From positions 1 through 64,000 of the forward strand of contig NZ_FNZN01000006.1 of NCBI RefSeq assembly GCF_900109345.1: 64,000 nucleotides of DNA. The letters are read 5' to 3'. Within the stretch, counting starts at the first letter, position 1, and each line of letters opens with the position of its first letter. Both the position numbers and the translations under genes were made by a program. This DNA is from Maribacter orientalis (lineage in GTDB: Bacteria > Bacteroidota > Bacteroidia > Flavobacteriales > Flavobacteriaceae). The notes under the pieces were generated by a model. That model was not told the DNA's origin, made no database searches, and saw only the letters and a program-made list of their open reading frames with translations. Positions 1 to 64,000 of this stretch are shown piece after piece.

Positions 1-1
1 A

Positions 2-3000
2 CTAGGAGCCGGTAGTTATGAGGTACTTATTACGGATCAATGGGGTTGTAGTTTCACAACGCTTGCAGAAGTGTTATACGAACAATTGGATGCTACTACC
101 ACTGTAGATAAAGCTATCGATTGTACAGTAACACCTGGTGGAACAATCACGGTGAACGTAACCGGTGGTTCTGCAAACCTTGAGTTTGTGATGACCCCTC
201 CGACCGGTCCAAATGTAATTCAGGCGAACAATCCAACTTTTACGGGTCTTGTTGATGACGGTACCTACAGTTTCTTGGTTAGGGATTTGGACACTACAAA
301 TCCGGTTTGTGAAAGAACGGTAACACAAGTATTAGATGCTCCGATAAATCCGGTTTTATTAGATGCAACACTAGTAAATGTGAGTTGTTTTGGTGGTAAC
401 GATGGTAGTATTAGGGCGAATATTGACCCAGCTACTAATGTGAATCCTGCATACCAATATGAATTATATGAAATCAGTGATTTGGTTACACCAATAGCTG
501 GGCCACAGAACAATCCTTTGTTCACAGGTTTAAGTATTGGAGATTATCAAGTAAAAATAATTTCAAGTAGAGGTTGTGAGGGTATTAAGAATGAAACTAT
601 TACACAACCAACCGAATTAACGGTTAGTGCGGTTACAACAGCATTCAGTTGCTCACCAAATAACAGTGTTAACACAGCAAGGGTTACGGCAACTACTGGA
701 ATAGGAACAGGAACAGCACCTTATTTATATAGTATCGATAATGTAATATTTCAATCATCTAATACATTCAACATTACAGATAACGGTAGTGCACAAACTA
801 TTGACGTATATGTTAAAGATGCTAAAGGATGTATAACGTTTGATACTGTAACGATTCAACCTATAAATACATTCACAGCAACAGTAGCAAAGGATGTTGA
901 AATAACATGTACTAATGATGAAACAGTAATAATTACTGTTGTCGACAATGGTTTGGCACACAATTATGGTTATGAGTTATTACCATTAGGAAATGCAACC
1001 GGTACTTTAGTGAGTACAACGGCAACATCTGCTACATTTGACCTAAATACTGTTGGTTCTTATGTATTTAGAGTTACCGATTTAGATACGGGTTGTTATG
1101 TAAATACAGCTAGTTATACCATTGCACCGTTTGACTTTATTACGGCATCAGCAACTGCAACCTCAGCGGTTACTTGTTTTGGAGAACTTAATGGTAGCTT
1201 AGAAATTGATATTGATGGGTATACTGGTAACTATAATTACGAAGTGTTTAATGCGGCAGGTGTTTCAGTAATAGGATTGACTGCTTCAGATACTAGTGTT
1301 AATCCAAGAACAATAACAGGATTATCAGGCGGTAGCTATTATGTTACGATTACCGAGACTGCAGTTCCCTTATGTTCAGAAGACACGAATATTGTTACTA
1401 TTTCATCTCCAGACAGACCTTTAAGCGGAGCGGTTACAATAGTAGCAGAGGCAACTTGTTCAGATGATAAAGGTGAAATTAGAGTATCGCCGCAAGGGGG
1501 TTATAAGCCATATGATATTGTATTAACTAATACCACGACCGGAGATAGTTATCTTATGGATGATGTTCAAGAAGGGTTATTTACTAATCTTTCTGCTGGT
1601 GAGTATTCAGTTAGAATTACTGACAACTCAGGTTGTATTGTTAATTATACAGAAACAATGACTCCAGCAACGCCAATTGTAGCTAATGCTACACCATTGG
1701 TTACTGACTTAGTTTGTTTCGGAGATACAGGTGCTACAGTATCTGCAATTGTAACAGGTGGTGGCAGTGGCACGTATAGATATCAGTTGAATTATTACGA
1801 CGCAACTGGGTCAACGATAATAGCTACTACAGGAGCACAAAACAACCCTAATTTTAATGATTTAGGAGTTGGTATTTACAGCATTATAGTTGTTGATGGT
1901 TGGGATTGTGATATGGTTACAAATACTGTTGAAATTACACAACCTACAGAAGTACAGGCTAGCTTGTTAAGAACGGATCCTTTAACCTGTACAACAGGGG
2001 CTGAATTCGAACTTACGGCAACTGGCGGAAGTGGTACATATGAATATAGTGTTGATAATATAAATTTCTTGCCAATGACAAGTAATCCATTAGGATTGCC
2101 TGAAACAGGAATATTCCAAGAAGGCACATATCAGTATTATGTTCGTGATGCAATTAATGGTTGTGAGTCAGTAATTTCAAATGCGATTACTGAAACAGAA
2201 ATAGCCCCATTGATTTTAATTGTTGATAAAACAGCCGCTTCAGTCAACTGTACCGGTGAAAACACAGCAATTATCTTTGCTACAGCTCAAGGTGGTTTAG
2301 GAAACTATCAATATGAATTGTTTACGGATAGTTCTTTAGCTGTGGGTTCACGTATTGCAGGTCCTCAGTCACAAGGCGTATTTAGAGACTTGGGTGCAGG
2401 AACATATTATGTAACTGTTATAAGTGAAGATTGTACAACAGCAGCTGAAGAAGTAGTTATTGTCGAGCCTATTCCTCTTTCTTATACTGAGAGTGTAATA
2501 GATGTAACATGTGCAGGTGAAAATGACGGTGAGATTACGGTAACACTTTCTGGTGGAGCTGGAGGTTTCCAGTATGCGATTTCTCCTAACTTGAACCAGT
2601 TCTTTAATAACAATACATTCACAGATCTAGAACCTGGTGAGTACACGATAATCGCACAAGACCAAAATGGTTGTTTCGAATATCTAACGTACACCATTTC
2701 GGAACCGGCAAGTTTAGTGGTGTCTGCAGAAACTACACCAGAAATATGTGTAGATAGTCAAGATGGTACGATTGTTCTTGAAATTAGTGGAGGAACCGCT
2801 CCTTATAGCACAGCGTTGAATTCTAGTGATGATGCAGATTTTGTTTTAAATAGAACAGAGTTCCTTGATATGGCTTCTGGTGAATATATCATCATTATTA
2901 AAGACGCAAATGGTTGCGACACCAACGTAGTTGTTGAAATAGAGAGAGGTGTAAACCTGAATGCTATTATTGATCCGATTTACGAATGTTCAGGTGATAC

Positions 3001-3676
3001 ACCAAGTAATTATGTGAATATCATGCTAGAAGATGATAGTATTATAGGTGACGTATTATATGCTATAGATTCTGTTGATCCAGCCGACTTACAATTGAAC
3101 CCTGATTTCAGAAACACTGCACCCGGTAATCACTATATTACAATAGCTCATGCAAATGGCTGTATACAGACAATTGACTTTGTAATAGAGGCGTTTGATC
3201 CGTTGAGTCTAAATTTAGAACAACGTAACATGAATGAGATAACAGCTATCGCAGTAGGCGGAAGAGAAGAATATACCTACTACTTCGATGATATCGATAA
3301 TGGTGATAAGAATACCTTCTACATCACTAGAACAGATACGTACGAAGTTCGCGTTGTAGATCAAAATGGTTGTGAGTCAATTGCAAATATTTTCATGGAA
3401 TTCATTGACATTGAATTGCCTAATTTCTTTACCCCTGACGGCGATGGACAGAACGATTTTTGGATACCGAGAAACATGGAACAATTTCCAGAAATACTAA
3501 TAAAAATATTTGATCGTTATGGTAGAGTAGTTTCAGAACAATCGGCAGATTCAGAAGGTTGGGATGGTTTATACTCTGGTAAAGAATTACCTACAGGAGA
3601 CTACTGGTATGTAATCAAATTGAATGGAGAAAGAGATGAAAGAGAATTTGTTGGTCACTTTACCTTATATCGTTAA
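2..3676 (+). CDS. SprB-like giant T9SS cargo adhesin, C-terminal part (5' end outside window)
   Basis: The frame is open from the first codon of the window (base 2) with no start, so this is the 3' part of a much larger gene; the GTG at 71 is internal. About 1,220 residues are visible. They are mostly tandem beta-sandwich units of about 80-100 residues, each with a Cys near the start, a GGxxPY/GGxGxY-type strand, NPxFxxL and GxYxVxVxDxxGC, as in SprB repeats of flavobacterial gliding adhesins. The last ~85 residues (about 3420-3676) form a type B T9SS sorting domain: FFTPDGDGQND, IFDRYGR, GWDG, LPTGDYWY and a terminal GHFTLYR. It is expected to be exported by the type IX system and carried on the cell surface. 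The next gene is PorP/SprF-like, the usual partner of such adhesins. Family is secure; whether it is the true SprB or a paralogue cannot be told. Confidence 0.9.
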   Translation, partial: LGAGSYEVLITDQWGCSFTTLAEVLYEQLDATTTVDKAIDCTVTPGGTITVNVTGGSANLEFVMTPPTGPNVIQANNPTFTGLVDDGTYSFLVRDLDTTNPVCERTVTQVLDAPINPVLLDATLVNVSCFGGNDGSIRANIDPATNVNPAYQYELYEISDLVTPIAGPQNNPLFTGLSIGDYQVKIISSRGCEGIKNETITQPTELTVSAVTTAFSCSPNNSVNTARVTATTGIGTGTAPYLYSIDNVIFQSSNTFNITDNGSAQTIDVYVKDAKGCITFDTVTIQPINTFTATVAKDVEITCTNDETVIITVVDNGLAHNYGYELLPLGNATGTLVSTTATSATFDLNTVGSYVFRVTDLDTGCYVNTASYTIAPFDFITASATATSAVTCFGELNGSLEIDIDGYTGNYNYEVFNAAGVSVIGLTASDTSVNPRTITGLSGGSYYVTITETAVPLCSEDTNIVTISSPDRPLSGAVTIVAEATCSDDKGEIRVSPQGGYKPYDIVLTNTTTGDSYLMDDVQEGLFTNLSAGEYSVRITDNSGCIVNYTETMTPATPIVANATPLVTDLVCFGDTGATVSAIVTGGGSGTYRYQLNYYDATGSTIIATTGAQNNPNFNDLGVGIYSIIVVDGWDCDMVTNTVEITQPTEVQASLLRTDPLTCTTGAEFELTATGGSGTYEYSVDNINFLPMTSNPLGLPETGIFQEGTYQYYVRDAINGCESVISNAITETEIAPLILIVDKTAASVNCTGENTAIIFATAQGGLGNYQYELFTDSSLAVGSRIAGPQSQGVFRDLGAGTYYVTVISEDCTTAAEEVVIVEPIPLSYTESVIDVTCAGENDGEITVTLSGGAGGFQYAISPNLNQFFNNNTFTDLEPGEYTIIAQDQNGCFEYLTYTISEPASLVVSAETTPEICVDSQDGTIVLEISGGTAPYSTALNSSDDADFVLNRTEFLDMASGEYIIIIKDANGCDTNVVVEIERGVNLNAIIDPIYECSGDTPSNYVNIMLEDDSIIGDVLYAIDSVDPADLQLNPDFRNTAPGNHYITIAHANGCIQTIDFVIEAFDPLSLNLEQRNMNEITAIAVGGREEYTYYFDDIDNGDKNTFYITRTDTYEVRVVDQNGCESIANIFMEFIDIELPNFFTPDGDGQNDFWIPRNMEQFPEILIKIFDRYGRVVSEQSADSEGWDGLYSGKELPTGDYWYVIKLNGERDEREFVGHFTLYR

Positions 3677-3692
3677 TAATTTACCTAAAAAG

Positions 3693-4640
3693 ATGATACG
3701 AAAAAGTCTATTGACCTTGGTATTTTTTATTAGTGCCTTTGCCGTAAAAGGGCAGGAGTTGACTATACCTCAGTTATCGCAATACCTTGCAGATAATCCA
3801 TTTGTGATGTCGCCCACATATGCTGGTATTGGTGACCATGTGAAAATACGACTTAACGGCCTTACACAATGGGTGGGTATAAAAGACGCGCCAGATACTC
3901 AGTCACTTGCGGCTGATATGCGAATTGGTGAGAAGTCAGGTATAGGAACTTTATTATATAACGATAGTAACGGTGAAACAAAACAACGCGGAGCACGACT
4001 TTCTTTTGCGCACCACCTTACTTTAGATCGTTATGATGACGAGTTTTTATCTTTCGGACTTTCTTATAATTTTAATCAGTTTCGAATTGATATTCAGAAT
4101 TTTGACGCCTTAGATCCATCTGTAACAGATGATAGGGCAACCACGAATCATAACTTTGATGTTGGTATGCTTTATCGATACGACAAGTTTTACTTCAGTG
4201 TAAATGCGTCTAATATTTTAGATAAGGATTTAAGCAATTTCAACCCTATTTACGAGCCAAATAGACTTAGAAATTACTATGTATATACTGGGTATCGGTA
4301 CATGAAGAAAAGAACGAGTAAGGTAGAAGTAGAACCTTCTATTTTCTTTCAGTTATTTGAAAGTGATGGTCGTTCTGTAACTGATTTGAACTTGAAATTT
4401 AGGTTTTACGATTTTGAAGATTATTATTATGCAGGTATTAATTATCGTTTTCTTAATGATCAAATAGGAAACCCACTCTATATCGCTCCTATAGCAGGTT
4501 TAAAGAAGAGTAATTTTTACTTCGGTTATTCGTATCAAGTTATTCTAAATGAACTTTTAGGCTATAGTTCAGGAACCCATGTGGTTACTTTAGGGGTAGA
4601 TTTATTTCAAGGTATAAGTAATTGTCGTTGTACCTATTAA
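3693..4640 (+). CDS. PorP/SprF family T9SS outer-membrane protein
   Basis: 315-residue protein starting at ATG 3693 with a signal peptide ending in AVKGQ. The longer reading from 3624 overlaps the upstream gene and lacks a signal peptide, so it was rejected. After the signal comes the family hallmark: a Q-L-S-Q-Y-x-x-N-P-F/Y-x-x-x-P-x-x-A-G segment. It continues into alternating beta strands typical of the PorP/SprF family (about 300-340 residues, outer-membrane barrel). SprF is needed in Flavobacterium johnsoniae for secretion of SprB, whose gene lies immediately upstream, and the same order is seen here with only 16 bases between. PorP-type proteins also help tether T9SS to PorE. Family confident; exact partner inferred from adjacency. 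Confidence 0.88.
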   Translation: MIRKSLLTLVFFISAFAVKGQELTIPQLSQYLADNPFVMSPTYAGIGDHVKIRLNGLTQWVGIKDAPDTQSLAADMRIGEKSGIGTLLYNDSNGETKQRGARLSFAHHLTLDRYDDEFLSFGLSYNFNQFRIDIQNFDALDPSVTDDRATTNHNFDVGMLYRYDKFYFSVNASNILDKDLSNFNPIYEPNRLRNYYVYTGYRYMKKRTSKVEVEPSIFFQLFESDGRSVTDLNLKFRFYDFEDYYYAGINYRFLNDQIGNPLYIAPIAGLKKSNFYFGYSYQVILNELLGYSSGTHVVTLGVDLFQGISNCRCTY

Positions 4641-4658
4641 ACCTTTCGTGAGATTGAT

Positions 4659-4666
4659 TAAGTTTG
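4659..4666 (+). promoter_or_regulatory. -7 promoter element (TAAGTTTG) upstream of folB
   Basis: Matches the Bacteroidota -7 consensus TAnnTTTG, 18 bases before the folB start. No convincing -33 TTG at the ideal distance, so moderate support only. Confidence 0.4.
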
Positions 4667-4684
4667 TTCTCCAGAACATAAATA

Positions 4685-5044
4685 ATGGGTAAAGTACAAT
4701 TAGAAAATATAAAGGCATACGCACATCATGGTTGTTTGCCACAAGAAACCAATATTGGTAGTGATTATTTGGTTAATGTGTCGGTAGATACGAATTTATT
4801 AAAAGCTTCAATATCTGATCAGTTGAAAGACACGGTCGATTACGTTCACATCAACAAAATTGTCAAACAAGAAATGGCGATACCTTCTAAATTATTAGAA
4901 CACGTAGCCAAAAGAATTATTGATCGAATATTTTTAGAACTTCCATCCGTAGAAAAATCAATGGTTTCTGTTTCAAAAATCAATCCGCCTATAAACGGTG
5001 ATGTTGAAAAAGTAACGGTATCATTAAATTTAAACAGAGAGTAA
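4685..5044 (+). CDS. folB: Dihydroneopterin aldolase
   Basis: 119 residues, the normal length for FolB, which cleaves 7,8-dihydroneopterin to 6-hydroxymethyl-dihydropterin and glycolaldehyde in cytosolic folate synthesis. The sequence has the N-terminal VQLENIKAYAHHG strand with Glu21, Tyr53 in the VDYVHI segment, Glu72 in the substrate-anchoring SKLLEHVA helix, and Lys98 in VSVSKINPPI. These correspond to the catalytic and pterin-binding residues of the family. It stands between the PorP/SprF gene and tRNA-Cys, and no other folate gene is adjacent. A TAnnTTTG element lies just upstream, consistent with its own promoter. Confidence 0.93.
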   Translation: MGKVQLENIKAYAHHGCLPQETNIGSDYLVNVSVDTNLLKASISDQLKDTVDYVHINKIVKQEMAIPSKLLEHVAKRIIDRIFLELPSVEKSMVSVSKINPPINGDVEKVTVSLNLNRE

Positions 5045-5112
5045 ATAGTTTCTAAATCTCAAATAAACAGGATTTCTTTCTTTTGTATGACACTTGGAAA
5101 AGGATAATTGTT

Positions 5113-5120
5113 TATTTTTG
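5113..5120 (+). promoter_or_regulatory. -7 promoter element (TATTTTTG) for tRNA-Cys
   Basis: TAnnTTTG match ending 16 bases before the tRNA 5' end, with a TTG at 5094-5096 that could serve as the -33 element at a somewhat short spacing (16 bases). Confidence 0.5.
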
Positions 5121-5136
5121 CTATCCCTTAAAAAAG

Positions 5137-5210
5137 GGCATCGTGGCCGAGTGGCTAGGCGCAGCTCTGCAAAAGCTTGTACAGCGGTTCGAATCCGCTC
5201 GATGCCTCCA
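5137..5210 (+). tRNA. tRNA-Cys (GCA)
   Basis: A cloverleaf can be folded by eye. The acceptor stem is GGCATCG (5137-5143) with CGATGCC (5200-5206), followed by discriminator T and an encoded CCA (5208-5210). The D arm is within GGCCGAGTGGCTAGGC. The anticodon loop CTGCAAA has GCA at 5169-5171, and the T arm is AGCGG-TTCGAAT-CCGCT. Length is 74 bases including CCA. The outermost anticodon-stem pair is a C/T mismatch, leaving four good pairs; the rest is regular. A strong terminator follows directly. Confidence 0.97.
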
Positions 5211-5242
5211 AAAAAAACCCTCCTAATTAGGAGGGTTTTTTA
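5211..5242 (+). terminator. Rho-independent terminator after tRNA-Cys
   Basis: Perfect 10-bp stem AAACCCTCCT / AGGAGGGTTT (5215-5224 with 5229-5238) around an AATT loop, followed by a T run. It starts immediately after the tRNA CCA end. Confidence 0.92.
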
Positions 5243-5311
5243 TTTTCAATCAATTTGTATCGTTGATGTTCAAAACTTTTAGTTCCAATTAAATCATAAT
5301 AGCCCTAATTA

Positions 5312-5710
5312 CTATGGCTGCAAAAGAAATACCAATAGAATAGATGGTATAAAATATACCGCAATGGTTTTAGCCCCTTCGTAATCTTTGGCAACACGTT
5401 GCCCAAACAATAACATGAGTAAGGTTACACATGATAAAATTGCACCATAAATCGCAAAGAGCGGATTACCTGTACTCAAAAGTTGGTATATGCCGATTAA
5501 GCAAAGTATTCCAGCAACAACTTCTGTAACTAAAATTATACCGACCATCAAGGGTACTATGTTTTTAAGCGGTGTTTTAGAAAAATGTTCTTTCAGCCAT
5601 GAGACATTTCCATTCCAATCAGAAATTTTGTCAAAACCACTTTGTAGAAAAGTAATTATTAAAAATAATAAAAGTAATATCTCTGTTGCATGGTCTAAAA
5701 TGTTTTTCAT
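5312..5710 (-). CDS. DoxX-like small membrane protein
   Basis: 132 residues with four hydrophobic segments: about 8-25 after a short N-terminal helix, 50-70, 83-103 and 113-131. The N-terminal TFLQSGFDKISDW is the kind of sequence seen in the DoxX/DoxD-like inner-membrane family. Size and topology fit DoxX proteins (130-150 residues). It begins 6 bases after the stop of holB, so the two are probably co-transcribed. No catalytic residues are recognisable and the physiological role is not known from sequence. Confidence 0.7.
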   Translation of the reverse strand: MKNILDHATEILLLLFLIITFLQSGFDKISDWNGNVSWLKEHFSKTPLKNIVPLMVGIILVTEVVAGILCLIGIYQLLSTGNPLFAIYGAILSCVTLLMLLFGQRVAKDYEGAKTIAVYFIPSILLVFLLQP

Positions 5711-5716
5711 GGTAGT

Positions 5717-6877
5717 TTATTTAAGTGCGGCTTTTTTTCTGTGCAATAATCGCGTTAATTTGATAGAAAGGTCGGTGAAAATGATCTTTGAATTTCCATT
5801 TCGTTCTATATGATATATAGCATCTTCAAGCTCCTTGGTTATATCTAGAATATTGTTTTCATGTACAAATGGAGCAAATTTTTTCAATTGAAATCCTTCT
5901 GCATGAATCTTTAAATAAGCAAGTTCCTCTGCTCCGTAATTTATCATTAAAGCTTGTCGCATTACTGTAATACAATATAGCAGAAAATTTTTTTGTGTTT
6001 CTCTTCCTGTCTTAGCAACTTCTTCGCTCCAAAGTATTAATTCATGAATTACGGCCTTATTACCTTTTGCTTTAAAGGCACTGCGAACCCATTGTACAAA
6101 CCAATTCTCAAAGACTAAATCTTCAGAATCATTATTCAAGAGATCTAAAGCTTTGTTGAAATTTCCGTTTGCTTCATGGGCTAATCTCATAGCTTCTGGT
6201 TTCGCGGCTCCTTTTTCTATTAAAGCATTTGCTATAGCATCTTCAGCCAAAGGGGGAAAATGAACCACTTGGCATCTCGATTTAATAGTTTGAATTATTT
6301 GTTCTTCATCTTCACATAAAAGAAGAAAAATAGTTTTATCGGGCGGTTCCTCAATTAATTTCAAAAGTTTGTTCGAAGCGGCCGTATTCATTTTTTCGGC
6401 CATCCAAATCAACATTACTTTGAAACCGCCTTCATAAGATTTTAAATAGAGTTTTTTTACAATATCTTGTGCTTCATCAACACCAATTTGCCCTTGCTTT
6501 TTTTCAATTTCAATATGGCGATACCAGTCAAAGAGATTGCCATAAGGCTGGTTTATAATAAACTCGCGCCATTCTTTCATGTAATGGTTGCTAACCGCAT
6601 GAGATTTCACTTTATCAGAATTAGCAACAGGAAAAGCAAAATGAACGTCTGGGTGGGAAAAGGAATTGAACTTAAGATTACAAGCTTCATTTTCTCCTTC
6701 ATTCTCGCCATTGCGGTTTTGGCAAATAATGTATTGTGCATATGCCAATGCCATTGGCAAAAGGCCACAGCCTTCTGGTCCAACGAAAAGTTGCGCATGA
6801 GGTATTCGACCTGCATCAGCACTTGAAGACAAGTGTTTTTTAATATGGGAAAGTCCTAATATATCTTTAAATAACAT
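5717..6877 (-). CDS. holB: DNA polymerase III delta' subunit (clamp-loader)
   Basis: 386 residues from ATG 6877 (MLFKDILGLSHIKKHL). An in-frame ATG at 6910 is rejected because a TAnnTTTG element lies between the two. The N-terminal half is an AAA+ clamp-loader module: IPHAQLFVGPEGCGLLPMA as a P-loop-like segment, VDEAQDIVKKLYLKSYEGGFKV, the MAEKMNTAASNKLLKLIEEPP sensor region and a TIKSRCQ box. Delta' proteins normally do not hydrolyse ATP. Here the Walker A Lys-Thr is indeed absent (GCGLLP), as expected for this subunit. The C-terminal helical collar domain is divergent, as in other Bacteroidota. It would help load the beta clamp at replication forks. DoxX-like gene follows in the same unit. 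Confidence 0.87.
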   Translation of the reverse strand: MLFKDILGLSHIKKHLSSSADAGRIPHAQLFVGPEGCGLLPMALAYAQYIICQNRNGENEGENEACNLKFNSFSHPDVHFAFPVANSDKVKSHAVSNHYMKEWREFIINQPYGNLFDWYRHIEIEKKQGQIGVDEAQDIVKKLYLKSYEGGFKVMLIWMAEKMNTAASNKLLKLIEEPPDKTIFLLLCEDEEQIIQTIKSRCQVVHFPPLAEDAIANALIEKGAAKPEAMRLAHEANGNFNKALDLLNNDSEDLVFENWFVQWVRSAFKAKGNKAVIHELILWSEEVAKTGRETQKNFLLYCITVMRQALMINYGAEELAYLKIHAEGFQLKKFAPFVHENNILDITKELEDAIYHIERNGNSKIIFTDLSIKLTRLLHRKKAALK

Positions 6878-6882
6878 CGATT

Positions 6883-6915
6883 CAAATATAGTTGTTTTAA
6901 AGCATAACAAAATTA
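6883..6915 (-). promoter_or_regulatory. Two -7-type elements upstream of holB
   Basis: On the minus strand TATATTTG (6890-6883) and TAATTTTG (6915-6908) both match TAnnTTTG. The second is 30 bases from the ATG at 6877 and is the more plausible. Support for the start choice of holB. Confidence 0.35.
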
Positions 6916-6971
6916 ATGGAATTGAGCATAAATTATCCCGATTAGCACTTTAACCCAAGCCTATTAATCTT

Positions 6972-6979
6972 TACATTTG
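6972..6979 (+). promoter_or_regulatory. -7 promoter element (TACATTTG) upstream of pgk
   Basis: TAnnTTTG match 23 bases before the pgk ATG; no clear -33 TTG. Confidence 0.4.
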
Positions 6980-7002
6980 TTACTTAATAAAAGGAAAATC
7001 AC

Positions 7003-8193
7003 ATGAAAGTATTGAATGACTTTAATTTTGAAAATAAGAAAGCGTTAATAAGAGTGGACTTTAATGTACCATTAAATGACAAATTTGAAGTAACGGATAC
7101 AAATAGAATTGAGGCAGCTAAACCAACTATAATTAAGATTTTAGAGGATGGTGGCAGCGCTGTATTGATGAGTCATTTGGGCAGACCTGATGGTAAAAGC
7201 AATCCTGATCTATCTTTAATTCATATTGTAAATGCTGTTTCTGAAATAATTGGTGTTGCTGTAAAATTTGTTGGAGATTGTGTAGGTGAAGAAGCAGAAA
7301 AAGCCGTTGCAGAATTAAAAAACGGCGAGGTTCTTTTGTTAGAAAATTTAAGATTTCATAGCGAAGAAGAAAAAGGGGATGAGGAATTTGCTGAAAAACT
7401 TTCAAAACTTGGAGATATATATGTAAATGATGCTTTTGGAACGGCACACCGTGCTCACGCATCAACTACTGTAGTGGCAAAGTTTTTTCCGAATGCTAAG
7501 TGTTTCGGATTGTTAATGGCTAAAGAAATAGAAGCGATAGAAAAAGTAATGGCGACAGGTGAAAAACCTGTTTTGGCTATTCTTGGAGGAGCAAAGGTTT
7601 CTTCAAAAATCACTATTATCGAAAATATTCTAGATAAGGTTGATGACTTGATTATTGGTGGAGGAATGACCTACACCTTTATTAAGGCAAAAGGCGGAAA
7701 AGTTGGAGAATCTATTTGCGAAGATGATAAGATGGACTTGGCTTTAGAAATTCTTGAAAAGGCAAAGCAAAAAGGTGTCAAAGTTCATATACCCGTAGAC
7801 GTAATTGCAGCAGATGATTTTGATGCCAATGCAAATACGCAAGTGGTAGATGTAGACAAAATTCCTGATGGATGGCAAGGATTGGATGCTGGCCCAGAAA
7901 CATTACAAAATTTTAAAAAGGTGATTTTAGCTTCTAAAACTATACTTTGGAATGGACCTATTGGTGTTTTTGAAATGGAAAAATTTGCAAAAGGAACTAT
8001 AGAAGTTGGTAACTACATTGATGAGGCAACAAAAAATGGTGCTTTTTCATTAGTAGGTGGTGGCGATTCTGTTGCTGCCGTAAAGCAATTTGGTTTTGAA
8101 AACAAAGTTAGTTATGTATCAACAGGCGGAGGCGCAATGTTAGAAAGTTTAGAGGGTAAAACCTTGCCTGGTATCGCTGCAATATTAGCATAG
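7003..8193 (+). CDS. pgk: Phosphoglycerate kinase
   Basis: 396 residues, full length for bacterial Pgk, which transfers the acyl phosphate of 1,3-bisphosphoglycerate to ADP in cytosolic glycolysis. Visible signatures are the N-terminal [21 protein letters not shown], the [14 protein letters not shown] stretch and the [14 protein letters not shown] segment. The C-terminal nucleotide domain has [29 protein letters not shown], and [13 protein letters not shown] followed by STGGGA. An AAAGGA stretch lies upstream of the ATG. It is divergent from holB and appears monocistronic, although the lytic transglycosylase gene follows without an obvious terminator. Confidence 0.98.
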
Positions 8194-8310
8194 CAAAGGC
8201 GTTATCGATAAACGGGTTACAACGAAAAATTGTGCATTTTAAGAGAATTTATTTTATTCTCATTAAAAAATGTGCGATTTTCGTTAGTTCCGTTAACAAA
8301 TTCGCCTCTT

Positions 8311-9951
8311 ATGAATAAATCAGTCTGCAAATGTTTTTATTTTTTGGGATTAACTTTAGTTCCAATTTTGGGTTCTGCACAAAATAAAGATTCGGATACC
8401 ACGGTTAAAGATTCGATAAGTGATAATTTAATTATTGTTGATGATTCCTTAAACAATGAAGTTTCTACTGCAATACCTATTAATCAAATTGGAAATTTAG
8501 CGAATTCTCCAAAAGAAAAGTTAGTGCTCTTTAAGCCTACTGAATCTTCATCTTATAATCTTGAAGACAATGAATTGGCAGCCAAGTTTGATAGTCTATG
8601 GATGAAAGAACTTGTAGAAGCAGCCCCTCTTTTTGATGAAATGTATCAAGAAGTAATGGAGCTTGACACCATCTCCGATTTCGTTTTAGACTTACCTACC
8701 GACACTTTAAAAATGCGTTTGGCAAGATTAAATGAAAAGACACCTTTTAATATAGAATATAATGCATCTTTAGAGAGTGTAATTAAATCATTTCTAACAA
8801 GAAAAAGAGATTTAATGGAGCGCATGCTTACCATAAGTCAATTTTATTTTCCTTTATTCGAACAGCAATTAGATAATCATGATATTCCATTAGAAATGAA
8901 ATATCTATCTATAGTTGAATCGGCTTTGAACCCTAAAGCTAAATCTCGAGTTGGTGCAACCGGGCTTTGGCAATTTATGTATGGTACTGGTAGAGAAATG
9001 AAATTGAACATCAATAGTTATGTTGATGAGCGTAGTGATCCAATAAAATCAACCGAGGCAGCGTGTAACTATTTGAATAGATTATTTAGGATTTATAATG
9101 ATTGGGATTTGGCACTTGCTGCCTATAACTCTGGTCCAGGAAATGTAAACAAAGCAATACGTAGAAGCGGAGGTCAAAGAAACTATTGGAATATTAGAAG
9201 AAACCTACCAAGAGAAACGGCAGGATATGTACCAGCATTTCAAGCTACTATGTACATTTTTGAATATGCCGAGGAACATGGATTAAAAACGAAAAGAGCG
9301 GAAAGAGCTTATTTCGAAACAGATACGATTCATGTAAAAAGCATAATTACATTTGACCAAATTTCAGAATTAACCGGTATCGATAAAGAGGAATTAAAAG
9401 TATTAAATCCGTCCTATAAGTTAGATGTCATTCCTTTCGTTAAAGGTAAAACTCACGCGTTGAGGTTGCCTGTGCATAAAATGGGAAAATTTGTTGCAAA
9501 CGAAGAGGCAATTTACGCACATGTAGAAGAAGAATTAAAAAGTAAGGAAAGTCCACTTGCCGAAATCACAAAACAAGCAGAACAAAATAATATTCGTTAT
9601 AGAGTAAGAGACGGTGATTTTCTAGGGAAGATTGCTGAACGTTACGGAGTTGGTGTAAGCCAAATTAAACAATGGAACGGTTTACGAAGTAATAATTTGC
9701 GTATTGGGCAACGTTTAACAATCTATCCAAGAAAAAATGCAACTGCATCTGTAAAACCTAGGGAAACGCCTGCTAGAAATGATGTGGTAAGTAACTCAAA
9801 AACACACGAAGTTAGAAGTGGAGACTCTTTATGGACCATTTCTAGAAAATATCCTGGTGTTAGTATAGAAAATTTGCGAAAGTGGAACGGTATTAGTGGT
9901 AATAATTTAAAACTAGGCACAAAACTTAAATTGTGCGACTGTTCTTCGTAA
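8311..9951 (+). CDS. Membrane-bound lytic transglycosylase with LysM domains (MltD-like)
   Basis: 546 residues from ATG 8311, giving a signal peptide that ends LGSAQ; a start at 8230 would add an unlikely 27-residue leader. A GH23/SLT domain spans roughly residues 165-320, with catalytic Glu203 in SIVESALNP, then GATGLWQFM and LALAAYNSGPGNV. After it come one divergent LysM-like stretch (about 340-390) and two clear LysM repeats: about 430-474 (YRVRDGDFLGKIAERYGV) and 498-541 (HEVRSGDSLWTISRKYPGV). This is the MltD layout. It cleaves peptidoglycan glycan strands, forming 1,6-anhydro ends, and LysM domains bind the wall. A DUF4837 lipoprotein gene follows 12 bases downstream. Confidence 0.92.
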   Translation: MNKSVCKCFYFLGLTLVPILGSAQNKDSDTTVKDSISDNLIIVDDSLNNEVSTAIPINQIGNLANSPKEKLVLFKPTESSSYNLEDNELAAKFDSLWMKELVEAAPLFDEMYQEVMELDTISDFVLDLPTDTLKMRLARLNEKTPFNIEYNASLESVIKSFLTRKRDLMERMLTISQFYFPLFEQQLDNHDIPLEMKYLSIVESALNPKAKSRVGATGLWQFMYGTGREMKLNINSYVDERSDPIKSTEAACNYLNRLFRIYNDWDLALAAYNSGPGNVNKAIRRSGGQRNYWNIRRNLPRETAGYVPAFQATMYIFEYAEEHGLKTKRAERAYFETDTIHVKSIITFDQISELTGIDKEELKVLNPSYKLDVIPFVKGKTHALRLPVHKMGKFVANEEAIYAHVEEELKSKESPLAEITKQAEQNNIRYRVRDGDFLGKIAERYGVGVSQIKQWNGLRSNNLRIGQRLTIYPRKNATASVKPRETPARNDVVSNSKTHEVRSGDSLWTISRKYPGVSIENLRKWNGISGNNLKLGTKLKLCDCSS

Positions 9952-9963
9952 ATTAAAATACCA

Positions 9964-10965
9964 ATGAAAAAAAGAATTTTACTTTGTTTGTTTGCCATTC
10001 TAGGATTGTCAATTGCTTGTAAGGAAGAGGGTAAAGCTGATTATTTACCAGAATCTGTAGGCGCGATGAATACGCTAACGGTAGTAATCGATAATGAATT
10101 ATGGAAAAGTAGTGTTGGCGACGCAATTCGCGAAAATTATACTGCAGCAGCACAAGGCCTAACTTGGGACGAAGCGCTATTTAGTGTTACCCAAATTCCA
10201 CAACAAATATTTTCTGGATCTATTAGAAACACGAGCTCCGTTTTATACGTTATGCAAGACTCGTTAAATTTGGCTCACATGAAATCTAATATGTACTCTA
10301 AGCCACAAAAGGTCGGAGTAATAAAAGGTCGAAACAAACAAGAACTTATCGATAACATCAATACCACTTCAGCCGAATTTATTAAAGATTTCAAAACACT
10401 TGAAATTTCAAAGGCGCAAAAACGATTTGAAAAATCATTAAATAAGGAGAAGGCATTAGTAGATAAATTTAATATTTCAATGAAAATCCCTTCTATTTAT
10501 AGAGTAGGTCGAGAAGAAGACAATTTTGTTTGGATTTCGCGTGAAATCCAAAAAGGGAACATGAATATTATTGCCTATACCATGCCAGAGAATGGTTTTC
10601 AGAACGATTCCACTTTTGCACAAGACATCATTAGAATGCGCGATTCTATAGGTGATCTTTATATTAAAGGAAGTGATGTTGCAGGTAAAAATAATCACAT
10701 GATTACAGAAAAGGCATTTACACCATATGTCTTTCCTGCCGAGGTTTCAGGCAAAAAAGCAGCAGAAGTAAGGGGAATATGGGAAATGTCCGCATACCCA
10801 ATGGCAGGCCCATTTTTAACCTATATTATAAACGATAAAGAAAACAATCGTAAACTAATATTAGAGGGCTTTGTATTTGCACCAGCGACTAAGAAGAGAG
10901 ACTATATGTTTGAATTGGAAGCGATACTTAAGTCTGTTCAATTTAACGTTGAAGAGAAGAAATAA
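9964..10965 (+). CDS. DUF4837 family lipoprotein
   Basis: 333 residues with a lipoprotein signal peptide: a hydrophobic stretch then LSIAC, lipid-modified Cys at residue 19. The mature part matches DUF4837 as I know it: a GAMNTLTVVIDNELW opening, the FTQ/VTQIP and TSSVLYVMQDS stretch, and a later EVRGIWEMSAYPMAGPF segment. This family is found next to MltD-type transglycosylases in Bacteroidota. The adjacency here (12 bases) fits a role at the cell envelope, but no activity is known and no catalytic residues stand out. A terminator follows directly. Confidence 0.82.
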   Translation: MKKRILLCLFAILGLSIACKEEGKADYLPESVGAMNTLTVVIDNELWKSSVGDAIRENYTAAAQGLTWDEALFSVTQIPQQIFSGSIRNTSSVLYVMQDSLNLAHMKSNMYSKPQKVGVIKGRNKQELIDNINTTSAEFIKDFKTLEISKAQKRFEKSLNKEKALVDKFNISMKIPSIYRVGREEDNFVWISREIQKGNMNIIAYTMPENGFQNDSTFAQDIIRMRDSIGDLYIKGSDVAGKNNHMITEKAFTPYVFPAEVSGKKAAEVRGIWEMSAYPMAGPFLTYIINDKENNRKLILEGFVFAPATKKRDYMFELEAILKSVQFNVEEKK

Positions 10966-10988
10966 TTAATTCAATTAACTGAAAAAAT

Positions 10989-11018
10989 AAAGGCCCAGGA
11001 TATTCCTGAGCCTTTTTA
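10989..11018 (+). terminator. Rho-independent terminator after the DUF4837 gene
   Basis: Stem AGGCCCAGGA / TCCTGAGCCT (10991-11000 with 11004-11013, one C/A mismatch), 3-base loop, then a T tract. Confidence 0.85.
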
Positions 11019-11099
11019 TATTTTAACCTTTACGTGTTGCAAAGTTGTTCTAGGAACTTGGCATAGTAATAGTAAAGTAAAAATGCTACTCTAAATAAT

Positions 11100-11276
11100 C
11101 TATATGTTACTAAAAGTAAACCCAGTAGATATTCTAAAAACTATAGCATATATTGCCAAGCCAATTAACACAAAGCATAACCAAGAGAAGATCTTAAAAT
11201 AATTCTCAAGAATAAAGCTTCTCCAATTTCTAAACGCTTCTGTGTATAATTCTTTAACTAAAGTAATTTTTTCCAT
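11100..11276 (-). CDS. Small single-span membrane protein, 58 residues
   Basis: ATG at 11276, stop at 11100. The protein begins MEKITLVKELYTEAFRNWRS, contains an amphipathic N-terminal helix and one transmembrane segment (about residues 28-48, rich in F, L and I), and ends RISTGFTFSNI. It resembles short Flavobacteriaceae-restricted proteins of this length that I associate with the DUF6747 group, but I cannot confirm that assignment without a search. It lies alone between convergent genes. Codon use is ordinary for the window. Function unknown. Confidence 0.65.
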   Translation of the reverse strand: MEKITLVKELYTEAFRNWRSFILENYFKIFSWLCFVLIGLAIYAIVFRISTGFTFSNI

Positions 11277-11580
11277 ATCCTATATTTTAGGGGTTCCTGA
11301 AATATAAAGTTGGCTTTTAATTCTTCGTTTATTGAAAAGATTAGTTAAAAGGGGAATTAATACTTCGAAAAGCATCTACATTAAAACTATTTCTATGAAC
11401 TGTAAAATATGGCGGATTAAATACAAGAGTGGAGAAAGTGTCGTATTCGGTAAAAGGTATAAAACTAAGGGCTAATAGCTAAATAAAGATGACAAAAAGG
11501 ACTGTTTAGAAGTGATTATTAGAGTTTATGTATAACACCATACTTCCTTTGTCAAAGGCAGAATTTATTAGTAAAAAAAA
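11277..11580. other. Intergenic stretch with no recognised gene
   Basis: About 300 bases upstream of the 58-residue protein gene and downstream of the OmpA-family gene. I see no further ORF with coding character, no tRNA and no repeat. Only the bidirectional terminator at its right end is recognisable. Confidence 0.6.
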
Positions 11581-11603
11581 TACCGCCCAAGGCGGTATTT
11601 TTA
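11573..11603 (-). terminator. Bidirectional terminator beyond the PorE-like gene
   Basis: Perfect 7-bp GC-rich stem TACCGCC / GGCGGTA (11581-11587 with 11591-11597), CAA loop, A8 on the left and T5 on the right. It can therefore act on the minus-strand gene that stops at 11608, and for plus-strand read-through. Confidence 0.88.
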
Positions 11604-11607
11604 AAGT

Positions 11608-14070
11608 TTACATATCTACGATAATAAATTCTGACCTTCGGTTAAGATAGTGCTGTTCTTCTGTACAGCGAACAGAACCATCACAGCCATTAAGTAATTT
11701 TTCTTCGCCATAACCAATTGCACTTTCTATTCGCGAAGGGTCTATACCTTTTGCTATAATATACTCCCTTGTTGATTTGGCACGTTTGTCAGAAAGGTAT
11801 TTGTTATATACCGCATCACCTCGAGAATCGGTATGTGATTCAATTTTAATAATCATGTTTGGTGAATCATTCATGACAGCAATCAATTTATCAAGTTCTA
11901 AAGAAGCATCCTTTCGAATATATGATTTGTCGAAATTAAAGTGAATCATCTCTGTCTTCAGCTTTCTAATTCCGTTTTCAACAGCAATCATATCATTAAG
12001 TTTCCTCATTGAAACATCAACGTTTACGATTTCGTTATTTTTTGTTGCTGTATCTCTAGTGTCATCAAAGTAAGAACCCTTTGTAGTTTTTAGTACATAT
12101 CTTTTATCTGATTCTAGATCTTCAAAAACGAAACTTCCATTTTCGTCCGTCTCCATTTCTTTAAGTTTGATGTTGTTCTCATCTAATAGTTGTACCAATG
12201 CATTTGGCATGATATCACCACCTACCAATTCTGTAACTATACCCGAAATAGCGTTTGTATTCGCTGGAATTTCCTCAATTTGTAATGTTTTAAACGAGTA
12301 AATATCATCATCACCTTTACCGCCCGAACGGTTAGATGCAAAGTATCCTTTTTGTGTATCCTCATCTACTATAAATGAAAAATCATCCTTTTTACTATTT
12401 ATAGGTTTTCCAACATTTCTTACTTCTAGAAAGCCAACTTCATCATCGAAGGCAACTTCAAAAATATCTAAACCCCCTAATCCAGCATGACCATCTGAAG
12501 AAAAGTAAAGTTTCTTTTCATTTATAAAAGGAAACATTTCTTTATGTTCTGTATTGATTTCAGGACCTAGGTTTCTTGGTGTAGAAAAAGAACCATCTTC
12601 TAAAACGTCTACCACGAAAATATCTGTTTCACCTATACTTCCTGGCATATCTGATACAAAATAAAGCTGCTTGCCGTCTTTGCTTAAAGCAGGGTGACCG
12701 GTTGAATATTCATCACTATTAAAGGATACTTCATCTGCCTTTGTCCATTCTCCATTTATTTTTTTAGAACGGTATATTTTAAGGTTGTTTATACCATTCT
12801 TATCTCTTTTTAACTTTTTTCCATAATTATTTCTCGTAAAATACATGGTTTCATTATCAGGCGAGAAGGCTACCGATGCTTCATGGTATTTAGTGTTAAT
12901 TTCTTTCGAGAACTTTATAGCGTTTTTTAAATCTTGAGATTCTTCATTTATCTTGGCTACATACAAATCCAAGTAAGGTTGATTATTCCATTTATACCGC
13001 CTAGTATTAAATACAGAAGAATCTTTTGCTGAAGCGTAAACAATTTCGTCGCCATTGTAGAACATTGGTGAGAATTCAGAATATTTTGAATTAACATTAA
13101 TATTTTTAACATCAAACCTATCATCCATTCTTAAAAGACCATCTAATACAATTTCATTTAATTCACTATTTTGTTCTATCTTTTCTCCTGCTAACTTTCT
13201 ATTATATAATTTCATAAGGCGTTTAGACCTTTTGTAATTTCCGGTTCCTTTAAGTGAATGTGCATACTTAAAAATATAATCTGAGCTCATTTCTGATTCA
13301 TATTTTTCATACAAGATATTATACCATTTATAGGCTTTTTCCATATCAGTATTAAAATAGTGCGCATCCCCCGCCTTTTTTAAAACGTCAAAGGTGTAGG
13401 CGTCATCATTCTTGTTTAAGGCAAGTTCATAAAGTTTTGCAGCCTCTGCGTACCACATTTTATTAAAGTACTCATCTGCCCTCTGTACAAGTTTATTTTT
13501 TGATTCTTTTTCAACTGATGTAAGGGCAACATGTTTATTTGAAGTCAATGTGCTTTGTTCAGAATTTTCTAAATGTTCATAGGTAACATCTTCTAAAGAA
13601 ATTAATTCGGAATCAGGTTCATTATTGGCTATTTTAAGCATCCAGAATTCTTTATCATAACGATTGTTGAATTTTGTACTACACTCTTCTAAAGCTGTCT
13701 CCCACGATTTATAGTGATTTAAATAAAGATAGAATAAATCGTTTTCGGGGTTTTGAAAATAACCTGAATCAAAGCCCTTTTTATTTAACTTTTTAACTTG
13801 AGATTTTAGATTTTTACTCTTACTAAAAATACCTGAGATTACATAATAACCATTCTGAACATCTTTAATGTTTTCAAATGTTTTATGTGGAATAGCGTAG
13901 GATTCAGCAGTTCTTTCAAATGCTTCTGAGTCCGTTACCTCAATTTCAAGCACAGGTGTAGATTCGGAGATGAAAGATTGTTCAGAGGTTAAATTAGCTT
14001 GAAAATCTTGAGCATGAATAAAAGCGACAAAGATTAAAAAATACAGGTTTATAAAACTTCTCATATGCAT
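11608..14070 (-). CDS. OmpA-family protein with TPR, PD40 propeller and carboxypeptidase-regulatory domains (PorE-like)
   Basis: Up to 820 residues (second Met at 14064 equally possible). The order is a signal peptide ending FIHAQ, a sporulation-related-repeat-like N-terminal region, TPR helices about 195-300, and PD40/WD40-like propeller blades about 335-595 (for example SVAFSPDNETMYFTR, HPALSKDGKQLYFVSD, LYFSSDGHAGLGGLDIF). A carboxypeptidase-regulatory-like beta sandwich follows at about 610-685, then a C-terminal OmpA peptidoglycan-binding domain with the SHTDSRGD motif. This is the architecture of PorE (PG1058), which anchors the T9SS PorP/PorM machinery to peptidoglycan. No porP-like gene is adjacent here, so it could be PorE itself or a paralogue of the many PorP-linked OmpA proteins in this family. 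Outer membrane or periplasmic location expected. Confidence 0.85.
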   Translation of the reverse strand: MHMRSFINLYFLIFVAFIHAQDFQANLTSEQSFISESTPVLEIEVTDSEAFERTAESYAIPHKTFENIKDVQNGYYVISGIFSKSKNLKSQVKKLNKKGFDSGYFQNPENDLFYLYLNHYKSWETALEECSTKFNNRYDKEFWMLKIANNEPDSELISLEDVTYEHLENSEQSTLTSNKHVALTSVEKESKNKLVQRADEYFNKMWYAEAAKLYELALNKNDDAYTFDVLKKAGDAHYFNTDMEKAYKWYNILYEKYESEMSSDYIFKYAHSLKGTGNYKRSKRLMKLYNRKLAGEKIEQNSELNEIVLDGLLRMDDRFDVKNINVNSKYSEFSPMFYNGDEIVYASAKDSSVFNTRRYKWNNQPYLDLYVAKINEESQDLKNAIKFSKEINTKYHEASVAFSPDNETMYFTRNNYGKKLKRDKNGINNLKIYRSKKINGEWTKADEVSFNSDEYSTGHPALSKDGKQLYFVSDMPGSIGETDIFVVDVLEDGSFSTPRNLGPEINTEHKEMFPFINEKKLYFSSDGHAGLGGLDIFEVAFDDEVGFLEVRNVGKPINSKKDDFSFIVDEDTQKGYFASNRSGGKGDDDIYSFKTLQIEEIPANTNAISGIVTELVGGDIMPNALVQLLDENNIKLKEMETDENGSFVFEDLESDKRYVLKTTKGSYFDDTRDTATKNNEIVNVDVSMRKLNDMIAVENGIRKLKTEMIHFNFDKSYIRKDASLELDKLIAVMNDSPNMIIKIESHTDSRGDAVYNKYLSDKRAKSTREYIIAKGIDPSRIESAIGYGEEKLLNGCDGSVRCTEEQHYLNRRSEFIIVDM

Positions 14071-14416
14071 AATTCTAATTTGAGCCGAAGGGATTGCAAC
14101 GGTGTAAATCTGTAGTATTGAGGTTTTATAATGGTTTGGTCATACTACAACACTTACAAAATTAGTTTTAATGGTATGGTTCGTATAGTATTTGTTGTGA
14201 AAGAAGTGTTTTTTGTCGTGTAGTCTATGTTATCAGTAGCTTCGATAAACATTTGAATACATTTTAGCCGAAGTATTTAAGCATTTCAAGGGCAAAAAAG
14301 TACTGAGCTTAAAGCTAATTTAGCTAGGCTTAAGATAATGACCAGTTATTACTGGGCACAAAAAAGCCCTGTACAACAGGGCCTGATAATGCTTTCTGAA
14401 AAAGAATTAAAATAAA
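14071..14416. other. Intergenic region between the PorE-like gene and tatA
   Basis: 346 bases. It holds a minus-strand TAATTTTG (14164-14157), a possible -7 element for the PorE-like gene with a long leader, and the tatA terminator at 14360-14382. Nothing else recognised. Confidence 0.5.
14360..14382 (-). terminator. Rho-independent terminator of tatA
   Basis: Perfect stem GCCCTGT / ACAGGGC (14366-14372 with 14376-14382), ACA loop. On the minus strand the stem is followed by a run of six T (14365-14360). Confidence 0.85.
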
Positions 14417-14602
14417 TTAATCTTTTTTCTTTTCTTCTAATTGATCGTCCTCTTTGGAGGCATCTTTGAATTCTTTTATTCCACTACCTAAACCTCTCAT
14501 TAGTTCAGGAATCTTTTTTCCTCCGAATAATAGTAGAACAACCACTACCACTAGAATTATTTGCGGTGCACCTATAGCCAAAAAAGTAGATAAGATTGTC
14601 AT
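14417..14602 (-). CDS. tatA: Twin-arginine translocase TatA/TatE subunit
   Basis: 61 residues. An N-terminal transmembrane helix (about 8-26, very rich in V, I and L) ends in the diagnostic [23 protein letters not shown] hinge and amphipathic helix, followed by a charged tail of K, E and D. That is the complete TatA/E pattern: the pore-forming component that exports folded proteins across the inner membrane. Gene stands alone and divergent from the M23 peptidase gene. tatC is not in this window. Confidence 0.95.
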
Positions 14603-14626
14603 AAGACTTTATTTTTAAATGGATTT

Positions 14627-14634
14627 CAAAGATA
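14627..14634 (-). promoter_or_regulatory. -7 promoter element (TATCTTTG) of tatA
   Basis: Minus-strand TAnnTTTG match 24 bases upstream of the tatA ATG. Confidence 0.45.
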
Positions 14635-15252
14635 CTAAAAACTTCTTAGTTTGCTGTTAATATTCACTTCAAGTGTTTATTTATTTAATATAAAGTAAAA
14701 TCTATAAACCAATTTGATAAACCCTCCCTAATAAACCTATTGGTTTATTTTATATATAACTTATAATTAAGATCTGTCTGGTAAAACATATTGATTCATT
14801 TCATTTTGGTATCAATTCAATTAACGTAATCGAATTCTTTATTTATTCTTATGAAGAATAACTCTTTGGTTAAAGATTATAATTTGTTATTAGGCAAACA
14901 AACTATAGTATTGATACTTTATTAATAGTTATGGTTCAATACGTAATTCAAAACGATATATATTGAAAATTGACCATAATTGAATTTGTGAACAAGTCTG
15001 ATATAGGGTTTAGAGTACGAAGTAAATGTTGTAGAAGGATATATAAAAACAAGGCACTTAAAAAAAAAGATAGTTAATCACCTATTATAAAGAAAAAATG
15101 AAATTTGGAGATTTAATTAATTTTATTCTTTTTGAAGCGCAATTTAGGAGATTATGTAAACCAGATATCTATTAAAAACGTAAGTATTGTGCATTTAGAC
15201 TTGTCTTGTAGAATTAATTATTTTAAAGATAGTCTTAATTAAATTCTAAGTT

Positions 15253-15260
15253 TATCTTTG
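15253..15260 (+). promoter_or_regulatory. -7 promoter element (TATCTTTG) of the M23 peptidase gene
   Basis: TAnnTTTG match ending only 5 bases before the ATG. If used, the transcript would be almost leaderless. Confidence 0.4.
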
Positions 15261-15265
15261 TTAGG

Positions 15266-16135
15266 ATGGCCAAGAAAGTTAAAAAAAGAAAAGAAATAAA
15301 ACGAAAGTTGCTTCATAAGTACCGTTTGGTCATTTTGAATGAAAGTACTTTTGAGGAAAAAATATCTTTTAAACTTAGTAGGCTGAATGTTTTTGTTACA
15401 GGGTCTCTTTTTATGATTACCCTTATAGGACTAACTACTTTATTGATAGCCTTTACGCCTTTACGCGAGTATATACCTGGATATTCTTCGACACGGCTCA
15501 AAAAAGAAGCCACAGAACTTACGTATAGGACAGACTCCTTGGTTAGAACCTTAAATTATACCAATAAGTATTTAGATAATATTCGAATGGTGTTAAAGGG
15601 AGATATAGAAAATACAGTTGTTAATAGAGATTCTCTTTTTCAACAATTTAAATTAGATCCCGAATCTGTAGATTTAAATCCTATAAAGGAAGATTCATTG
15701 CTACGCGCTGAAGTGGCACTTGAGGATAAATACAATTTGTTTGAACGAACCATCGACAAAAAAAATCTGGTTTTATTTACCCCAGTATCAGGTTCAATAT
15801 CGATGGGGTATAACCCGAATGAAAAGCATTATGCGGTAGATGTTACTGCTCCAACTGATAGTCCGGTAAAAGCTGTTGCCAATGGTACGGTCATTTTTTC
15901 CGAATGGACTGCCGATACGGGTTACGTGATTATTATCGAACATGAAGGCGGATTATTGAGTGTTTATAAACATAATGGCTCATTATCAAAGTTTCAAGGA
16001 AATATTGTAAGGGGCGGTGAGGTTATTGCATCTGTAGGCAATACAGGTGAATTTACTACGGGTCCACATTTGCATTTTGAACTGTGGGATAATGGAACAC
16101 CTATAGACCCAGTTAATTATATTGATTTTAATTAA
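15266..16135 (+). CDS. M23 family metallopeptidase, membrane-anchored
   Basis: 289 residues. A basic N-terminal tail (KKVKKRKEIKRK) and the conserved HKYRLVILNESTFEEKISFKLSRLNV segment precede one transmembrane helix (about 46-66). A polar stalk likely to form a coiled coil follows, then a C-terminal LytM/M23 peptidase domain. The zinc ligands are present: His188 and Asp192 in HYAVD, and HLH at 268-270 in GPHLHFE. So it is probably an active D,D-endopeptidase or regulator of septal or lateral wall turnover. The order tatA / M23 / GH3-family gene is one I recognise from other Flavobacteriaceae. The downstream gene begins 7 bases after the stop, suggesting co-transcription. Confidence 0.92.
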   Translation: MAKKVKKRKEIKRKLLHKYRLVILNESTFEEKISFKLSRLNVFVTGSLFMITLIGLTTLLIAFTPLREYIPGYSSTRLKKEATELTYRTDSLVRTLNYTNKYLDNIRMVLKGDIENTVVNRDSLFQQFKLDPESVDLNPIKEDSLLRAEVALEDKYNLFERTIDKKNLVLFTPVSGSISMGYNPNEKHYAVDVTAPTDSPVKAVANGTVIFSEWTADTGYVIIIEHEGGLLSVYKHNGSLSKFQGNIVRGGEVIASVGNTGEFTTGPHLHFELWDNGTPIDPVNYIDFN

Positions 16136-16142
16136 AAATTAG

Positions 16143-17648
16143 ATGTCTTTAAAGACCATAGCCGCTAAAATATTTGCTCATCGAATTGCTAAAAGGACCA
16201 GCAGCTGGGTAAACAAACCTATAGAAACGCAGCAAAAGGTTTTCGAAAGCCTAATACAAAGTGCTAGTCAAACCAAATTTGGAAAGGACCATAAGCTAAG
16301 CACCATTCGAACTCATGATGATTTTGTTCGAAATGTGCCTATCAGAGATTATGAGGAACTAAAAGAATATATAAACTTAGTCGTGTCTGGCGAGAGCGAT
16401 GTTCTTTGGCCTGGTAAACCTATTTACTTTGCAAAGACTTCAGGCACTACATCAGGAGCAAAATATATTCCTATTACCGAGGTGTCTATTAAAGAGCAGG
16501 TAAAGGCATCTAGAAACGCAATTTTAAATTATATACATGAAACGGGTAAAGCTGATTTTGTATCTGGCAAAATGATTTTTTTACAAGGTAGCCCAGTTTT
16601 AGAAGAGAAAAACGGAGTTAAGTTGGGCAGACTTTCTGGTATTTCAGCGCATTATGTTCCTAATTATTTACAGAAGAATAGAATGCCAAGCTGGGAGACG
16701 AATTGCATAGAAGATTGGGAAACCAAGGTCGCTGCTATTGTGGAAGAAACCAAAGGTGAGGATATGACCGTTATTGCGGGTATTCCTTCATGGGTGCAAA
16801 TGTATTTTGAAAAACTTAAGGAAAATACCAATCAGAATATTGGTGATTTGTTCAAGAACTTTGAGCTGTTTATTTATGGAGGAGTCAATTTTGAACCTTA
16901 TAGAAAGAAGTTTGAAAAGTTAATTGGTCGAAAGGTTGCTAGCATTGAACTTTTTCCTGCAAGTGAAGGGTTTTTTGCTTATCAAAATTCCCAAAAGGAA
17001 AATGGTATGTTGTTGCTCTTAGATGCTGGTATATTTTATGAGTTCGTAAAATCAGATGAATTTTTTGAGGAGAATGCACGACGACTTACCTTAAAAGATG
17101 TGGAAATAGGTGTAGATTATGTAATGATCATAACTACAAATGCGGGCCTATGGGCATATAACTTAGGAGATACCGTTCGGTTTGTTTCTGTTTATCCTTT
17201 TAAAATTGTGGTTTCAGGTAGAATAAAGCATTTTATTTCAGCTTTTGGGGAACATGTAATAGCTAAGGAAGTAGAAGAAGCCATGTTGGTAGCAACTAGC
17301 GCAACAGATGCCAGTGTAAGTGAATTTACAGTTGCACCACAGATTACACCGGAAAAAAATGAATTACCATATCATGAATGGTTTATTGAGTTTGAAAAGC
17401 CACCGAGCGATATGAATTTATTTGTTCAACAGTTAGATGCCGCTTTGCAAAAGCAGAATAGTTATTATTATGACCTTATAACTGGAAAGGTTCTGCAAAC
17501 TTTAAAGATTACTCCGATTGAAAGTGGAGGTTTCTTTTCTTACATGAAATCAATAGGAAAACTAGGCGGACAGAATAAGGTTCAAAGATTATCGAATGAC
17601 AGAAAGGTAGCCGATAGTTTGTCAAAATATAGCAAGATAAAAACCTAG
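16143..17648 (+). CDS. GH3 auxin-responsive promoter family enzyme (acyl-adenylating)
   Basis: 501 residues, full length for bacterial GH3-family proteins, which belong to the ANL adenylate-forming superfamily and conjugate carboxylic acids to amino acids or similar. The ATP-binding loop KTSGTTSGAKYIPIT is at about residues 97-111. Further family blocks follow: ELFPASEGFFAYQ, YEFVKSDEF, GLWAYNLGDTVRF, SGRIKHFISAFGEHV and a C-terminal HEWFIEF motif. Natural substrate in Flavobacteriaceae is not known. It sits 7 bases after the M23 peptidase gene. Confidence 0.9.
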   Translation: MSLKTIAAKIFAHRIAKRTSSWVNKPIETQQKVFESLIQSASQTKFGKDHKLSTIRTHDDFVRNVPIRDYEELKEYINLVVSGESDVLWPGKPIYFAKTSGTTSGAKYIPITEVSIKEQVKASRNAILNYIHETGKADFVSGKMIFLQGSPVLEEKNGVKLGRLSGISAHYVPNYLQKNRMPSWETNCIEDWETKVAAIVEETKGEDMTVIAGIPSWVQMYFEKLKENTNQNIGDLFKNFELFIYGGVNFEPYRKKFEKLIGRKVASIELFPASEGFFAYQNSQKENGMLLLLDAGIFYEFVKSDEFFEENARRLTLKDVEIGVDYVMIITTNAGLWAYNLGDTVRFVSVYPFKIVVSGRIKHFISAFGEHVIAKEVEEAMLVATSATDASVSEFTVAPQITPEKNELPYHEWFIEFEKPPSDMNLFVQQLDAALQKQNSYYYDLITGKVLQTLKITPIESGGFFSYMKSIGKLGGQNKVQRLSNDRKVADSLSKYSKIKT

Positions 17649-17673
17649 CTTTTTATTAACAAATTTTAAATTG

Positions 17674-17681
17674 TAATTTTG
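17674..17681 (+). promoter_or_regulatory. -7 promoter element (TAATTTTG) of the DUF6909 gene
   Basis: TAnnTTTG match 13 bases before ATG 17695. It supports that ATG over the in-frame TTG at 17683 and suggests transcription separate from the GH3 gene. Confidence 0.4.
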
Positions 17682-17694
17682 TTTGAAATCTTCC

Positions 17695-19377
17695 ATGGGA
17701 AAAGCAATTACTACAACTAGAGCTCAAGAATCCACAAATGCTATTGAACGCATGTATATTACCATGCGTCATCTTTTTAATAGAGGATTTTATAAGCCAA
17801 ATGGAGTTTCTGGGGAAGCATTAAAAAATGCATTATTACAATTAAGACCTGAAATTTATGGTTCGGTAGGTGAAGAAAAAGCGGAATTAAATGGTCTTAT
17901 TTATGTGTTAGAACGTCTGCCAGAAGGTATTGAACAATGTACTTTTATCAATTTAACATCTGATGAAGGTTACGGTATTTCCCACATCAACCCAATCATA
18001 CCACCAAAGAGAAGGAGAAATTGTTATCGCATTGATGATGAGCAGATGAATATTGAGATTACACGAGGTCGTTCTGACATCTACGATATTTTAACGCACC
18101 TAACTTTTTTGTTTATTGAATCTGAAAAAATCTGTAATCGAATTTTAATACCTGAAACAGAAAAAACAATAAGAGATTGGGCAAAGCTTGAAAATGCTGT
18201 TAATAAAGAAGAATTAACTCAAGAAGAACGCGAAATAGCCTTAATCCATACAGCCAATATCTTAGGACGGTCTTTCGAGGAGATATTGGAGGTCTATAAA
18301 AAGTTCAGCACTAAAACGAATCCAGAACGATTTTTAAAAGTAATTTACTGGCTTGGAAAGCTAGCACTGCAAGAAGAAATATCTGGTGAAAAAAGAGCTA
18401 TAACATTTAGCGCTTTATTGAGAGAGCGATTGGGGCATCATATTCATGGTGAAATTTGGGCAAATAATATTAAAAGTATTATAGTAAAAAATAATTTACA
18501 ACATAGACCTATCCATATAATATCCGCAAATATGCATAGCGTTATGAATTCACTTTTTGCAAAGGCGGCTTTGACTAGCGAATTTTCAGATGCAGACTCA
18601 TTAGATATATTCGAGGCATTAAGTAGCGATGGTAATGCTGAATTAAGGAAAAAAGTAACCGAGTTAGCAGAAATCAATGGGATGATTTCAATAGATGATA
18701 CTTCGGGCACCAATATCGATGTTCAAATTTTTGATACGGCGAAGATAAAAGTTAACAATTGTTCATACGAATTTTCAACTAAAGAGATTGATAAAAAACC
18801 TGTTATATTTGTAATGGATTACGCCTTTGGTGAACAGGCCTATGAAACTATTGATGAGCTGTTAAAACCATATATCACCAAAAAGAACAACGGATCTTTA
18901 ATTAATGTAGATTCAGTTTCAATAATGGGGAAAGCAGGTATACTTGAAGGCGGAAAAGGTGATTTGATGATTCCGTCGGCGCATATTTTTGAAGGAACTG
19001 CAGATAACTATCCATTTAAGAATGAGTTATGTGCCAAAGATTTTGAAGGGTATGGACTTGAAGTTTTTGAAGGTACTATGGTAACTGTTTTAGGAACATC
19101 ACTTCAGAACAAAGATATTTTGAAGTTCTTTCACAAATCAACTTGGAATGTCATAGGACTGGAGATGGAAGGAGTGCACTATCAGAAAGCGATACAATCA
19201 GCATCTAAAATAAGAAAGAGTATCAGTGAAGATGTTAAGGTTAGATACGCATATTATGCATCAGATAATCCTTTGGAAACAGGCAGTACATTAGCCTCTG
19301 GAGGATTGGGTACAACAGGAGTGAAGCCCACGTATCTAATTACCGATAAAATTTTAAAACAAATATTTAATTCATAG
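17695..19377 (+). CDS. DUF6909 family protein with a nucleoside-phosphorylase-like C-terminal half
   Basis: 560 residues from ATG 17695; an in-frame TTG at 17683 would overlap the promoter element. I recognise the N-terminal part (TTRAQESTNAIERMY, then RHLFNRGFYKPNGVSG) as the DUF6909 family, conserved in Bacteroidota but uncharacterised. The C-terminal ~220 residues carry features reminiscent of the purine nucleoside phosphorylase/MTAN superfamily: SIMGKAGILEGGKGDLMIPSA, then GLEMEGVHYQKA with Met-Glu-Gly at residues 491-493, then SDNPL. The usual enzymes contain a similar EMEGAA motif that binds ribose. The N-terminal ~330 residues are helical and have no recognised activity. The downstream Wzz-like gene starts 2 bases after the stop, so the gene may be transcribed into the polysaccharide locus. 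Confidence 0.75.
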   Translation: MGKAITTTRAQESTNAIERMYITMRHLFNRGFYKPNGVSGEALKNALLQLRPEIYGSVGEEKAELNGLIYVLERLPEGIEQCTFINLTSDEGYGISHINPIIPPKRRRNCYRIDDEQMNIEITRGRSDIYDILTHLTFLFIESEKICNRILIPETEKTIRDWAKLENAVNKEELTQEEREIALIHTANILGRSFEEILEVYKKFSTKTNPERFLKVIYWLGKLALQEEISGEKRAITFSALLRERLGHHIHGEIWANNIKSIIVKNNLQHRPIHIISANMHSVMNSLFAKAALTSEFSDADSLDIFEALSSDGNAELRKKVTELAEINGMISIDDTSGTNIDVQIFDTAKIKVNNCSYEFSTKEIDKKPVIFVMDYAFGEQAYETIDELLKPYITKKNNGSLINVDSVSIMGKAGILEGGKGDLMIPSAHIFEGTADNYPFKNELCAKDFEGYGLEVFEGTMVTVLGTSLQNKDILKFFHKSTWNVIGLEMEGVHYQKAIQSASKIRKSISEDVKVRYAYYASDNPLETGSTLASGGLGTTGVKPTYLITDKILKQIFNS

Positions 19378-19378
19378 A

Positions 19379-20374
19379 ATGGCTGAAAATCAATCACCAA
19401 AAACTCAAAACAGTTCCGATGAAATAGATTTGGGACAATTGTTTCATTTAATTGGAAAAGGGTTCAATGCCATATTTCGATTTTTTTTAAGAGTCTTCCT
19501 GTATTTAAAGAAGAATATTTTTATATTAATTGGTTTGGTAATATTAGGCTTGGTTATAGGTTATGGGCTTAATAAAATTATTTCTAAAAGACTAAAGATT
19601 GAGGTCATTGTTAAACCACAACTGGAAAGTAAAAATTACTTATATGACGTTATTAATGAGGTTCAATCAAATATTAGCGCGAAGGATTCAGTATTCTTTA
19701 AATCCATAGGTATTGAGAAAATCGACTTTTCGGGATTAGAGGTTACCATAAGTAGGGTTGTGGAAGACGTAAATTCCGAAAGTGATATAAAATATTTGGA
19801 ATTGCTTCAAAGTTTTGAAAATACTGACGCCATATCAGATATTGTGAGGGCCGAACTACAAAATAAAAGTTCATTTAACCATCAAATAACTTTTTATTAT
19901 AAGAATGCAGAGTTTGGTAAAGACTTCGTAAATAAAATTCTTGAATACATTAATTCTAGTAAGTATTATAATGGTATTTTGGAAGTATACCGTAGCAATG
20001 CAGCATATAGAATTAAGGAGGATGAATACTTGCTAAAACAAGTAGATGAAATTATTTCAAACTATACAAACAGTTTGGCATCTAAAAGTAATAACACTGT
20101 TAGTGAAAGAATTGTTCTGGATAACCAAGAACAAGTCAATATAGCTGACATATTTGAATATAAGACAGGTTTGATTCGTGATATTGAAACTAAGAAATTA
20201 GAGTTGATAGAACGGACGGAACCGGTAAGCATAATTAATTTGGGTCAACCCCAAGAAGAGCATAAATCGTTTTTTGGCAAGAATATAGTTTTAATACCGT
20301 TCATATTTATTTTAGTATTTTTTATTATCTCAATTCTCTTATTTTTAAATAAGAAGTCCAAGACTTTAACTTAA
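19379..20374 (+). CDS. Wzz-like chain-length determinant protein
   Basis: 331 residues with the PCP/Wzz topology. A cytoplasmic N-terminal tail containing DEIDLGQLFHLIGKG is followed by TM1 at about 49-67, a long periplasmic, partly coiled-coil domain (about 70-300), and TM2 at about 303-325. A short basic tail ends the protein. There is no C-terminal tyrosine-kinase domain, unlike Wzc. Such proteins set the modal length of Wzy-polymerised polysaccharide. It is the first gene of the polysaccharide locus, abutting the DUF6909 stop and 7 bases before rfbB. Sequence is divergent from classical Wzz, so assignment rests on topology, N-terminal motif and context. Confidence 0.72.
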   Translation: MAENQSPKTQNSSDEIDLGQLFHLIGKGFNAIFRFFLRVFLYLKKNIFILIGLVILGLVIGYGLNKIISKRLKIEVIVKPQLESKNYLYDVINEVQSNISAKDSVFFKSIGIEKIDFSGLEVTISRVVEDVNSESDIKYLELLQSFENTDAISDIVRAELQNKSSFNHQITFYYKNAEFGKDFVNKILEYINSSKYYNGILEVYRSNAAYRIKEDEYLLKQVDEIISNYTNSLASKSNNTVSERIVLDNQEQVNIADIFEYKTGLIRDIETKKLELIERTEPVSIINLGQPQEEHKSFFGKNIVLIPFIFILVFFIISILLFLNKKSKTLT

Positions 20375-20381
20375 AACGACT

Positions 20382-21392
20382 ATGCCAGAAAGTCCAAAAG
20401 AAAAGCAATCGATTCTTATTACTGGAGGCGCAGGTTTTATTGGGAGTAATTTTATTCCATTTTTTTTAGACAAGAATCCTGATTATACGGTGGTTAATTT
20501 AGACAAACTCACTTATGCGGGAAGTTTGGATAATTTAAAGGAGGTAGAAGCACATCCCAGATATACATTCATCCATGGCGATATTTGTGATTTTGATTTA
20601 ACTAAAAACATCTTTATTCAACATAATATATCAGGGGTGATTAATTTCGCAGCTGAGTCTCATGTAGACAACTCTATTAGTAGTCCAAATGAATTTGTAA
20701 AGACTAATATTGAAGGCACATTTAATCTCTTGGAAATTGCTAGACATTTTTGGACAGGCAGTAATAACAGATTTCATCAGATATCAACCGATGAAGTGTA
20801 TGGTTCATTGGGGAGTGAAGGTTATTTTACTGAAAACTCCAAGTACCAACCCAACAGTCCGTACAGTGCCACAAAGGCCTCTTCAGATTTTCTAGTAAGG
20901 AGTTATTACCATACGTATGGTATGAATGTTGTAACCAGTAATTGCTCTAATAATTATGGGCCCAAACAACACGATGAAAAATTAATTCCCACTATCATTA
21001 GATCTGCAGTAAACGGAAATAAAATACCTATTTATGGTAATGGTAAAAATGTAAGAGATTGGCTGTTCGTCAAAGACCATTGTGAAGGCATAAATTTAAT
21101 CTTTCATAGAGGAAAAGTAGGTGAAACATATCTGTTAGGAGGAAATAATGAATATGACAATTTAACCATTGCACTAAAAGTATGCGATATTCTAGATGTC
21201 AAGCTCCCTAAAAGTAACGGTAACTATAAAGACCAAATTAAGTTTGTAGAAAATCGTTTGGGTCACGATTTTAGATATGCAATAGATGCTTCAAAAATTT
21301 CAAATACACTGGGCTGGAAAGCTAAACAAAACTTCGATACTGGTTTGGAAAAGACAGTACAGTGGTATTTAGATAAATATCAACAAGCCTGA
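20382..21392 (+). CDS. rfbB: dTDP-glucose 4,6-dehydratase
   Basis: 336 residues, normal RfbB/RmlB length. It is a short-chain dehydrogenase fold with the Rossmann motif [19 protein letters not shown], the [10 protein letters not shown] signature, TDEVYGSLG, and catalytic Tyr-x-x-x-Lys in [19 protein letters not shown] and [10 protein letters not shown] follow. It converts dTDP-glucose to dTDP-4-keto-6-deoxyglucose, the second step toward dTDP-L-rhamnose. Gene order rfbB-A-C-D with overlaps or spacing of 1-4 bases shows a single operon. Confidence 0.97.
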
Positions 21393-21393
21393 T

Positions 21394-22254
21394 ATGAAAG
21401 GAATTATACTTGCCGGTGGTACGGGTTCAAGATTGTGGCCCTTAACAAAAGCTATTAGTAAGCAGTTAATGCCTATCTATGACAAGCCAATGATTTATTA
21501 TCCGTTGGCAACACTTTTATCAGCAGGAGTTCAGCAAATTCTTATTATCACCACCCCTCAAGATAACTTGCTTTTTAAGAAGTTATTAGGTGATGGAAGT
21601 CAACTGGGGTGCGATTTTCAATATGCAGTTCAACAAAACCCTAATGGTTTGGCAGAGGCATTTATAATAGGCGAAGATTTTATAGGGAAAGATAAAATTG
21701 CTCTAATATTGGGAGACAATGTATTTTATGGTTCAGGTTTAGCAAAATTACTGAAAGCCAATATCGACCCTGATGGAGGTATTATTTATGGGTATCACGT
21801 AAATAATCCAAAACGATATGGTGTTGTTGATTTTGACCAACATGGCAAAGCTATTTCAATAGAGGAAAAGCCGGAAAAACCATCATCCAATTTTGCTATT
21901 CCGGGTATTTACTTTTACGACAATAACGTCGTTAAAATTGCCAAAAGTATATTGCCAAGTAAAAGAGGAGAATTGGAAATTACTGATATTAATAAAGCCT
22001 ATCTTGAACAAGGAAAATTACAGGTGAGTGTTTTGGACAAGGGTATTGCTTGGTTAGATACAGGTACATTCAGTTCATTAATGCAGGCATCACAATTTGT
22101 ACAGGTTATTGAGGACAGACAAGGTCTAAAGATTGGTTGTATTGAAGAAATGGCTTATGAACAAGGTTTTATAGATGCTGATCAACTTAAAAAATTAGCA
22201 GAACCTTTGTTGAAGAGCGGTTATGGGGAGTATTTAATGAATTTGATTACATGA
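21394..22254 (+). CDS. rfbA: Glucose-1-phosphate thymidylyltransferase
   Basis: 286 residues, standard RmlA length. The N-terminal nucleotide-binding loop is [20 protein letters not shown], followed by [30 protein letters not shown] and the C-terminal WLDTGT. It makes dTDP-glucose from glucose-1-phosphate and dTTP and is normally feedback-inhibited by dTDP-L-rhamnose. It starts 1 base after the rfbB stop and its last codon overlaps rfbC. Confidence 0.97.
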
Positions 22255-22796
22255 AAATAATCGACACAAAATTAAAGGGTTGCCTAATTTTAGAACCGAG
22301 AACTTTTCAAGACCTCAGAGGAATGTTTTTTGAGGTATTCCGAAAAGTAGATCTAGAAAATCATTTAGGGTATAAAATTGATTTTGTGCAAGAAAATAAA
22401 TCTATTTCTAAAAAGGGTGTTTTAAGAGGGTTGCACTTTCAAACTGGACAAGCTGCGCAGGCTAAGTTAGTAACAGTGCAGAAAGGAGAGGTAACTGATG
22501 TAATAGTTGATATTAGGCCTAATAGCGATACATTTGGCCAACATATAAAAGTAAATTTATCAGCTAAAACACACAAAAGCATATTTATACCGAAAGGTAT
22601 GGCTCATGGATTTTTAGCTCTTTCAGAAGAGGTAGTTTTTTCGTATTTGTGTGATAATTATTATGAGCCTAAGATGGAGTCCGGAATTCTTTATAACGAT
22701 ACGGATTTAGCTATAGAATGGGATTATCCTATAGCTGATTTTATAGTTTCCGAGAAGGATATGTTGTTGCCTAGTTTTAAAGCTTTAACAACATGA
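22251..22796 (+). CDS. rfbC: dTDP-4-dehydrorhamnose 3,5-epimerase
   Basis: 181 residues, a cupin-fold epimerase of the usual size. Recognisable blocks are the FEVFRK segment, [20 protein letters not shown] with the catalytic His of [31 protein letters not shown] and the C-terminal [10 protein letters not shown]. It performs the double epimerisation at C3 and C5. Overlaps rfbA by 4 bases and rfbD by 4 bases. Confidence 0.97.
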
Positions 22797-23566
22797 AAAG
22801 GGTTTTAGTAACAGGAGCAAATGGCCAGTTGGGTCAGTGCCTGCAAAAGATTGCCCCATCTTATCAAGAAATAGAATTTACTTTTAAAAGTTCTAAAGAA
22901 TTAGATATAACAGACACCTTGTCAATACCAAAAGCTTTTGAGTCACAGAAATTTGATTATTGTATTAATGGTGCGGCCTATACAAATGTAGAGCAAGCAG
23001 AAAAAACACCTGAATTAGCATATGCAGTCAATGCTGAAGGTGTAAAAAAAATTGCCTTGGCCTGTAAAAAGCATGATGTTTCTTTAATTCACATTTCAAC
23101 TGATTATGTTTTTGATGGCAATAAGAGAGAGCCATATACCGTAGATGATATTCCTAACCCTATAAATGAATATGGGAAGTCTAAACTAATGGGGGAAAGA
23201 TATATTCAAGAGTTAATGGACAATTATTGTATTATAAGAACCTCTTGGTTATATTCAGAGTTTGGCAATAACTTTTATAAAGCAATATTGGACAAATGCA
23301 AAACGAATAAAGTTTTAAGAGTAACCGATGCACAAAAGGGTTGCCCTACCAATGCCAATAATTTGGCATTATTTATTATGGACCATATAACTAATCAAAA
23401 GATTAAAAGCGGCATATACCATTTTACAGATGGTATTGTTTGTACTTGGTATGATTTTGCAAAAAAAATTTTATTTGAAAATGGTTATAATGGAAAAGTC
23501 GAACTTGTAGCGGATAAGAATTATCGTACTTTCGCTAAAAGACCAAAAAATAGCACCTTAATTTAA
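22793..23566 (+). CDS. rfbD: dTDP-4-dehydrorhamnose reductase, C-terminally shortened
   Basis: 257 residues with the NAD(P)H Rossmann motif TGANGQLGQCL, NGAAYTNVEQAE, STDYVFDG, catalytic Tyr-x-x-x-Lys in NEYGKSKLMGE and RTSWLYSEFGNNF. It should catalyse the last step of dTDP-L-rhamnose synthesis. The family is typically about 285-300 residues. Here the reading frame stops right after the conserved A-K-R-P-K-N-S segment, so the usual last helix-containing ~28 residues are missing. No downstream frame continues them; wecB follows after 21 bases. Either the gene is recently truncated or this is a tolerated short form. Activity probable but not certain. Confidence 0.87.
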   Translation: MKRVLVTGANGQLGQCLQKIAPSYQEIEFTFKSSKELDITDTLSIPKAFESQKFDYCINGAAYTNVEQAEKTPELAYAVNAEGVKKIALACKKHDVSLIHISTDYVFDGNKREPYTVDDIPNPINEYGKSKLMGERYIQELMDNYCIIRTSWLYSEFGNNFYKAILDKCKTNKVLRVTDAQKGCPTNANNLALFIMDHITNQKIKSGIYHFTDGIVCTWYDFAKKILFENGYNGKVELVADKNYRTFAKRPKNSTLI

Positions 23567-23587
23567 ATTTACCAACTAGAAAGGAGA

Positions 23588-24715
23588 ATGAAAAAAAAAA
23601 ACCTCATAGTTTTTGGAACACGGCCTGAGGCTATTAAAATGGCTCCTCTTGTAAAAGAATTTCTAAAACATTCAGATAAGTTTGACACCAAAGTTTGTGT
23701 AACTGCACAGCATAGAGAAATGCTAGATCAAGTTCTTTCATTTTTTGAAATTATTCCAGATTATGATTTGGATTTAATGAAACCTAACCAAAATTTATAT
23801 AATCTTACTTCCGATATTATATTAAACTTAAAATTGGTTTTAGAAGATTTTCAGCCAGATTATGTTTATGTACATGGAGATACTACAACTACGATGGCTA
23901 CTAGTCTAGCGGCATTTTATTCAGGAGCTATAATATGTCACGTAGAAGCAGGACTGAGAACTTTTAATATGAAATCTCCATTTCCAGAGGAAATGAATAG
24001 ATGCGTTACTGGCGTTTTATCAACTATTCATTTTTCACCTACAGAGACTTCAAAAAATAATTTGTTGCGTGAGAATAAAAGCGAAAATTCAATATTAATA
24101 ACGGGCAACACAGTAATTGATGCACTTAAATTTAGTGTAGAAAAGGTAAACACTACTAATTATGTGGACCAACAAATTGAAGATTTAAAACCGTTAATAA
24201 AAGAAAACAAAAGAATAATCTTAGTTACGGGTCATAGAAGAGAAAATCATGGACAAGGGTTCATCAATATTTGTGAAGCTTTAAAACAGATAGCTTTAGA
24301 TAATCCTAATACTCAAATCATTTATCCTGTTCATTTAAATCCAAATGTTCAAAAGCCTGTATATGAGCTATTAAATCAAGTTGACAATATTAAGCTTATT
24401 TCACCGCTTTCTTATCCCGCTTTTGTATGGTTAATGGATAAGTCTTATTTGATAATAACGGATAGTGGTGGTGTGCAAGAAGAAGCACCTAGTCTAGGAA
24501 AACCAGTTTTGGTCATGAGAGATACCACCGAGAGACCAGAAGCAGTAGATGCAGGCACGGTAATTCTAGTTGGAACAGACAAAACAAAAATTGTAGATAA
24601 AACACAGAAGCTATTAAACGATCACGATAGCTATAGTAATATGAGTAAGTGTCATAATCCTTATGGAGATGGCAGTGCTTGTGAAAAAATAGTTGAATAT
24701 ATTTTTAACCATTAA
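23588..24715 (+). CDS. wecB: UDP-N-acetylglucosamine 2-epimerase (non-hydrolysing)
   Basis: 375 residues, full length for WecB/MnaA. Motifs are FGTRPEAIKMAPLV at the N-terminus, VTAQHREMLDQVL, VHGDTTTTMA, CHVEAGLRT, PFPEEMNR, TGHRRENHGQ and the ligand-binding SGGVQEEAP segment. It interconverts UDP-GlcNAc and UDP-ManNAc in the cytosol. It is preceded by AAAGGAGA just before the ATG, one of the few strong Shine-Dalgarno-like sequences here. wecC follows after 8 bases, so the product is destined for UDP-ManNAcA. Confidence 0.97.
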   Translation: MKKKNLIVFGTRPEAIKMAPLVKEFLKHSDKFDTKVCVTAQHREMLDQVLSFFEIIPDYDLDLMKPNQNLYNLTSDIILNLKLVLEDFQPDYVYVHGDTTTTMATSLAAFYSGAIICHVEAGLRTFNMKSPFPEEMNRCVTGVLSTIHFSPTETSKNNLLRENKSENSILITGNTVIDALKFSVEKVNTTNYVDQQIEDLKPLIKENKRIILVTGHRRENHGQGFINICEALKQIALDNPNTQIIYPVHLNPNVQKPVYELLNQVDNIKLISPLSYPAFVWLMDKSYLIITDSGGVQEEAPSLGKPVLVMRDTTERPEAVDAGTVILVGTDKTKIVDKTQKLLNDHDSYSNMSKCHNPYGDGSACEKIVEYIFNH

Positions 24716-24723
24716 TAATACTA

Positions 24724-25941
24724 ATGTTGAAGAAACCAAGTGTAGTAATGGTAGGTTTAGGATATATAGGTCTTCCTACGGCAGCTTTAATAGCACAAAA
24801 TAGAACTTACGTTTATGGCGTAGACATTAATCAATCAGTGGTTGATACAATAAATGCAGGTAAAATACATATTATAGAGCCTGAATTAGATACAGCAGTA
24901 GCTGAGGCTGTCTCTAATGGATATTTGAAAGCATCTACTAAACCAGTTGAAGCTGATACGTATTTAATTGTTGTACCAACACCGTTTAAAGCTAAAAATG
25001 AGCCAGACATTTCTTTTGTAGAAAAAGCAACAGAATCTATTATTCCTTTTTTAAAAGAAGGTGATTTGTTCATTATTGAATCTACATCTCCTATTGGGAC
25101 TACGGAAAAAATGATGACGCTTATATATAATTCCCGCCCAGATCTTAAAGGAAAATTATCAATAGCCTATTGTCCCGAAAGAGTTTTACCTGGTAACGTT
25201 ATGTATGAATTAGTTAATAATGACCGGGTTATAGGTGGTATTAATGAAACATCTACAGAAAAGGCTGTTGCATTTTATAAACAATTTATAAAAGGAAATT
25301 TACACAAAACTAATGCAAGAACTGCTGAAATGTGTAAGCTTGTGGAAAATTCTTCACGTGATGTTCAAATTGCTTTTGCTAATGAATTATCCCTTATATG
25401 CGATAAGGCAGATATTAATGTTTGGGAGCTTATTGATTTGGCGAACAAACATCCACGTGTAAATATTCTTCAGCCAGGCTGTGGTGTAGGGGGGCATTGT
25501 ATTGCGGTAGACCCATATTTCATTGTAGCAGACTACCCGATGGAATCTAAAATTATAGGTACGGCTAGAGAAATAAACAACTATAAATCTTTTTGGTGTG
25601 CAGAAAAGGTTAAAAATGCAAAATTAGAGTACGAAATCAAAAATGGGAAAAAACCTAAAATAGCCTTGATGGGCCTAGCGTTCAAACCAAACATTGATGA
25701 TCTTAGGGAATCTCCTGCAAAATATATAGCTCAAAAGGTTTTGCAAGATTCTAATAATGAAGAGTACTTTATAGTTGAACCCAATATAGATTCTCATAAT
25801 GTATTTAAATTAACTACATACAAAGAAGCGGCTAAAAAAGCAGATATTATTGTCTTCTTAGTGGCTCATAAAGAATTTAAAACTTTAGAATTATCAAAAG
25901 AAAAAATAGTGTTGGATTTTTGCGGGGTAAATAATAATTAG
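24724..25941 (+). CDS. wecC: UDP-N-acetyl-D-mannosamine dehydrogenase
   Basis: 405 residues of the UDP-glucose/GDP-mannose dehydrogenase family. The NAD-binding motif GLGYIGLPTAALIA lies near the N-terminus, then VPTPFKAKNEPD, ESTSPIGTTEKM, and YCPERVLPGNVMYELV, which is characteristic of the ManNAc-type branch. The catalytic Cys sits in GCGVGGHCIAVDPYF, with LAFKPNIDDLRESPA in the C-terminal domain. It oxidises UDP-ManNAc to UDP-ManNAcA in two NAD-dependent steps. Its partner epimerase is directly upstream, and a WecG/TagA-type transferase lies at 36319. Confidence 0.95.
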   Translation: MLKKPSVVMVGLGYIGLPTAALIAQNRTYVYGVDINQSVVDTINAGKIHIIEPELDTAVAEAVSNGYLKASTKPVEADTYLIVVPTPFKAKNEPDISFVEKATESIIPFLKEGDLFIIESTSPIGTTEKMMTLIYNSRPDLKGKLSIAYCPERVLPGNVMYELVNNDRVIGGINETSTEKAVAFYKQFIKGNLHKTNARTAEMCKLVENSSRDVQIAFANELSLICDKADINVWELIDLANKHPRVNILQPGCGVGGHCIAVDPYFIVADYPMESKIIGTAREINNYKSFWCAEKVKNAKLEYEIKNGKKPKIALMGLAFKPNIDDLRESPAKYIAQKVLQDSNNEEYFIVEPNIDSHNVFKLTTYKEAAKKADIIVFLVAHKEFKTLELSKEKIVLDFCGVNNN

Positions 25942-25946
25942 AGTTT

Positions 25947-27398
25947 ATGCTGTTTAATTCAATAGACTTTGCTATTTTTTTCCCCTTGGTATTTGTTCTA
26001 TATTGGATTTTTCACAAAAATTTAAAAATACGGAATATCTTCCTCCTAATTGTAAGCTATATTTTTTACGGTTGGTGGGATTGGAGATTCCTATTTTTAA
26101 TAATGTTCAGTTCGTTACTAGATTATCTTTTAGGAAAGTACATTTATAAAGAAATTGATAAACATCGTAAAAAACTTCTGCTGTTTATTAGCTTGTTTTT
26201 TAATCTGGGCTTTTTAATTTATTTTAAATATTTCAATTTTTTCATTGAATCGTTTGTTGATGCTTTTAGTTTGTTTGGAAGCAAACTAAGCTTAGAAACC
26301 TTGAATATTATTTTACCCGTTGGGATAAGTTTTTATACATTTCAGACGCTCAGCTATACCATAGACATATATAGAGGACAACTGAAGCCAGCTAAAAACG
26401 GTATTAACTTTTTTGCTTTTGTTTCGTTTTTCCCTCAATTGGTTGCCGGACCAATTGAAAGAGCATCACACCTACTCCCTCAATTTGATAAAGTTCATAA
26501 GTTCAACTACGAACAAATAAAAAGCGGATTATTTCTTATTCTATACGGATTGTTCAAAAAAATGGTTATTGCTGACCGTGTGGCACTATACGTAAATGAG
26601 TACTATTCAAATCTAGCTGACCATAATGGATTGGCAACTTTAGTAGCAATTTTATTTTTTGCAATTCAAATTTACTGTGATTTTTCCGGGTATTCAGATA
26701 TTGCTATTGGAGTAGCTAGAAGCATGGGATTTGATCTTATGAAAAATTTTGACACCCCATATTTTTCCAAATCAATTACTGAATTTTGGAGAAGATGGCA
26801 TATTTCATTGTCAACATGGTTTAGAGATTATGTATTTATCCCTTTAGGTGGCAGTCGTAAAAGCGAATATCGGGTATATTTAAATTTATTCATTGTTTTC
26901 GTGATAAGTGGTTTATGGCATGGAGCGTCAATAAACTTTGTGATTTGGGGTGCCTTACACGGGTTATTAATTGTTCTTGAGAAATATAATAAAAAGCACA
27001 AATTATTATCGGTAGTATCACCTACATTTTTTTTTGATATTGTTAAAAGAACTTACATATTCATTTTAGTATGTTTCTCTTGGATTTTTTTCAGGGCAGA
27101 TACGTTCAATAATTCTTTAGTGGTTATTAAAAAAGCTTTTGGTTTTAAATTTAATGAATTTGGAACGAGCATTGTTAACAAAGGAATGGATCAATATGAT
27201 TTGTATGTTGCTTTTTTTGTGATAATCCTTTTATTTATAATTGAACTTTTTCAACAGAAATTTAATTTATATAAAAAGCTGCAAAGTCAAAAAATTGTAT
27301 TTAGATGGTCTCTTTATTTATGTTTGATATTATTAGTTATGGTTTTCGGAATTTATGGTGATTATGACGAATCTAAATTTATTTATTTTCAATTTTAA
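25947..27398 (+). CDS. MBOAT family O-acyltransferase (AlgI-like)
   Basis: 483 residues, about ten to twelve transmembrane helices. It carries the AlgI/PatA-type signatures: PVGISFYTFQTLSYTID near residues 125-145, FPQLVAGPI, CDFSGYSDIAIG, FDTPYFSKSITEFWRRWH, and SGLWHGAS with the invariant membrane His325. Such proteins transfer acetyl groups across the inner membrane for O-acetylation of a polysaccharide, together with a periplasmic SGNH-type partner. The next gene (7 bases downstream) encodes one. It is therefore likely to decorate the polymer made by this locus. Confidence 0.93.
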   Translation: MLFNSIDFAIFFPLVFVLYWIFHKNLKIRNIFLLIVSYIFYGWWDWRFLFLIMFSSLLDYLLGKYIYKEIDKHRKKLLLFISLFFNLGFLIYFKYFNFFIESFVDAFSLFGSKLSLETLNIILPVGISFYTFQTLSYTIDIYRGQLKPAKNGINFFAFVSFFPQLVAGPIERASHLLPQFDKVHKFNYEQIKSGLFLILYGLFKKMVIADRVALYVNEYYSNLADHNGLATLVAILFFAIQIYCDFSGYSDIAIGVARSMGFDLMKNFDTPYFSKSITEFWRRWHISLSTWFRDYVFIPLGGSRKSEYRVYLNLFIVFVISGLWHGASINFVIWGALHGLLIVLEKYNKKHKLLSVVSPTFFFDIVKRTYIFILVCFSWIFFRADTFNNSLVVIKKAFGFKFNEFGTSIVNKGMDQYDLYVAFFVIILLFIIELFQQKFNLYKKLQSQKIVFRWSLYLCLILLVMVFGIYGDYDESKFIYFQF

Positions 27399-27404
27399 TT
27401 TCAA

Positions 27405-28811
27405 ATGAAAAAACTTATTTTCAAATTACTTCTGTCAACTATTTTGGTCATGGCAATGCTGTTTTTTTTAGGGAATCCCTTAACCAAAATAAATCCATTT
27501 GCGGACTTTGTTAAGAATTTTAATAATAGTTGTAATGATGGTGATGAATATGAGGTTTATTTTTATGGAAGTTCAAAAAGTTATAGCACATTTAATCCAA
27601 GAATATTTAATGAGGTTTTAGAAATTAACAGCTTTAATTTTGGTAATAATGGACAAAGGTTACCAACTACCAAATTTGTGTTGGAAGAAACATTAAAAAA
27701 ACAAAAACCCAAACTTTTAGTAATTGAACTTTATAGTGAAAGCATAGGTTCAGCATATTCTAAAAAGAATATTAGCAATCAATTTACTAGTTATGATGCT
27801 TTTCCCTTCAGTATAAATAAACTGCAACACGCTAAGGAGGATTTTCCTTTAAAAGAACTTCCATTTTTATTCATAAAAACATTTAGGAACCATCAAGGCT
27901 GGAAAACCTTAAAAGAGAACAAAATTGATGCTCAAAAAAATGTTAATCTGGTTGAAGAAAACAATGGTTATCGTGGTTGGCAATATAGTGTTAAAGATGC
28001 CAAAAAATACGCCCCATTATTTGCGGTAAAAAATATGAAAAGTAATATAGGGGAAGATATATTAGACTTAAATCAAAAATATAATTTAGACCAGATTATA
28101 TCAGTTACAGAAAAATACAGAATCCCAGTTCTGTTTGTTACGGCACCATCTTTAAGAGAGCTAAAAAATAAGAGTTATTCAATATTTTCTACTTCATTAA
28201 ATAACTATCTTAGAAGCAAGAATCAAAAGTATCTTGATATCAACTATAAAATTAATTCCATACAATTAACACCCCATGATTTTAGAGATGTTATTCATTT
28301 AAATAATAATGGAGCAAACAAAGTAAGTGAATTTTTGGCAAAATTTATTAACAAAGAGTATGGAATAGGGCTTTTAAATTCGGTCGAAGCCAAAGTAGAA
28401 AGGTATATTACAGATGGGTCATTTTCCAAATCGAATAAATTTGTAGGGAGAAAGCTTACAGATTTAGTGTCGCTGAAAAGCATAGACTTTATGAACGCAG
28501 GTAATGGTAAAATGTCTTTGATTATGGAGTTAGATATAGATAACATTGAAGATTTAAACCAGTATTCTATTATGTTTCACGCACTACCAGAAGATAGGTA
28601 CTCATCTTTTTTATCGCAGAATTCAATAAATAATAAAAGAAAGCATGAAATTTGGGATTTTAAACCTGAAATCATATTCATAGATGATAACTATTATATG
28701 GTTAAAACAATTGAAACCAAAATAAAAGCTTTAAAAATCATTAATCTAGGGGTGTATAGTGCTGAAAATTATGCGGGCCTGTTATATGACAAAATAACTA
28801 TCGCATTGTAG
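27405..28811 (+). CDS. SGNH-like periplasmic protein, probable partner of the MBOAT acyltransferase
   Basis: 468 residues. An N-terminal signal anchor (about 5-22) is followed by an SGNH/GDSL-type domain. Block I is FYGSSKSYS (Gly55-Ser59; candidate nucleophile Ser56 or Ser57), with NFGNNGQ as a block II/III-like segment. Asp295 and His298 in DVIHLNNNG match the block V Asp-x-x-His. The last ~130 residues (about 335-468) form an additional beta-rich domain that I do not recognise. By analogy with AlgJ/AlgX/PatB, the protein would take acyl groups from the MBOAT protein and place them on polysaccharide. Family assignment is by motif and neighbour only. Confidence 0.7.
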   Translation: MKKLIFKLLLSTILVMAMLFFLGNPLTKINPFADFVKNFNNSCNDGDEYEVYFYGSSKSYSTFNPRIFNEVLEINSFNFGNNGQRLPTTKFVLEETLKKQKPKLLVIELYSESIGSAYSKKNISNQFTSYDAFPFSINKLQHAKEDFPLKELPFLFIKTFRNHQGWKTLKENKIDAQKNVNLVEENNGYRGWQYSVKDAKKYAPLFAVKNMKSNIGEDILDLNQKYNLDQIISVTEKYRIPVLFVTAPSLRELKNKSYSIFSTSLNNYLRSKNQKYLDINYKINSIQLTPHDFRDVIHLNNNGANKVSEFLAKFINKEYGIGLLNSVEAKVERYITDGSFSKSNKFVGRKLTDLVSLKSIDFMNAGNGKMSLIMELDIDNIEDLNQYSIMFHALPEDRYSSFLSQNSINNKRKHEIWDFKPEIIFIDDNYYMVKTIETKIKALKIINLGVYSAENYAGLLYDKITIAL

Positions 28812-28958
28812 GTATTAATTAGTTATTTTATACCATTTATCCCCAATTCATATTGGCTTTTGTCACATATAGTAATCAGTTTTTGACCAATGCGAGAAGT
28901 TTTAAAGAATTGTTGAATTTATTAAATAGTTTAATAATGATACACTAAAGTTAAATGA

Positions 28959-29300
28959 TTGAGTAATTCAAATGAAAACAGTAAAATAGCAAAGAGCACA
29001 ATGTACCTTTATATAAGGATGCTGTTTTCATGGCAGTTGCCTTAAATACCTCTAGAGTAGTGTTAGATGTTTTAGGTTTAGAAGACTTCGGGGTATATAG
29101 TGCGGTTGGTGGGGTGGTAATTCTATTTTCCTTTTTTAACTCTGCCATGTCCTCTGCTACACAGCGTTTTTTTATTTGAACTAGGAAGAAAAGATATTAA
29201 AAAGTTAAGCTTCACTTTTAAAGCCTTTGTTAATATACATATTTTAATAGCGTTATTAGTATTAATCTTAGCTGAAACATTAGACATTAGGTTCTTTTAA
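28959..29300 (+). pseudogene. Relic of an O-antigen flippase-type gene (frameshifted, truncated)
   Basis: Three successive frames together reproduce the N-terminal ~110 residues of a Wzx/MOP-type flippase. First comes NSKIAKSTMYLYIRMLF (about 28977-29025), then MAVALNTSRVVLDVLG and EDFGVYSAVGGVVILFSFF in another frame (about 29030-29180). FELGRKDIKKL through LILAETLDIRFF in a third runs to the stop at 29298-29300. At least two single-base frameshifts and loss of the remaining ~380 codons make it non-functional. An AT-only hairpin (29301-29326) follows. The family differs from that of the intact flippase immediately downstream. The 147 bases before the relic (28812-28958) hold nothing recognisable. 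Confidence 0.85.
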
Positions 29301-29353
29301 TAATAACATCAATTTTAATGTTATTATTAAATCATTGTCTATCATAGAAAAAT

Positions 29354-30634
29354 ATGAGTTTTAAAAAATCGTTAAAAGCAGTTTCATTTCTCTGGTTAGG
29401 TTCAATATTGGGCAGTGGAAGTACTTTTGTAATTTATATTATTTTGGCACGAGAAATAGGGCCATCTTCTTTTGGAATATTTTCTTCCGCCATCGCAACA
29501 ACAATGATATTTTCTCTGTTAGCTGGGTTTGGAGTTGCTCAATCATGGCTTAAAATTTTTGGTGAGGAAGGTTGGTCCGGAATTAGATGGGTAAAACCTT
29601 CTTTATATTTTGTAGTTTTAACTTTGGCTATAATAACGGTTTTTTTGGCAGTTTTCTCCAAATTGCCATTTCAAGATGCAGTCACATCTAGAATATTACT
29701 AGTATTAACTCTTCATATGTATGGTTTTATAGCTATAGAGTTGGTAACTTCAAAATTACAGCTAGAGGAGGGTTATGTAAATATGACGATTTGGAAATTA
29801 TTACCAAATCTACTAAGGCTAATTAGTATTTTAATTAGTGTATTTATTTTAGGCATTGAATTGGATGTTTATAAAATAGCTTTCATTTATGCATTTGTAG
29901 GGGTTTTGTCCTTATTAATCTCCTTACCACATTTTCTTAAAATGATTGAAGGTGATTTTGGTTTGAAGGGACATGGAAATAAAAAACAGGTGCAAAATAA
30001 TATTGTTAAAATTTCCGATGTTTTAAAGGAATCCTGGCCCTTTGGATTGGCAACCTTATTTGCGTTTATTTACGTTCAAAGTGATATAATTATGGTAAAA
30101 TATTTAGCTGGAGACGAACAAGCAGGATACTATAATGTAGGTTATGTTATTCTAACGGCCATTCTTTTGATTCCATCTATCTTGTTCGGCAAATTCTTAT
30201 TACCTAAATATCATAGATGGGCTAATCAAGACAAACCTAAATTTTATAAAGTTTATAAACTTTCTAATATATTAATGTTAATTCTAGGAATATTGGCTAT
30301 GCTATTTATTTTAATAGGGTCTGAAACGTTTATAATATTAGTTTTCGGTATAGAGTATTATGATTCTATAGTATTAATGAATATTTTAGCGTTTTGCGTA
30401 CCTATCTCGTTTTTGACTTATAGTTTTGGAGCTGTCTTAGTAACTAGGAAACATATGAGGTTAAAAGTTGTATTTATGGGTTCAGTAGCAGTTTTTAATA
30501 TTTTAGCGAATCTTTTATTAATCCCAAAATTTGGGCCTAAAGGCGCTGCACTTGCGACGGTAGGAAGTAATATTTTGTTAATGGCACTTTATTTTTGGGG
30601 TGCAAAGAAAAGAGTTTTTGTAAAAGGATTTTAA
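29354..30634 (+). CDS. wzx: Oligosaccharide flippase (Wzx-type, MOP superfamily)
   Basis: 426 residues with about twelve hydrophobic helices. The N-terminus has KAVSFLWLGSILGSGSTFVIYIILAR and the EIGPSSFGIFSSAIA segment typical of polysaccharide flippases. A later PFGLATLFAFIYVQSDIIMVKYLAG helix with AGYYNVGYVI is the second family hallmark. It would move undecaprenyl-pyrophosphate-linked repeat units to the periplasmic face of the inner membrane. It is shorter than many Wzx proteins (usually 420-500) but looks complete. It lies directly after the decayed flippase relic, suggesting gene replacement. Confidence 0.88.
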   Translation: MSFKKSLKAVSFLWLGSILGSGSTFVIYIILAREIGPSSFGIFSSAIATTMIFSLLAGFGVAQSWLKIFGEEGWSGIRWVKPSLYFVVLTLAIITVFLAVFSKLPFQDAVTSRILLVLTLHMYGFIAIELVTSKLQLEEGYVNMTIWKLLPNLLRLISILISVFILGIELDVYKIAFIYAFVGVLSLLISLPHFLKMIEGDFGLKGHGNKKQVQNNIVKISDVLKESWPFGLATLFAFIYVQSDIIMVKYLAGDEQAGYYNVGYVILTAILLIPSILFGKFLLPKYHRWANQDKPKFYKVYKLSNILMLILGILAMLFILIGSETFIILVFGIEYYDSIVLMNILAFCVPISFLTYSFGAVLVTRKHMRLKVVFMGSVAVFNILANLLLIPKFGPKGAALATVGSNILLMALYFWGAKKRVFVKGF

Positions 30635-30638
30635 AGCA

Positions 30639-31634
30639 ATGAATAATATTTGGAGGAATTTTATAAGACCCATATTTCGGGGGTTATACCGAAATACTCA
30701 AGGCTTATTGGGGTTTTTATATGACTACCGAAGATTTGTACTTTACAGTGGTTGGAAAGAGAATCTTTATGATAGCCAAATAAGGAACTATAATTTAGCA
30801 ATGGCTTACCATGGTTTAGAGAAGAGTTTGAGCTATAAAAAACGAAATAAAAAATCTGGGTGGAGTAATGCTCGTCGTGTATACGAAAGATTGAAGAAGG
30901 CTCATGAAACAGGTCATTTTGGATACCATGACATCGCTAGCAGCCAGGTTTTATCTAAGTTTTTGACCTTACCTGAAAACATCGAAAATAAACAGTCAAA
31001 GGAAATGTTAGATTTTATTAATGACTTGGGTTTGGTTTCGGATGAAGACCATGGATCAATTAATTTGTCTTTTGAAGAAATTACATTAGGTAAGTTGAAT
31101 AAGCCAGAGATGTTTTTTTTAAGCAGATATTCTTTACGGGAATACAGCAGTAATGGTAAAGTTGATTTACGAACAGTTGAAAGAGTGGTTAGAATGGCTA
31201 TGAAAACACCATCTGTTTGCAACAGGCAAGAATGGCATGTATATCATACCGATGATAGATCAATCATGGATACTACACTTAGTTATCAAAACGGAAATAA
31301 ACCATTTGGAAATAAAATTCCAAACCTATTCATTGTTTCTGTTGATTTGAAAGCCTTTTTTTCTGGTTTTGAACATTATCAGCATTGGATAGATGGAGGT
31401 TTGTTTTCAATGTCATTAATATATGCACTTCATTCACTTGGTATTGCCTCATGCCCTTTGAATTGGAGTCAAACCCCAAAAGCAGATAAAGCTATTCGGA
31501 AGGCAATTGAAATTCAGGATAATCACACTATAATTATGATGATTGGTTTTGGGTATCCAGATGGCAAAAATAAGGTTTGTAGTTCAACTAGAAGACCTTT
31601 AGAGGAAGTTCTAACTAATTTACAGAATCGATGA
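30639..31634 (+). CDS. Nitroreductase-family protein of a polysaccharide locus
   Basis: 331 residues. The C-terminal ~190 residues are a nitroreductase-like fold: SRYSLREYSSNGKVDLRTVERVVRMAMKTPSVCNRQEWHV is a classic FMN-binding R-x-S-x-R-x-[YF] plus PSxxNxQxW pattern, followed by GGLFSMSLIYALHSLGIASCPLNW and MIGFGYPDG. The N-terminal ~130 residues are basic, aromatic-rich and unassigned. Such proteins often sit beside polysaccharide pyruvyltransferase genes, and here the pyruvyltransferase gene overlaps its stop by 4 bases. Flavin-dependent redox chemistry is likely; the substrate is unknown. Confidence 0.82.
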   Translation: MNNIWRNFIRPIFRGLYRNTQGLLGFLYDYRRFVLYSGWKENLYDSQIRNYNLAMAYHGLEKSLSYKKRNKKSGWSNARRVYERLKKAHETGHFGYHDIASSQVLSKFLTLPENIENKQSKEMLDFINDLGLVSDEDHGSINLSFEEITLGKLNKPEMFFLSRYSLREYSSNGKVDLRTVERVVRMAMKTPSVCNRQEWHVYHTDDRSIMDTTLSYQNGNKPFGNKIPNLFIVSVDLKAFFSGFEHYQHWIDGGLFSMSLIYALHSLGIASCPLNWSQTPKADKAIRKAIEIQDNHTIIMMIGFGYPDGKNKVCSSTRRPLEEVLTNLQNR

Positions 31635-32743
31635 AAATAGCCCTAATAACAATACATAGAGTCACTAATTACGGAGCTATACTACAGGCTTTTGCCACCA
31701 AAAAAATACTTGGTTTGTATGGCGATGTTAAAATCATTGACTATAACAAAGAACATTTATCTCAATCCACAGATTTATTAAGATTCAAACTTTCCGTTCA
31801 TGGAATAAAAATGTTTTTACATGACTTATTAAACTTTAGGAATAGATATGAACTTTTAAGAAAACTCAAAAAGTTCAATAGGGATTATATGAATCTATCA
31901 TCTGAAATGGATAAAAATAAATTGGATTTAGGTTCTGCAGATAATTTTGATGTTTATGTATGTGGAAGTGATCAAATTTGGAATCCAATAGTGGTATCAA
32001 GAGATAGAAAGATAGACCCTATATTTTTTCTTTCATTTGTTAAAAACAACGCAGTTAAATTCTCCTATGCCTCTAGCATAGGTCATTATGAATTTAATGA
32101 AATCGAAAAAGTAGAGGTTAAAAAATTGTTGCAAGATTTTAAAATGATTTCGGTAAGGGAAAGTGATGGAAAGAAAAAAATTGAAGATATTATCCAAAAT
32201 AAGGAAATCCATCATGTAGTGGACCCAACTCTTTTATTGCCCAAAAATGAATGGTATCGAACTTTCAATGTTATAGAAAAGGTACCAAAAGATAAATATA
32301 TTTTGGTTTATTCAGTTCCTCGAACTGATTTAATTAAAAAAGCTATAGCTTTTTTCGCTAGTAAGCTTGGGTTTAAAGTTAAAGCTATTGATAAAATGTT
32401 ATTTCCTATAACAAAAATAGATGAACATATTAGGAATGCCGGACCTAAAGAGTTTATCCAATTGTATGCAAATGCGAGTTTTGTTATTACCGATTCTTTT
32501 CACGGTACTTGCTTTGCTATAAACTTTGAAAAGCCATTCGTTTGCATATCTGCGAATGAAAGAGCAAATAGGCAACAAAACCTACTTTCAATACTAAATA
32601 TTAGTGAACGCATTATGTTTAAAGAAAGTGATTTTTCAAATCTCAATCTCAATGTAGATTATACCGAAGTAACGCCAAAGTTAAATAAAGCCAGGGAAGA
32701 ATCTTTAGAATACATAGAGGCAGCAATGGCGGTAAAATCATGA
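31631..32743 (+). CDS. Polysaccharide pyruvyl transferase family protein
   Basis: 370 residues, normal for this family. The opening is KIALITIHRVTNYGAILQAFA, with the N-Y-G-A-x-L-Q signature. The middle has VYVCGSDQIWNP, YASSIGH and ISVRESDG, and the C-terminal half contains FVITDSFHGTCFAINF, the HGT/HGxxF donor-site motif. It adds a pyruvyl group from phosphoenolpyruvate to a sugar, giving an acidic ketal. Overlaps the upstream nitroreductase gene and the downstream glycosyltransferase gene by 4 bases each. Confidence 0.92.
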   Translation: MKIALITIHRVTNYGAILQAFATKKILGLYGDVKIIDYNKEHLSQSTDLLRFKLSVHGIKMFLHDLLNFRNRYELLRKLKKFNRDYMNLSSEMDKNKLDLGSADNFDVYVCGSDQIWNPIVVSRDRKIDPIFFLSFVKNNAVKFSYASSIGHYEFNEIEKVEVKKLLQDFKMISVRESDGKKKIEDIIQNKEIHHVVDPTLLLPKNEWYRTFNVIEKVPKDKYILVYSVPRTDLIKKAIAFFASKLGFKVKAIDKMLFPITKIDEHIRNAGPKEFIQLYANASFVITDSFHGTCFAINFEKPFVCISANERANRQQNLLSILNISERIMFKESDFSNLNLNVDYTEVTPKLNKAREESLEYIEAAMAVKS

Positions 32744-33879
32744 ACATAGCTTTTTTAACATCTAGGTATCCAAGTGCCAACAATCCATATAATCATATGT
32801 TCGTTCATATGCGCTGTGCAGAAATGATTAGACAGGGCTATAGATTAAAAGTATACGTTCCTTCCAATTGTAATGACAAATGCAATTATGAAGGAGTTGA
32901 GGTGATAAAAATGCCATCAAAACAAATAAATAAAGAACTTCACAATTTTGATATTTTATACTTGCACTTATTGAATATATACCCATTTACTAAAGAAAAT
33001 GGTTGGCCTATTTATAAACATATACTAAAACATAACCTTTCATTTGCAATGTACATTCATGGTAATGATGTACAAAAGTATGGAGCGAGAATGTATGAAT
33101 TCCGTTTCACCCTAACCGAATTGTTAAAATGGTTTAAGAGGGATACTATTACAATTCCTAGAATAAAGCGTTTTGTCCTAAAAACAAAACAAAGAAAAAA
33201 CGTTGCTTTTATATTCCCTTCAAAATGGATGAAAAGTGAAACAGAGCGTAATTTCAAGTTTAACATTAATCAAAATTATTATATCATTCCAAACGGTATT
33301 GAAACTAAATTTTTTCAGTATAATGACATAATTCGCTTTAAAACTAAAATTATTTCTATAAGATCACTATCAAAAAAAGTATATGATATTGAAAAGTCGA
33401 TAAAAGTAATGACTTGTCTTCCTGAAGAATTTACTTTAGATATTTACGGCGAAGGTATTTTTAAAAATGATTATTTAAAGCTTATTGAACAGAAAAACCT
33501 TGGGCATAGAGTACGTATAATTCCTAAATTTGTTCAAAAAGATAAAATGAAGGAGCTGTTCTCAAAGTATGGTTTCTATATATCCACAACTAAAATGGAT
33601 TCCCAAGGAATTAATATGATGGAAGCCATGGCTGCAGGACTTATTGTAGTGACTACAGATAATTCTTCTAAAAGAGAGTTTATTACAGATTGTGAAAATG
33701 GAATTTTAGGCATCTCTTCTACTTCTATTGCAGGACAAATTGTTGAGGTTGCTAATAATCCTAGTTTATTTAGGAAAATAGCTCAGAAAGGTCGGAATTC
33801 AGTTGAAATGATTGATACAACCATAACCGTTTCTGAAGAGCTCAAAGTCTTAAAAGGAGTATCCTCTAAAAATGGATAA
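32740..33879 (+). CDS. Glycosyltransferase family 4 protein
   Basis: 379 residues, GT-B fold. The N-terminus MNIAFLTSRYPSANNPY and IHGNDVQKYG are typical of the acceptor domain. The C-terminal donor domain has YIIPNGIETKFF, LDIYGEGIF and the E-x7-E-like MDSQGINMMEAMAAGLIVVTT segment with REFITDCENG. That is the GT4 retaining pattern using a nucleotide-sugar donor. Sugar specificity cannot be read. It is the only clear GT4 enzyme in the locus. Stop overlaps the start of the next membrane protein by 8 bases. Confidence 0.87.
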   Translation: MNIAFLTSRYPSANNPYNHMFVHMRCAEMIRQGYRLKVYVPSNCNDKCNYEGVEVIKMPSKQINKELHNFDILYLHLLNIYPFTKENGWPIYKHILKHNLSFAMYIHGNDVQKYGARMYEFRFTLTELLKWFKRDTITIPRIKRFVLKTKQRKNVAFIFPSKWMKSETERNFKFNINQNYYIIPNGIETKFFQYNDIIRFKTKIISIRSLSKKVYDIEKSIKVMTCLPEEFTLDIYGEGIFKNDYLKLIEQKNLGHRVRIIPKFVQKDKMKELFSKYGFYISTTKMDSQGINMMEAMAAGLIVVTTDNSSKREFITDCENGILGISSTSIAGQIVEVANNPSLFRKIAQKGRNSVEMIDTTITVSEELKVLKGVSSKNG

Positions 33880-35104
33880 AAAACTAACTTTTGAAATGCT
33901 AGTTTTATGGTTAATGTTCGCATTACTTCCTGTAGAAATGTTGCATGGTTTCCTTTTGCATAGTGGTGTAAATTTGCCATTATCAGTAGGGCAGGCATTT
34001 AAATTAATTCTTTTAGCATCTTTATTATTCAGTTTTTTTATTGAGTTAAATGGGTTATTTATTTGTTTATTTCTTTTTTGCTTATTATTTATACCATCAT
34101 TAGGGCAATCGTTAAGTAAGTTAGAAATTGGTTTTTTGTTTAAAGATTTCATTAAAATTTCACGATACCTAATGCCTTTAATAGTTTTTTTATTTTTTAA
34201 AAAAATTATAGAAAGGGGTAGAAGTAATGAAATGAATCTGATTTTCAAACTAGTTCAGTTCTCTTATCTTGTCTTCGTTTTTAATATCTTATTAAAATAT
34301 ATTGGGCTGGGTTATGCAATGTACCCAAATGGAGATATTGGGAGCAAGGGTTTTTTCTTTGCTGGTAATGAGACCTCGGCATTATTGATTATTTTAAGTG
34401 CTATAATTGGATTTAATCTTTTTAAAAAAGGAAAGAAATTAAGCTATTTTTTATTTTTTTTATTTAATCTTTTTATTGGTTTAACCATAAGTTCTAAAAC
34501 AGGAACCTTAGGTGTATTAATTGTATTTTTATTAATTCCAGTAAAACAATTTCAATTAAAGATTAGATTAAGGTATGTAAAAAATATAATTATTTCTATT
34601 TTGTTAATAGTTCCTGTTGTAGTAGTTTCTACTTGGAAATTTATCGTTGCATCTCCAGTATTTACAAGGCTAAAATTTTTTTGGCATGAATTAGATTTTT
34701 TAACCTTCATTTTTTCCAATAGAAATAATTTTTTGAAAAATGCTTGGAAAGTATATTGGGAAGAGTATAATTTTCTTGAAAAAATAATTGGTGTTGGGCA
34801 AACTAATTATGAAATTCTAAATGGAAATTCTATTGTTGAAATTGATATCGCAGATATATTCTTTGCATATGGCTTTGTGGGCTTGTTACTTTTCGTTTTT
34901 ATAATGTTTCTAAGTTATTATCAAGCTAAGATATTTAGAGCAACAAATAGACATCCTTTTGCTGGTTTGGCTGTACTAATGATTTTTGTTTTGCTAGGAA
35001 TCTCAACAATTGCTGGTCATGTTTATAGTTCTGGAATGTCGGCTGTTTTTATTGGATTAGTTTTTAGTTTAATGTATCTCAAAAAAGACGCCAATGCTAT
35101 CTAA
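33872..35104 (+). CDS. Wzy-like polysaccharide polymerase candidate
   Basis: 410 residues with about eleven hydrophobic segments and strong AT-rich codon use. It has the layout of O-antigen polymerases. A large periplasmic loop lies around residues 255-330, and short motifs GFFFAGNETSALLIIL, SSKTGTLGVL and IIGVGQTNY are near it, with DIFFAYGFVGLL after it; similar G-x-G-x-x-N and D-x-x-x-x-x-G elements occur in Wzy/WaaL proteins. The family is too divergent for certainty by eye. With the next gene it forms a polymerase/ligase-type pair overlapping by 11 bases. Confidence 0.65.
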   Translation: MDKKLTFEMLVLWLMFALLPVEMLHGFLLHSGVNLPLSVGQAFKLILLASLLFSFFIELNGLFICLFLFCLLFIPSLGQSLSKLEIGFLFKDFIKISRYLMPLIVFLFFKKIIERGRSNEMNLIFKLVQFSYLVFVFNILLKYIGLGYAMYPNGDIGSKGFFFAGNETSALLIILSAIIGFNLFKKGKKLSYFLFFLFNLFIGLTISSKTGTLGVLIVFLLIPVKQFQLKIRLRYVKNIIISILLIVPVVVVSTWKFIVASPVFTRLKFFWHELDFLTFIFSNRNNFLKNAWKVYWEEYNFLEKIIGVGQTNYEILNGNSIVEIDIADIFFAYGFVGLLLFVFIMFLSYYQAKIFRATNRHPFAGLAVLMIFVLLGISTIAGHVYSSGMSAVFIGLVFSLMYLKKDANAI

Positions 35105-36338
35105 AGGAGTTCTTTATGCTGGCTTTATTTTTGGTTTCTTGTTGCCAATAAGTACGAAGTATAGTAATGTAGCCATAATCGTATTTTATTTTTTGTCCTG
35201 TACTTTGATTATTAGCAGCAGAAAAAGCAGACCATTATTTAAGGATAAAAATGTTTACTTATCAACGGTTTTATTGGTTCTCCCAATTGTGATTAGTATT
35301 TTTTTTTTAGGTCTGGAAGATTCTGTATTAAAGATGTTAGGAAGGCGTATTACATTGATAATTTCTCCTGTTGTTGTATTTATGTTACCTAAAGTAATAG
35401 TGACAGAACTAAGAAAAAAAGCGTCGTTTGGATTGATTTTGGGCAGCTTTTTTACTTCTGCATATTTGATTTTTGCTGTGTTGAAAAGATTTTTTATAGA
35501 AAAAGGAGCTTGGGTCATTGACGAAGATTTATTTGACTATTATCATACCAATGCAAATTTTATGTCAGGCATTGATATACATCCTTCTTATTATGGTATG
35601 TATGTGCTAGTTGCGTTATTTTCTTTGCTATTGCAAAAGCCAATTAGGAATCAATTTATTAAAAGTGGTATTGGAATTGTTTTTTTGTTATCTCTTATTT
35701 TTCTAAATTCTCGCATATTATTATTTCTCTTATTCTTTTTTATTCTTTGGGTTATTTTAAAAGAAGTAATACTCAAATTAAAATCTAACAAACATAGGCT
35801 CTTTGCTGGAGTTATTGGTGCTTTTGTTTTTTTAGGACTGATTTTGATATTGAAGAATACATATATTTATCACAAGTTTTCCAAAGAGTTGGTCTGGGAT
35901 TTATCTAATGAAGTAGGAACTAAGTACAACAGTAAAAACCAAGGAGATTCTAGACTTGCCAGATGGAAAACGGCAATAGATGCTATAAAACAAAAACCTT
36001 TTTTTGGTTATGGAGCAGGAAATGAAACTGAGACCTTAAAGCAAAAATATTTAGAAAGAGGTATGGAGTCTTCTGCTTCATTACAATATAATTCACATAA
36101 TCAATTTATAACTACACTAGTAGAAGGAGGTATTTTTGCTTTTTTATTGTTTATTGGTTTTTTTATTTCTAATCTTTGTTTAGCGTGGAATAAATTTGAT
36201 ATTTTGTTTTTCTTTTTTCTAATTAGTGTTATGACTATTTGTTTAGTGGAGAGCTATTTGAATAGAAATGCTGGTATTTCATTTTTTTCATTTTTTTCAT
36301 CAATATTTTTACTAAGCAATGGTGATTCAAGAGGATAA
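35094..36338 (+). CDS. O-antigen ligase/polymerase family membrane protein
   Basis: 414 residues, about ten to twelve transmembrane helices. A large loop contains DSRLARWKTAIDAIKQKPFFGYGAG and then YNSHNQFITTLVEGGI, the hallmark R-x-x-x-W...G-x-G-x-x-N...H-N-x-[FY] pattern of PF04932 (WaaL/Wzy_C). These enzymes either ligate polysaccharide to lipid A-core or polymerise repeat units. This copy carries the clearer ligase-type motif. Whether it or its neighbour is the polymerase cannot be decided from sequence. Its stop overlaps the WecG/TagA-type gene by 20 bases. Confidence 0.82.
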   Translation: MLSKGVLYAGFIFGFLLPISTKYSNVAIIVFYFLSCTLIISSRKSRPLFKDKNVYLSTVLLVLPIVISIFFLGLEDSVLKMLGRRITLIISPVVVFMLPKVIVTELRKKASFGLILGSFFTSAYLIFAVLKRFFIEKGAWVIDEDLFDYYHTNANFMSGIDIHPSYYGMYVLVALFSLLLQKPIRNQFIKSGIGIVFLLSLIFLNSRILLFLLFFFILWVILKEVILKLKSNKHRLFAGVIGAFVFLGLILILKNTYIYHKFSKELVWDLSNEVGTKYNSKNQGDSRLARWKTAIDAIKQKPFFGYGAGNETETLKQKYLERGMESSASLQYNSHNQFITTLVEGGIFAFLLFIGFFISNLCLAWNKFDILFFFFLISVMTICLVESYLNRNAGISFFSFFSSIFLLSNGDSRG

Positions 36339-37071
36339 CGTAGTTAATATTTTGGGTACTCGAATTCATAATCTTACTATGGCCGAAACCCTTAATAAAA
36401 TTGAAGAAGGAATAGCTCAACGTAAACAGATACAACATGTAGTTGTAAATGCTGGTAAAATAGTTGCGATGCAAAATGACGAACAACTTCGCCAAAGTGT
36501 AAATGAAAGCGACTTAATTAATGCGGATGGACAGGCTGTTGTTTGGGCATCTAAAATTTTAGGGAAACCTTTAAAGGAAAGGGTTGCTGGTATTGATTTA
36601 ATGGAAAATCTTGTAGAATTAGCTCATAAAAAAAAGTATAAAATATTTTTTTTCGGTGCGAAAGAAGCAGTAGTCTCAAAAGTTCTAGAAAATTATTCAA
36701 AATTGTATTCACATAGTATTATAGCGGGATATAGAGATGGTTATTTTGATAAACAGGATGAAGAACAGATTGCTCGTGAGATTTCAGATAGTGGAGCGAA
36801 TATATTGTTCGTTGCAATTAGTTCCCCCACAAAGGAAAATTTTCTTTATCAAAACAGGGATTTATTGAATAAGGTAAGCTTTGTTATGGGTGTTGGGGGT
36901 AGTTTTGATGTTGTTGCCGGAAAAGTAAAAAGAGCCCCTCTTTGGATGCAAAATATTGGATTAGAGTGGTTTTATAGGTTTTTGCAAGAACCTAATCGAA
37001 TGTGGAGAAGATATTTGGTTGGAAACAGTAAGTTTATATATTATGTTGTAAAAGAGAAGTTTGGATTTTAA
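36319..37071 (+). CDS. WecG/TagA/CpsF family glycosyltransferase (GT26)
   Basis: 250 residues, the usual GT26 size. Blocks are VVVNAGKIVAMQND, ESDLINADGQAVVWAS with the catalytic-region D-G, GIDLMENL, IFFFGAKEAVV, ILFVAISSPTKENFLYQ, VMGVGGSFDVVAGKVKRAP and GLEWFYRFLQEPNRMWRRY. WecG and TagA transfer ManNAcA or ManNAc from UDP onto an undecaprenyl-linked GlcNAc acceptor. The locus carries wecB and wecC to make UDP-ManNAcA, so that donor is the likeliest. The start within the preceding gene (20-base overlap) is supported by conserved IxNILGTRI-type N-terminal residues. Confidence 0.92.
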   Translation: MVIQEDNVVNILGTRIHNLTMAETLNKIEEGIAQRKQIQHVVVNAGKIVAMQNDEQLRQSVNESDLINADGQAVVWASKILGKPLKERVAGIDLMENLVELAHKKKYKIFFFGAKEAVVSKVLENYSKLYSHSIIAGYRDGYFDKQDEEQIAREISDSGANILFVAISSPTKENFLYQNRDLLNKVSFVMGVGGSFDVVAGKVKRAPLWMQNIGLEWFYRFLQEPNRMWRRYLVGNSKFIYYVVKEKFGF

Positions 37072-37098
37072 TACCTTTACCTCTTATCGAATGTAAGA

Positions 37099-38451
37099 AT
37101 GTTGTTTAAACGAGGTAGATATTCTGGTTTCATTACTCCAATTTCCTATGGTCTTGATTTGATGGTTGTGAACTTATTTACAAATTTTTTGACCATTAAT
37201 TTTCAAAACCCGTGGCTGTTCCATTGTTATATTTCAATTACTTGGATTATTCTATCTTTCAAAAATGAATTTTATGTAATTCAACGTTATTCAAAGGCGG
37301 TAGTTCTACTGAGAAAACTATTCACCCAATTCGTTTTCTTTTTTTTAATTTTATATGCTTACATCGGCTTTTTTAAACAACCATTAATGAGTAGATTGGC
37401 ATTGGGCCAGTATTTCATCCTTGTTTTTGTTGGAATCAGTTTTTTGAAGATTTTAAATTTTTTCCTTTTAAATAAATATAGAGAACGGGTTAAAGGCAAT
37501 ATTAGAAATGTTGTCGTTATTGGTAATAGCAAGAAAGCAAATCAACTTATAGAAGTTTTTAATACAAGACGTGAATTTGGGTATCATTTTTCTTCTCAAT
37601 TTTCACCTAGAGATAAGGATTTTGAGTTGTTAAATTGTTTCAGATACATTGTGAACAATAACATTGATGAAATATACTGTTCGGTTTCTGAATTGAAGAA
37701 TGATGAGCTTTCAGCATTTATTAATTTTGCCGACAATAATTTAAAAACACTTAAATTCCTTCCAGACAATAAGAATATTTTTTCTAAAAAATTGAAATTT
37801 GAATATTATGATTACCTCCCAATCTTATCTTTACGAGATATACCATTGCATAATTCCCTTAATGCTATTTTAAAGCGATTGTTTGATATTGTTTTTTCAC
37901 TTGTTGTAATTTTTGGAATATTAATTTGGTTAGTACCGTTATTGGCACTTTTAATATCACTGGAATCTAAAGGTCCGGTTTTCTTTATTCAAAAAAGAAC
38001 TGGATTTGATAATGATGAATTCCAGTGTTTTAAATTTCGTTCTATGGCAATTAACGATTCTTCTGATCATCAACAAGCAGGTAAAAATGATATGAGAGTC
38101 ACCAAAATAGGGCGATTTATTCGGAAAACTAGCATAGATGAGTTGCCCCAGTTTTATAATGTACTTTTTGGTAATATGTCTGTAGTTGGGCCAAGACCAC
38201 ATATGTTAAAGCATACTGATGAATATGCAAATCGTGTAGATAAATACATGTTACGTCATTTTGTAAAACCTGGTATAACAGGATTGGCCCAAATAAGAGG
38301 GTATAGAGGGGAAATAGAAAAAGATAGTGATATTCAAAACCGTATAAAATTCGATATTTTTTATGTTGAAAACTGGTCTTTTTTCTTAGACTTAAAAATT
38401 ATTGTTCAAACTGTAGTTAACGCCTTTAAGGGCGAGGAAAAGGCTTATTAG
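37099..38451 (+). CDS. Undecaprenyl-phosphate sugar phosphotransferase (WbaP/WcaJ type)
   Basis: 450 residues. There are four N-terminal transmembrane helices, a central CoA-binding-like domain (NVVVIGNSKKANQLIEVF), and a fifth membrane segment. The C-terminal catalytic bacterial sugar transferase domain carries GPVFFIQKRTGFD, FKFRSM, TSIDELPQFYNVLFGNMSVVGPRP and KPGITGLAQIRGYRG. This is the initiating enzyme of Wzx/Wzy-type polysaccharides: it transfers a sugar-1-phosphate from UDP-sugar to undecaprenyl phosphate. Which sugar is moved cannot be read. Located near the end of the locus, with the UXS-like gene 7 bases downstream. Confidence 0.93.
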   Translation: MLFKRGRYSGFITPISYGLDLMVVNLFTNFLTINFQNPWLFHCYISITWIILSFKNEFYVIQRYSKAVVLLRKLFTQFVFFFLILYAYIGFFKQPLMSRLALGQYFILVFVGISFLKILNFFLLNKYRERVKGNIRNVVVIGNSKKANQLIEVFNTRREFGYHFSSQFSPRDKDFELLNCFRYIVNNNIDEIYCSVSELKNDELSAFINFADNNLKTLKFLPDNKNIFSKKLKFEYYDYLPILSLRDIPLHNSLNAILKRLFDIVFSLVVIFGILIWLVPLLALLISLESKGPVFFIQKRTGFDNDEFQCFKFRSMAINDSSDHQQAGKNDMRVTKIGRFIRKTSIDELPQFYNVLFGNMSVVGPRPHMLKHTDEYANRVDKYMLRHFVKPGITGLAQIRGYRGEIEKDSDIQNRIKFDIFYVENWSFFLDLKIIVQTVVNAFKGEEKAY

Positions 38452-38457
38452 ATTGTT

Positions 38458-39435
38458 ATGAAAAGAATATTAATAACAGGTGCAGCAGGATTTTTAGGCT
38501 CTCATTTATGTGATCGTTTTATTTCGGAAGGATTCTATGTAATTGGGATGGATAATTTAATTACAGGAGATTTAAATAATATTTCACATTTATTTCCTTT
38601 GTCGAATTTTGAATTTCATCATCATGATGTAACAAAATTTGTTCATGTTTCTGGCGAATTGGATTATATTCTTCATTTTGCTTCGCCTGCTAGTCCGATT
38701 GATTATTTAAAAATTCCTATTAAAACGCTCAAAGTGGGATCGGTAGGGACACTTAACTTATTAGGTTTGGCAAAAGAGAAAAAAGCTAGAATCTTGGTAG
38801 CCTCTACGTCTGAAATTTATGGTGATCCACTTGTTCATCCTCAGAATGAAGAGTATAACGGCAACGTGAGTCCTATTGGACCTCGTGGTGTTTACGACGA
38901 GGCTAAACGCTTCATGGAGTCGATTACAATGGCCTATCACAGGCATCATGGGTTAGATACTCGAATCGTACGTATATTTAACACCTATGGCCCTAGAATG
39001 CGCTTAAACGACGGCCGAGTAGTTCCTGCGTTTATGGGCCAAGCCTTAAGAGGTGAAAATCTAACAGTTTTTGGTGATGGTTCTCAGAGTAGGTCATTCT
39101 GTTATATTGATGATCAAATTGAAGGAATATACCGATTGTTATTTAGTGATTATACAAACCCTGTAAATATTGGAAATCCTCATGAAACAACCATAAAGGA
39201 ATTTGCTGAAGAGATTATTGCGCTTACAGGAACTGAACAGAAAGTTATTTATTTGCCTTTACCGCAAGACGACCCTATGCAACGCCAACCAGATATTACC
39301 AAAGCCAGAGAAATTTTAGGTTGGGAGCCGAAGGTTAGTCGTTCAGAGGGATTAAAAATCGTATACGATTATTTTAAATCTTTGTCTTCAGAGGATTTAC
39401 AAAAAAAGGAACATAGAGATTTCTCCAGTAAATAG
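38458..39435 (+). CDS. UDP-glucuronate decarboxylase (UDP-xylose synthase)-like SDR epimerase
   Basis: 325 residues, extended short-chain dehydrogenase fold. Visible are [37 protein letters not shown] and [30 protein letters not shown] carries the catalytic Tyr-x-x-x-Lys, and [21 protein letters not shown] follows. The ASPASP...YDEAKR pair is the UXS signature, making UDP-xylose from UDP-glucuronate. No glucuronate-forming UDP-glucose dehydrogenase is in the window (wecC is of ManNAc type). Last gene of the locus. Confidence 0.9.
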
Positions 39436-39455
39436 TTTTATTCTAATGCAAAGTT

Positions 39456-39463
39456 TATTTTTG
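39456..39463 (+). promoter_or_regulatory. -7 promoter element (TATTTTTG) of purD
   Basis: TAnnTTTG match 14 bases before the purD ATG, marking a break from the polysaccharide operon. Confidence 0.4.
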
Positions 39464-39477
39464 CCAAAACTACAAGC

Positions 39478-40749
39478 ATGAATATTTTAATCCTTGGATC
39501 AGGCGGTCGTGAACATACTTTTGCCTGGAAATTAGCACAAAGCAATAAACTCTCAAAGCTTTTCGTGGCTCCTGGAAATGCAGGTACAGCGGAGATAGCA
39601 ATAAATGTACCAATTGGTGTAAATGATTTCGAGGCTATTAAAAAGTTAGTTTTAAAAGAGAATATTGAATTGGTACTTGTTGGGCCTGAGGATCCTTTGG
39701 TAAACGGTATTCATGATTTTTTCCTCAAGGACAATCTATTGAATAAAGTCGCAGTTATTGGTCCTGAGAAATTAGCAGCAACCCTAGAGGGTAGTAAGGA
39801 ATTTGCGAAGGAATTTATGATGCGTCATCAAATACCCACCGCTCAATATAAAAGTTTTACTTCAGATACGGTTAGTCAAGGTTTTAGGTTTTTAGAAGAA
39901 TTAAATCCGCCTTACGTTTTAAAGGCAGATGGACTTGCAGCCGGTAAAGGTGTAGTTATTCTTAATGACTTGAATGAAGCCAAGATAGAATTAAAGGCCA
40001 TGCTTGTAGATAAGAAGTTTGGTTCTGCAAGCGCAACAGTGGTAATTGAAGAGTTTTTAGACGGTATAGAATTAAGCGTTTTTGTTCTTACAGATGGTGA
40101 CAGTTATAAAGTTTTACCAACAGCGAAAGATTACAAAAGAATAGGCGAAGGTGATACTGGCCTCAATACTGGTGGTATGGGGGCAATTTCCCCTGTTCCA
40201 TTCGCGAGTAAGGGGTTTATGGATAAGATTGAGCATCGTATAGTAAAACCGACGGTAGAAGGGCTTAAAAAGGATAATATGCCGTATAAGGGTTTTATCT
40301 TTATTGGGTTGATTAAAGTTGGTGAAGACCCAAAGGTTATCGAATATAATGTTCGAATGGGTGATCCGGAAACTGAGGTTGTTTTACCTAGAATTAAAAA
40401 TGATTTAGTAGAACTTTTACAAGCTGTGGCAAACGAAAAACTTTCTGAAGTCGAGTTGCAATTAGATGAACGTACCGCAACTACTGTGATGACTGTTTCA
40501 GGGGGATATCCTGGCTCTTATGAAAAAGGGAAAGTGATAAAAGGGATTGAATCTATTGAAGACTCACTGGTCTTTCATGCAGGTACAGCCATAAAAAATG
40601 GCAAAGTAGTAACAAATGGAGGTAGAGTTATGGCAATTACTTCTTTTGGGTCAGATTTTAAATCCGCTTTGTCAAAATCTTACCAAAATGTGGAGAAACT
40701 TTCTTTTGAAGGAATGAATTATAGAAAAGATTTAGGCTTCGACTTATAA
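39478..40749 (+). CDS. purD: Phosphoribosylamine-glycine ligase
   Basis: 423 residues, full length. ATP-grasp enzyme of purine synthesis that joins glycine to phosphoribosylamine. Motifs are NILILGSGGREHTFAWKLAQS, VAPGNAGTAEIA, LVGPEDPLVNG, KEFMMRHQIPTA, YVLKADGLAAGKGV, EEFLDGIELS, DTGLNTGGMGAISPVP and YNVRMGDPETEVVLPR. It stands after the polysaccharide locus with its own promoter element and a strong terminator, so it is probably monocistronic. Confidence 0.98.
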   Translation: MNILILGSGGREHTFAWKLAQSNKLSKLFVAPGNAGTAEIAINVPIGVNDFEAIKKLVLKENIELVLVGPEDPLVNGIHDFFLKDNLLNKVAVIGPEKLAATLEGSKEFAKEFMMRHQIPTAQYKSFTSDTVSQGFRFLEELNPPYVLKADGLAAGKGVVILNDLNEAKIELKAMLVDKKFGSASATVVIEEFLDGIELSVFVLTDGDSYKVLPTAKDYKRIGEGDTGLNTGGMGAISPVPFASKGFMDKIEHRIVKPTVEGLKKDNMPYKGFIFIGLIKVGEDPKVIEYNVRMGDPETEVVLPRIKNDLVELLQAVANEKLSEVELQLDERTATTVMTVSGGYPGSYEKGKVIKGIESIEDSLVFHAGTAIKNGKVVTNGGRVMAITSFGSDFKSALSKSYQNVEKLSFEGMNYRKDLGFDL

Positions 40750-40762
40750 ACCTTTTAAAATG

Positions 40763-40793
40763 CTTATCGGATTTCTATAAGAAATCCGATAAG
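40763..40793 (+). terminator. Terminator hairpin between purD and the DUF6341-like gene
   Basis: Perfect 14-bp inverted repeat CTTATCGGATTTCT / AGAAATCCGATAAG with a 3-base ATA loop. It lies between convergent genes and can serve both; the flanking T tract is weak. Confidence 0.75.
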
Positions 40794-40809
40794 ATTATAT
40801 CTTTTAAAT

Positions 40810-41034
40810 TTATAGGTAAGAGTGAGAAGTACTAGACGTATCCTCTTCACCGCTATCATTATATTTCTTTAATTGAAGCATCCAATAAATAAAAGCAGCT
40901 GCACCAATTAACATAAACATCCAGTTTAAAATGTTCGAAATAGCCCAACTTTCTGCAAATCTAAATGGATCCATTGTGTATTTAAATATCACATTTACAA
41001 ATAAATCCGCAATACCCTCAAAAAATGATTTCAT
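40810..41034 (-). CDS. Small membrane protein, DUF6341-like
   Basis: 74 residues. An N-terminal amphipathic stretch (MKSFFEGIADLFVNVIFKYTMDPFRF) precedes one transmembrane helix (about 36-52) and a polar Ser/Thr-rich tail. I recognise this short protein from Flavobacteriaceae, where it sits divergent from the DUF6427 gene and is often mislabelled uracil phosphoribosyltransferase. It has no PRTase features. DUF6341 assignment is from memory and should be verified. Function unknown. Confidence 0.75.
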   Translation of the reverse strand: MKSFFEGIADLFVNVIFKYTMDPFRFAESWAISNILNWMFMLIGAAAFIYWMLQLKKYNDSGEEDTSSTSHSYL

Positions 41035-41054
41035 CTTATTACTATATTTACTGA

Positions 41055-41062
41055 CAAAAATA
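41055..41062 (-). promoter_or_regulatory. -7 promoter element (TATTTTTG) of the DUF6341-like gene
   Basis: Minus-strand TAnnTTTG match 20 bases upstream of the ATG at 41034. Confidence 0.4.
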
Positions 41063-41074
41063 TAAAAAGCTTAG

Positions 41075-42004
41075 ATGATTTCAAGCATTTTTGAGAAAAC
41101 AAAACCAATCAATTTCATTATTGTACTCGTTTTTTTGTTTCTTTTTTACTGGTCTGTCCAATTTTACCTTTTAGACTATACGTTTACTGACATTGAAATT
41201 GTACCATCGATTGTGGTACTAACCATTCTTTTGTTCAGTGTTTTTGTCGTGGATTTTGTGGTGAAAAGAAATAAGTTGACAGGAACAAATTCCTTTGCCA
41301 TCCTTTTCTTTACGATGCTTTTTGTGGTTTTTCCTGAAACCTTAGGGGATAGTAATGCTGTTTTTACAAGTTTTTTTCTGCTGCTTGCAATGAGGCGATT
41401 ATTAAGTATTAAATCTCTTAAAAATATTAAGCTCAAAATTTTTGATTCAGGTCTGTGGATATGCATATCTAGCATTTTTTATGAATGGTCCATTTTATAT
41501 CTTCTTTTGGTAGTCGCTGCAATTTACATTTATGACCCTAAAAATATAAGAAATTGGTTAGTACTGTTTTCAGTAGCATTTTGTTTTTTCATGATTTTAT
41601 ACGGGGTTTTGGTTTTATTAGATGAAGCATCCTTTATGAAAAACCACTATGATTTTGCCATTAATTATGATGCGATTTTCCCCATTAAATGGTGGTCTAG
41701 CCTTAAGCTATCACTATATGCCCTTTTAAATATGGTTCTTGCTTTTTCTACCTTCATACACTTAGGCAAAGCCGGTATGGGTAAAGTGATTATTATGCGA
41801 TTAATTGCTTTGTCATTTTTAATTGGCTTAGTAGTTAATTTTTTGGTGACATCAGAAAATACAAGTGCCATTATGATTACATTTTTTCCGTCAGTAATAT
41901 TCATTGTCAATTATTTAGAATCTATTAAGAAACCCAAATTTTTAGAGGTATTGTTGATAGCCAGTATTTTGGTTCCTATTTTAGTTTTTGTAACCAAATT
42001 ATAG
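41075..42004 (+). CDS. DUF6427 family polytopic membrane protein
   Basis: 309 residues, about nine to ten transmembrane helices, nearly no soluble loops. The opening MISSIFEKTKPINFIIV, the LFFTMLFVVFPETLGDSNAVFTSFFLLLAMRRLLSIKS segment and the YLLLVVAAIYIYDPKNIRNW stretch match the DUF6427 family of Bacteroidota as I know it. No catalytic motif is recognised. It is divergent from the DUF6341-like gene and 38 bases before the DUF4254 gene. Confidence 0.8.
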   Translation: MISSIFEKTKPINFIIVLVFLFLFYWSVQFYLLDYTFTDIEIVPSIVVLTILLFSVFVVDFVVKRNKLTGTNSFAILFFTMLFVVFPETLGDSNAVFTSFFLLLAMRRLLSIKSLKNIKLKIFDSGLWICISSIFYEWSILYLLLVVAAIYIYDPKNIRNWLVLFSVAFCFFMILYGVLVLLDEASFMKNHYDFAINYDAIFPIKWWSSLKLSLYALLNMVLAFSTFIHLGKAGMGKVIIMRLIALSFLIGLVVNFLVTSENTSAIMITFFPSVIFIVNYLESIKKPKFLEVLLIASILVPILVFVTKL

Positions 42005-42021
42005 TTTAAAACTATAAACTT

Positions 42022-42029
42022 TATCTTTG
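42022..42029 (+). promoter_or_regulatory. -7 promoter element (TATCTTTG) of the DUF4254 gene
   Basis: TAnnTTTG match 13 bases before the ATG. A perfect palindrome ATAGTTT-A-AAACTAT (42001-42015) lies just upstream, overlapping the DUF6427 stop codon. Confidence 0.45.
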
Positions 42030-42042
42030 TAAAAAAGTTCAT

Positions 42043-42642
42043 ATGTTTAGCGAGTTCGCATTTTCAATTTTTAATAATAGTATTGAAAAATATCACATTA
42101 AGGACGATGTGTATCAGATTTTTGAGAATCCATATTCAAAAGATGATATCGAATACCTTCTTTATCGAAAGAGTTGGATAGATACTGTTCAGTGGCATTA
42201 TGAAGATATTATACGAAATCCTGAAATTGATCCACAAGAAGCTCTTGTTTTAAAACGTAAAATTGATGCTAGCAACCAAGACAGAACTGATTTGGTTGAA
42301 TTTATAGACAGTTATTTTTTAAATAAATACAAATCGGTAGATGTTAAGCCTACAGCAACTATAAATACTGAAAGCCCAGCTTGGGCTATAGATCGCTTGT
42401 CAATTTTAGCCTTAAAAATATATCACATGAACGAAGAAACTCATCGTTCAGATGCATCTGTTGACCATAAGCAAAAGTGTCAAATTAAGCTGAATATTCT
42501 TTTAGAACAAAAGAAGGATCTCTTTTTAGCTATTAACCAATTATTGGCAGATATTGAAAATGGCAATAAGTACATGAAGGTATATAAGCAAATGAAAATG
42601 TATAATGATGAGGAACTAAACCCCATCTTACGTGGCAAATAA
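42043..42642 (+). CDS. DUF4254 domain protein
   Basis: 199 residues, all-helical in appearance and soluble. The conserved features are LLYRKSWIDTVQWHYEDIIRNPEIDP, LKRKIDASNQDRTDLVEFID, and a C-terminal PAWAIDRLSILALKIYHMNEET...KLNILLEQKKDL segment, matching DUF4254. The family is commonly encoded just upstream of a GT9 heptosyltransferase-like gene, as here, with an 11-base overlap. This points to a role in lipopolysaccharide core assembly. No activity is known. Confidence 0.85.
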   Translation: MFSEFAFSIFNNSIEKYHIKDDVYQIFENPYSKDDIEYLLYRKSWIDTVQWHYEDIIRNPEIDPQEALVLKRKIDASNQDRTDLVEFIDSYFLNKYKSVDVKPTATINTESPAWAIDRLSILALKIYHMNEETHRSDASVDHKQKCQIKLNILLEQKKDLFLAINQLLADIENGNKYMKVYKQMKMYNDEELNPILRGK

Positions 42643-43684
42643 TAGCCAAGTACATATTTTGGTCATACGCCTTTCAGCAATGGGAGATGTTGCTATGACC
42701 GTCCCCGTTATTTTAGGTATTTGTAAAAAATATCCATCAGTCAAGATAACAGTGCTAACGAAACCTTTTATGGCACCCATCTTTTCTGATATTCCTAATA
42801 TATCAGTTTTTAATGCTGACGTAAAAGGAAAGCATAAAGGAATATTAGGACTTTGGAAATTATACAAAGAATTGGCAAATCTTCAAATTCATATGGTTGC
42901 CGATTTACACCATGTTTTACGCAGTAGCATATTAAAACAGTTTTTTAAACTTAAAACAATTCCATTTATTCAAATAGATAAAGGGAGGGATGAAAAGAAG
43001 AATCTAATAAACCCTAAAAGGGCGAAATTAGAACCATTAAAATCTACTTTCAAACGTTATTCAGAAGTATTCGAGAAGCTTGGTTATATAATTTCTGTTG
43101 ATGAAATGGTTGTTATGCCTAAAAAACCATTTCCAAAAGATTTCGTTCATTTAAAACATAATAAAGAACAGTTACTTGTGGGAATCGCCCCATTTGCAGC
43201 ATTTAAGGGGAAAATGTATCCTTTGAATTTAATGAAAGAAGTGGTTAATGAATTAAATAATACTAATAAGTATAAAATTGTATTGTTTGGAGGTGGACAG
43301 AAAGAAGTACAAATTCTTAATACTTGGGATAATCAATTCAATAACGTATTCAATGCAGCCGGTAAACTTTCTTTTTCCTCAGAACTAAGTTTAATTTCTA
43401 ACCTTGAACTAATGTTGGCTATGGATAGTGGAAACGCTCATCTAGCAGCGATGTTTGGGGTATCAACAGTTACATTATGGGGAGTAACCCATCCGTATGC
43501 CGGATTTTCCCCTTTCGGACAGTCTAAGGACAACGCGTTATTGGCCGATAGAGTTGAATATCCGTTGATTCCTACTTCTATCTACGGTAACAAATTGCCA
43601 GCTGGCTATGAAAATGTGATGAGTACCATTCAACCTACCCAAGTTGTTCAAAAAATCATCGATATAATTAACAATAATGTTTAA
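42632..43684 (+). CDS. Glycosyltransferase family 9 (heptosyltransferase-like)
   Basis: 350 residues, GT-B fold. N-terminal HILVIRLSAMGDVAMTVPVI, the VADLHHVLRSS segment, VGIAPFAAFKGKMYP, the donor-site AMDSGNAHLAAMFGVSTVTLWGVTHPYAGFSPFG. This fits the ADP-heptose:LPS heptosyltransferase family, which builds the inner core at the cytoplasmic face. The only plausible start giving the full first strand is GTG at 42632, inside the DUF4254 gene; the next in-frame ATG would remove part of the first beta strand. Translational coupling with DUF4254 is likely. Confidence 0.9.
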   Translation: MANNSQVHILVIRLSAMGDVAMTVPVILGICKKYPSVKITVLTKPFMAPIFSDIPNISVFNADVKGKHKGILGLWKLYKELANLQIHMVADLHHVLRSSILKQFFKLKTIPFIQIDKGRDEKKNLINPKRAKLEPLKSTFKRYSEVFEKLGYIISVDEMVVMPKKPFPKDFVHLKHNKEQLLVGIAPFAAFKGKMYPLNLMKEVVNELNNTNKYKIVLFGGGQKEVQILNTWDNQFNNVFNAAGKLSFSSELSLISNLELMLAMDSGNAHLAAMFGVSTVTLWGVTHPYAGFSPFGQSKDNALLADRVEYPLIPTSIYGNKLPAGYENVMSTIQPTQVVQKIIDIINNNV

Positions 43685-43696
43685 CATATATTATTT

Positions 43697-44314
43697 TTAA
43701 ACTGTTACCGGTTTTGCCTCAATACTCTTAAAATATTGACGTAATTGTGTCATGAACCTATACTTTTTCGCACTAGGTGATGAACCCGTCATTAATGTTC
43801 GTACACCAAAATAAGAACTCATTAAAAATATTGCCACAGCTTCACAATCTGTATGGCGGTCTAAATAACCATTAAATTTTCCTTTTTGTAATGCAGAAAT
43901 CAGATTAACCTCCCATACGGTTACTATTTCATTTAAGTGGTGCATAATTACCTCATTCTTACCATTGAATTCGGTAAGAAAGTTACTTAGAATACAGCCA
44001 AAATCCATTTCATTATGAACGGCAGTTTCCATGGCTTCATCAAAGCAGTTCATTATTAAATTTAGTGGATTTTCGTGCCCTTCAATCGGTTCTATTAAAC
44101 TGCTATATACTTTACGTCCAAGTAAGTTTTGAATTATTTGTACAAAGAAATCTTCTTTAGAATCAAAATGATAATAGAATGCTCCTTTTGATAATTCTAA
44201 TTTTTTAAGAATATCATCTACACTTGTATTATAATACCCTTTAGCATAGAATAATTCTAGTCCTGTTGTTTGCATTCGTTGCATGGTGGCCATGCGCTTT
44301 AGACTTATGTTCAT
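43697..44314 (-). CDS. TetR/AcrR family transcriptional regulator
   Basis: 205 residues. The N-terminal TetR DNA-binding domain has GLELFYAKGYYNTSVDDILKKLELSKGAFYYHFDSKEDFF (helix-turn-helix about residues 30-52). The ligand-binding helical domain that follows includes MDFGCILSNFLTEF. Three Cys (90, 107, 157) lie in the ligand domain. A perfect 14-bp palindrome sits 23 bases upstream of the start, and a related site 150 bases upstream, so autoregulation is probable. It lies downstream of arsS in the same orientation. Starts at 44293 or 44284 are also possible. Candidate regulator of the adjacent arsenosugar-type cluster. Confidence 0.92.
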   Translation of the reverse strand: MNISLKRMATMQRMQTTGLELFYAKGYYNTSVDDILKKLELSKGAFYYHFDSKEDFFVQIIQNLLGRKVYSSLIEPIEGHENPLNLIMNCFDEAMETAVHNEMDFGCILSNFLTEFNGKNEVIMHHLNEIVTVWEVNLISALQKGKFNGYLDRHTDCEAVAIFLMSSYFGVRTLMTGSSPSAKKYRFMTQLRQYFKSIEAKPVTV

Positions 44315-44336
44315 AATATATAGATTTGGGTAAATC

Positions 44337-44350
44337 AGACCAATTGGTCT
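44337..44350. promoter_or_regulatory. TetR-type operator palindrome at the tetR promoter
   Basis: Perfect inverted repeat AGACCAATTGGTCT located 23 bases upstream of the TetR start. It shares the half-site pattern RACY-N4-RGTC with sites at 44465, 53984, 54110, 63819 and 63942. Position and symmetry fit an autorepression operator. Confidence 0.75.
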
Positions 44351-44463
44351 ATATAAAGAACTTTCATATTGTAAAAAGCTGTAGTATTTATAGATGAAGA
44401 TGACCTAATTTTCGGTGAACGTACATTTTGTCGCTGAATGACAAGGATTGTAAACGAAACTAC

Positions 44464-44481
44464 AAACTAAGTGGTCGGTTT
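44464..44481. promoter_or_regulatory. Second TetR-like operator, AAACTANNNNGTCGGTTT type
   Basis: AAACTAAGTGGTCGGTTT, an imperfect palindrome whose outer AAAC...GTTT arms are exact. Centre lies 129 bp from the centre of the palindrome at 44337-44350. The same AAACTA-N4-GTCGGT core recurs at 53983 and 63941. Confidence 0.6.
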
Positions 44482-44532
44482 AAGTGCCCGTGATTGAAGA
44501 TGTATAACACTTATGACAATTTATAACTAAAT

Positions 44533-44569
44533 ATTAAACCGCTCTGTGCTCAGCACTGAACGGTTTAAT
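44533..44569 (-). terminator. Hairpin downstream of arsS
   Basis: Outer 9-bp stem ATTAAACCG / CGGTTTAAT (44533-44541 with 44561-44569) enclosing an inner GTGC-TCA-GCAC hairpin. The T tract on the minus strand is poor, so this may be a weak terminator or processing structure. Confidence 0.45.
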
Positions 44570-44636
44570 TCTAATATCTCTTATAACATAATAGGGGAAG
44601 AACTAGACAAATAAAATGGAGACCTAAAATTCATAC

Positions 44637-45692
44637 TTATGCTACCGTTCCTTGACAACTGCTACCTGCGCCTGCCGTACAACCATAACAATGCTGTGAG
44701 ATAATGATGTTTCTATCGTTTAATAAATCTTCATTGTAATCTTTAATATGCTTCACTTTACTAGCAACTTTTAAATCTAACATTTGATTAAAGTCGCAAT
44801 CATATAGCCATCCATCCCAACTGATTGAAATCGTATTGGTACACATTACATTTGCTACTGCTGAAGGATTATAGGCTTCTACCAAAGCATACATATAATC
44901 TTCATAATTCTCTGAGGCGATTAGATAATCTAAAAATCGTGCTATAGGCAGGTTCGTTATAGCGAACAAACTATGAAATTGAATATCAAAATCTTCTTTA
45001 AGGGCTTTTTTGAAATCCTTTTCCATTGCCGCTTGGTCTCCTGGCAAATATGCCCCTGATGGGTTATATACTAAGTCTAATCGTAAGCTACTGCCAGGTA
45101 AGCCGTACCCTCTTTCATTCAGTTCTTGTAACGCTTTAATCGATTTATCAAAAACCCCATCACCTCGTTGCTTATCTGTTTTTCCTCTGGTATAATGTGG
45201 CATAGAAGAAATTACGTGCACATTGTGTTTCTTGAAGAAATCTGGCAAATCATAATATTTCTTATTTGCTCTAATAATGGTAAGGTTAGAACGTACGATA
45301 AAATCCTTTATTCCTGCTTTTGCAGCCTCCTCAACAAACCATCTAAAATCAGGATTCATTTCTGGTGCTCCACCAGTTAAATCTAGAGTATGGGCTCCTG
45401 TATTTTTTATGACCTCTAAACACTGCATCATAGTTTCACGAGTCATTATTTCCTTACGATCCGGACCTGCATCTACGTGGCAATGCTCACATACTTGGTT
45501 ACACATGTATCCCACATTGATTTGTAGTATTTCCAACTTTTTAGGGCGTAGTGGAAAGTGGCCTATCTGAGCAATCTTATCCTTAAAATATGGAAGCTCT
45601 CCATCGGCAAAGATTCCTCCGTTCAATATTTCTAACTGCTTATTGGAAACTGCTAAATCGTTCCCTTTCGCTTTTAATGATTTTGTAGCCAT
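44637..45692 (-). CDS. arsS: Arsenosugar biosynthesis radical SAM protein ArsS
   Basis: 351 residues. Radical SAM core with the 4Fe-4S motif C-x3-C-x2-C at Cys64, Cys68 and Cys71 (GYMCNQVCEHCHVDAGPDR), then LDLTGGAPEMNP and FIVRSNLTI. The C-terminal Cys-rich domain ends HCYGCTAGAGSSCQG (Cys335, 338, 346), the signature of the ArsS family whose members couple a ribosyl/adenosyl group to methylated arsenic. In some relatives a selenocysteine occurs in this tail; here there is no in-frame TGA, so it is an ordinary Cys form. Neighbours include a TIGR04282-type transferase and an AhpD-like domain, both standard companions. arsM is not in the window. Leader contains CAACCAA repeats. Confidence 0.93.
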   Translation of the reverse strand: MATKSLKAKGNDLAVSNKQLEILNGGIFADGELPYFKDKIAQIGHFPLRPKKLEILQINVGYMCNQVCEHCHVDAGPDRKEIMTRETMMQCLEVIKNTGAHTLDLTGGAPEMNPDFRWFVEEAAKAGIKDFIVRSNLTIIRANKKYYDLPDFFKKHNVHVISSMPHYTRGKTDKQRGDGVFDKSIKALQELNERGYGLPGSSLRLDLVYNPSGAYLPGDQAAMEKDFKKALKEDFDIQFHSLFAITNLPIARFLDYLIASENYEDYMYALVEAYNPSAVANVMCTNTISISWDGWLYDCDFNQMLDLKVASKVKHIKDYNEDLLNDRNIIISQHCYGCTAGAGSSCQGTVA

Positions 45693-45730
45693 TCTTTTTT
45701 AGTTGTTGGTTGTTGGTTGTTTGTAGTTCA
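45693..45730 (-). repeat. CAACCAA-type repeats in the arsS leader
   Basis: On the minus strand the bases just before the arsS ATG read as short tandem CAACCAA/CAACAAC units, then A-rich sequence. Unstructured A/C-rich leaders are favourable for initiation in Bacteroidota lacking strong Shine-Dalgarno sites. Copy number is low. Confidence 0.5.
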
Positions 45731-45878
45731 TAAGTGTTATTACGAATTCATAAACCGTTCAACCTGTATTAATTTCTTTTTAATAGATAGCAATTTCTAT
45801 TTTATTCTCGTTTTGTAAATGGTTCTATGTCGATTTTTAAATTATCTAATAATCGACAACGAACAATTATCAACCAAA

Positions 45879-47084
45879 CTACATTGACAATTTGTTGTAC
45901 TTATTCATCATTTGTACGCCATGAACCAGTGTCGCTCCACTTTCAATAGCAGCACCTACATGAACAGCCTCCATCATTTCTTCCTTCGTAATTCCTTTCT
46001 GTAATCCGTCTTTTGTATAGGCGTCAATACAATAAGGACATTTAACAACATGGGATACCGCTAAAGCAATTAGTGACTTTTCTCTTGCACTTAGTGCACC
46101 TTCTTCGAAAACCTTACTATAATAGTCGAAAAATTTAGTTCCTAATTCTTCGCTCCATTCAGTAATCTTTCCAAATTTTCTTAAATCTGCCGGGTCATAA
46201 TACGTATCTGCCATCTTTTTCTGAGTTTTAGTTTTTATTAAGTCGTTTTGCTCTTGGTTAAAATAAATCGGAATTCCTTGTCCCATTTTTTCCACTTCTG
46301 GGAGAATTTCCATGTTGTCCCAAATACCTGAAATAAGTGTGTCTCCGTAGGCTTCAGGCAAATGGTTTTTGTACATTAATTTTTGTGCAGTTTCTACCTC
46401 GTATTCAAAGGAATGATGAGTGTAGGTTACTTGACCGTCAACTATATCGAGAATCATATACCAAACCCTAGCCGTACCATCATTTGCCGGCATACCTATA
46501 ACACCTGGGTTTAACCAAAGCTTATCATTGAAGGTCTGATGAAAGGGCAAACCACAATGACCCGCAATTATGATATCACTTATAGTATCTATAAAGCTGC
46601 GTTCTTTACTTTCTGTCGCGTTTGATGCAAATATGAATTCAGAGGTATTCCCATAATTTCCATGGACAACGGTAACTTTTTTACCACCATAATCAAAACT
46701 GATGTACTCCGGAATTTCCTTCATCCAATCTAATGATTGTTGCGACAAATGACCTTTGGTATAGGGAAACCACATTTTTGAAAAATCGTCACATCTACTA
46801 CCACTTTTAAAATCACAGCCACAGTCTTCACTATCATTCGCCAATTGTAATTCTACATTACCTGCAATACTTAAAGCTCCCCATTTTTGAAACAATTGAA
46901 CGGTTTCTTCGGGCTGCGCACAGTATCCAGTAATATCTCCAGTACTGATACAGTTTTCTGGTTTTATCCCAGCTTCTTTAGTAATGGAAATGAGCTTCTC
47001 TAAAGCTTGAAGGTTGCTATATACACCTCCGAAAAGCAACAGTTTTCCGCTTTTAGTGCCAATATGTTTTATTTCTTTATCCAT
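45879..47084 (-). CDS. Phosphoesterase-like domain fused to arsenosugar-associated AhpD/peroxidase-like domain
   Basis: 401 residues from ATG 47084; an in-frame ATG at 47126 lies deep inside the upstream symporter gene and is rejected. Residues about 12-270 follow the calcineurin-like/YfcE fold, with GDITGYCAQPEE (Asp50), AGNVE (75-78), VHGN (His141), AGHCGLPF (His176) and NPGVIGMP. Several metal ligands differ. The DxH motif is GGVYSN (Asp to Gly20, His to Tyr22), GNHD is GNVE, GHTH is GHCG, and a Cys-rich insert has Cys88, 90 and 98. Residues about 295-401 are an AhpD/carboxymuconolactone-decarboxylase domain with Cys349-x2-Cys352; the usual following His is Tyr356. The second domain matches the peroxidase-like protein of arsenosugar clusters, normally separate. 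Redox or thiol chemistry is inferred. Overlaps the symporter stop by 16 bases. Confidence 0.88.
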   Translation of the reverse strand: MDKEIKHIGTKSGKLLLFGGVYSNLQALEKLISITKEAGIKPENCISTGDITGYCAQPEETVQLFQKWGALSIAGNVELQLANDSEDCGCDFKSGSRCDDFSKMWFPYTKGHLSQQSLDWMKEIPEYISFDYGGKKVTVVHGNYGNTSEFIFASNATESKERSFIDTISDIIIAGHCGLPFHQTFNDKLWLNPGVIGMPANDGTARVWYMILDIVDGQVTYTHHSFEYEVETAQKLMYKNHLPEAYGDTLISGIWDNMEILPEVEKMGQGIPIYFNQEQNDLIKTKTQKKMADTYYDPADLRKFGKITEWSEELGTKFFDYYSKVFEEGALSAREKSLIALAVSHVVKCPYCIDAYTKDGLQKGITKEEMMEAVHVGAAIESGATLVHGVQMMNKYNKLSM

Positions 47085-48409
47085 GTAGGTATTATATAAA
47101 CGAATAGGCAACAAATGATGCCCCAAAAATTAATCCAAAGTAAATCGGCATACTTTCCTGTCGTAAAAATAAGTGCTTGTGGAAACCAATTGAAAATCAA
47201 AAGGAAACCGAAGAATAATCCACTAAACACACTTAAATGAAAACTTATTTTGGGAGCCTTCCCTCTCCAAAAAAGAAAAACAGGCGTCAAGCCAATAACC
47301 ATAGTGCCACTAATAGTTGTGGCCGACAGTATTTCTGCATTTAAGAATACAGGTATAGTGCCTAAAATTGCAATTACCACCATTGACCATCTGCCAAACT
47401 TAAGTGACGTTCCAAATTTTAAGTCAATAGCCACTAGTTTTGAAAAGGATGAAAAGGTAGAATCTAGTGTAGATGCCGCAGATGTTATCATTACGAAATT
47501 AATGACCAACAAGATAATAATACCAAAAGCTTTTCCCACTTCTACAGCAGCCTGCCCTTGCATACCTTGTGATTGTGCATAAACACCAATGGAACTAAAT
47601 AGTATAATGCATATTGCTCCTAGAATACTTGCCCATAGAAAACTTTTCAATGTGATTTTAGGACTACTAATAAATCCGCGATCAGTTAAAACAGGATCAT
47701 GAAAAGGATAACTGAAAGATTGTAATAATGCCGCAAACAATAAATTCAATCCGGTTTCGAACGACCAGATTCCTGAATTTACTACCTCTGTAACAGTTGT
47801 TGATGTTGTATTGCCAAAAATAGTGAACAATATTACCGCTAAAAGAATAGAGAAGAGTCCCATTTGGATAACATCGGTAAATATAGAACTACTCATGCCT
47901 CCTTTTAAGACATAAGCCAATGTCAACCCTGTAAATACTAAAATGGACCAATAATACGACGATGTGCCTTCAGGTCCAAAATAGGAACCAATGACCATGG
48001 TATTACTCCATACCTCGTTAAATAAACGAATGGCAATCAAAATAGAGAATATAGTAACAGCAGATTTTCCGAATTTACTCGATAGAAAATGGTGTATGCT
48101 TGTGTACTTTCCATGTAAACGCATTCTATATATTACCAAACCAGCTACGGCAAAGGATAGGTAGTACCCTGCATATGCAACCCCACCAACAATACCAAAG
48201 TCTAAGCCTAAATTTGCGGCGTTCGTAATACTCTTCGCAAATATCCATGAGATGATCAAACTGCCCATTAGCATAAACGTGTTGGGCGCTTTCTTTTTTT
48301 GAACTGCCTTAAAAAACTGATTCGTGTCTTTTGCCCATGGGGAAAGTAAGAACAGCACCAAACTTGATGCTATAATTAAACTCCATTGCCAAATTTTTAC
48401 TTCAGTCAT
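47069..48409 (-). CDS. Sodium:solute symporter (SLC5 family)
   Basis: 446 residues, about thirteen transmembrane helices. The family's LeuT-fold features are visible: an N-terminal KSITNAANLGLDFG segment in place of the usual sodium/galactose loop, GGVAYAGYYLSFAVAG, the YTSIHHFLSSKFG stretch, GGMSSSIFTDVIQMGLFS, and TSAASTLDSTFSSFSKLVAIDL with the Ser/Thr-rich sodium site. It is an inner-membrane secondary transporter. Placement between SusD and the phosphoesterase/AhpD fusion suggests it imports what the SusCD pair captures, or exports a product. Substrate not readable. Confidence 0.9.
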   Translation of the reverse strand: MTEVKIWQWSLIIASSLVLFLLSPWAKDTNQFFKAVQKKKAPNTFMLMGSLIISWIFAKSITNAANLGLDFGIVGGVAYAGYYLSFAVAGLVIYRMRLHGKYTSIHHFLSSKFGKSAVTIFSILIAIRLFNEVWSNTMVIGSYFGPEGTSSYYWSILVFTGLTLAYVLKGGMSSSIFTDVIQMGLFSILLAVILFTIFGNTTSTTVTEVVNSGIWSFETGLNLLFAALLQSFSYPFHDPVLTDRGFISSPKITLKSFLWASILGAICIILFSSIGVYAQSQGMQGQAAVEVGKAFGIIILLVINFVMITSAASTLDSTFSSFSKLVAIDLKFGTSLKFGRWSMVVIAILGTIPVFLNAEILSATTISGTMVIGLTPVFLFWRGKAPKISFHLSVFSGLFFGFLLIFNWFPQALIFTTGKYADLLWINFWGIICCLFVYIIPTWIKK

Positions 48410-48480
48410 TTAATTCTATTAATTACTATAATTCAAGGTATCCTGCCGCTTTCGACCGTACCGAATTAATAATTTCCTAA

Positions 48481-49911
48481 CTATTTATCCCACCAAACTG
48501 GAACATTTATGCTATTGCCATCTGTTTGACTTGCGGCAGCTGCATAATTGACACTATTCAAAGCTTCTTCTTCTGAAGGATAGGGCATACGAATAGGAAT
48601 TAAATTGTTGTTTAAGCTAGCAGAAATTGTTTTCAATTGTGGAAAACCGGTTCTTCTGTATTCTACCCAACCTTCATATCCATTTATCATATTGGAAATC
48701 CATTTTTGGGTAATGATATTTTCTAATGCATTACCATTACTTAAAGCACCTTCTGCGCTTAAATAAGTTTCGGGTATTTCTACTTGCCAATACGCAAAAG
48801 CTTGAGTTACCCCTGTATTGTATAGTGTTTCGGTATCACCAGTTATCAAGCCTTTTTGAGCTGCTTCTGCCAATAAGAAATGTGTTTCCATACTGGTCAT
48901 AAAATTAGCGTCTAAAAGCCCTGTATTTTCTCTAAAAATGGCACCTAATAATGAATAATCTGCCACGGAAACACCTGTTGAGGCATCAATACCGTTTAAG
49001 AGTCCGTTGAATTCATTAGTGGTGGTATTACCTAACGGTCGATATAATCGTTCAATTCGCGGATCATTTAGATCGGTCAATATTTCATCCATCGTTTCAG
49101 ATAATACATAATTATTAAAATCTCCGATTCGAAGTCTGGCCAGTCTAAAATTATTCGGTTCACCATCGGTAAAATTGAAAATGGCGTTTTCTGAATTTTC
49201 ATCTATAAAATTTCCTTCGGATAAAATTGTCTGTAATTGTGCAGCAACATCGACCTTCGCTGAAATACGCACGAGGAATTTAATTTTCAGTGAATTTGCA
49301 AAACGTATCCATCCCGCTAAATCCCCATTGAATAAAATATCTCCTTCTAATGAAATGGTACCGGTATAATTTTCCATAGCCGCTATTCCCTTAGCAAGAT
49401 TGTCCAATATGCCACCTTCATCCATATAAATAGATTCTTGAGAATCATAGACAGGAGTAACGGTTTCTGTATCACCCTTAAATGCTTCAGAATAGGGGAC
49501 ATCTCCAAACAAATCTGTCAACGCTGCTGCCATATATGCCTTCATTATTCTGGCGGGACCTTCATATACCGCAAAGGCAGTATTTTCTTGAGACAAATTC
49601 AAAATGATTTCATTGTCCCTTAAATTTTGATAGAATATTGGCCACGGATTACCTCCTAATTGCGGAGATTTTAAATCATGCCTGTCAAACAGGTTAAAAT
49701 CAAGGGCTGTACTGTATTGCCCAAGCAAGTTCCCCGCCGTAAAACCTTCATAAGACATTTGTTCACCATAATCATAGATTACTTGCCTAAGCAATAGGCT
49801 TGGTTGCACGGTAACAGGTGAATTTGAATTTGTGTTTATTTCTTCAAAATCTTTAGTACAACCAACGACCAATAATAAGATTACTATACTATATACATAT
49901 TTCATTGTCAT
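48481..49911 (-). CDS. SusD/RagB-type outer-membrane lipoprotein (SusD-like_2 type)
   Basis: 476 residues from ATG 49911 (or 474 from 49905). A short hydrophobic signal with LLLVVGC places a lipidated Cys near residue 17; an upstream in-frame ATG at 50049 lies inside susC and is rejected. Mature sequence begins TKDFEEINTNSNSPV, then helical TPR-like segments, and the SQENTAFAVYEGPARIMKAYMAAALTDLFGDVPYSEA motif. A C-terminal ETHFLLAEAAQKG and GYEGWVEYRRTGFP follow. It caps the SusC transporter on the cell surface and binds substrate. It follows susC by only 4 bases. The pair is embedded in an arsenosugar-type cluster, not beside glycoside hydrolases. Confidence 0.93.
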   Translation of the reverse strand: MTMKYVYSIVILLLVVGCTKDFEEINTNSNSPVTVQPSLLLRQVIYDYGEQMSYEGFTAGNLLGQYSTALDFNLFDRHDLKSPQLGGNPWPIFYQNLRDNEIILNLSQENTAFAVYEGPARIMKAYMAAALTDLFGDVPYSEAFKGDTETVTPVYDSQESIYMDEGGILDNLAKGIAAMENYTGTISLEGDILFNGDLAGWIRFANSLKIKFLVRISAKVDVAAQLQTILSEGNFIDENSENAIFNFTDGEPNNFRLARLRIGDFNNYVLSETMDEILTDLNDPRIERLYRPLGNTTTNEFNGLLNGIDASTGVSVADYSLLGAIFRENTGLLDANFMTSMETHFLLAEAAQKGLITGDTETLYNTGVTQAFAYWQVEIPETYLSAEGALSNGNALENIITQKWISNMINGYEGWVEYRRTGFPQLKTISASLNNNLIPIRMPYPSEEEALNSVNYAAAASQTDGNSINVPVWWDK

Positions 49912-49915
49912 ATTC

Positions 49916-52900
49916 TTAAAAATTAAATCCGGCTTTAAAACCGATACTTCTGGTCGTGGCATACGACATATCCTCAACACCACTAATAAAACCTTGACCT
50001 TGTACAGCGAGTTGTTCAGGATCAAAATGCGGATTTTCGGTGATAGCAAATAGGTTTTTACCGATTAGGGATACATTCAACGTGGCATCTTGATTGAATA
50101 AGCTGAGGTTATCGAAGGTATAGCCAATAGATAATTGACGCAGTTTTAGAAAAGAGGCATCGTAGGTATTGTTTTCCTCGTGGTTTCTGTCATAATATTG
50201 CCTATAGTAACTTTCAGCTGAAACAGCTACAGTATTGGTGGTGTACACTGGGTTTTCTTCTGTACCAGTATTTACGACACCTGCCGGAACAATGCCAGAT
50301 TCTGGTCTAAAAGCGGTTTCTGCCAATTGACCACCTACATTACCCAATGCCTTAGTTCTTGATACAATTATGCCACCTTGTCGCCAATCGAATAGAAAAC
50401 CTAAATTCCAGTTTTTGTAATTGAATTGATTATTGAAACCTAACATAAAATCAGGATTATAATTCCCTAGTTTTTGTAGGTCATTATTAGGTATATATCG
50501 CCCTTCTTCGGTTAAGATGAATTCTCCGTTATCATTTTTTAAATAACCTGTACCGTACATATCACCTACACGGCCACCTTCTTCAACTTGAAAAAATACC
50601 GTTTGGTTTTGACTGTCATAAATACGAGAATAAGCCAATGTTAGTCGACCATCTTCTTGAGGTAAGCTTTCTACGGTAGATCGGTTGGTGCTAAAATTTA
50701 AGGTACTGTTCCATTTTAGATTTTCACTAAGCACGGGCGATATACCTAGAATAATTTCTAACCCTTTTGACCGAACTTCTCCGCCATTAACCACCTGTTG
50801 GGTATACCCAGATGAAATGCCAATGGGCAATGAAATTATTTGGTCTTTTGTTAATGCGTTGTAATAGGATACATCAAAACGAAATTGATCGCCGAATAAG
50901 CGAATATCTGCACCTACTTCAAAAGATGAGGTACGTTCGGGCTGCAAATTAGGATTTGCAATAATGTTAGAATTACTAAATGTAGGTTGACCGTTATATG
51001 GTGTCTGAGCTACAAAGGCTCCCGTGGTCTGGTACGGATTAGTATCATTGCCCACTTGCGCCCAACTGGCTCTTAGTTTTGCAAATGATATAGTTTTTGG
51101 TAAATCAACAACTTCAGATAGAATAAAACTACTGGATACCGATGGATAAAAAAACGAAGTATTGTCAACTGAAAAGGGGGTTGCCAATGCACTAGACCAA
51201 TCGTTTCTTCCTGTGATATCCAAGAAAAGGAAATCTTTGTACCCGAATTTTGCTAACCCGTAAAAACTATTGATGCGCTTGTTCGATTCAAACTCGAATA
51301 CTTCAACTGGCGAAGCGGCATTGGATAATCTGAAAATTCCTGGTTGCGCTAAACTTGTTGTTTGTGATTGAGAGGTAAATGCCTTTTGGTCCAATCTGTT
51401 TCCCCCCAAAGAAATATCGAAACTTATGTCATTAAATTGATTGGCGTAATTCAAAAGAAAGTCGGTGTTTACTTCCCTAAAGAAAACATCATGTTCTGCA
51501 TAACCACCGTTTTTAAAACGATTTGAACTGTATGCCCTGCGCAATTGGCGTAGTTCACTTGAGTAATCCATACCTGTTCTAAACGATACTGTTATGTAGT
51601 CTGTAATATCATAGGTAGCAGATATATTACCAAAAACCCGGTCTCTATTAAATGAATTCCTGTTCTCGTAGAGTATGAAATAGGGGTTATCAAAATAGGT
51701 GTAATTAAATGAATATTGTTGTACACCTTCAAGACCAGGTTGCCAATAATTTTTAAGGTTATTAATATTCAATGAACGTGGTCCCCAGGCGACTAAGGAG
51801 TAATTGACATTTTCAGAACCGTAGCCATTAGAAGGGCGGTTATCACTATTAGAATTAATATAACTAATAGATGAATTGATGCGTAATTTATCAATTGGCA
51901 GAAAATTTAGTCGAGTATTTATGGTTTGTCTATCTAAATTAACACCAGGAATAATAGATTCACTTCGCAAATCGGTAAATGAAAGGCGATAGTTCCCTTT
52001 ATCAAATCCAGAGGAAATTGCAATGTTGTTTATTAAGGTAGTTCCGGTTTCATAGAAATTTTTCAAATTATCTGGATTTGACTTAAATTCTGTAGGAGTA
52101 ATAGGAATACTACTGTATAAGGCAGTATCTCCACCACGTACTACACTTCCATCCGCCAGAGTAACGGGACTATCATATTGTGGAATTAGATTGCCTACAT
52201 CTAAACGAGGACCCCAACTATAGGTTATTAAATCATTTGTTCCTCCGCCTAATCCATCTACAAAAGCAAACTCTCCAGAATTACCTTGTCCGTATTCATT
52301 TTGAAAATCGGGCAATTGAAAGGCTGAATCCACAAAAAAGCTGGTATTATAACTAACTCCCAATCCTTTAGTGTTTTTACCGCTTTTTGTCTCAATTATA
52401 ATAACACCGTTAGATGCTCTTGTTCCATAAAGTGCTGCGGCACTTGGCCCTTTTAAAACGGAAACCTCTTCAATATCATCAGGGTTTACCTCCATGGCAC
52501 CGTTACCGAAATCTATTTCTTGAAACCCGGCAGCAGCCTCGTTGGTGAAATTAAAGACTGAGTTGTTATTAATGGGCACTCCATCCACAATAAATAACGG
52601 ATTGTTATTGGAAAAAGATGCTTCTCCACGAATAGTAATTTTTGATGAGGAACCTACGCCAGTAGCACCTTGATTAATGGTTACGCCAGCTAATTTACCC
52701 GAAAGGTTGTCCAAGAAGTTTACTGATTTTACTTCCGTAACACCTTTGGCATCCAAGCTCTGTACAACATAGCCTAATTCTTTAGTTTCTCTTTTAAATC
52801 CTAATGCGGTCAATACCACTTCATCTAAAATTTCAGATGAATCTTCAAGGGTGACATTAATAGTATTGCGATTGTTTATAGGTACTAATTTAGATTGATA

Positions 52901-53119
52901 TCCTAAAACCGAAAATTCAATAGCACCTGAAAGGCTAGGTACATCTATTGAATACATACCGTTTTCATTGGTCGTAGATCCGGTCAAAGTACCAGACAAT
53001 ACAATGTTTACATACGGAATTGAATTTCCATCGGTATCGGTAACAATACCTGTTATGGTTTCTTGAGCACTGACTATTGTTATCATAAACATAGTCAACA
53101 CCATAAAAATGTGTTTCAT
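49916..53119 (-). CDS. SusC/RagA-type TonB-linked outer-membrane transporter
   Basis: 1,067 residues. The signal peptide ends VSAQ, followed by a carboxypeptidase-regulatory-like domain (about 20-100, ITGIVTDTDGNSIPYVNI). The TonB plug follows (about 110-235) with VVQSLDAKGV, IRGEASFSNNNPLFIVDGVP and the SusC signature VLKGPSAAALYGTRASNGVIIIETK. A 22-strand barrel ends at F-x-F. No STN domain. Translocates a ligand handed over by the SusD lipoprotein, energised by TonB. It lies 53 bases downstream of the TIGR04282-type gene, in one probable operon. Ligand unknown. Confidence 0.95.
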   Translation of the reverse strand: MKHIFMVLTMFMITIVSAQETITGIVTDTDGNSIPYVNIVLSGTLTGSTTNENGMYSIDVPSLSGAIEFSVLGYQSKLVPINNRNTINVTLEDSSEILDEVVLTALGFKRETKELGYVVQSLDAKGVTEVKSVNFLDNLSGKLAGVTINQGATGVGSSSKITIRGEASFSNNNPLFIVDGVPINNNSVFNFTNEAAAGFQEIDFGNGAMEVNPDDIEEVSVLKGPSAAALYGTRASNGVIIIETKSGKNTKGLGVSYNTSFFVDSAFQLPDFQNEYGQGNSGEFAFVDGLGGGTNDLITYSWGPRLDVGNLIPQYDSPVTLADGSVVRGGDTALYSSIPITPTEFKSNPDNLKNFYETGTTLINNIAISSGFDKGNYRLSFTDLRSESIIPGVNLDRQTINTRLNFLPIDKLRINSSISYINSNSDNRPSNGYGSENVNYSLVAWGPRSLNINNLKNYWQPGLEGVQQYSFNYTYFDNPYFILYENRNSFNRDRVFGNISATYDITDYITVSFRTGMDYSSELRQLRRAYSSNRFKNGGYAEHDVFFREVNTDFLLNYANQFNDISFDISLGGNRLDQKAFTSQSQTTSLAQPGIFRLSNAASPVEVFEFESNKRINSFYGLAKFGYKDFLFLDITGRNDWSSALATPFSVDNTSFFYPSVSSSFILSEVVDLPKTISFAKLRASWAQVGNDTNPYQTTGAFVAQTPYNGQPTFSNSNIIANPNLQPERTSSFEVGADIRLFGDQFRFDVSYYNALTKDQIISLPIGISSGYTQQVVNGGEVRSKGLEIILGISPVLSENLKWNSTLNFSTNRSTVESLPQEDGRLTLAYSRIYDSQNQTVFFQVEEGGRVGDMYGTGYLKNDNGEFILTEEGRYIPNNDLQKLGNYNPDFMLGFNNQFNYKNWNLGFLFDWRQGGIIVSRTKALGNVGGQLAETAFRPESGIVPAGVVNTGTEENPVYTTNTVAVSAESYYRQYYDRNHEENNTYDASFLKLRQLSIGYTFDNLSLFNQDATLNVSLIGKNLFAITENPHFDPEQLAVQGQGFISGVEDMSYATTRSIGFKAGFNF

Positions 53120-53172
53120 AAATAGCTTTTGAACTGAGTTTTACAATTACCCAATAATGGGTTGGGTCGGAT

Positions 53173-53862
53173 TTAAACAAATAAAACTTCAGGAGAACCT
53201 TTATTGAACATGAATCTGTCAGGAAACAGACATAAGAAGTTCTGGTTGGTGTAGTTTAGACTTCTTTTTATTCTTAATAACCGTATAATCAACAGTAATA
53301 AGATTGATGATAGACTTCTGGAAAACGATAATATGGTCTGTAAATCCTTTTCGTTGTCCAAATCTTGTAGAACAGGTAGTTTAATTAATTCTGATGACTC
53401 TTTTCTTAGCCATAATGATATTTGATGGTATAGGCTAAAACGTTGCCAAGGAAGGTTATGAAAACCACTAACATCAAAATTAGATTTTTGTAAGCCCAAC
53501 AAGTAGAAACCTCCGTCATTAGAAGGACCAATTACGGTCTTGCCCAATGATAATTGCTTGGCTGTATGTTTAAGGTGTTGGGTTTTTAAATGAGGAGTAT
53601 CGTTACCTATGGTAATAATTCTAGAAAACCCTTTGTCAAAAACATTTGCTATGGCATTTGTAAAACGCTCACCAAAAGTAGCGCCAACTTGATCTTTGTC
53701 TGAAAAGTGAAAAACAGGTAAACCTGTGTTTTGAGCTTTCTTAAGAGTGGTCCTAGTTAGATGGTGGAATAATTGCTCACCTTTAGGAATGGACTTAATA
53801 GCCAAATCTTCCTTGGCGGAATTGGCAAAAACCAAAATAGCAGTTGTACCCTGTGAATTCAA
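53173..53862 (-). CDS. TIGR04282-type transferase of arsenosugar clusters (DUF2064 family)
   Basis: 229 residues, GT-A-like nucleotidyl/glycosyl-transferase fold of the CofC/DUF2064 family. Seen are the N-terminal AILVFANSAKEDLAIKSIP, GATFGERFTNAI, IITIGNDTPHL (the D-x-P acidic motif) and VIGPSNDGGFYLLGL, which define the rSAM-associated transferase family TIGR04282. In arsenosugar pathways it is proposed to add a sugar or glycerol-type group. The C-terminal ~45 residues contain a hydrophobic stretch (about 180-195). It is the first gene of the minus-strand cluster, with operator-like sites 121 and 247 bases upstream. Confidence 0.87.
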   Translation of the reverse strand: MNSQGTTAILVFANSAKEDLAIKSIPKGEQLFHHLTRTTLKKAQNTGLPVFHFSDKDQVGATFGERFTNAIANVFDKGFSRIITIGNDTPHLKTQHLKHTAKQLSLGKTVIGPSNDGGFYLLGLQKSNFDVSGFHNLPWQRFSLYHQISLWLRKESSELIKLPVLQDLDNEKDLQTILSFSRSLSSILLLLIIRLLRIKRSLNYTNQNFLCLFPDRFMFNKGSPEVLFV

Positions 53863-53982
53863 TTCAAATTTTCTTTCTCGTTAATAAATTTACGTAAAAA
53901 AATAGCAAAGGTTTTCTTAGTATATATAAAAATCAAAATTTAAGTATCCGAAGCTTATTACTTTAAGTCAAAATGTCAGTTT

Positions 53983-54000
53983 AAACTAATCAGTCGGTTT
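53983..54000. promoter_or_regulatory. TetR-like operator, AAACTANNNNGTCGGTTT type
   Basis: AAACTAATCAGTCGGTTT; the same core as at 44464 and 63941. 121 bases upstream of the first gene of the arsenosugar-type cluster. Confidence 0.6.
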
Positions 54001-54108
54001 TTAAGGTTCAAAATGCGATATTAAATAGCTGCTTCCCATATAAACAAACACTTAAATCTGTCCATAAGTACATTTTTAGCTAATTTAAGGGCGTAATTTT
54101 CACCTTAC

Positions 54109-54122
54109 AGACTGGTTAGTCT
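54109..54122. promoter_or_regulatory. TetR-like operator (AGACTGGTTAGTCT)
   Basis: Near-perfect inverted repeat AGACT-N4-AGTCT. With flanks it fits CAGACYRRTTRGTCTA, the same consensus as the tetR-promoter palindrome at 44337. 114 bases upstream of the DegQ-like gene. Confidence 0.65.
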
Positions 54123-54235
54123 AAAAATTCCCTTAAAATTTCAATCAATTTTAAAAAATTATTAGCATTTGCGAATCTAGCACTGGCACAGCTATTGCAA
54201 TTAGGCCACTAGAAGAATTAAAAAAAATAGTAATT

Positions 54236-55750
54236 ATGAAATCAGACACAAATAACAAAAGCGCTTGGAAGATTTATCTCTTCTCAGCGATTATTGCTCT
54301 AGTAGTAAGTTACGGGGTTCTTGAATTTAACAAACAAACTACAAAAGATGATGTTGGTGTGACGGTTGTTGATACGGTTCCTGGTAGTCATGTCCTCTAT
54401 ACTGCCGACAATGAGGGAAATATTAGGCCTTTAGATTTCACTGAGACATCTGAAAAAGTTTTAGATGCAGTGGTACATATTAAATCTACGCAAACAGGTG
54501 CTTCTTACGGAGACCAAGGTGCACGTGAATTACCAGACCCTTTTAAAGAATTTTTTGGAGACATGTTTAAAGGGCAGTCTCCAAACGGTATGCAGTCACG
54601 ACCTAGGGTTGGTACAGGATCTGGGGTTATTATAAATGACAAAGGGTACATCGTTACTAATAATCATGTTATTGATAATGCAGATGAGGTTGAGGTTACT
54701 TTATATAACAACCAATCTTATAAAGCGACCGTCATAGGAACAGACCCAACTACAGATTTAGCATTGTTACAAATTAATGCCGATAATCTTAAAACAATGG
54801 CCTTAGTAAATTCTGATGATGTTGAAGTAGGTGAATGGGTGTTGGCAGTTGGTAACCCTTTAGGTTTAAACTCTACGGTCACTGCAGGTATTGTTAGTGC
54901 CAAGGCAAGAAGTATCCATATCAATACAGACAAGTTTGCCGTTGAAAGTTTTATACAGACCGATGCAGCCATTAATCCTGGTAATAGCGGTGGTGCTTTA
55001 GTAAATCTTGATGGTAATTTAGTAGGAATCAATACGGCTATTGCGAGTACAACAGGTACATATACTGGCTATGGTTTTGCCGTACCGAGTAATATCGTCA
55101 CTAAAGTGGTGGAAGATCTTTTGAAATATGGAAATGTACAACGTGGTATGTTGGGTGTTACTATTAGAACAATGGATGGAAACTTGGCCAAAGAGAAAGA
55201 TGTTGCGTTTACCAAAGGAGTTTGGGTAGAGCAAGTAGGTGAAGACAGTGGTGCAGATATGGCAGGTATTGAATCTGGTGATATCATTGTTAGTGTGAAT
55301 GGAAAGGAAACAGGTACTTCGCCAAGACTTCAAGAAATCATTGCGGGTAAAAGACCTGGTGATAAAGTTGCCATTGTTGTTAATAGAAATGGTAAGGAGA
55401 AAGAGCTAGAGGTTGAACTTAAAAATTCTGAGGGTGGTACGAGCATCATTAAAAAGGAAGAGAAAGAAGTTTTTAACCTTTTAGGTGCTGATTTTGAAAA
55501 TGTGAACAAAGAGTTAGCTAAGAAATTCGGTTTAGACGGCGGTGTTCAAGTGTCAAAATTATATCCTGGAAAAATAAAAAAAGAAACCCAAATGCGTGAA
55601 GGTTTTATCATTACTCATATTGATGGTAAACGAGTTAAAAATATTGACGACGTAGCCGATATTCTTGAGGGTAAAAAAGGTGGTGTTATGATAGAAGGTA
55701 TCTACGAAGATGGCACTAAATATTATTATGCCTTCGGATTGGATTCATAG
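54236..55750 (+). CDS. HtrA/DegQ-family periplasmic serine endopeptidase
   Basis: 504 residues. An N-terminal membrane anchor/signal (about 10-28) is followed by a trypsin-like protease domain with His144 (NNHVIDNADEVEV), Asp174 (DPTTDLALLQI) and Ser251 (NPGNSGGALV), then PDZ1 (about 305-395, RGMLGVTIR) and a shorter PDZ2 (about 405-500). Complete catalytic triad, so active protease/chaperone for misfolded envelope proteins. The linker DPFKEFFGDMF is the LA-loop hallmark of Do proteases. A terminator follows. The upstream region carries TetR-like sites rather than an obvious sigma-E-type promoter. Confidence 0.95.
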   Translation: MKSDTNNKSAWKIYLFSAIIALVVSYGVLEFNKQTTKDDVGVTVVDTVPGSHVLYTADNEGNIRPLDFTETSEKVLDAVVHIKSTQTGASYGDQGARELPDPFKEFFGDMFKGQSPNGMQSRPRVGTGSGVIINDKGYIVTNNHVIDNADEVEVTLYNNQSYKATVIGTDPTTDLALLQINADNLKTMALVNSDDVEVGEWVLAVGNPLGLNSTVTAGIVSAKARSIHINTDKFAVESFIQTDAAINPGNSGGALVNLDGNLVGINTAIASTTGTYTGYGFAVPSNIVTKVVEDLLKYGNVQRGMLGVTIRTMDGNLAKEKDVAFTKGVWVEQVGEDSGADMAGIESGDIIVSVNGKETGTSPRLQEIIAGKRPGDKVAIVVNRNGKEKELEVELKNSEGGTSIIKKEEKEVFNLLGADFENVNKELAKKFGLDGGVQVSKLYPGKIKKETQMREGFIITHIDGKRVKNIDDVADILEGKKGGVMIEGIYEDGTKYYYAFGLDS

Positions 55751-55770
55751 TCCTTGATTATACTTAATTT

Positions 55771-55809
55771 TATGCCGTGCAGATAATATTATCGGTGCGG
55801 CATTTTTTT
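55771..55809 (+). terminator. Rho-independent terminator of the DegQ-like gene
   Basis: Outer stem ATGCCG / CGGCAT enclosing an inner GATAAT-ATTATC palindrome, followed by a run of eight T (55803-55810). Confidence 0.82.
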
Positions 55810-55828
55810 TGAAATCAATTCTAGATAG

Positions 55829-56596
55829 ATGCAAACACGTTCAAAGTCCATAGGTTTAGTGCTTTCAGGCGGTGGAGTCCGTGGTATGGCTCATATCGGA
55901 GTTATCAAAGCCATGCAAGAGTTTGGCATAGAGGCAACAGTTGTGGCTGGTAGTAGTGTGGGTGCTTTAGTAGGAGCACTATATTCAGCCGATAAGTCAA
56001 TAGAAGACATGCTTCATTTTTTCAAGGATACACCTTTGTTCAAATACAATTATTTTGCTGTTGCTAAACCTGGCCTAATAAATACCGAACGGTTTATTGG
56101 CGCATTTCAAGAATATTTTCCTGAAGACAATTTTTCCGCTTTGGCGAAAGACCTGCATATTGTGGCAACGAATTTAGAAGAAGGCGAAGAAATTTTTATA
56201 AATAAAGGGGAGTTAATACTTCCGCTTCTGGCTTCTGCAGCATTACCACCAGTTTTTAGTCCGGTTCATTATAACGGTGCTTTACATGCCGATGGTGGTA
56301 TTATGAACAATTTTCCTTCAGAACCTGTAAAAAAGAAGGTTGACTTTATGATTGGGAGTAATGTATCTATCGTTTCTAAATTAGAGAAAAAACATCTTAA
56401 TAATTCCTTTCAATTGACTGGCAGAGTTACGGGGCTTATGATTTATGCTATTAACAGAGAGAAAATCAATAGTTGTAATTTGATTATTGAACCGCAAGAA
56501 TTGGAGCACATTGGTATATTAGACCGTAGAGGAATAGAAAAGGCCTATGCCATTGGGTACGAAACGGCAGTTAGAACATTCGAAAAAGTTCTATAA
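55829..56596 (+). CDS. Patatin-like phospholipase
   Basis: 255 residues. The oxyanion loop SGGGVRG is at 13-19. The nucleophile elbow is Gly41-Ser42-Ser43-Val44-Gly45 with Ser43 as nucleophile, and the catalytic Asp155 is in HADGG. This is the Ser-Asp dyad of bacterial patatins (RssA/YlbK-like), which hydrolyse lipid acyl esters. No signal peptide is apparent, so cytosolic or membrane-associated. Lies between the DegQ terminator and the convergent oxidoreductase gene. Confidence 0.92.
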   Translation: MQTRSKSIGLVLSGGGVRGMAHIGVIKAMQEFGIEATVVAGSSVGALVGALYSADKSIEDMLHFFKDTPLFKYNYFAVAKPGLINTERFIGAFQEYFPEDNFSALAKDLHIVATNLEEGEEIFINKGELILPLLASAALPPVFSPVHYNGALHADGGIMNNFPSEPVKKKVDFMIGSNVSIVSKLEKKHLNNSFQLTGRVTGLMIYAINREKINSCNLIIEPQELEHIGILDRRGIEKAYAIGYETAVRTFEKVL

Positions 56597-56667
56597 AACC
56601 AATCAGGTACTAAATAAGTTCTAAAACCAACAAATTAGAAAGATATGTATCTTTTTCATGCGACAAT

Positions 56668-57717
56668 TTATACATCATCATAGTCTATTTTTAAAGTAGG
56701 TGTCGTAGGATGCGCTTGGCAGGTAAGAATAAATCCGTCGGCTATTTCTTTATCCGTTAAAATTTGATTCATCACCATTTCGGCTTTTCCTTCGGTTACT
56801 TTGGCAATACAACTACTGCAAACACCACCCTGGCAAGAATACGGGGCATCAATATTTTCTTTTAATACAGCATCTAAGACCAAGGTTTTTTTATCCATGG
56901 TAAATTGAAATTCCTCATCATCCAATACCACCGTAATAGCAGTTGAACCTTCTACTTGAATAGGCAGTTCTTCTTTAATTTCGGTTGGGGTAAAAAGTTC
57001 AAAGAGAATTTTATCCTTGTCAACACCATTATCTAAAAGAGTATCACGTACCGTGTTGATCATAGCCTCTGGGCCACATAGATAATAGGCATTAAAATCG
57101 ACAGCTGCGTGTTTATTCTTTAAAGCGTAATTAACCGTTGAGGTATCGATACGACCAAATAGGGCCTTGTCTTCACGGGTTTGACTATTCGTGAAATATA
57201 CAAAAAACCGATTGGGATATTCTAGCTCTAATTTCACCAAATCAGTATAGAACATGGTTTCTTCGTACGATTTATTACCATAAACAAGTACGAATTTATT
57301 CTTCGAATTACTGTCTAAAACCGATTTTACGATACTCATTATAGGGGTAATACCACTACCAGCAACAAAGGCAGCAATATTTTGAACCTCTTTCGAGGGC
57401 TTGTAAATGAAACGTCCTTCAGGCTCCATTACTTCAAGGGTATCACCAACTTGTAGTTTATTATTCGCGTAGTTAGAAAATCCTCCGTTATCTACTTTTT
57501 TAATACCAATGGTAATACCATCTTTTTCTGGTGAGGAACTAATGGAATAGGCTCTCCTTAATTCTTTACCCTTTATTTCTTTTTTGATGGTGATATATTG
57601 ACCGGCCGTAAAAGCAAAGGTCTGTGCCAAATCTTTTGGGATAGCGAAAGTTACCGCTACAGAAGTTGGCGTTAATTTTTTAATATGTTTTACCGTTAGT
57701 GGGTGAAAATGCGACAT
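56668..57717 (-). CDS. Ferredoxin-linked flavin oxidoreductase (PaaE-like)
   Basis: 349 residues with three domains. The FAD-binding barrel is about 1-105 (RAYSISSSP and GGFSNYANNKL). The NAD(P)-binding domain is about 110-235 (AGSGITPIMSIVKSVL, LVYGNKSYEETMF, YLCGPEAMI). The C-terminal plant-type 2Fe-2S ferredoxin domain is about 262-349, with Cys295, Cys300, Cys303 and Cys333. This layout is that of phenylacetyl-CoA epoxidase reductase PaaE and related ring-hydroxylase reductases. No phenylacetate genes are adjacent, so it may serve another electron acceptor such as a desaturase. Transcribed alone, convergent with the patatin gene. Confidence 0.92.
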   Translation of the reverse strand: MSHFHPLTVKHIKKLTPTSVAVTFAIPKDLAQTFAFTAGQYITIKKEIKGKELRRAYSISSSPEKDGITIGIKKVDNGGFSNYANNKLQVGDTLEVMEPEGRFIYKPSKEVQNIAAFVAGSGITPIMSIVKSVLDSNSKNKFVLVYGNKSYEETMFYTDLVKLELEYPNRFFVYFTNSQTREDKALFGRIDTSTVNYALKNKHAAVDFNAYYLCGPEAMINTVRDTLLDNGVDKDKILFELFTPTEIKEELPIQVEGSTAITVVLDDEEFQFTMDKKTLVLDAVLKENIDAPYSCQGGVCSSCIAKVTEGKAEMVMNQILTDKEIADGFILTCQAHPTTPTLKIDYDDV

Positions 57718-57906
57718 AGGATCGTTTCTTTAAATCGAAATACAAAATTAAGAATGCTTTTGCGATATCATATGACATTTGTCAAAAAATCTATATCTCA
57801 ACGTTTTTTGTTGTCACTGAGCTAAAATAGAGAACCCTTAAAGTTGCACTTTAGCATTAAACTTTGCATTTTGTAGTAATTAACCTACCGGGTTCAATAA
57901 ACTTTT

Positions 57907-57914
57907 TATTTTTG
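57907..57914 (+). promoter_or_regulatory. -7 promoter element (TATTTTTG) of the T9SS cargo gene
   Basis: TAnnTTTG match 24 bases upstream of the TTG start at 57939; supports that start. Confidence 0.45.
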
Positions 57915-57938
57915 GTCGTTTACCACTAAACCCAATTC

Positions 57939-60900
57939 TTGAAAAAATTAGCTTTTTGTTTTTTAGTAGTATGTTTTAATTTACTCACAGCCCAAAAGGA
58001 GGCGGCCATTTGGTATTTTGGTAGAAATGCCGGGTTAGACTTCAATAGCGGAGCACCTGTTCTTTTAACCGATGGTGCTTTAGACACAAGGGAAGGTTGT
58101 GCAAGCATATCTGATCCTAACGGTAACCTATTATTTTACACCGATGGCCTTACAGTTTGGAACCGTAACCACCAACCCATGCCCAACGGTACGGGCCTCA
58201 ATGGTGATCCATCTAGTACGCAAGCGGCCATCATAATACCCAAATCTGATGAACCTAATATCTTTTATATTTTTACCGTAGACGATTATGGTGGGCCAAA
58301 CGGATTACAATATAGTATTTTAGACCTAAATTTAGATAGCGGTTTGGGAGGGATAACCACTCAAAAAAATATCTTATTACAAGCTCAAGTTTCAGAAAAG
58401 ATAACCGCTATACAACATGCTGATAGAGAATCTGTTTGGGTGGTTACTAAAGGTTGGGAAAATAATAATTTTTATAGTTACCAGATAGATGAAAACGGAG
58501 TAAATCCGACACCCGTTACCACACCAATTGGATTTACCCCTCAATTGAATAATCGTTTAACTGTTGGGTATTTAAAAGCATCGCCAGATGGTCGTTTTTT
58601 GGGCAGTGCATCTGAAGCGCTGGGGGTCATGGAAATTTTCAGGTTTAATGCCAATACGGGTGTAGTTAGCGATTTAATTTCCTTACAGGATTATTTTGAT
58701 AATACTTGGTATGATATGGAACCTTATGGAGTGGAATTTTCACCTAACGGCAAGGTTTTATATGTAAGTACCCGTGGAGGTATTCTACAATTTGATATTA
58801 GTAACTATGAGCATGATGCTATTGTGAACTCTGCAGTTCGCTTGGGAGGGGTTAATACGTCTACACCTTTTTTTGGGGCTATACAACTTGCCATAGATGG
58901 TAAAATCTATTGTGCAAGGTATGGTGGTCAATTTCTAGATGTTATACATGAACCAAATATTTTGGGACTGGCAGCTAATTATGAGGAACAGGGAATTTCT
59001 TTGGGTTCTCGAAGAAGCTTACTAGGTTTGCCTCCCTTTTTAACCTCCTATTTTTACGTAGGTATAAAAGCAGAAAATCTTTGTTTTGGTGATTTAACAG
59101 AATTCTCATTAGATGTTTCAAACCCAGTAACATCTATTTTATGGGATTTTGGTGATGGTATTAATGCAACAACGGAAGTACCTACCCATGTTTATGCTAA
59201 TCCTGGCGATTATACCGTTACTGTTGAGGTTACCACAGCAACAGGAATCACATCGGAAATCAAGGATATTACCATTTTTGAAACCCCAATTGCCAACACT
59301 CCGGGAGACTTGGTAGGTTGTACCTCTTATGGTAGTTACAACATAGATTTGCCTTCTTTTAATCCTACCGTTTTAGCGACTCAAGACACTACAATTTTTA
59401 CAGTTGATTATTTTTTAAGTCAGGCCGATTCAGATAATAATACAAACCCTTTAGAACCTATCCATCAGTTTGATTATGGAACAACTCCAGTCTTTGTAAG
59501 GGTATCCAATGCCAACAATGAGCAATGTTATGATACGACTCAATTCAATATCATAGCCCGTGAAGCCCCTATTGTAGAAATCATAACCGATTGGACAGTC
59601 TGTGATGACGATACCGATGGACTGTACATTTTTGACCTTTCCTTAAAAAACATAGAGATTTTCAATGGTCAAGACGAAACTACCTTTGAAATATTATATT
59701 TTGCTTCTCAGACCGATGCTGATACTGGAACGAATGTGTTACCAGTAAGCTATACCAATACATTACCAACGGAAGAAATCTTTGTTCGGATCCAAAACAG
59801 TACGTATCCTACCTGTTTTAGAACGGGAAGTTTTATGATTGCCGTAACTCCAGGAGTTACGGCAAATATTCCAAGCAATTTGGAAATTTGTGATGATAAC
59901 AATGATGGTTATTCCACCTTTAATCTTGCTGATACTGAACCGGAAATTATTGGCACACAGAGTGCTAGTAGTTTATCCATTAGCTATTATGCTACAATGA
60001 CTGATGCTGAGAGCAATTTAAATTCGTTACCCATTTCTTATACCAATAGCGTTGCTAATAAACAAACTATTTATGTTCGGGTGGCAAATGCTACCGATGT
60101 CAATTGCTATGCAACGACCTCTTTTGAGGTTAATGTTTTTGATACGCCCCAATTACAAACGGTTACAGACTGGCTTGTTTGTGATAATGATAATGACGGA
60201 GTTTTTGATTTTAACCTGACTGAAAAGAACAATGAAATTTTAGGAAATCAAAATCCGACCGATGTTTCAATTCGTTATTACGAAAGCTTATCAGATGCTA
60301 TTCTTGCTCAAAATGAAATAACAGGAACGTATCAGAACACAGCCAACCCACAAACGCTTTTTTATCGTTTAGATAATAGTATGAATACGACATGTTTTGT
60401 GACAAGTAGTTTTGATTTGGAGGTTTTTGAAACACCGTTTGCGCTCGCTTCAACGCCTATAATTGGTTGTGATATAAACGAAACAGGAAGCCAGACCATA
60501 GACCTTACGCAAAAGAACTCTGAAATTTTGGGCAATCAAGACCCAAGCCAATTTACAGTAGCTTTTTATGCATCTCCATCGGATGCTGAAAACAGCATAA
60601 ATGAGTTAAGTGCAAATTCATATATTAATACGCAAAGCCAAGAAACACTTTATGCTCGTGTGGAAAGAATAGGTCTTGAAAGTTGTTACGCTTTGACTTC
60701 GTTAGAAATTAGTATAAACCCTTTACCACAAACGGTTTTGGAAGAACGCTATGTCATTTGTCCTGATAGTCCCGCATTGGTAATCGATGGAGGTGATTTT
60801 GAGAGTTGGTTTTGGCAAAATGCTAACGGAACCGAAATAAGCACAACTAGATTTTTTGATGTAACAGACCTTGGAGAATATCAATTAACGGTATCCCAGA

Positions 60901-61421
60901 CTAATAATGGAATAACCTGCGAGAATTCAGAAACATTTGAAGTAGTATCCTCTGGAGCACCAGAAAGTATAGTGGTGGACACCAAAGGATTTTCAGATCA
61001 AATAGATGTTACGGTTACGGCAACCGGTACTGGGCCCTTTGAGTATTCTGTAGATGGTGAAAATTATCAGGCAAGTAATGCGTTTACAGTTTTTCCAGGG
61101 AAATACACCGTGTATGTTAGGGATTTGGAGGAATGTAGAATTTTATCCGAAGAAATCATCGCCATTGGGTACCAACGTTTTTTCACCCCAAACGGCGATG
61201 GCAACAATGAATATTGGAATATTATTGGTTCGGAGCTCTACCCAGGTTCTCAACTTTATATTTATGATAGGTATGGAAAATTCTTGAAACAGTTGAGTGC
61301 TGATTCCAAAGGATGGGATGGTAAATCTAATGCAATATCGCTGCCTGAATCAGATTATTGGTTCAAATACAACTACGCCAATAATCAAGTTATGACAGGG
61401 CATTTTACGCTGAAAAGGTAG
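57939..61421 (+). CDS. T9SS type B cargo protein with PKD domain and five tandem repeats (TTG start)
   Basis: 1,160 residues. The only usable start is TTG: an in-frame stop lies 12 bases upstream and the first ATG is far inside. It yields a signal peptide (KKLAFCFLVVCFNLLTAQ). Residues about 20-370 form a propeller-like domain (IWYFGRNAGLDFNSG, LLFYTDGLTVWN). A PKD domain lies about 385-450 (LWDFGDGINATTEVPTHVY), followed by five repeats of about 95 residues (57939-based positions about 457-925). A SprB/Ig-like segment and a type B sorting domain follow (FFTPNGDGNNEYW, IYDRYGK, GWDG, LPESDYWF, GHFTLKR). It is exported by the type IX system to the surface or medium. No catalytic motif; likely adhesin or scaffold. 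Confidence 0.92.
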   Translation: MKKLAFCFLVVCFNLLTAQKEAAIWYFGRNAGLDFNSGAPVLLTDGALDTREGCASISDPNGNLLFYTDGLTVWNRNHQPMPNGTGLNGDPSSTQAAIIIPKSDEPNIFYIFTVDDYGGPNGLQYSILDLNLDSGLGGITTQKNILLQAQVSEKITAIQHADRESVWVVTKGWENNNFYSYQIDENGVNPTPVTTPIGFTPQLNNRLTVGYLKASPDGRFLGSASEALGVMEIFRFNANTGVVSDLISLQDYFDNTWYDMEPYGVEFSPNGKVLYVSTRGGILQFDISNYEHDAIVNSAVRLGGVNTSTPFFGAIQLAIDGKIYCARYGGQFLDVIHEPNILGLAANYEEQGISLGSRRSLLGLPPFLTSYFYVGIKAENLCFGDLTEFSLDVSNPVTSILWDFGDGINATTEVPTHVYANPGDYTVTVEVTTATGITSEIKDITIFETPIANTPGDLVGCTSYGSYNIDLPSFNPTVLATQDTTIFTVDYFLSQADSDNNTNPLEPIHQFDYGTTPVFVRVSNANNEQCYDTTQFNIIAREAPIVEIITDWTVCDDDTDGLYIFDLSLKNIEIFNGQDETTFEILYFASQTDADTGTNVLPVSYTNTLPTEEIFVRIQNSTYPTCFRTGSFMIAVTPGVTANIPSNLEICDDNNDGYSTFNLADTEPEIIGTQSASSLSISYYATMTDAESNLNSLPISYTNSVANKQTIYVRVANATDVNCYATTSFEVNVFDTPQLQTVTDWLVCDNDNDGVFDFNLTEKNNEILGNQNPTDVSIRYYESLSDAILAQNEITGTYQNTANPQTLFYRLDNSMNTTCFVTSSFDLEVFETPFALASTPIIGCDINETGSQTIDLTQKNSEILGNQDPSQFTVAFYASPSDAENSINELSANSYINTQSQETLYARVERIGLESCYALTSLEISINPLPQTVLEERYVICPDSPALVIDGGDFESWFWQNANGTEISTTRFFDVTDLGEYQLTVSQTNNGITCENSETFEVVSSGAPESIVVDTKGFSDQIDVTVTATGTGPFEYSVDGENYQASNAFTVFPGKYTVYVRDLEECRILSEEIIAIGYQRFFTPNGDGNNEYWNIIGSELYPGSQLYIYDRYGKFLKQLSADSKGWDGKSNAISLPESDYWFKYNYANNQVMTGHFTLKR
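59300..60730 (+). repeat. Five tandem ~285-295-base coding repeats
   Basis: Units begin at about 59310, 59591, 59876, 60170 and 60463 (spacings about 281, 285, 294, 293). Each encodes CDxxxDGxxxFDLxxKxxEI, an IxYYxSxxDAxxxxN segment, LPxSYTN, VRxxNxxxxxCxxTTSF. Protein-domain repeats, diverged at DNA level. Confidence 0.85.
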
Positions 61422-61529
61422 CTTCAAAATGTATGGGTTTGTCAAATTTGGGAATATAAATTTGATCAGTCTTGTAACAAACCCAAGATTTATCTTACCA
61501 ATACCCTGAACACCAAAACCAACCACAGT

Positions 61530-62999
61530 ATGTTCAGACAATTTACTTCATTACAATGGAAATCTTTTTTTAGGTCTTCCAATTTGGGCAAAAGTCTCGG
61601 TATAAAAATCGTAATGGGCTTTTTCGGAGTTTATATGCTCCTTTCACTTGCCGGTCTTGGGACCGGAATGTACTTTATCTTAAAAGAGATATTCCCAGAT
61701 CAGAGCCCCATGTGGAGTATTAGTCAATATTTCATCTACTGGATCTTAATTGAATTATTCCTAAGGTATTTTATGCAAAAATTACCGGTTATGGATATTA
61801 AGCCTTTTTTGACGACACCAGTTAAGAAAAGCACTATAGCTCACTACATTTTAGGTAGATCAGCTGCTTCAATTTATAATTTGCTGACAGTATTTTTTGT
61901 AGTTCCTTTTGCCATAGTGCTCTTGTTTAATGATTACCCAATACTCAATGTACTGCTATGGGTTGTTGCAGTTATGGCCATTGTTCTTTGTATTAACTAT
62001 GTTAATCTATTGATCAATAAAAATGAAAAGGTTCTAATTGGTATCGCCAGTATTCTTGCAATAGGATATGGTCTGGATTACTTTGACGTTTTTTCGGTGA
62101 AAGAATTTTTCGCGCCTGTCTTTCATGCACTATATGCGTATCCGGCAACAGTGTTGATTCCAATTGCTTTGGCTGTAGGTATCTATTATGTGAATTATCG
62201 GTTTTTAAAGGATAAAATTTATTTAGACGCCACCTTAAAGGCGAAAAGGGTAGAGGCCAATACCTCAGATTTGACGTGGACTAAGCGTTTTGGGGAAATG
62301 GGATCCTTTTTACAGCTCGATTTAAAAATGATTTGGCGTAATAAACGAACCAAGTCACAAGTCTTTATTTCTTTGCTTTTTGTTTTTTATGGATTACTGT
62401 TTTATACGGTTGACGTTTATAGTAGTATGGTGCCGATGAAAGCCTTTGTTGGTGTTTTTATGACAGGCATTTTCTTAAGTAATTTCGGGCAGTTTATTCC
62501 TGCTTGGGATAGTAGCTATTACAGTATGATGATGTCTCAGAACATACCTATGCGTAAGTACCTAGAGTCAAAAGTAATCTTGATTACCGTTAGTGTAGTA
62601 TTTATGTTTCTATTGACTATACCCTATGTATACTTTGGATGGGAGGCATTGGCCATTAATTTTGGGTGTGCGATGTATAATTTAGGAGTAAATATACCGG
62701 TCATTTTATATTTCGGGTCTTTCAATAAAAAACGAATCGAATTAGATCAGAGTCCGTTTGGGAATATGCAAGGCACAAGCGCTACCCAATTTCTAATTAT
62801 GCTGCCTGTTTTGGTAGTTCCGATTGTACTATTCTCCATATTTTATTACGTGTTTAACTTACAAGTAGCGGTAATTGCACTGTCCGTCTTAGGGGTTATC
62901 GGTTTTGCGATGAAGAATTACTTGTTGAACTTAATTACAGAACAATACAAAAGAAAAAAATATGGAATGATTGCCGGCTTCAAGGAAAAGGCAAGTTAA
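61530..62999 (+). CDS. DUF5687 family ABC-transporter permease-like protein
   Basis: 489 residues with about eleven to twelve transmembrane helices. The opening is MFRQFTSLQWKSFFRSSNLGKSLGIKI. LRYFMQKLPVMDIKPFLTTPVKKSTIAHYILGRS and the SQNIPMRKYLESKVILI segments match the DUF5687 family, which is encoded next to ABC ATPases in Bacteroidota. It is followed after 53 bases by such an ATPase. Probably the membrane half of an exporter; substrate unknown. Confidence 0.87.
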   Translation: MFRQFTSLQWKSFFRSSNLGKSLGIKIVMGFFGVYMLLSLAGLGTGMYFILKEIFPDQSPMWSISQYFIYWILIELFLRYFMQKLPVMDIKPFLTTPVKKSTIAHYILGRSAASIYNLLTVFFVVPFAIVLLFNDYPILNVLLWVVAVMAIVLCINYVNLLINKNEKVLIGIASILAIGYGLDYFDVFSVKEFFAPVFHALYAYPATVLIPIALAVGIYYVNYRFLKDKIYLDATLKAKRVEANTSDLTWTKRFGEMGSFLQLDLKMIWRNKRTKSQVFISLLFVFYGLLFYTVDVYSSMVPMKAFVGVFMTGIFLSNFGQFIPAWDSSYYSMMMSQNIPMRKYLESKVILITVSVVFMFLLTIPYVYFGWEALAINFGCAMYNLGVNIPVILYFGSFNKKRIELDQSPFGNMQGTSATQFLIMLPVLVVPIVLFSIFYYVFNLQVAVIALSVLGVIGFAMKNYLLNLITEQYKRKKYGMIAGFKEKAS

Positions 63000-63052
63000 A
63001 AGAGTAGTACTCAGCTAATTGTTTTTATAATTACAAATTCGAATATTCAGAT

Positions 63053-63748
63053 ATGATTACAATAGAAAATTTATCTAAAAAATACGGTTCTCAAATAGTT
63101 TTAAATATTGGAGAATTAACAATTCCTACAGGACAAAGTTTTGGTTTAGTGGGTAATAATGGTGCGGGTAAAACGACCCTTTTTAGTCTTCTACTCGATT
63201 TAATTCAGCCTACAACGGGTCATATTATTAATAATGAAGTTCAAGTGAACACCAGCGAGGAATGGAAACCATATACTTCCTCTTTTATTGATGAAACGTT
63301 TTTGATTGGGTATTTGACTCCCGAAGAGTATTTCTACTTCATTGGTGACTTACGTGGGCAAAACAAAGCAGATGTAGATGCTTTATTGGCTTCTTATCAA
63401 GATTTTTTCCATGGAGAGATTTTAGGACAGAAAAAGTACCTAAGAGATTTATCTAAAGGAAACCAGAAAAAAGCGGGTATCGTAGCTTCTTTTATTGGAA
63501 ATCCTAAAGTGGTTATTTTAGATGAACCTTTCGCTAATTTAGATCCAACTACGCAAATACGTTTAAAGCAAATAATTAAGCAGCTAGCAGAAAAACAAGA
63601 TGTTACCGTATTGGTTTCTAGTCACGATCTTATTCATGTAACAGAAGTATGTGAACGTATTGTAGTTTTAAATAAGGGAGAGGTAGTAAAGGATATTCAA
63701 ACTTCTACAGAAACATTAAAAGAATTAGAGGTGTTTTTTGCAGGGTAA
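63053..63748 (+). CDS. ABC transporter ATP-binding protein
   Basis: 231 residues, a single nucleotide-binding domain. Walker A is GNNGAGKTT (34-42), the signature is LSKGNQKKAG (deviating from LSGGQ), Walker B is VVILDEPFANLDP, and the switch His lies in VLVSSHDLIHV. Of the DrrA/CcmA-like type that pairs with permeases such as the upstream DUF5687 protein. Complete domain and last gene of the unit. Confidence 0.95.
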   Translation: MITIENLSKKYGSQIVLNIGELTIPTGQSFGLVGNNGAGKTTLFSLLLDLIQPTTGHIINNEVQVNTSEEWKPYTSSFIDETFLIGYLTPEEYFYFIGDLRGQNKADVDALLASYQDFFHGEILGQKKYLRDLSKGNQKKAGIVASFIGNPKVVILDEPFANLDPTTQIRLKQIIKQLAEKQDVTVLVSSHDLIHVTEVCERIVVLNKGEVVKDIQTSTETLKELEVFFAG

Positions 63749-63814
63749 ATGCATTGATAGGTAAAATAATACTATAGTTCATCGAGAAATCACATTTTCA
63801 TTCATAAATCAAGA

Positions 63815-63840
63815 AACCGACCATCTGGTCGGTTTTTTTG
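63815..63840 (+). terminator. 22-bp inverted repeat: terminator of the ABC operon and/or TetR-type operator
   Basis: Perfect 10-bp arms AAACCGACCA / TGGTCGGTTT around TC, followed by T residues, so it can act as a terminator 67 bases after the ABC stop. Its core GACC-N4-GGTC also fits the operator pattern seen at 44337 and 54109; both roles are possible. Confidence 0.7.
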
Positions 63841-63940
63841 TAACATAAAATATTCAAACATCTTTAAATGACGATGAATTTAAAATTGTATCGATTATCG
63901 TTAAATATTTTAATTATTAACACTGGTTTAGAATTGAAAC

Positions 63941-63958
63941 AAACTACATAGTCGGTAT
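63941..63958. promoter_or_regulatory. TetR-like operator, AAACTANNNNGTCGGT type
   Basis: AAACTACATAGTCGGTAT; third copy of the AAACTA-N4-GTCGGT core. Its centre is 124 bp from the centre of the inverted repeat at 63815-63836. Confidence 0.55.
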
Positions 63959-64000
63959 TTGTGAGATGTGAAAGCCTGTTTTACTGTATAATACTTAAAA

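Follow-up and report, generated by a model that had tools for sequence, protein, structure and literature searches.

Introduction

Arsenosugar synthesis is usually pictured as a self-contained route from arsenite, in which two methylations are followed by adenosylation, trimming and glycosylation. The cyanobacterial ArsM/ArsS pathway of Synechocystis has the ArsS family TIGR04167 in common with the flavobacteria and, in most of the flavobacteria that carry ArsS (146 of 184), arsM as well. Among the flavobacteria the common cluster reads AhpD-ArsS-rhodanese-TIGR04282-PNP-ArsM-DUF547-TIGR04283. Radical SAM adenosylation of arsenic is reported for the synthesis of oxo-arsenosugars (PMC12159101, citing Cheng 2021). 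Among the matches listed in a search of the open PMC literature, none joined a SusC/SusD pair or a symporter to arsenosugar genes, as judged by title or abstract opening.

The locus of Maribacter orientalis compares with these systems only in part. In contrast to the Synechocystis pathway, arsM was not found by two profile models, and an importer cassette together with a metallophosphoesterase-fold (MPP) protein lies in the locus. With the common flavobacterial cluster it shares ArsS and AhpD, and at a second locus the rhodanese, TIGR04282, purine nucleoside phosphorylase (PNP) and TIGR04283 genes, but the set is split over two contigs, arsM is missing and the cassette lies upstream of AhpD-ArsS, not downstream of ArsS as in other genera. 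Polysaccharide and peptide utilisation loci (SusCD, RagAB, BT2263-64) likewise contain a SusC/SusD pair, whereas the Maribacter block is devoid of glycoside hydrolase, lyase or peptidase and is tied to ArsS instead. Our comparison across the family suggests that the lineages of marine flavobacteria with this cassette tend to lose arsM, which points to the intake of methylated arsenic made by others.

Gene content of the locus

The window, that is, the whole stretch of 64,000 nucleotides that was analysed, contains on its minus strand, in this order, GTb, SusC, SusD, a symporter-like protein, an MPP-AhpD fusion, ArsS and a tetR gene:

53173..53862, minus strand: GTb, a divergent DUF2064/TIGR04282-like protein, first gene of the cassette (PF09837, 71 bits; TTG start uncertain)
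49916..53119, minus strand: SusC-type TonB-dependent outer-membrane importer (TIGR04056, 585 bits, cut-off 368)
48481..49911, minus strand: SusD-type lipoprotein lid (PF12771, 294 bits, cut-off 27; alignment)
47069..48409, minus strand: sodium:solute-symporter-like inner-membrane transporter of a conserved subfamily (TIGR00813, 31 bits; PF00474, 22.5 bits)
46221..47084, minus strand: MPP domain, N-terminal half of the fusion (PF12850, Metallophos_2, 37 bits)
45879..46220, minus strand: AhpD-like domain, C-terminal half of the fusion (TIGR04169, 195 bits, cut-off 120)
44637..45692, minus strand: ArsS, radical SAM enzyme of arsenosugar biosynthesis (TIGR04167, 436.7 bits, cut-off 300; PF12345, DUF3641)
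43697..44314, minus strand: TetR-family regulator, candidate regulator of the module (PF00440 and PF16925)

A sequence-only reading of the window had placed ArsS, an AhpD-like domain and a SusC/SusD pair on one strand, and all of them are there with scores above the curated cut-offs; the Metallophos_2 half of the AhpD fusion was absent from its description. Its SLC5 symporter holds as a weak SLC5/SSF likeness, with scores below both cut-offs (PF00474, 22.5 against 22.8; TIGR00813, 31 against 184), and for this reason we call the protein symporter-like. ArsS is assigned by its profile score, well beyond the TIGR04167 equivalog cut-off, to its family; it is the only match in the whole genome, and its translation contains CNQVCEHC, which fits the radical SAM motif CxxxCxxC.

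The "TIGR04282-type transferase" of that reading is a divergent paralogue, since GTb reaches 90.6 bits in the TIGR04282 profile search, below the curated cut-off of 134, and lacks the canonical N-terminal motif. The canonical TIGR04282 protein of the same genome (210 bits) is encoded on a different contig. The predicted GTb model (pLDDT 72) matches 3cgx (Z 21.2), the CofC-like 2i5e (Z 18), the 3-phosphoglycerate guanylyltransferase 7p97 (Z 17.1) and Rv2983, 6bwg (Z 15.2). The fold is thus common to GTb and the CofC/FbiD/3-phosphoglycerate guanylyltransferases (Z 15-18), from which GTb differs by the missing canonical motif and by conserved motifs of its own, i.e., FGeRF.NAI, GNDtP, DGGFYLmG and a C-terminal NKGSP.

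The SusD protein probably starts at 49911, with a signal ending in LLLVVGC, rather than at 50049. The nearest solved relatives are BT_2264 of 5fq6 for SusC (420 bits) and 5j5u for SusD (161 bits), while the symporter-like protein, 73-88% identical to 11 other cassette copies in the alignment, matched a sole solved chain, the choline transporter SLC5A7 (9rws, 31 bits). Naming the substrate from these relatives was tried and dropped, the choline transporter and BT_2264 being too weak a guide. BT2264 has been seen with a peptide (PMC7782687); that the closest solved SusC is of the peptide-bound type is a point against an import of arsenic compounds. None of the seven proteins of the block matched a hydrolase or lyase family of carbohydrate-active enzymes in Pfam or NCBIfam.

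The MPP~AhpD fusion measures 401 aa from a likely ATG at 47084, and fusion to AhpD occurred at two separate places in the MPP tree. The predicted model (pLDDT 74) matches 2gju (Z 24.9) and SapH, 3qfm (Z 24.7). In all 53 alignment rows (49 of them distinct), what we take to be the M1 ligands, namely the Asp and His of motif I and the last His of motif V, are replaced by G, Y and G, and the presumed M2 ligands (Asp of II, Asn of III, His of IV and first His of V) are kept. The cassette protein therefore has the fold (Z 23-25) and the M2 ligands in common with the YfcE/SapH-type metallophosphoesterases (3qfm, 3rqz), but differs from them by Gly/Tyr/Gly at the M1 positions and by two added invariant cysteines, and may be a one-metal enzyme. 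Its domain has four invariant cysteines in total, of which the CGC pair also occurs outside the cassette, in three relatives (L293-L295) that retain the M1 ligands as well. With the M1 ligands gone in every row, we set aside as a leading idea that MPP is a regular phosphodiesterase cleaving a phosphoester after its import. The result draws notice to a protein of this fold, found in an arsenic context, whose metal site is half gone and which has acquired cysteines.

arsM and the rest of the genome

The sequence-only reading had noted no ArsM, arsenate reductase or ArsB/Acr3 in the window; indeed, Pfam named none among the 47 non-overlapping ORFs of at least 100 aa, four of which had no Pfam match. 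It had also asked whether arsM lies elsewhere. In the genome, whose completeness is rated at 100%, NF038099 gave no match at E<=1e-40 and NF008823 none above its cut-off; a 120-aa fragment gave no match either, a query that is uninformative alone. Five weak NF008823 matches comprise MenG/UbiE, RlmD and PrmA, as named by NCBIfam, and two unnamed methyltransferases (in L033 and L035). By NF038099, arsM is also absent from a genome of the same genus. An exporter does exist outside the window, where an Acr3 gene (443 bits, contig C16) belongs to a run of genes that includes one of the ArsR family. The second locus (L139) holds the canonical TIGR04282 gene, PNP and TIGR04283, as well as the rhodanese gene.

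Conservation of the cassette and loss of arsM

The cluster comparison across Flavobacteriaceae revealed that the symporter-like and MPP genes recur together as a conserved cassette, which mostly includes GTb-SusC-SusD as well; it is present in 33 of 249 genomes, always accompanied by ArsS. Since ArsS occurs in 33/33 cassette genomes against 184/249 family-wide (Fisher p = 2.7e-5), the association is above chance. Seven further genomes with the symporter-MPP pair, five of them from other families, all have ArsS, which makes 40 of 40, and in 36 of the 40 ArsS lies within the same retrieved locus as the cassette, the other four having it elsewhere in the genome. Three cassette loci (L170, L178 and L190) are reduced to the symporter-MPP pair, GTb and SusCD being missing.

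With NF038099, arsM was detected in 146 of the 249 genomes searched, all of which belong to the 184 with ArsS, so that arsM without ArsS was never met. It is missing from 16/33 cassette genomes against 22/151 non-cassette ArsS genomes (p = 5.9e-5), and the difference persists among genomes at least 90% complete (15/32 against 16/131, p = 4.2e-5). A Pagel-type test on a 151-tip tree, which is an ArsS gene tree rather than a species tree and includes 151 of the 184 genomes, gave p = 4.2e-5 with some rates at their bounds; the rate of arsM loss rose about tenfold with the cassette, from 0.63 to 6.6 (LRT 18.4), on the same data that had prompted the hypothesis. Of the 22 ArsS genomes that lack both arsM and the cassette, 8 are among the 33 outside this tree. 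None of 160 simulations of a parametric null reached an LRT of 18.4, and 12 corrected subsamples gave 13.6-15.2.

TIGR04282, PNP and TIGR04283 are retained in 10/16 arsM-less cassette genomes and, at the second locus, in Maribacter orientalis as well, and the loss there is therefore that of a single step, not decay. Furthermore, 8/9 of the arsM-less, cassette-free ArsS loci examined keep TIGR04282 and PNP, and L118 and L119 do likewise; the importer is thus not required for life without arsM.

A possible import of methylated arsenic

We regard it as an evenly balanced proposition that the cassette is an acquisition module, supplying methylated arsenic to ArsS and thereby making the cell's own arsM dispensable. 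Its basis is the observed gene content, conservation and linkage, the absence of arsM by two models, the correlated loss and the loss of the M1 ligands; from these we infer what is imported, which way it flows, what MPP does in the cytoplasm and in which order PNP, TIGR04282 and TIGR04283 act. A compound would pass the outer membrane through SusC/SusD and the inner membrane by way of the symporter-like protein, whereupon the MPP-fold protein, here fused to AhpD, would handle it in the cytoplasm on its way to AhpD/ArsS. The compound would most likely be a dimethylated arsenical, or one easily converted to it, released by algae or other plankton. ArsS would add a 5'-deoxyadenosyl group to the arsenical, and the enzymes of the second locus would take over, with PNP releasing arsinoyl-ribose-1-phosphate, TIGR04282 activating this product with a nucleotide and TIGR04283 transferring it to an acceptor. 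With methylated arsenic coming from outside, the cell could do without arsM, which would explain its repeated loss. A SusCD pair for DMA alone would be unexpected, as DMA is small enough for porins.

The sequence-only reading had suggested uptake of a ready-made substrate in place of de novo methylation. In its favour, arsM was not found by the two models and its absence tracks the importer in the family and on the tree; the substrate, for which that reading gave an organoarsenical or a nucleoside-like precursor as examples, is a candidate only. The support is only partial, because 17/33 cassette genomes keep arsM and 22/151 cassette-free ArsS genomes lack it, because the two unnamed methyltransferases may replace ArsM, because Acr3 is present elsewhere, and because GTb is a divergent paralogue whose canonical counterpart sits with the nucleoside phosphorylase at the second locus. 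In its fullest form, in which SusCD and the symporter scavenge methylated or sugar-bound arsenic from phytoplankton, a one-metal, cysteine-bearing MPP relative acts as cytoplasmic carrier to AhpD and ArsS, and arsM is unneeded, the idea is tentative and somewhat doubtful. If scavenging were true, arsenosugar synthesis in these bacteria would depend on the community, and the arsenosugar may be sought by the cell beyond being a product of detoxification. More generally, members of a large marine group have kept the late arsenosugar steps and dropped the first, more often with a dedicated importer. This offers candidate genes for organoarsenical import and a testable case for marine organisms sharing out the steps of arsenic cycling, and it touches on the question whether arsenosugars are waste only.

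Alternative explanations

The cassette may instead import an arsenic-free partner, either an acceptor for arsinoyl-ribose (a polyol, glycerophosphodiester or peptide-like molecule) or a phosphorylated nutrient under phosphate limitation, with arsenate entering along with phosphate and the loss of arsM a side effect of lifestyle. Larger molecules are the normal cargo of SusCD, the peptide-bound type is the nearest solved SusC, the cassette is headed by GTb, a second nucleotidyltransferase-fold protein, and the phosphate transporter family PF01384 occurs in 9/100 ArsS loci, seven times at most 6 kb from ArsS. However, neither the tenfold higher rate of arsM loss nor the MPP-AhpD fusion at two places of the tree is predicted by it, and we judge it unlikely.

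Distinctly less probable is that the arsM-less genomes use an unrelated methyltransferase, as yet unrecognised, in place of ArsM and that the cassette is incidental. The absence of arsM rests on two models, two of the five weak NF008823 matches (L033 and L035) go unnamed by any NCBIfam model above cut-off, and arsM-less genomes without the cassette retain the remaining pathway. On the other hand, the other three matches have names, in the ten cassette loci with the pathway but no arsM there is no methyltransferase among the unannotated ORFs, which are DUF885, MFS, an M20 peptidase and a single ORF that matched nothing, and the correlation between cassette and arsM loss would be left unexplained.

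That ArsS has another function in cassette genomes, where it would act on an imported arsenic-free substrate, would agree with the dispensability of arsM and with ArsS in 184/249 genomes, above the expectation from exposure to arsenic alone. We find it very doubtful in view of the ArsS score (436.7 bits), well above the equivalog cut-off, the retention of PNP, TIGR04282 and TIGR04283 where checked, and the distribution of arsM, present in 146/184 ArsS genomes and never without ArsS among the 249. Finally, that the correlation is an artefact of sampling or phylogeny and the block a neighbour without shared function is already disfavoured and highly improbable. The ArsS gene tree with 151/184 tips and a hypothesis drawn from the same data speak for it, but ArsS in 40/40 symporter-MPP genomes, including the four with the cassette apart from ArsS, the fusion of MPP with AhpD and the null at 0/160 speak against it.

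Candidate operators

The window has two candidate operators:

53983..54000, minus strand: AAACCGACTGATTAGTTT, a putative operator some 120 bases ahead of GTb
44464..44481, minus strand: AAACCGACCACTTAGTTT, a putative operator some 150 bases ahead of tetR

The pattern AAACCGACNNNTTAGTTT, picked after the sites were seen, matches the window exactly twice, at these two positions. Palindromes near ACCGAC-N6-GTCGGT exceed the 95% control level upstream of tetR in 12/15 loci and upstream of GTb in 7/19, by a matrix trained on sites from three of the scored loci and with control windows that may include true sites. The tetR-side palindrome of the window scores 18.0 (95% level 8.8, 99% level 21.7) and the GTb side 6.5, and in pairwise comparison most of 17 loci are close to the shuffled level. 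A putative TetR operator shared by the module is offered as a lead only. In some relatives, tetR and GTb share a palindrome in their upstream regions.

Gene content of the locus

The locus is a variant of the known arsenosugar pathway, furnished with a putative uptake module. Its genes run in the following order of transcription:

53862-53173, minus, GTb, a divergent DUF2064/TIGR04282-like protein, first
53119-49916, minus, SusC, second
49911-48481, minus, SusD, third
48409-47069, minus, symporter-like protein, fourth
47084-45879, minus, metallophosphoesterase-fold protein (MPP) fused to AhpD, fifth
45692-44637, minus, ArsS, radical SAM enzyme of arsenosugar biosynthesis, sixth
44314-43697, minus, TetR gene, last, after ArsS

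The first four genes are separated by 53, 4 and 71 bases. The end of the symporter gene shares 16 bases with the MPP gene, and 186 bases lie between the fused gene and ArsS. The block described in the sequence-only reading is present, with corrections, for example that its first gene scores below the TIGR04282 cut-off (90.6 vs 134 bits). The same reading had noticed no arsenic methyltransferase, reductase or exporter in the window, and Pfam likewise names none among its 47 non-overlapping ORFs of at least 100 aa, four of which have no Pfam match.

A recurring cassette

GTb-SusC-SusD-symporter-MPP forms a cassette, the order of which recurs as a unit among 80 named ArsS loci (the top 80 among at least 590 relatives) and 20 unnamed ones. 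In Maribacter and a Flagellimonas the cassette is upstream of AhpD-ArsS; in Winogradskyella, Algibacter, Cochleicola and others it is downstream of ArsS, ahead of rhodanese, TIGR04282 and purine nucleoside phosphorylase (PNP). Among 249 genomes of the family, 184 have ArsS, 34 the cassette symporter and 33 the cassette MPP (leaving out three weak matches, E near 1e-31 to 1e-33); symporter and MPP, counted as the cassette core, occur together in 33, all with ArsS, and the one remaining symporter genome, G242, lacks both MPP and ArsS. A phylum-wide draw of 395 genomes gave nine with the symporter (E<=1e-90), two of them already counted, and all seven new genomes have both MPP and ArsS. ArsS lies inside the fetched stretch in 36 of the 40 symporter-MPP genomes, the exceptions being loci L157, L159, L160 and L187. 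Only symporter and MPP remain at L170, L178 and L190, and GTb does not appear in the family locus L169 or in L158-L161, four loci that lie at the family's edge or beyond it.

Outside Flavobacteriaceae the cassette may be distant from ArsS in the same genome (L200, L201 and L202; genomes G587, G349 and G637), and in L202 arsM, the arsenic methyltransferase gene, adjoins ArsS. Among the matching genomes listed, only G062 and G178 have more than one ArsS match, three and two respectively.

Absence of arsM

ArsS is matched once in the M. orientalis genome (4.16 Mb in 26 contigs; completeness 100). The check for arsM elsewhere found none: the arsenosugar ArsM model NF038099 had no match at E<=1e-40, and with NF008823, the model for arsenite methyltransferases in general, all five hits stayed below the cut-off (40.5 vs 263 bits at best). 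The same model gives 117 bits for an ArsM from a relative, L090. These five weak hits are MenG/UbiE, RlmD, PrmA and two methyltransferases that NCBIfam does not name over cut-off; on account of the latter two, it is possible that a non-homologous methyltransferase replaces ArsM. A second arsenosugar locus on another contig (L139) is without arsM too and contains:

rhodanese (NF045521, 195 bits)
canonical TIGR04282 (210 bits)
PNP (NF006054, 334 bits)
TIGR04283 (232 bits)
DUF547 gene

A third contig carries an Acr3 exporter (443 bits) and, in the same gene row, an ArsR-family gene.

Across the family, ArsS genomes that have the cassette lack arsM more often. In the 184 ArsS genomes, arsM is absent from 16 of 33 with the cassette vs 22 of 151 without (Fisher p=5.9e-5); in those at least 90% complete the figures are 15/32 vs 16/131 (p=4.2e-5), and in the 80 named genomes 10/16 vs 6/64 (p=2.4e-5), a set that overlaps the 184, includes some partial metagenome bins and counts cassettes at the ArsS locus only. 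Of these 80, 48 were scored arsM-positive from the locus alone, and the other 32 were scored by whole-genome search; their 16 cassette genomes include L101 (GTb-SusC-SusD until the contig end) and L090 (symporter-MPP only).

On an ArsS codon tree of 151 of the 184 genomes, a dependent model fitted better than its independent alternative (p=4.2e-5; some rates lay at their bounds). A simpler model gave an arsM-loss rate of 0.63 without the cassette and 6.6 with it (LRT 18.4, p=1.8e-5), a value that none of 160 simulations under independence reached. The 33 genomes off the tree are G087 (ArsS outside the fetched locus) and cassette-free ones lacking listed coordinates, 8 arsM-less and 24 arsM-positive; when the ratio was restored by keeping 82 of the 105 arsM-positive, cassette-free tips, the LRT was 13.6 to 15.2 in 12 draws.

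TIGR04282, PNP and TIGR04283 share the locus in 10 of the 16 arsM-less cassette genomes, M. orientalis having them elsewhere. Leaving aside four opposite-strand ORFs past TIGR04283 in L168, the unannotated ORFs of these ten loci encode a DUF885 protein, an M20 peptidase, an MFS transporter and a product that matches nothing. The MFS transporter gene is in L174 (4565-5728), from an arsM-less cassette genome, where it sits after PNP and before the following gene of the cluster, the position of arsM in relatives.

The proposal that a hypothetical ready-made substrate may be taken up instead of being methylated by the cell is partly supported: it passed the check for an arsM elsewhere that the sequence-only reading had named, neither model finding one in the genome, and the association holds across family and tree. 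Against it, arsM is kept in 17 of 33 cassette genomes, and its loss happens without the importer too, since eight of nine arsM-less, cassette-free loci (L203-L211, except L207) keep TIGR04282 and PNP. The possible replacement methyltransferase, the Acr3 exporter, and a first gene that is a divergent paralogue of the canonical TIGR04282 accompanying PNP at the second locus limit the proposal as well.

The metallophosphoesterase

We aligned 53 cassette MPPs (49 distinct). The M2 ligands, which we take from the fold to be Asp, Asn, His and His, are retained in all 53, whereas the presumed M1 ligands (calcineurin-type; Asp and His of motif I, last His of motif V) are replaced by Gly, Tyr and Gly in all 53. 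Cysteines 55, 88, 90 and 98 (L062 numbering) are invariant; 55 and 98 are missing from the non-cassette relatives L293-L295, which retain full metal motifs except for GNYD as motif III. These relatives have DIH and GHTH metal motifs and the CGC cysteine pair common to cassette MPPs.

The predicted MPP-AhpD fold (pLDDT 74) matches 2gju, SapH 3qfm, 1nnw and 3rqz (Z 23-25), and 2gju and 1nnw, functionally uncharacterised Pyrococcus proteins, look degenerate in alignment as well. In the MPP tree, fused copies stand at two separate places, the Maribacter group and G450 from another family; the fewest label changes are three, at least two forced by well-supported branches, with L158 on a long branch. 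Most simply, the fusion would have arisen twice. Being fused to AhpD, MPP likely acts together with AhpD and with ArsS; any binding of arsenic by it is our guess.

GTb and proposed late pathway steps

Within the DUF2064 family, GTb forms a branch apart and has conserved motifs that are its own. The nearest match to its model (pLDDT 72, six sequences) is 3cgx, a putative nucleotide-diphospho-sugar transferase (Z 21.2); CofC-like, 3-phosphoglycerate guanylyl- and FbiD-type (Rv2983) nucleotidyltransferases also come near (Z 15-18). Given this fold, TIGR04282 proteins may activate the sugar phosphate made by PNP, charging it with a nucleotide, after which TIGR04283 would transfer the charged sugar. 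At the second locus, canonical TIGR04282, PNP and TIGR04283 are consecutive (L139 9611-11849), which suggests phosphorolysis, nucleotide activation and glycosyl transfer, in this order, after ArsS; the portions of the literature examined do not state such an order.

A PF04116 fatty-acid-hydroxylase-family gene recurs in the flavobacterial cluster (27 of 100 loci, often after arsM or PNP; e.g., L134 17936-18823) and perhaps points to arsenolipids.

Regulation and neighbouring genes

A palindrome near ACCGAC-N6-GTCGGT, found upstream of both tetR and GTb in some relatives and identical over 18 bases at the two places in L123, is offered as a lead to a candidate regulatory site, with good support upstream of tetR (12/15) and modest support upstream of GTb (7/19). 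A PF01384 phosphate transporter occurs in 9 of 100 ArsS loci, within 6 kb of ArsS in seven (e.g., L076 14136-15248), perhaps a link to phosphate status.

Elsewhere in the window, Pfam delineates a cluster for polysaccharide synthesis and export (20382-38451) with rhamnose-type genes, UDP-sugar epimerase and dehydrogenase, MBOAT, a polysaccharide flippase family member, pyruvyl transferase, two O-antigen-ligase-like proteins, and WecG-type and initiating sugar transferases. Type IX secretion cargo is represented by an SprB-repeat protein with a CHU_C signal, adjoining a PorP/SprF protein (71-4640), and by a PKD protein with a CHU_C signal (57939-61421).
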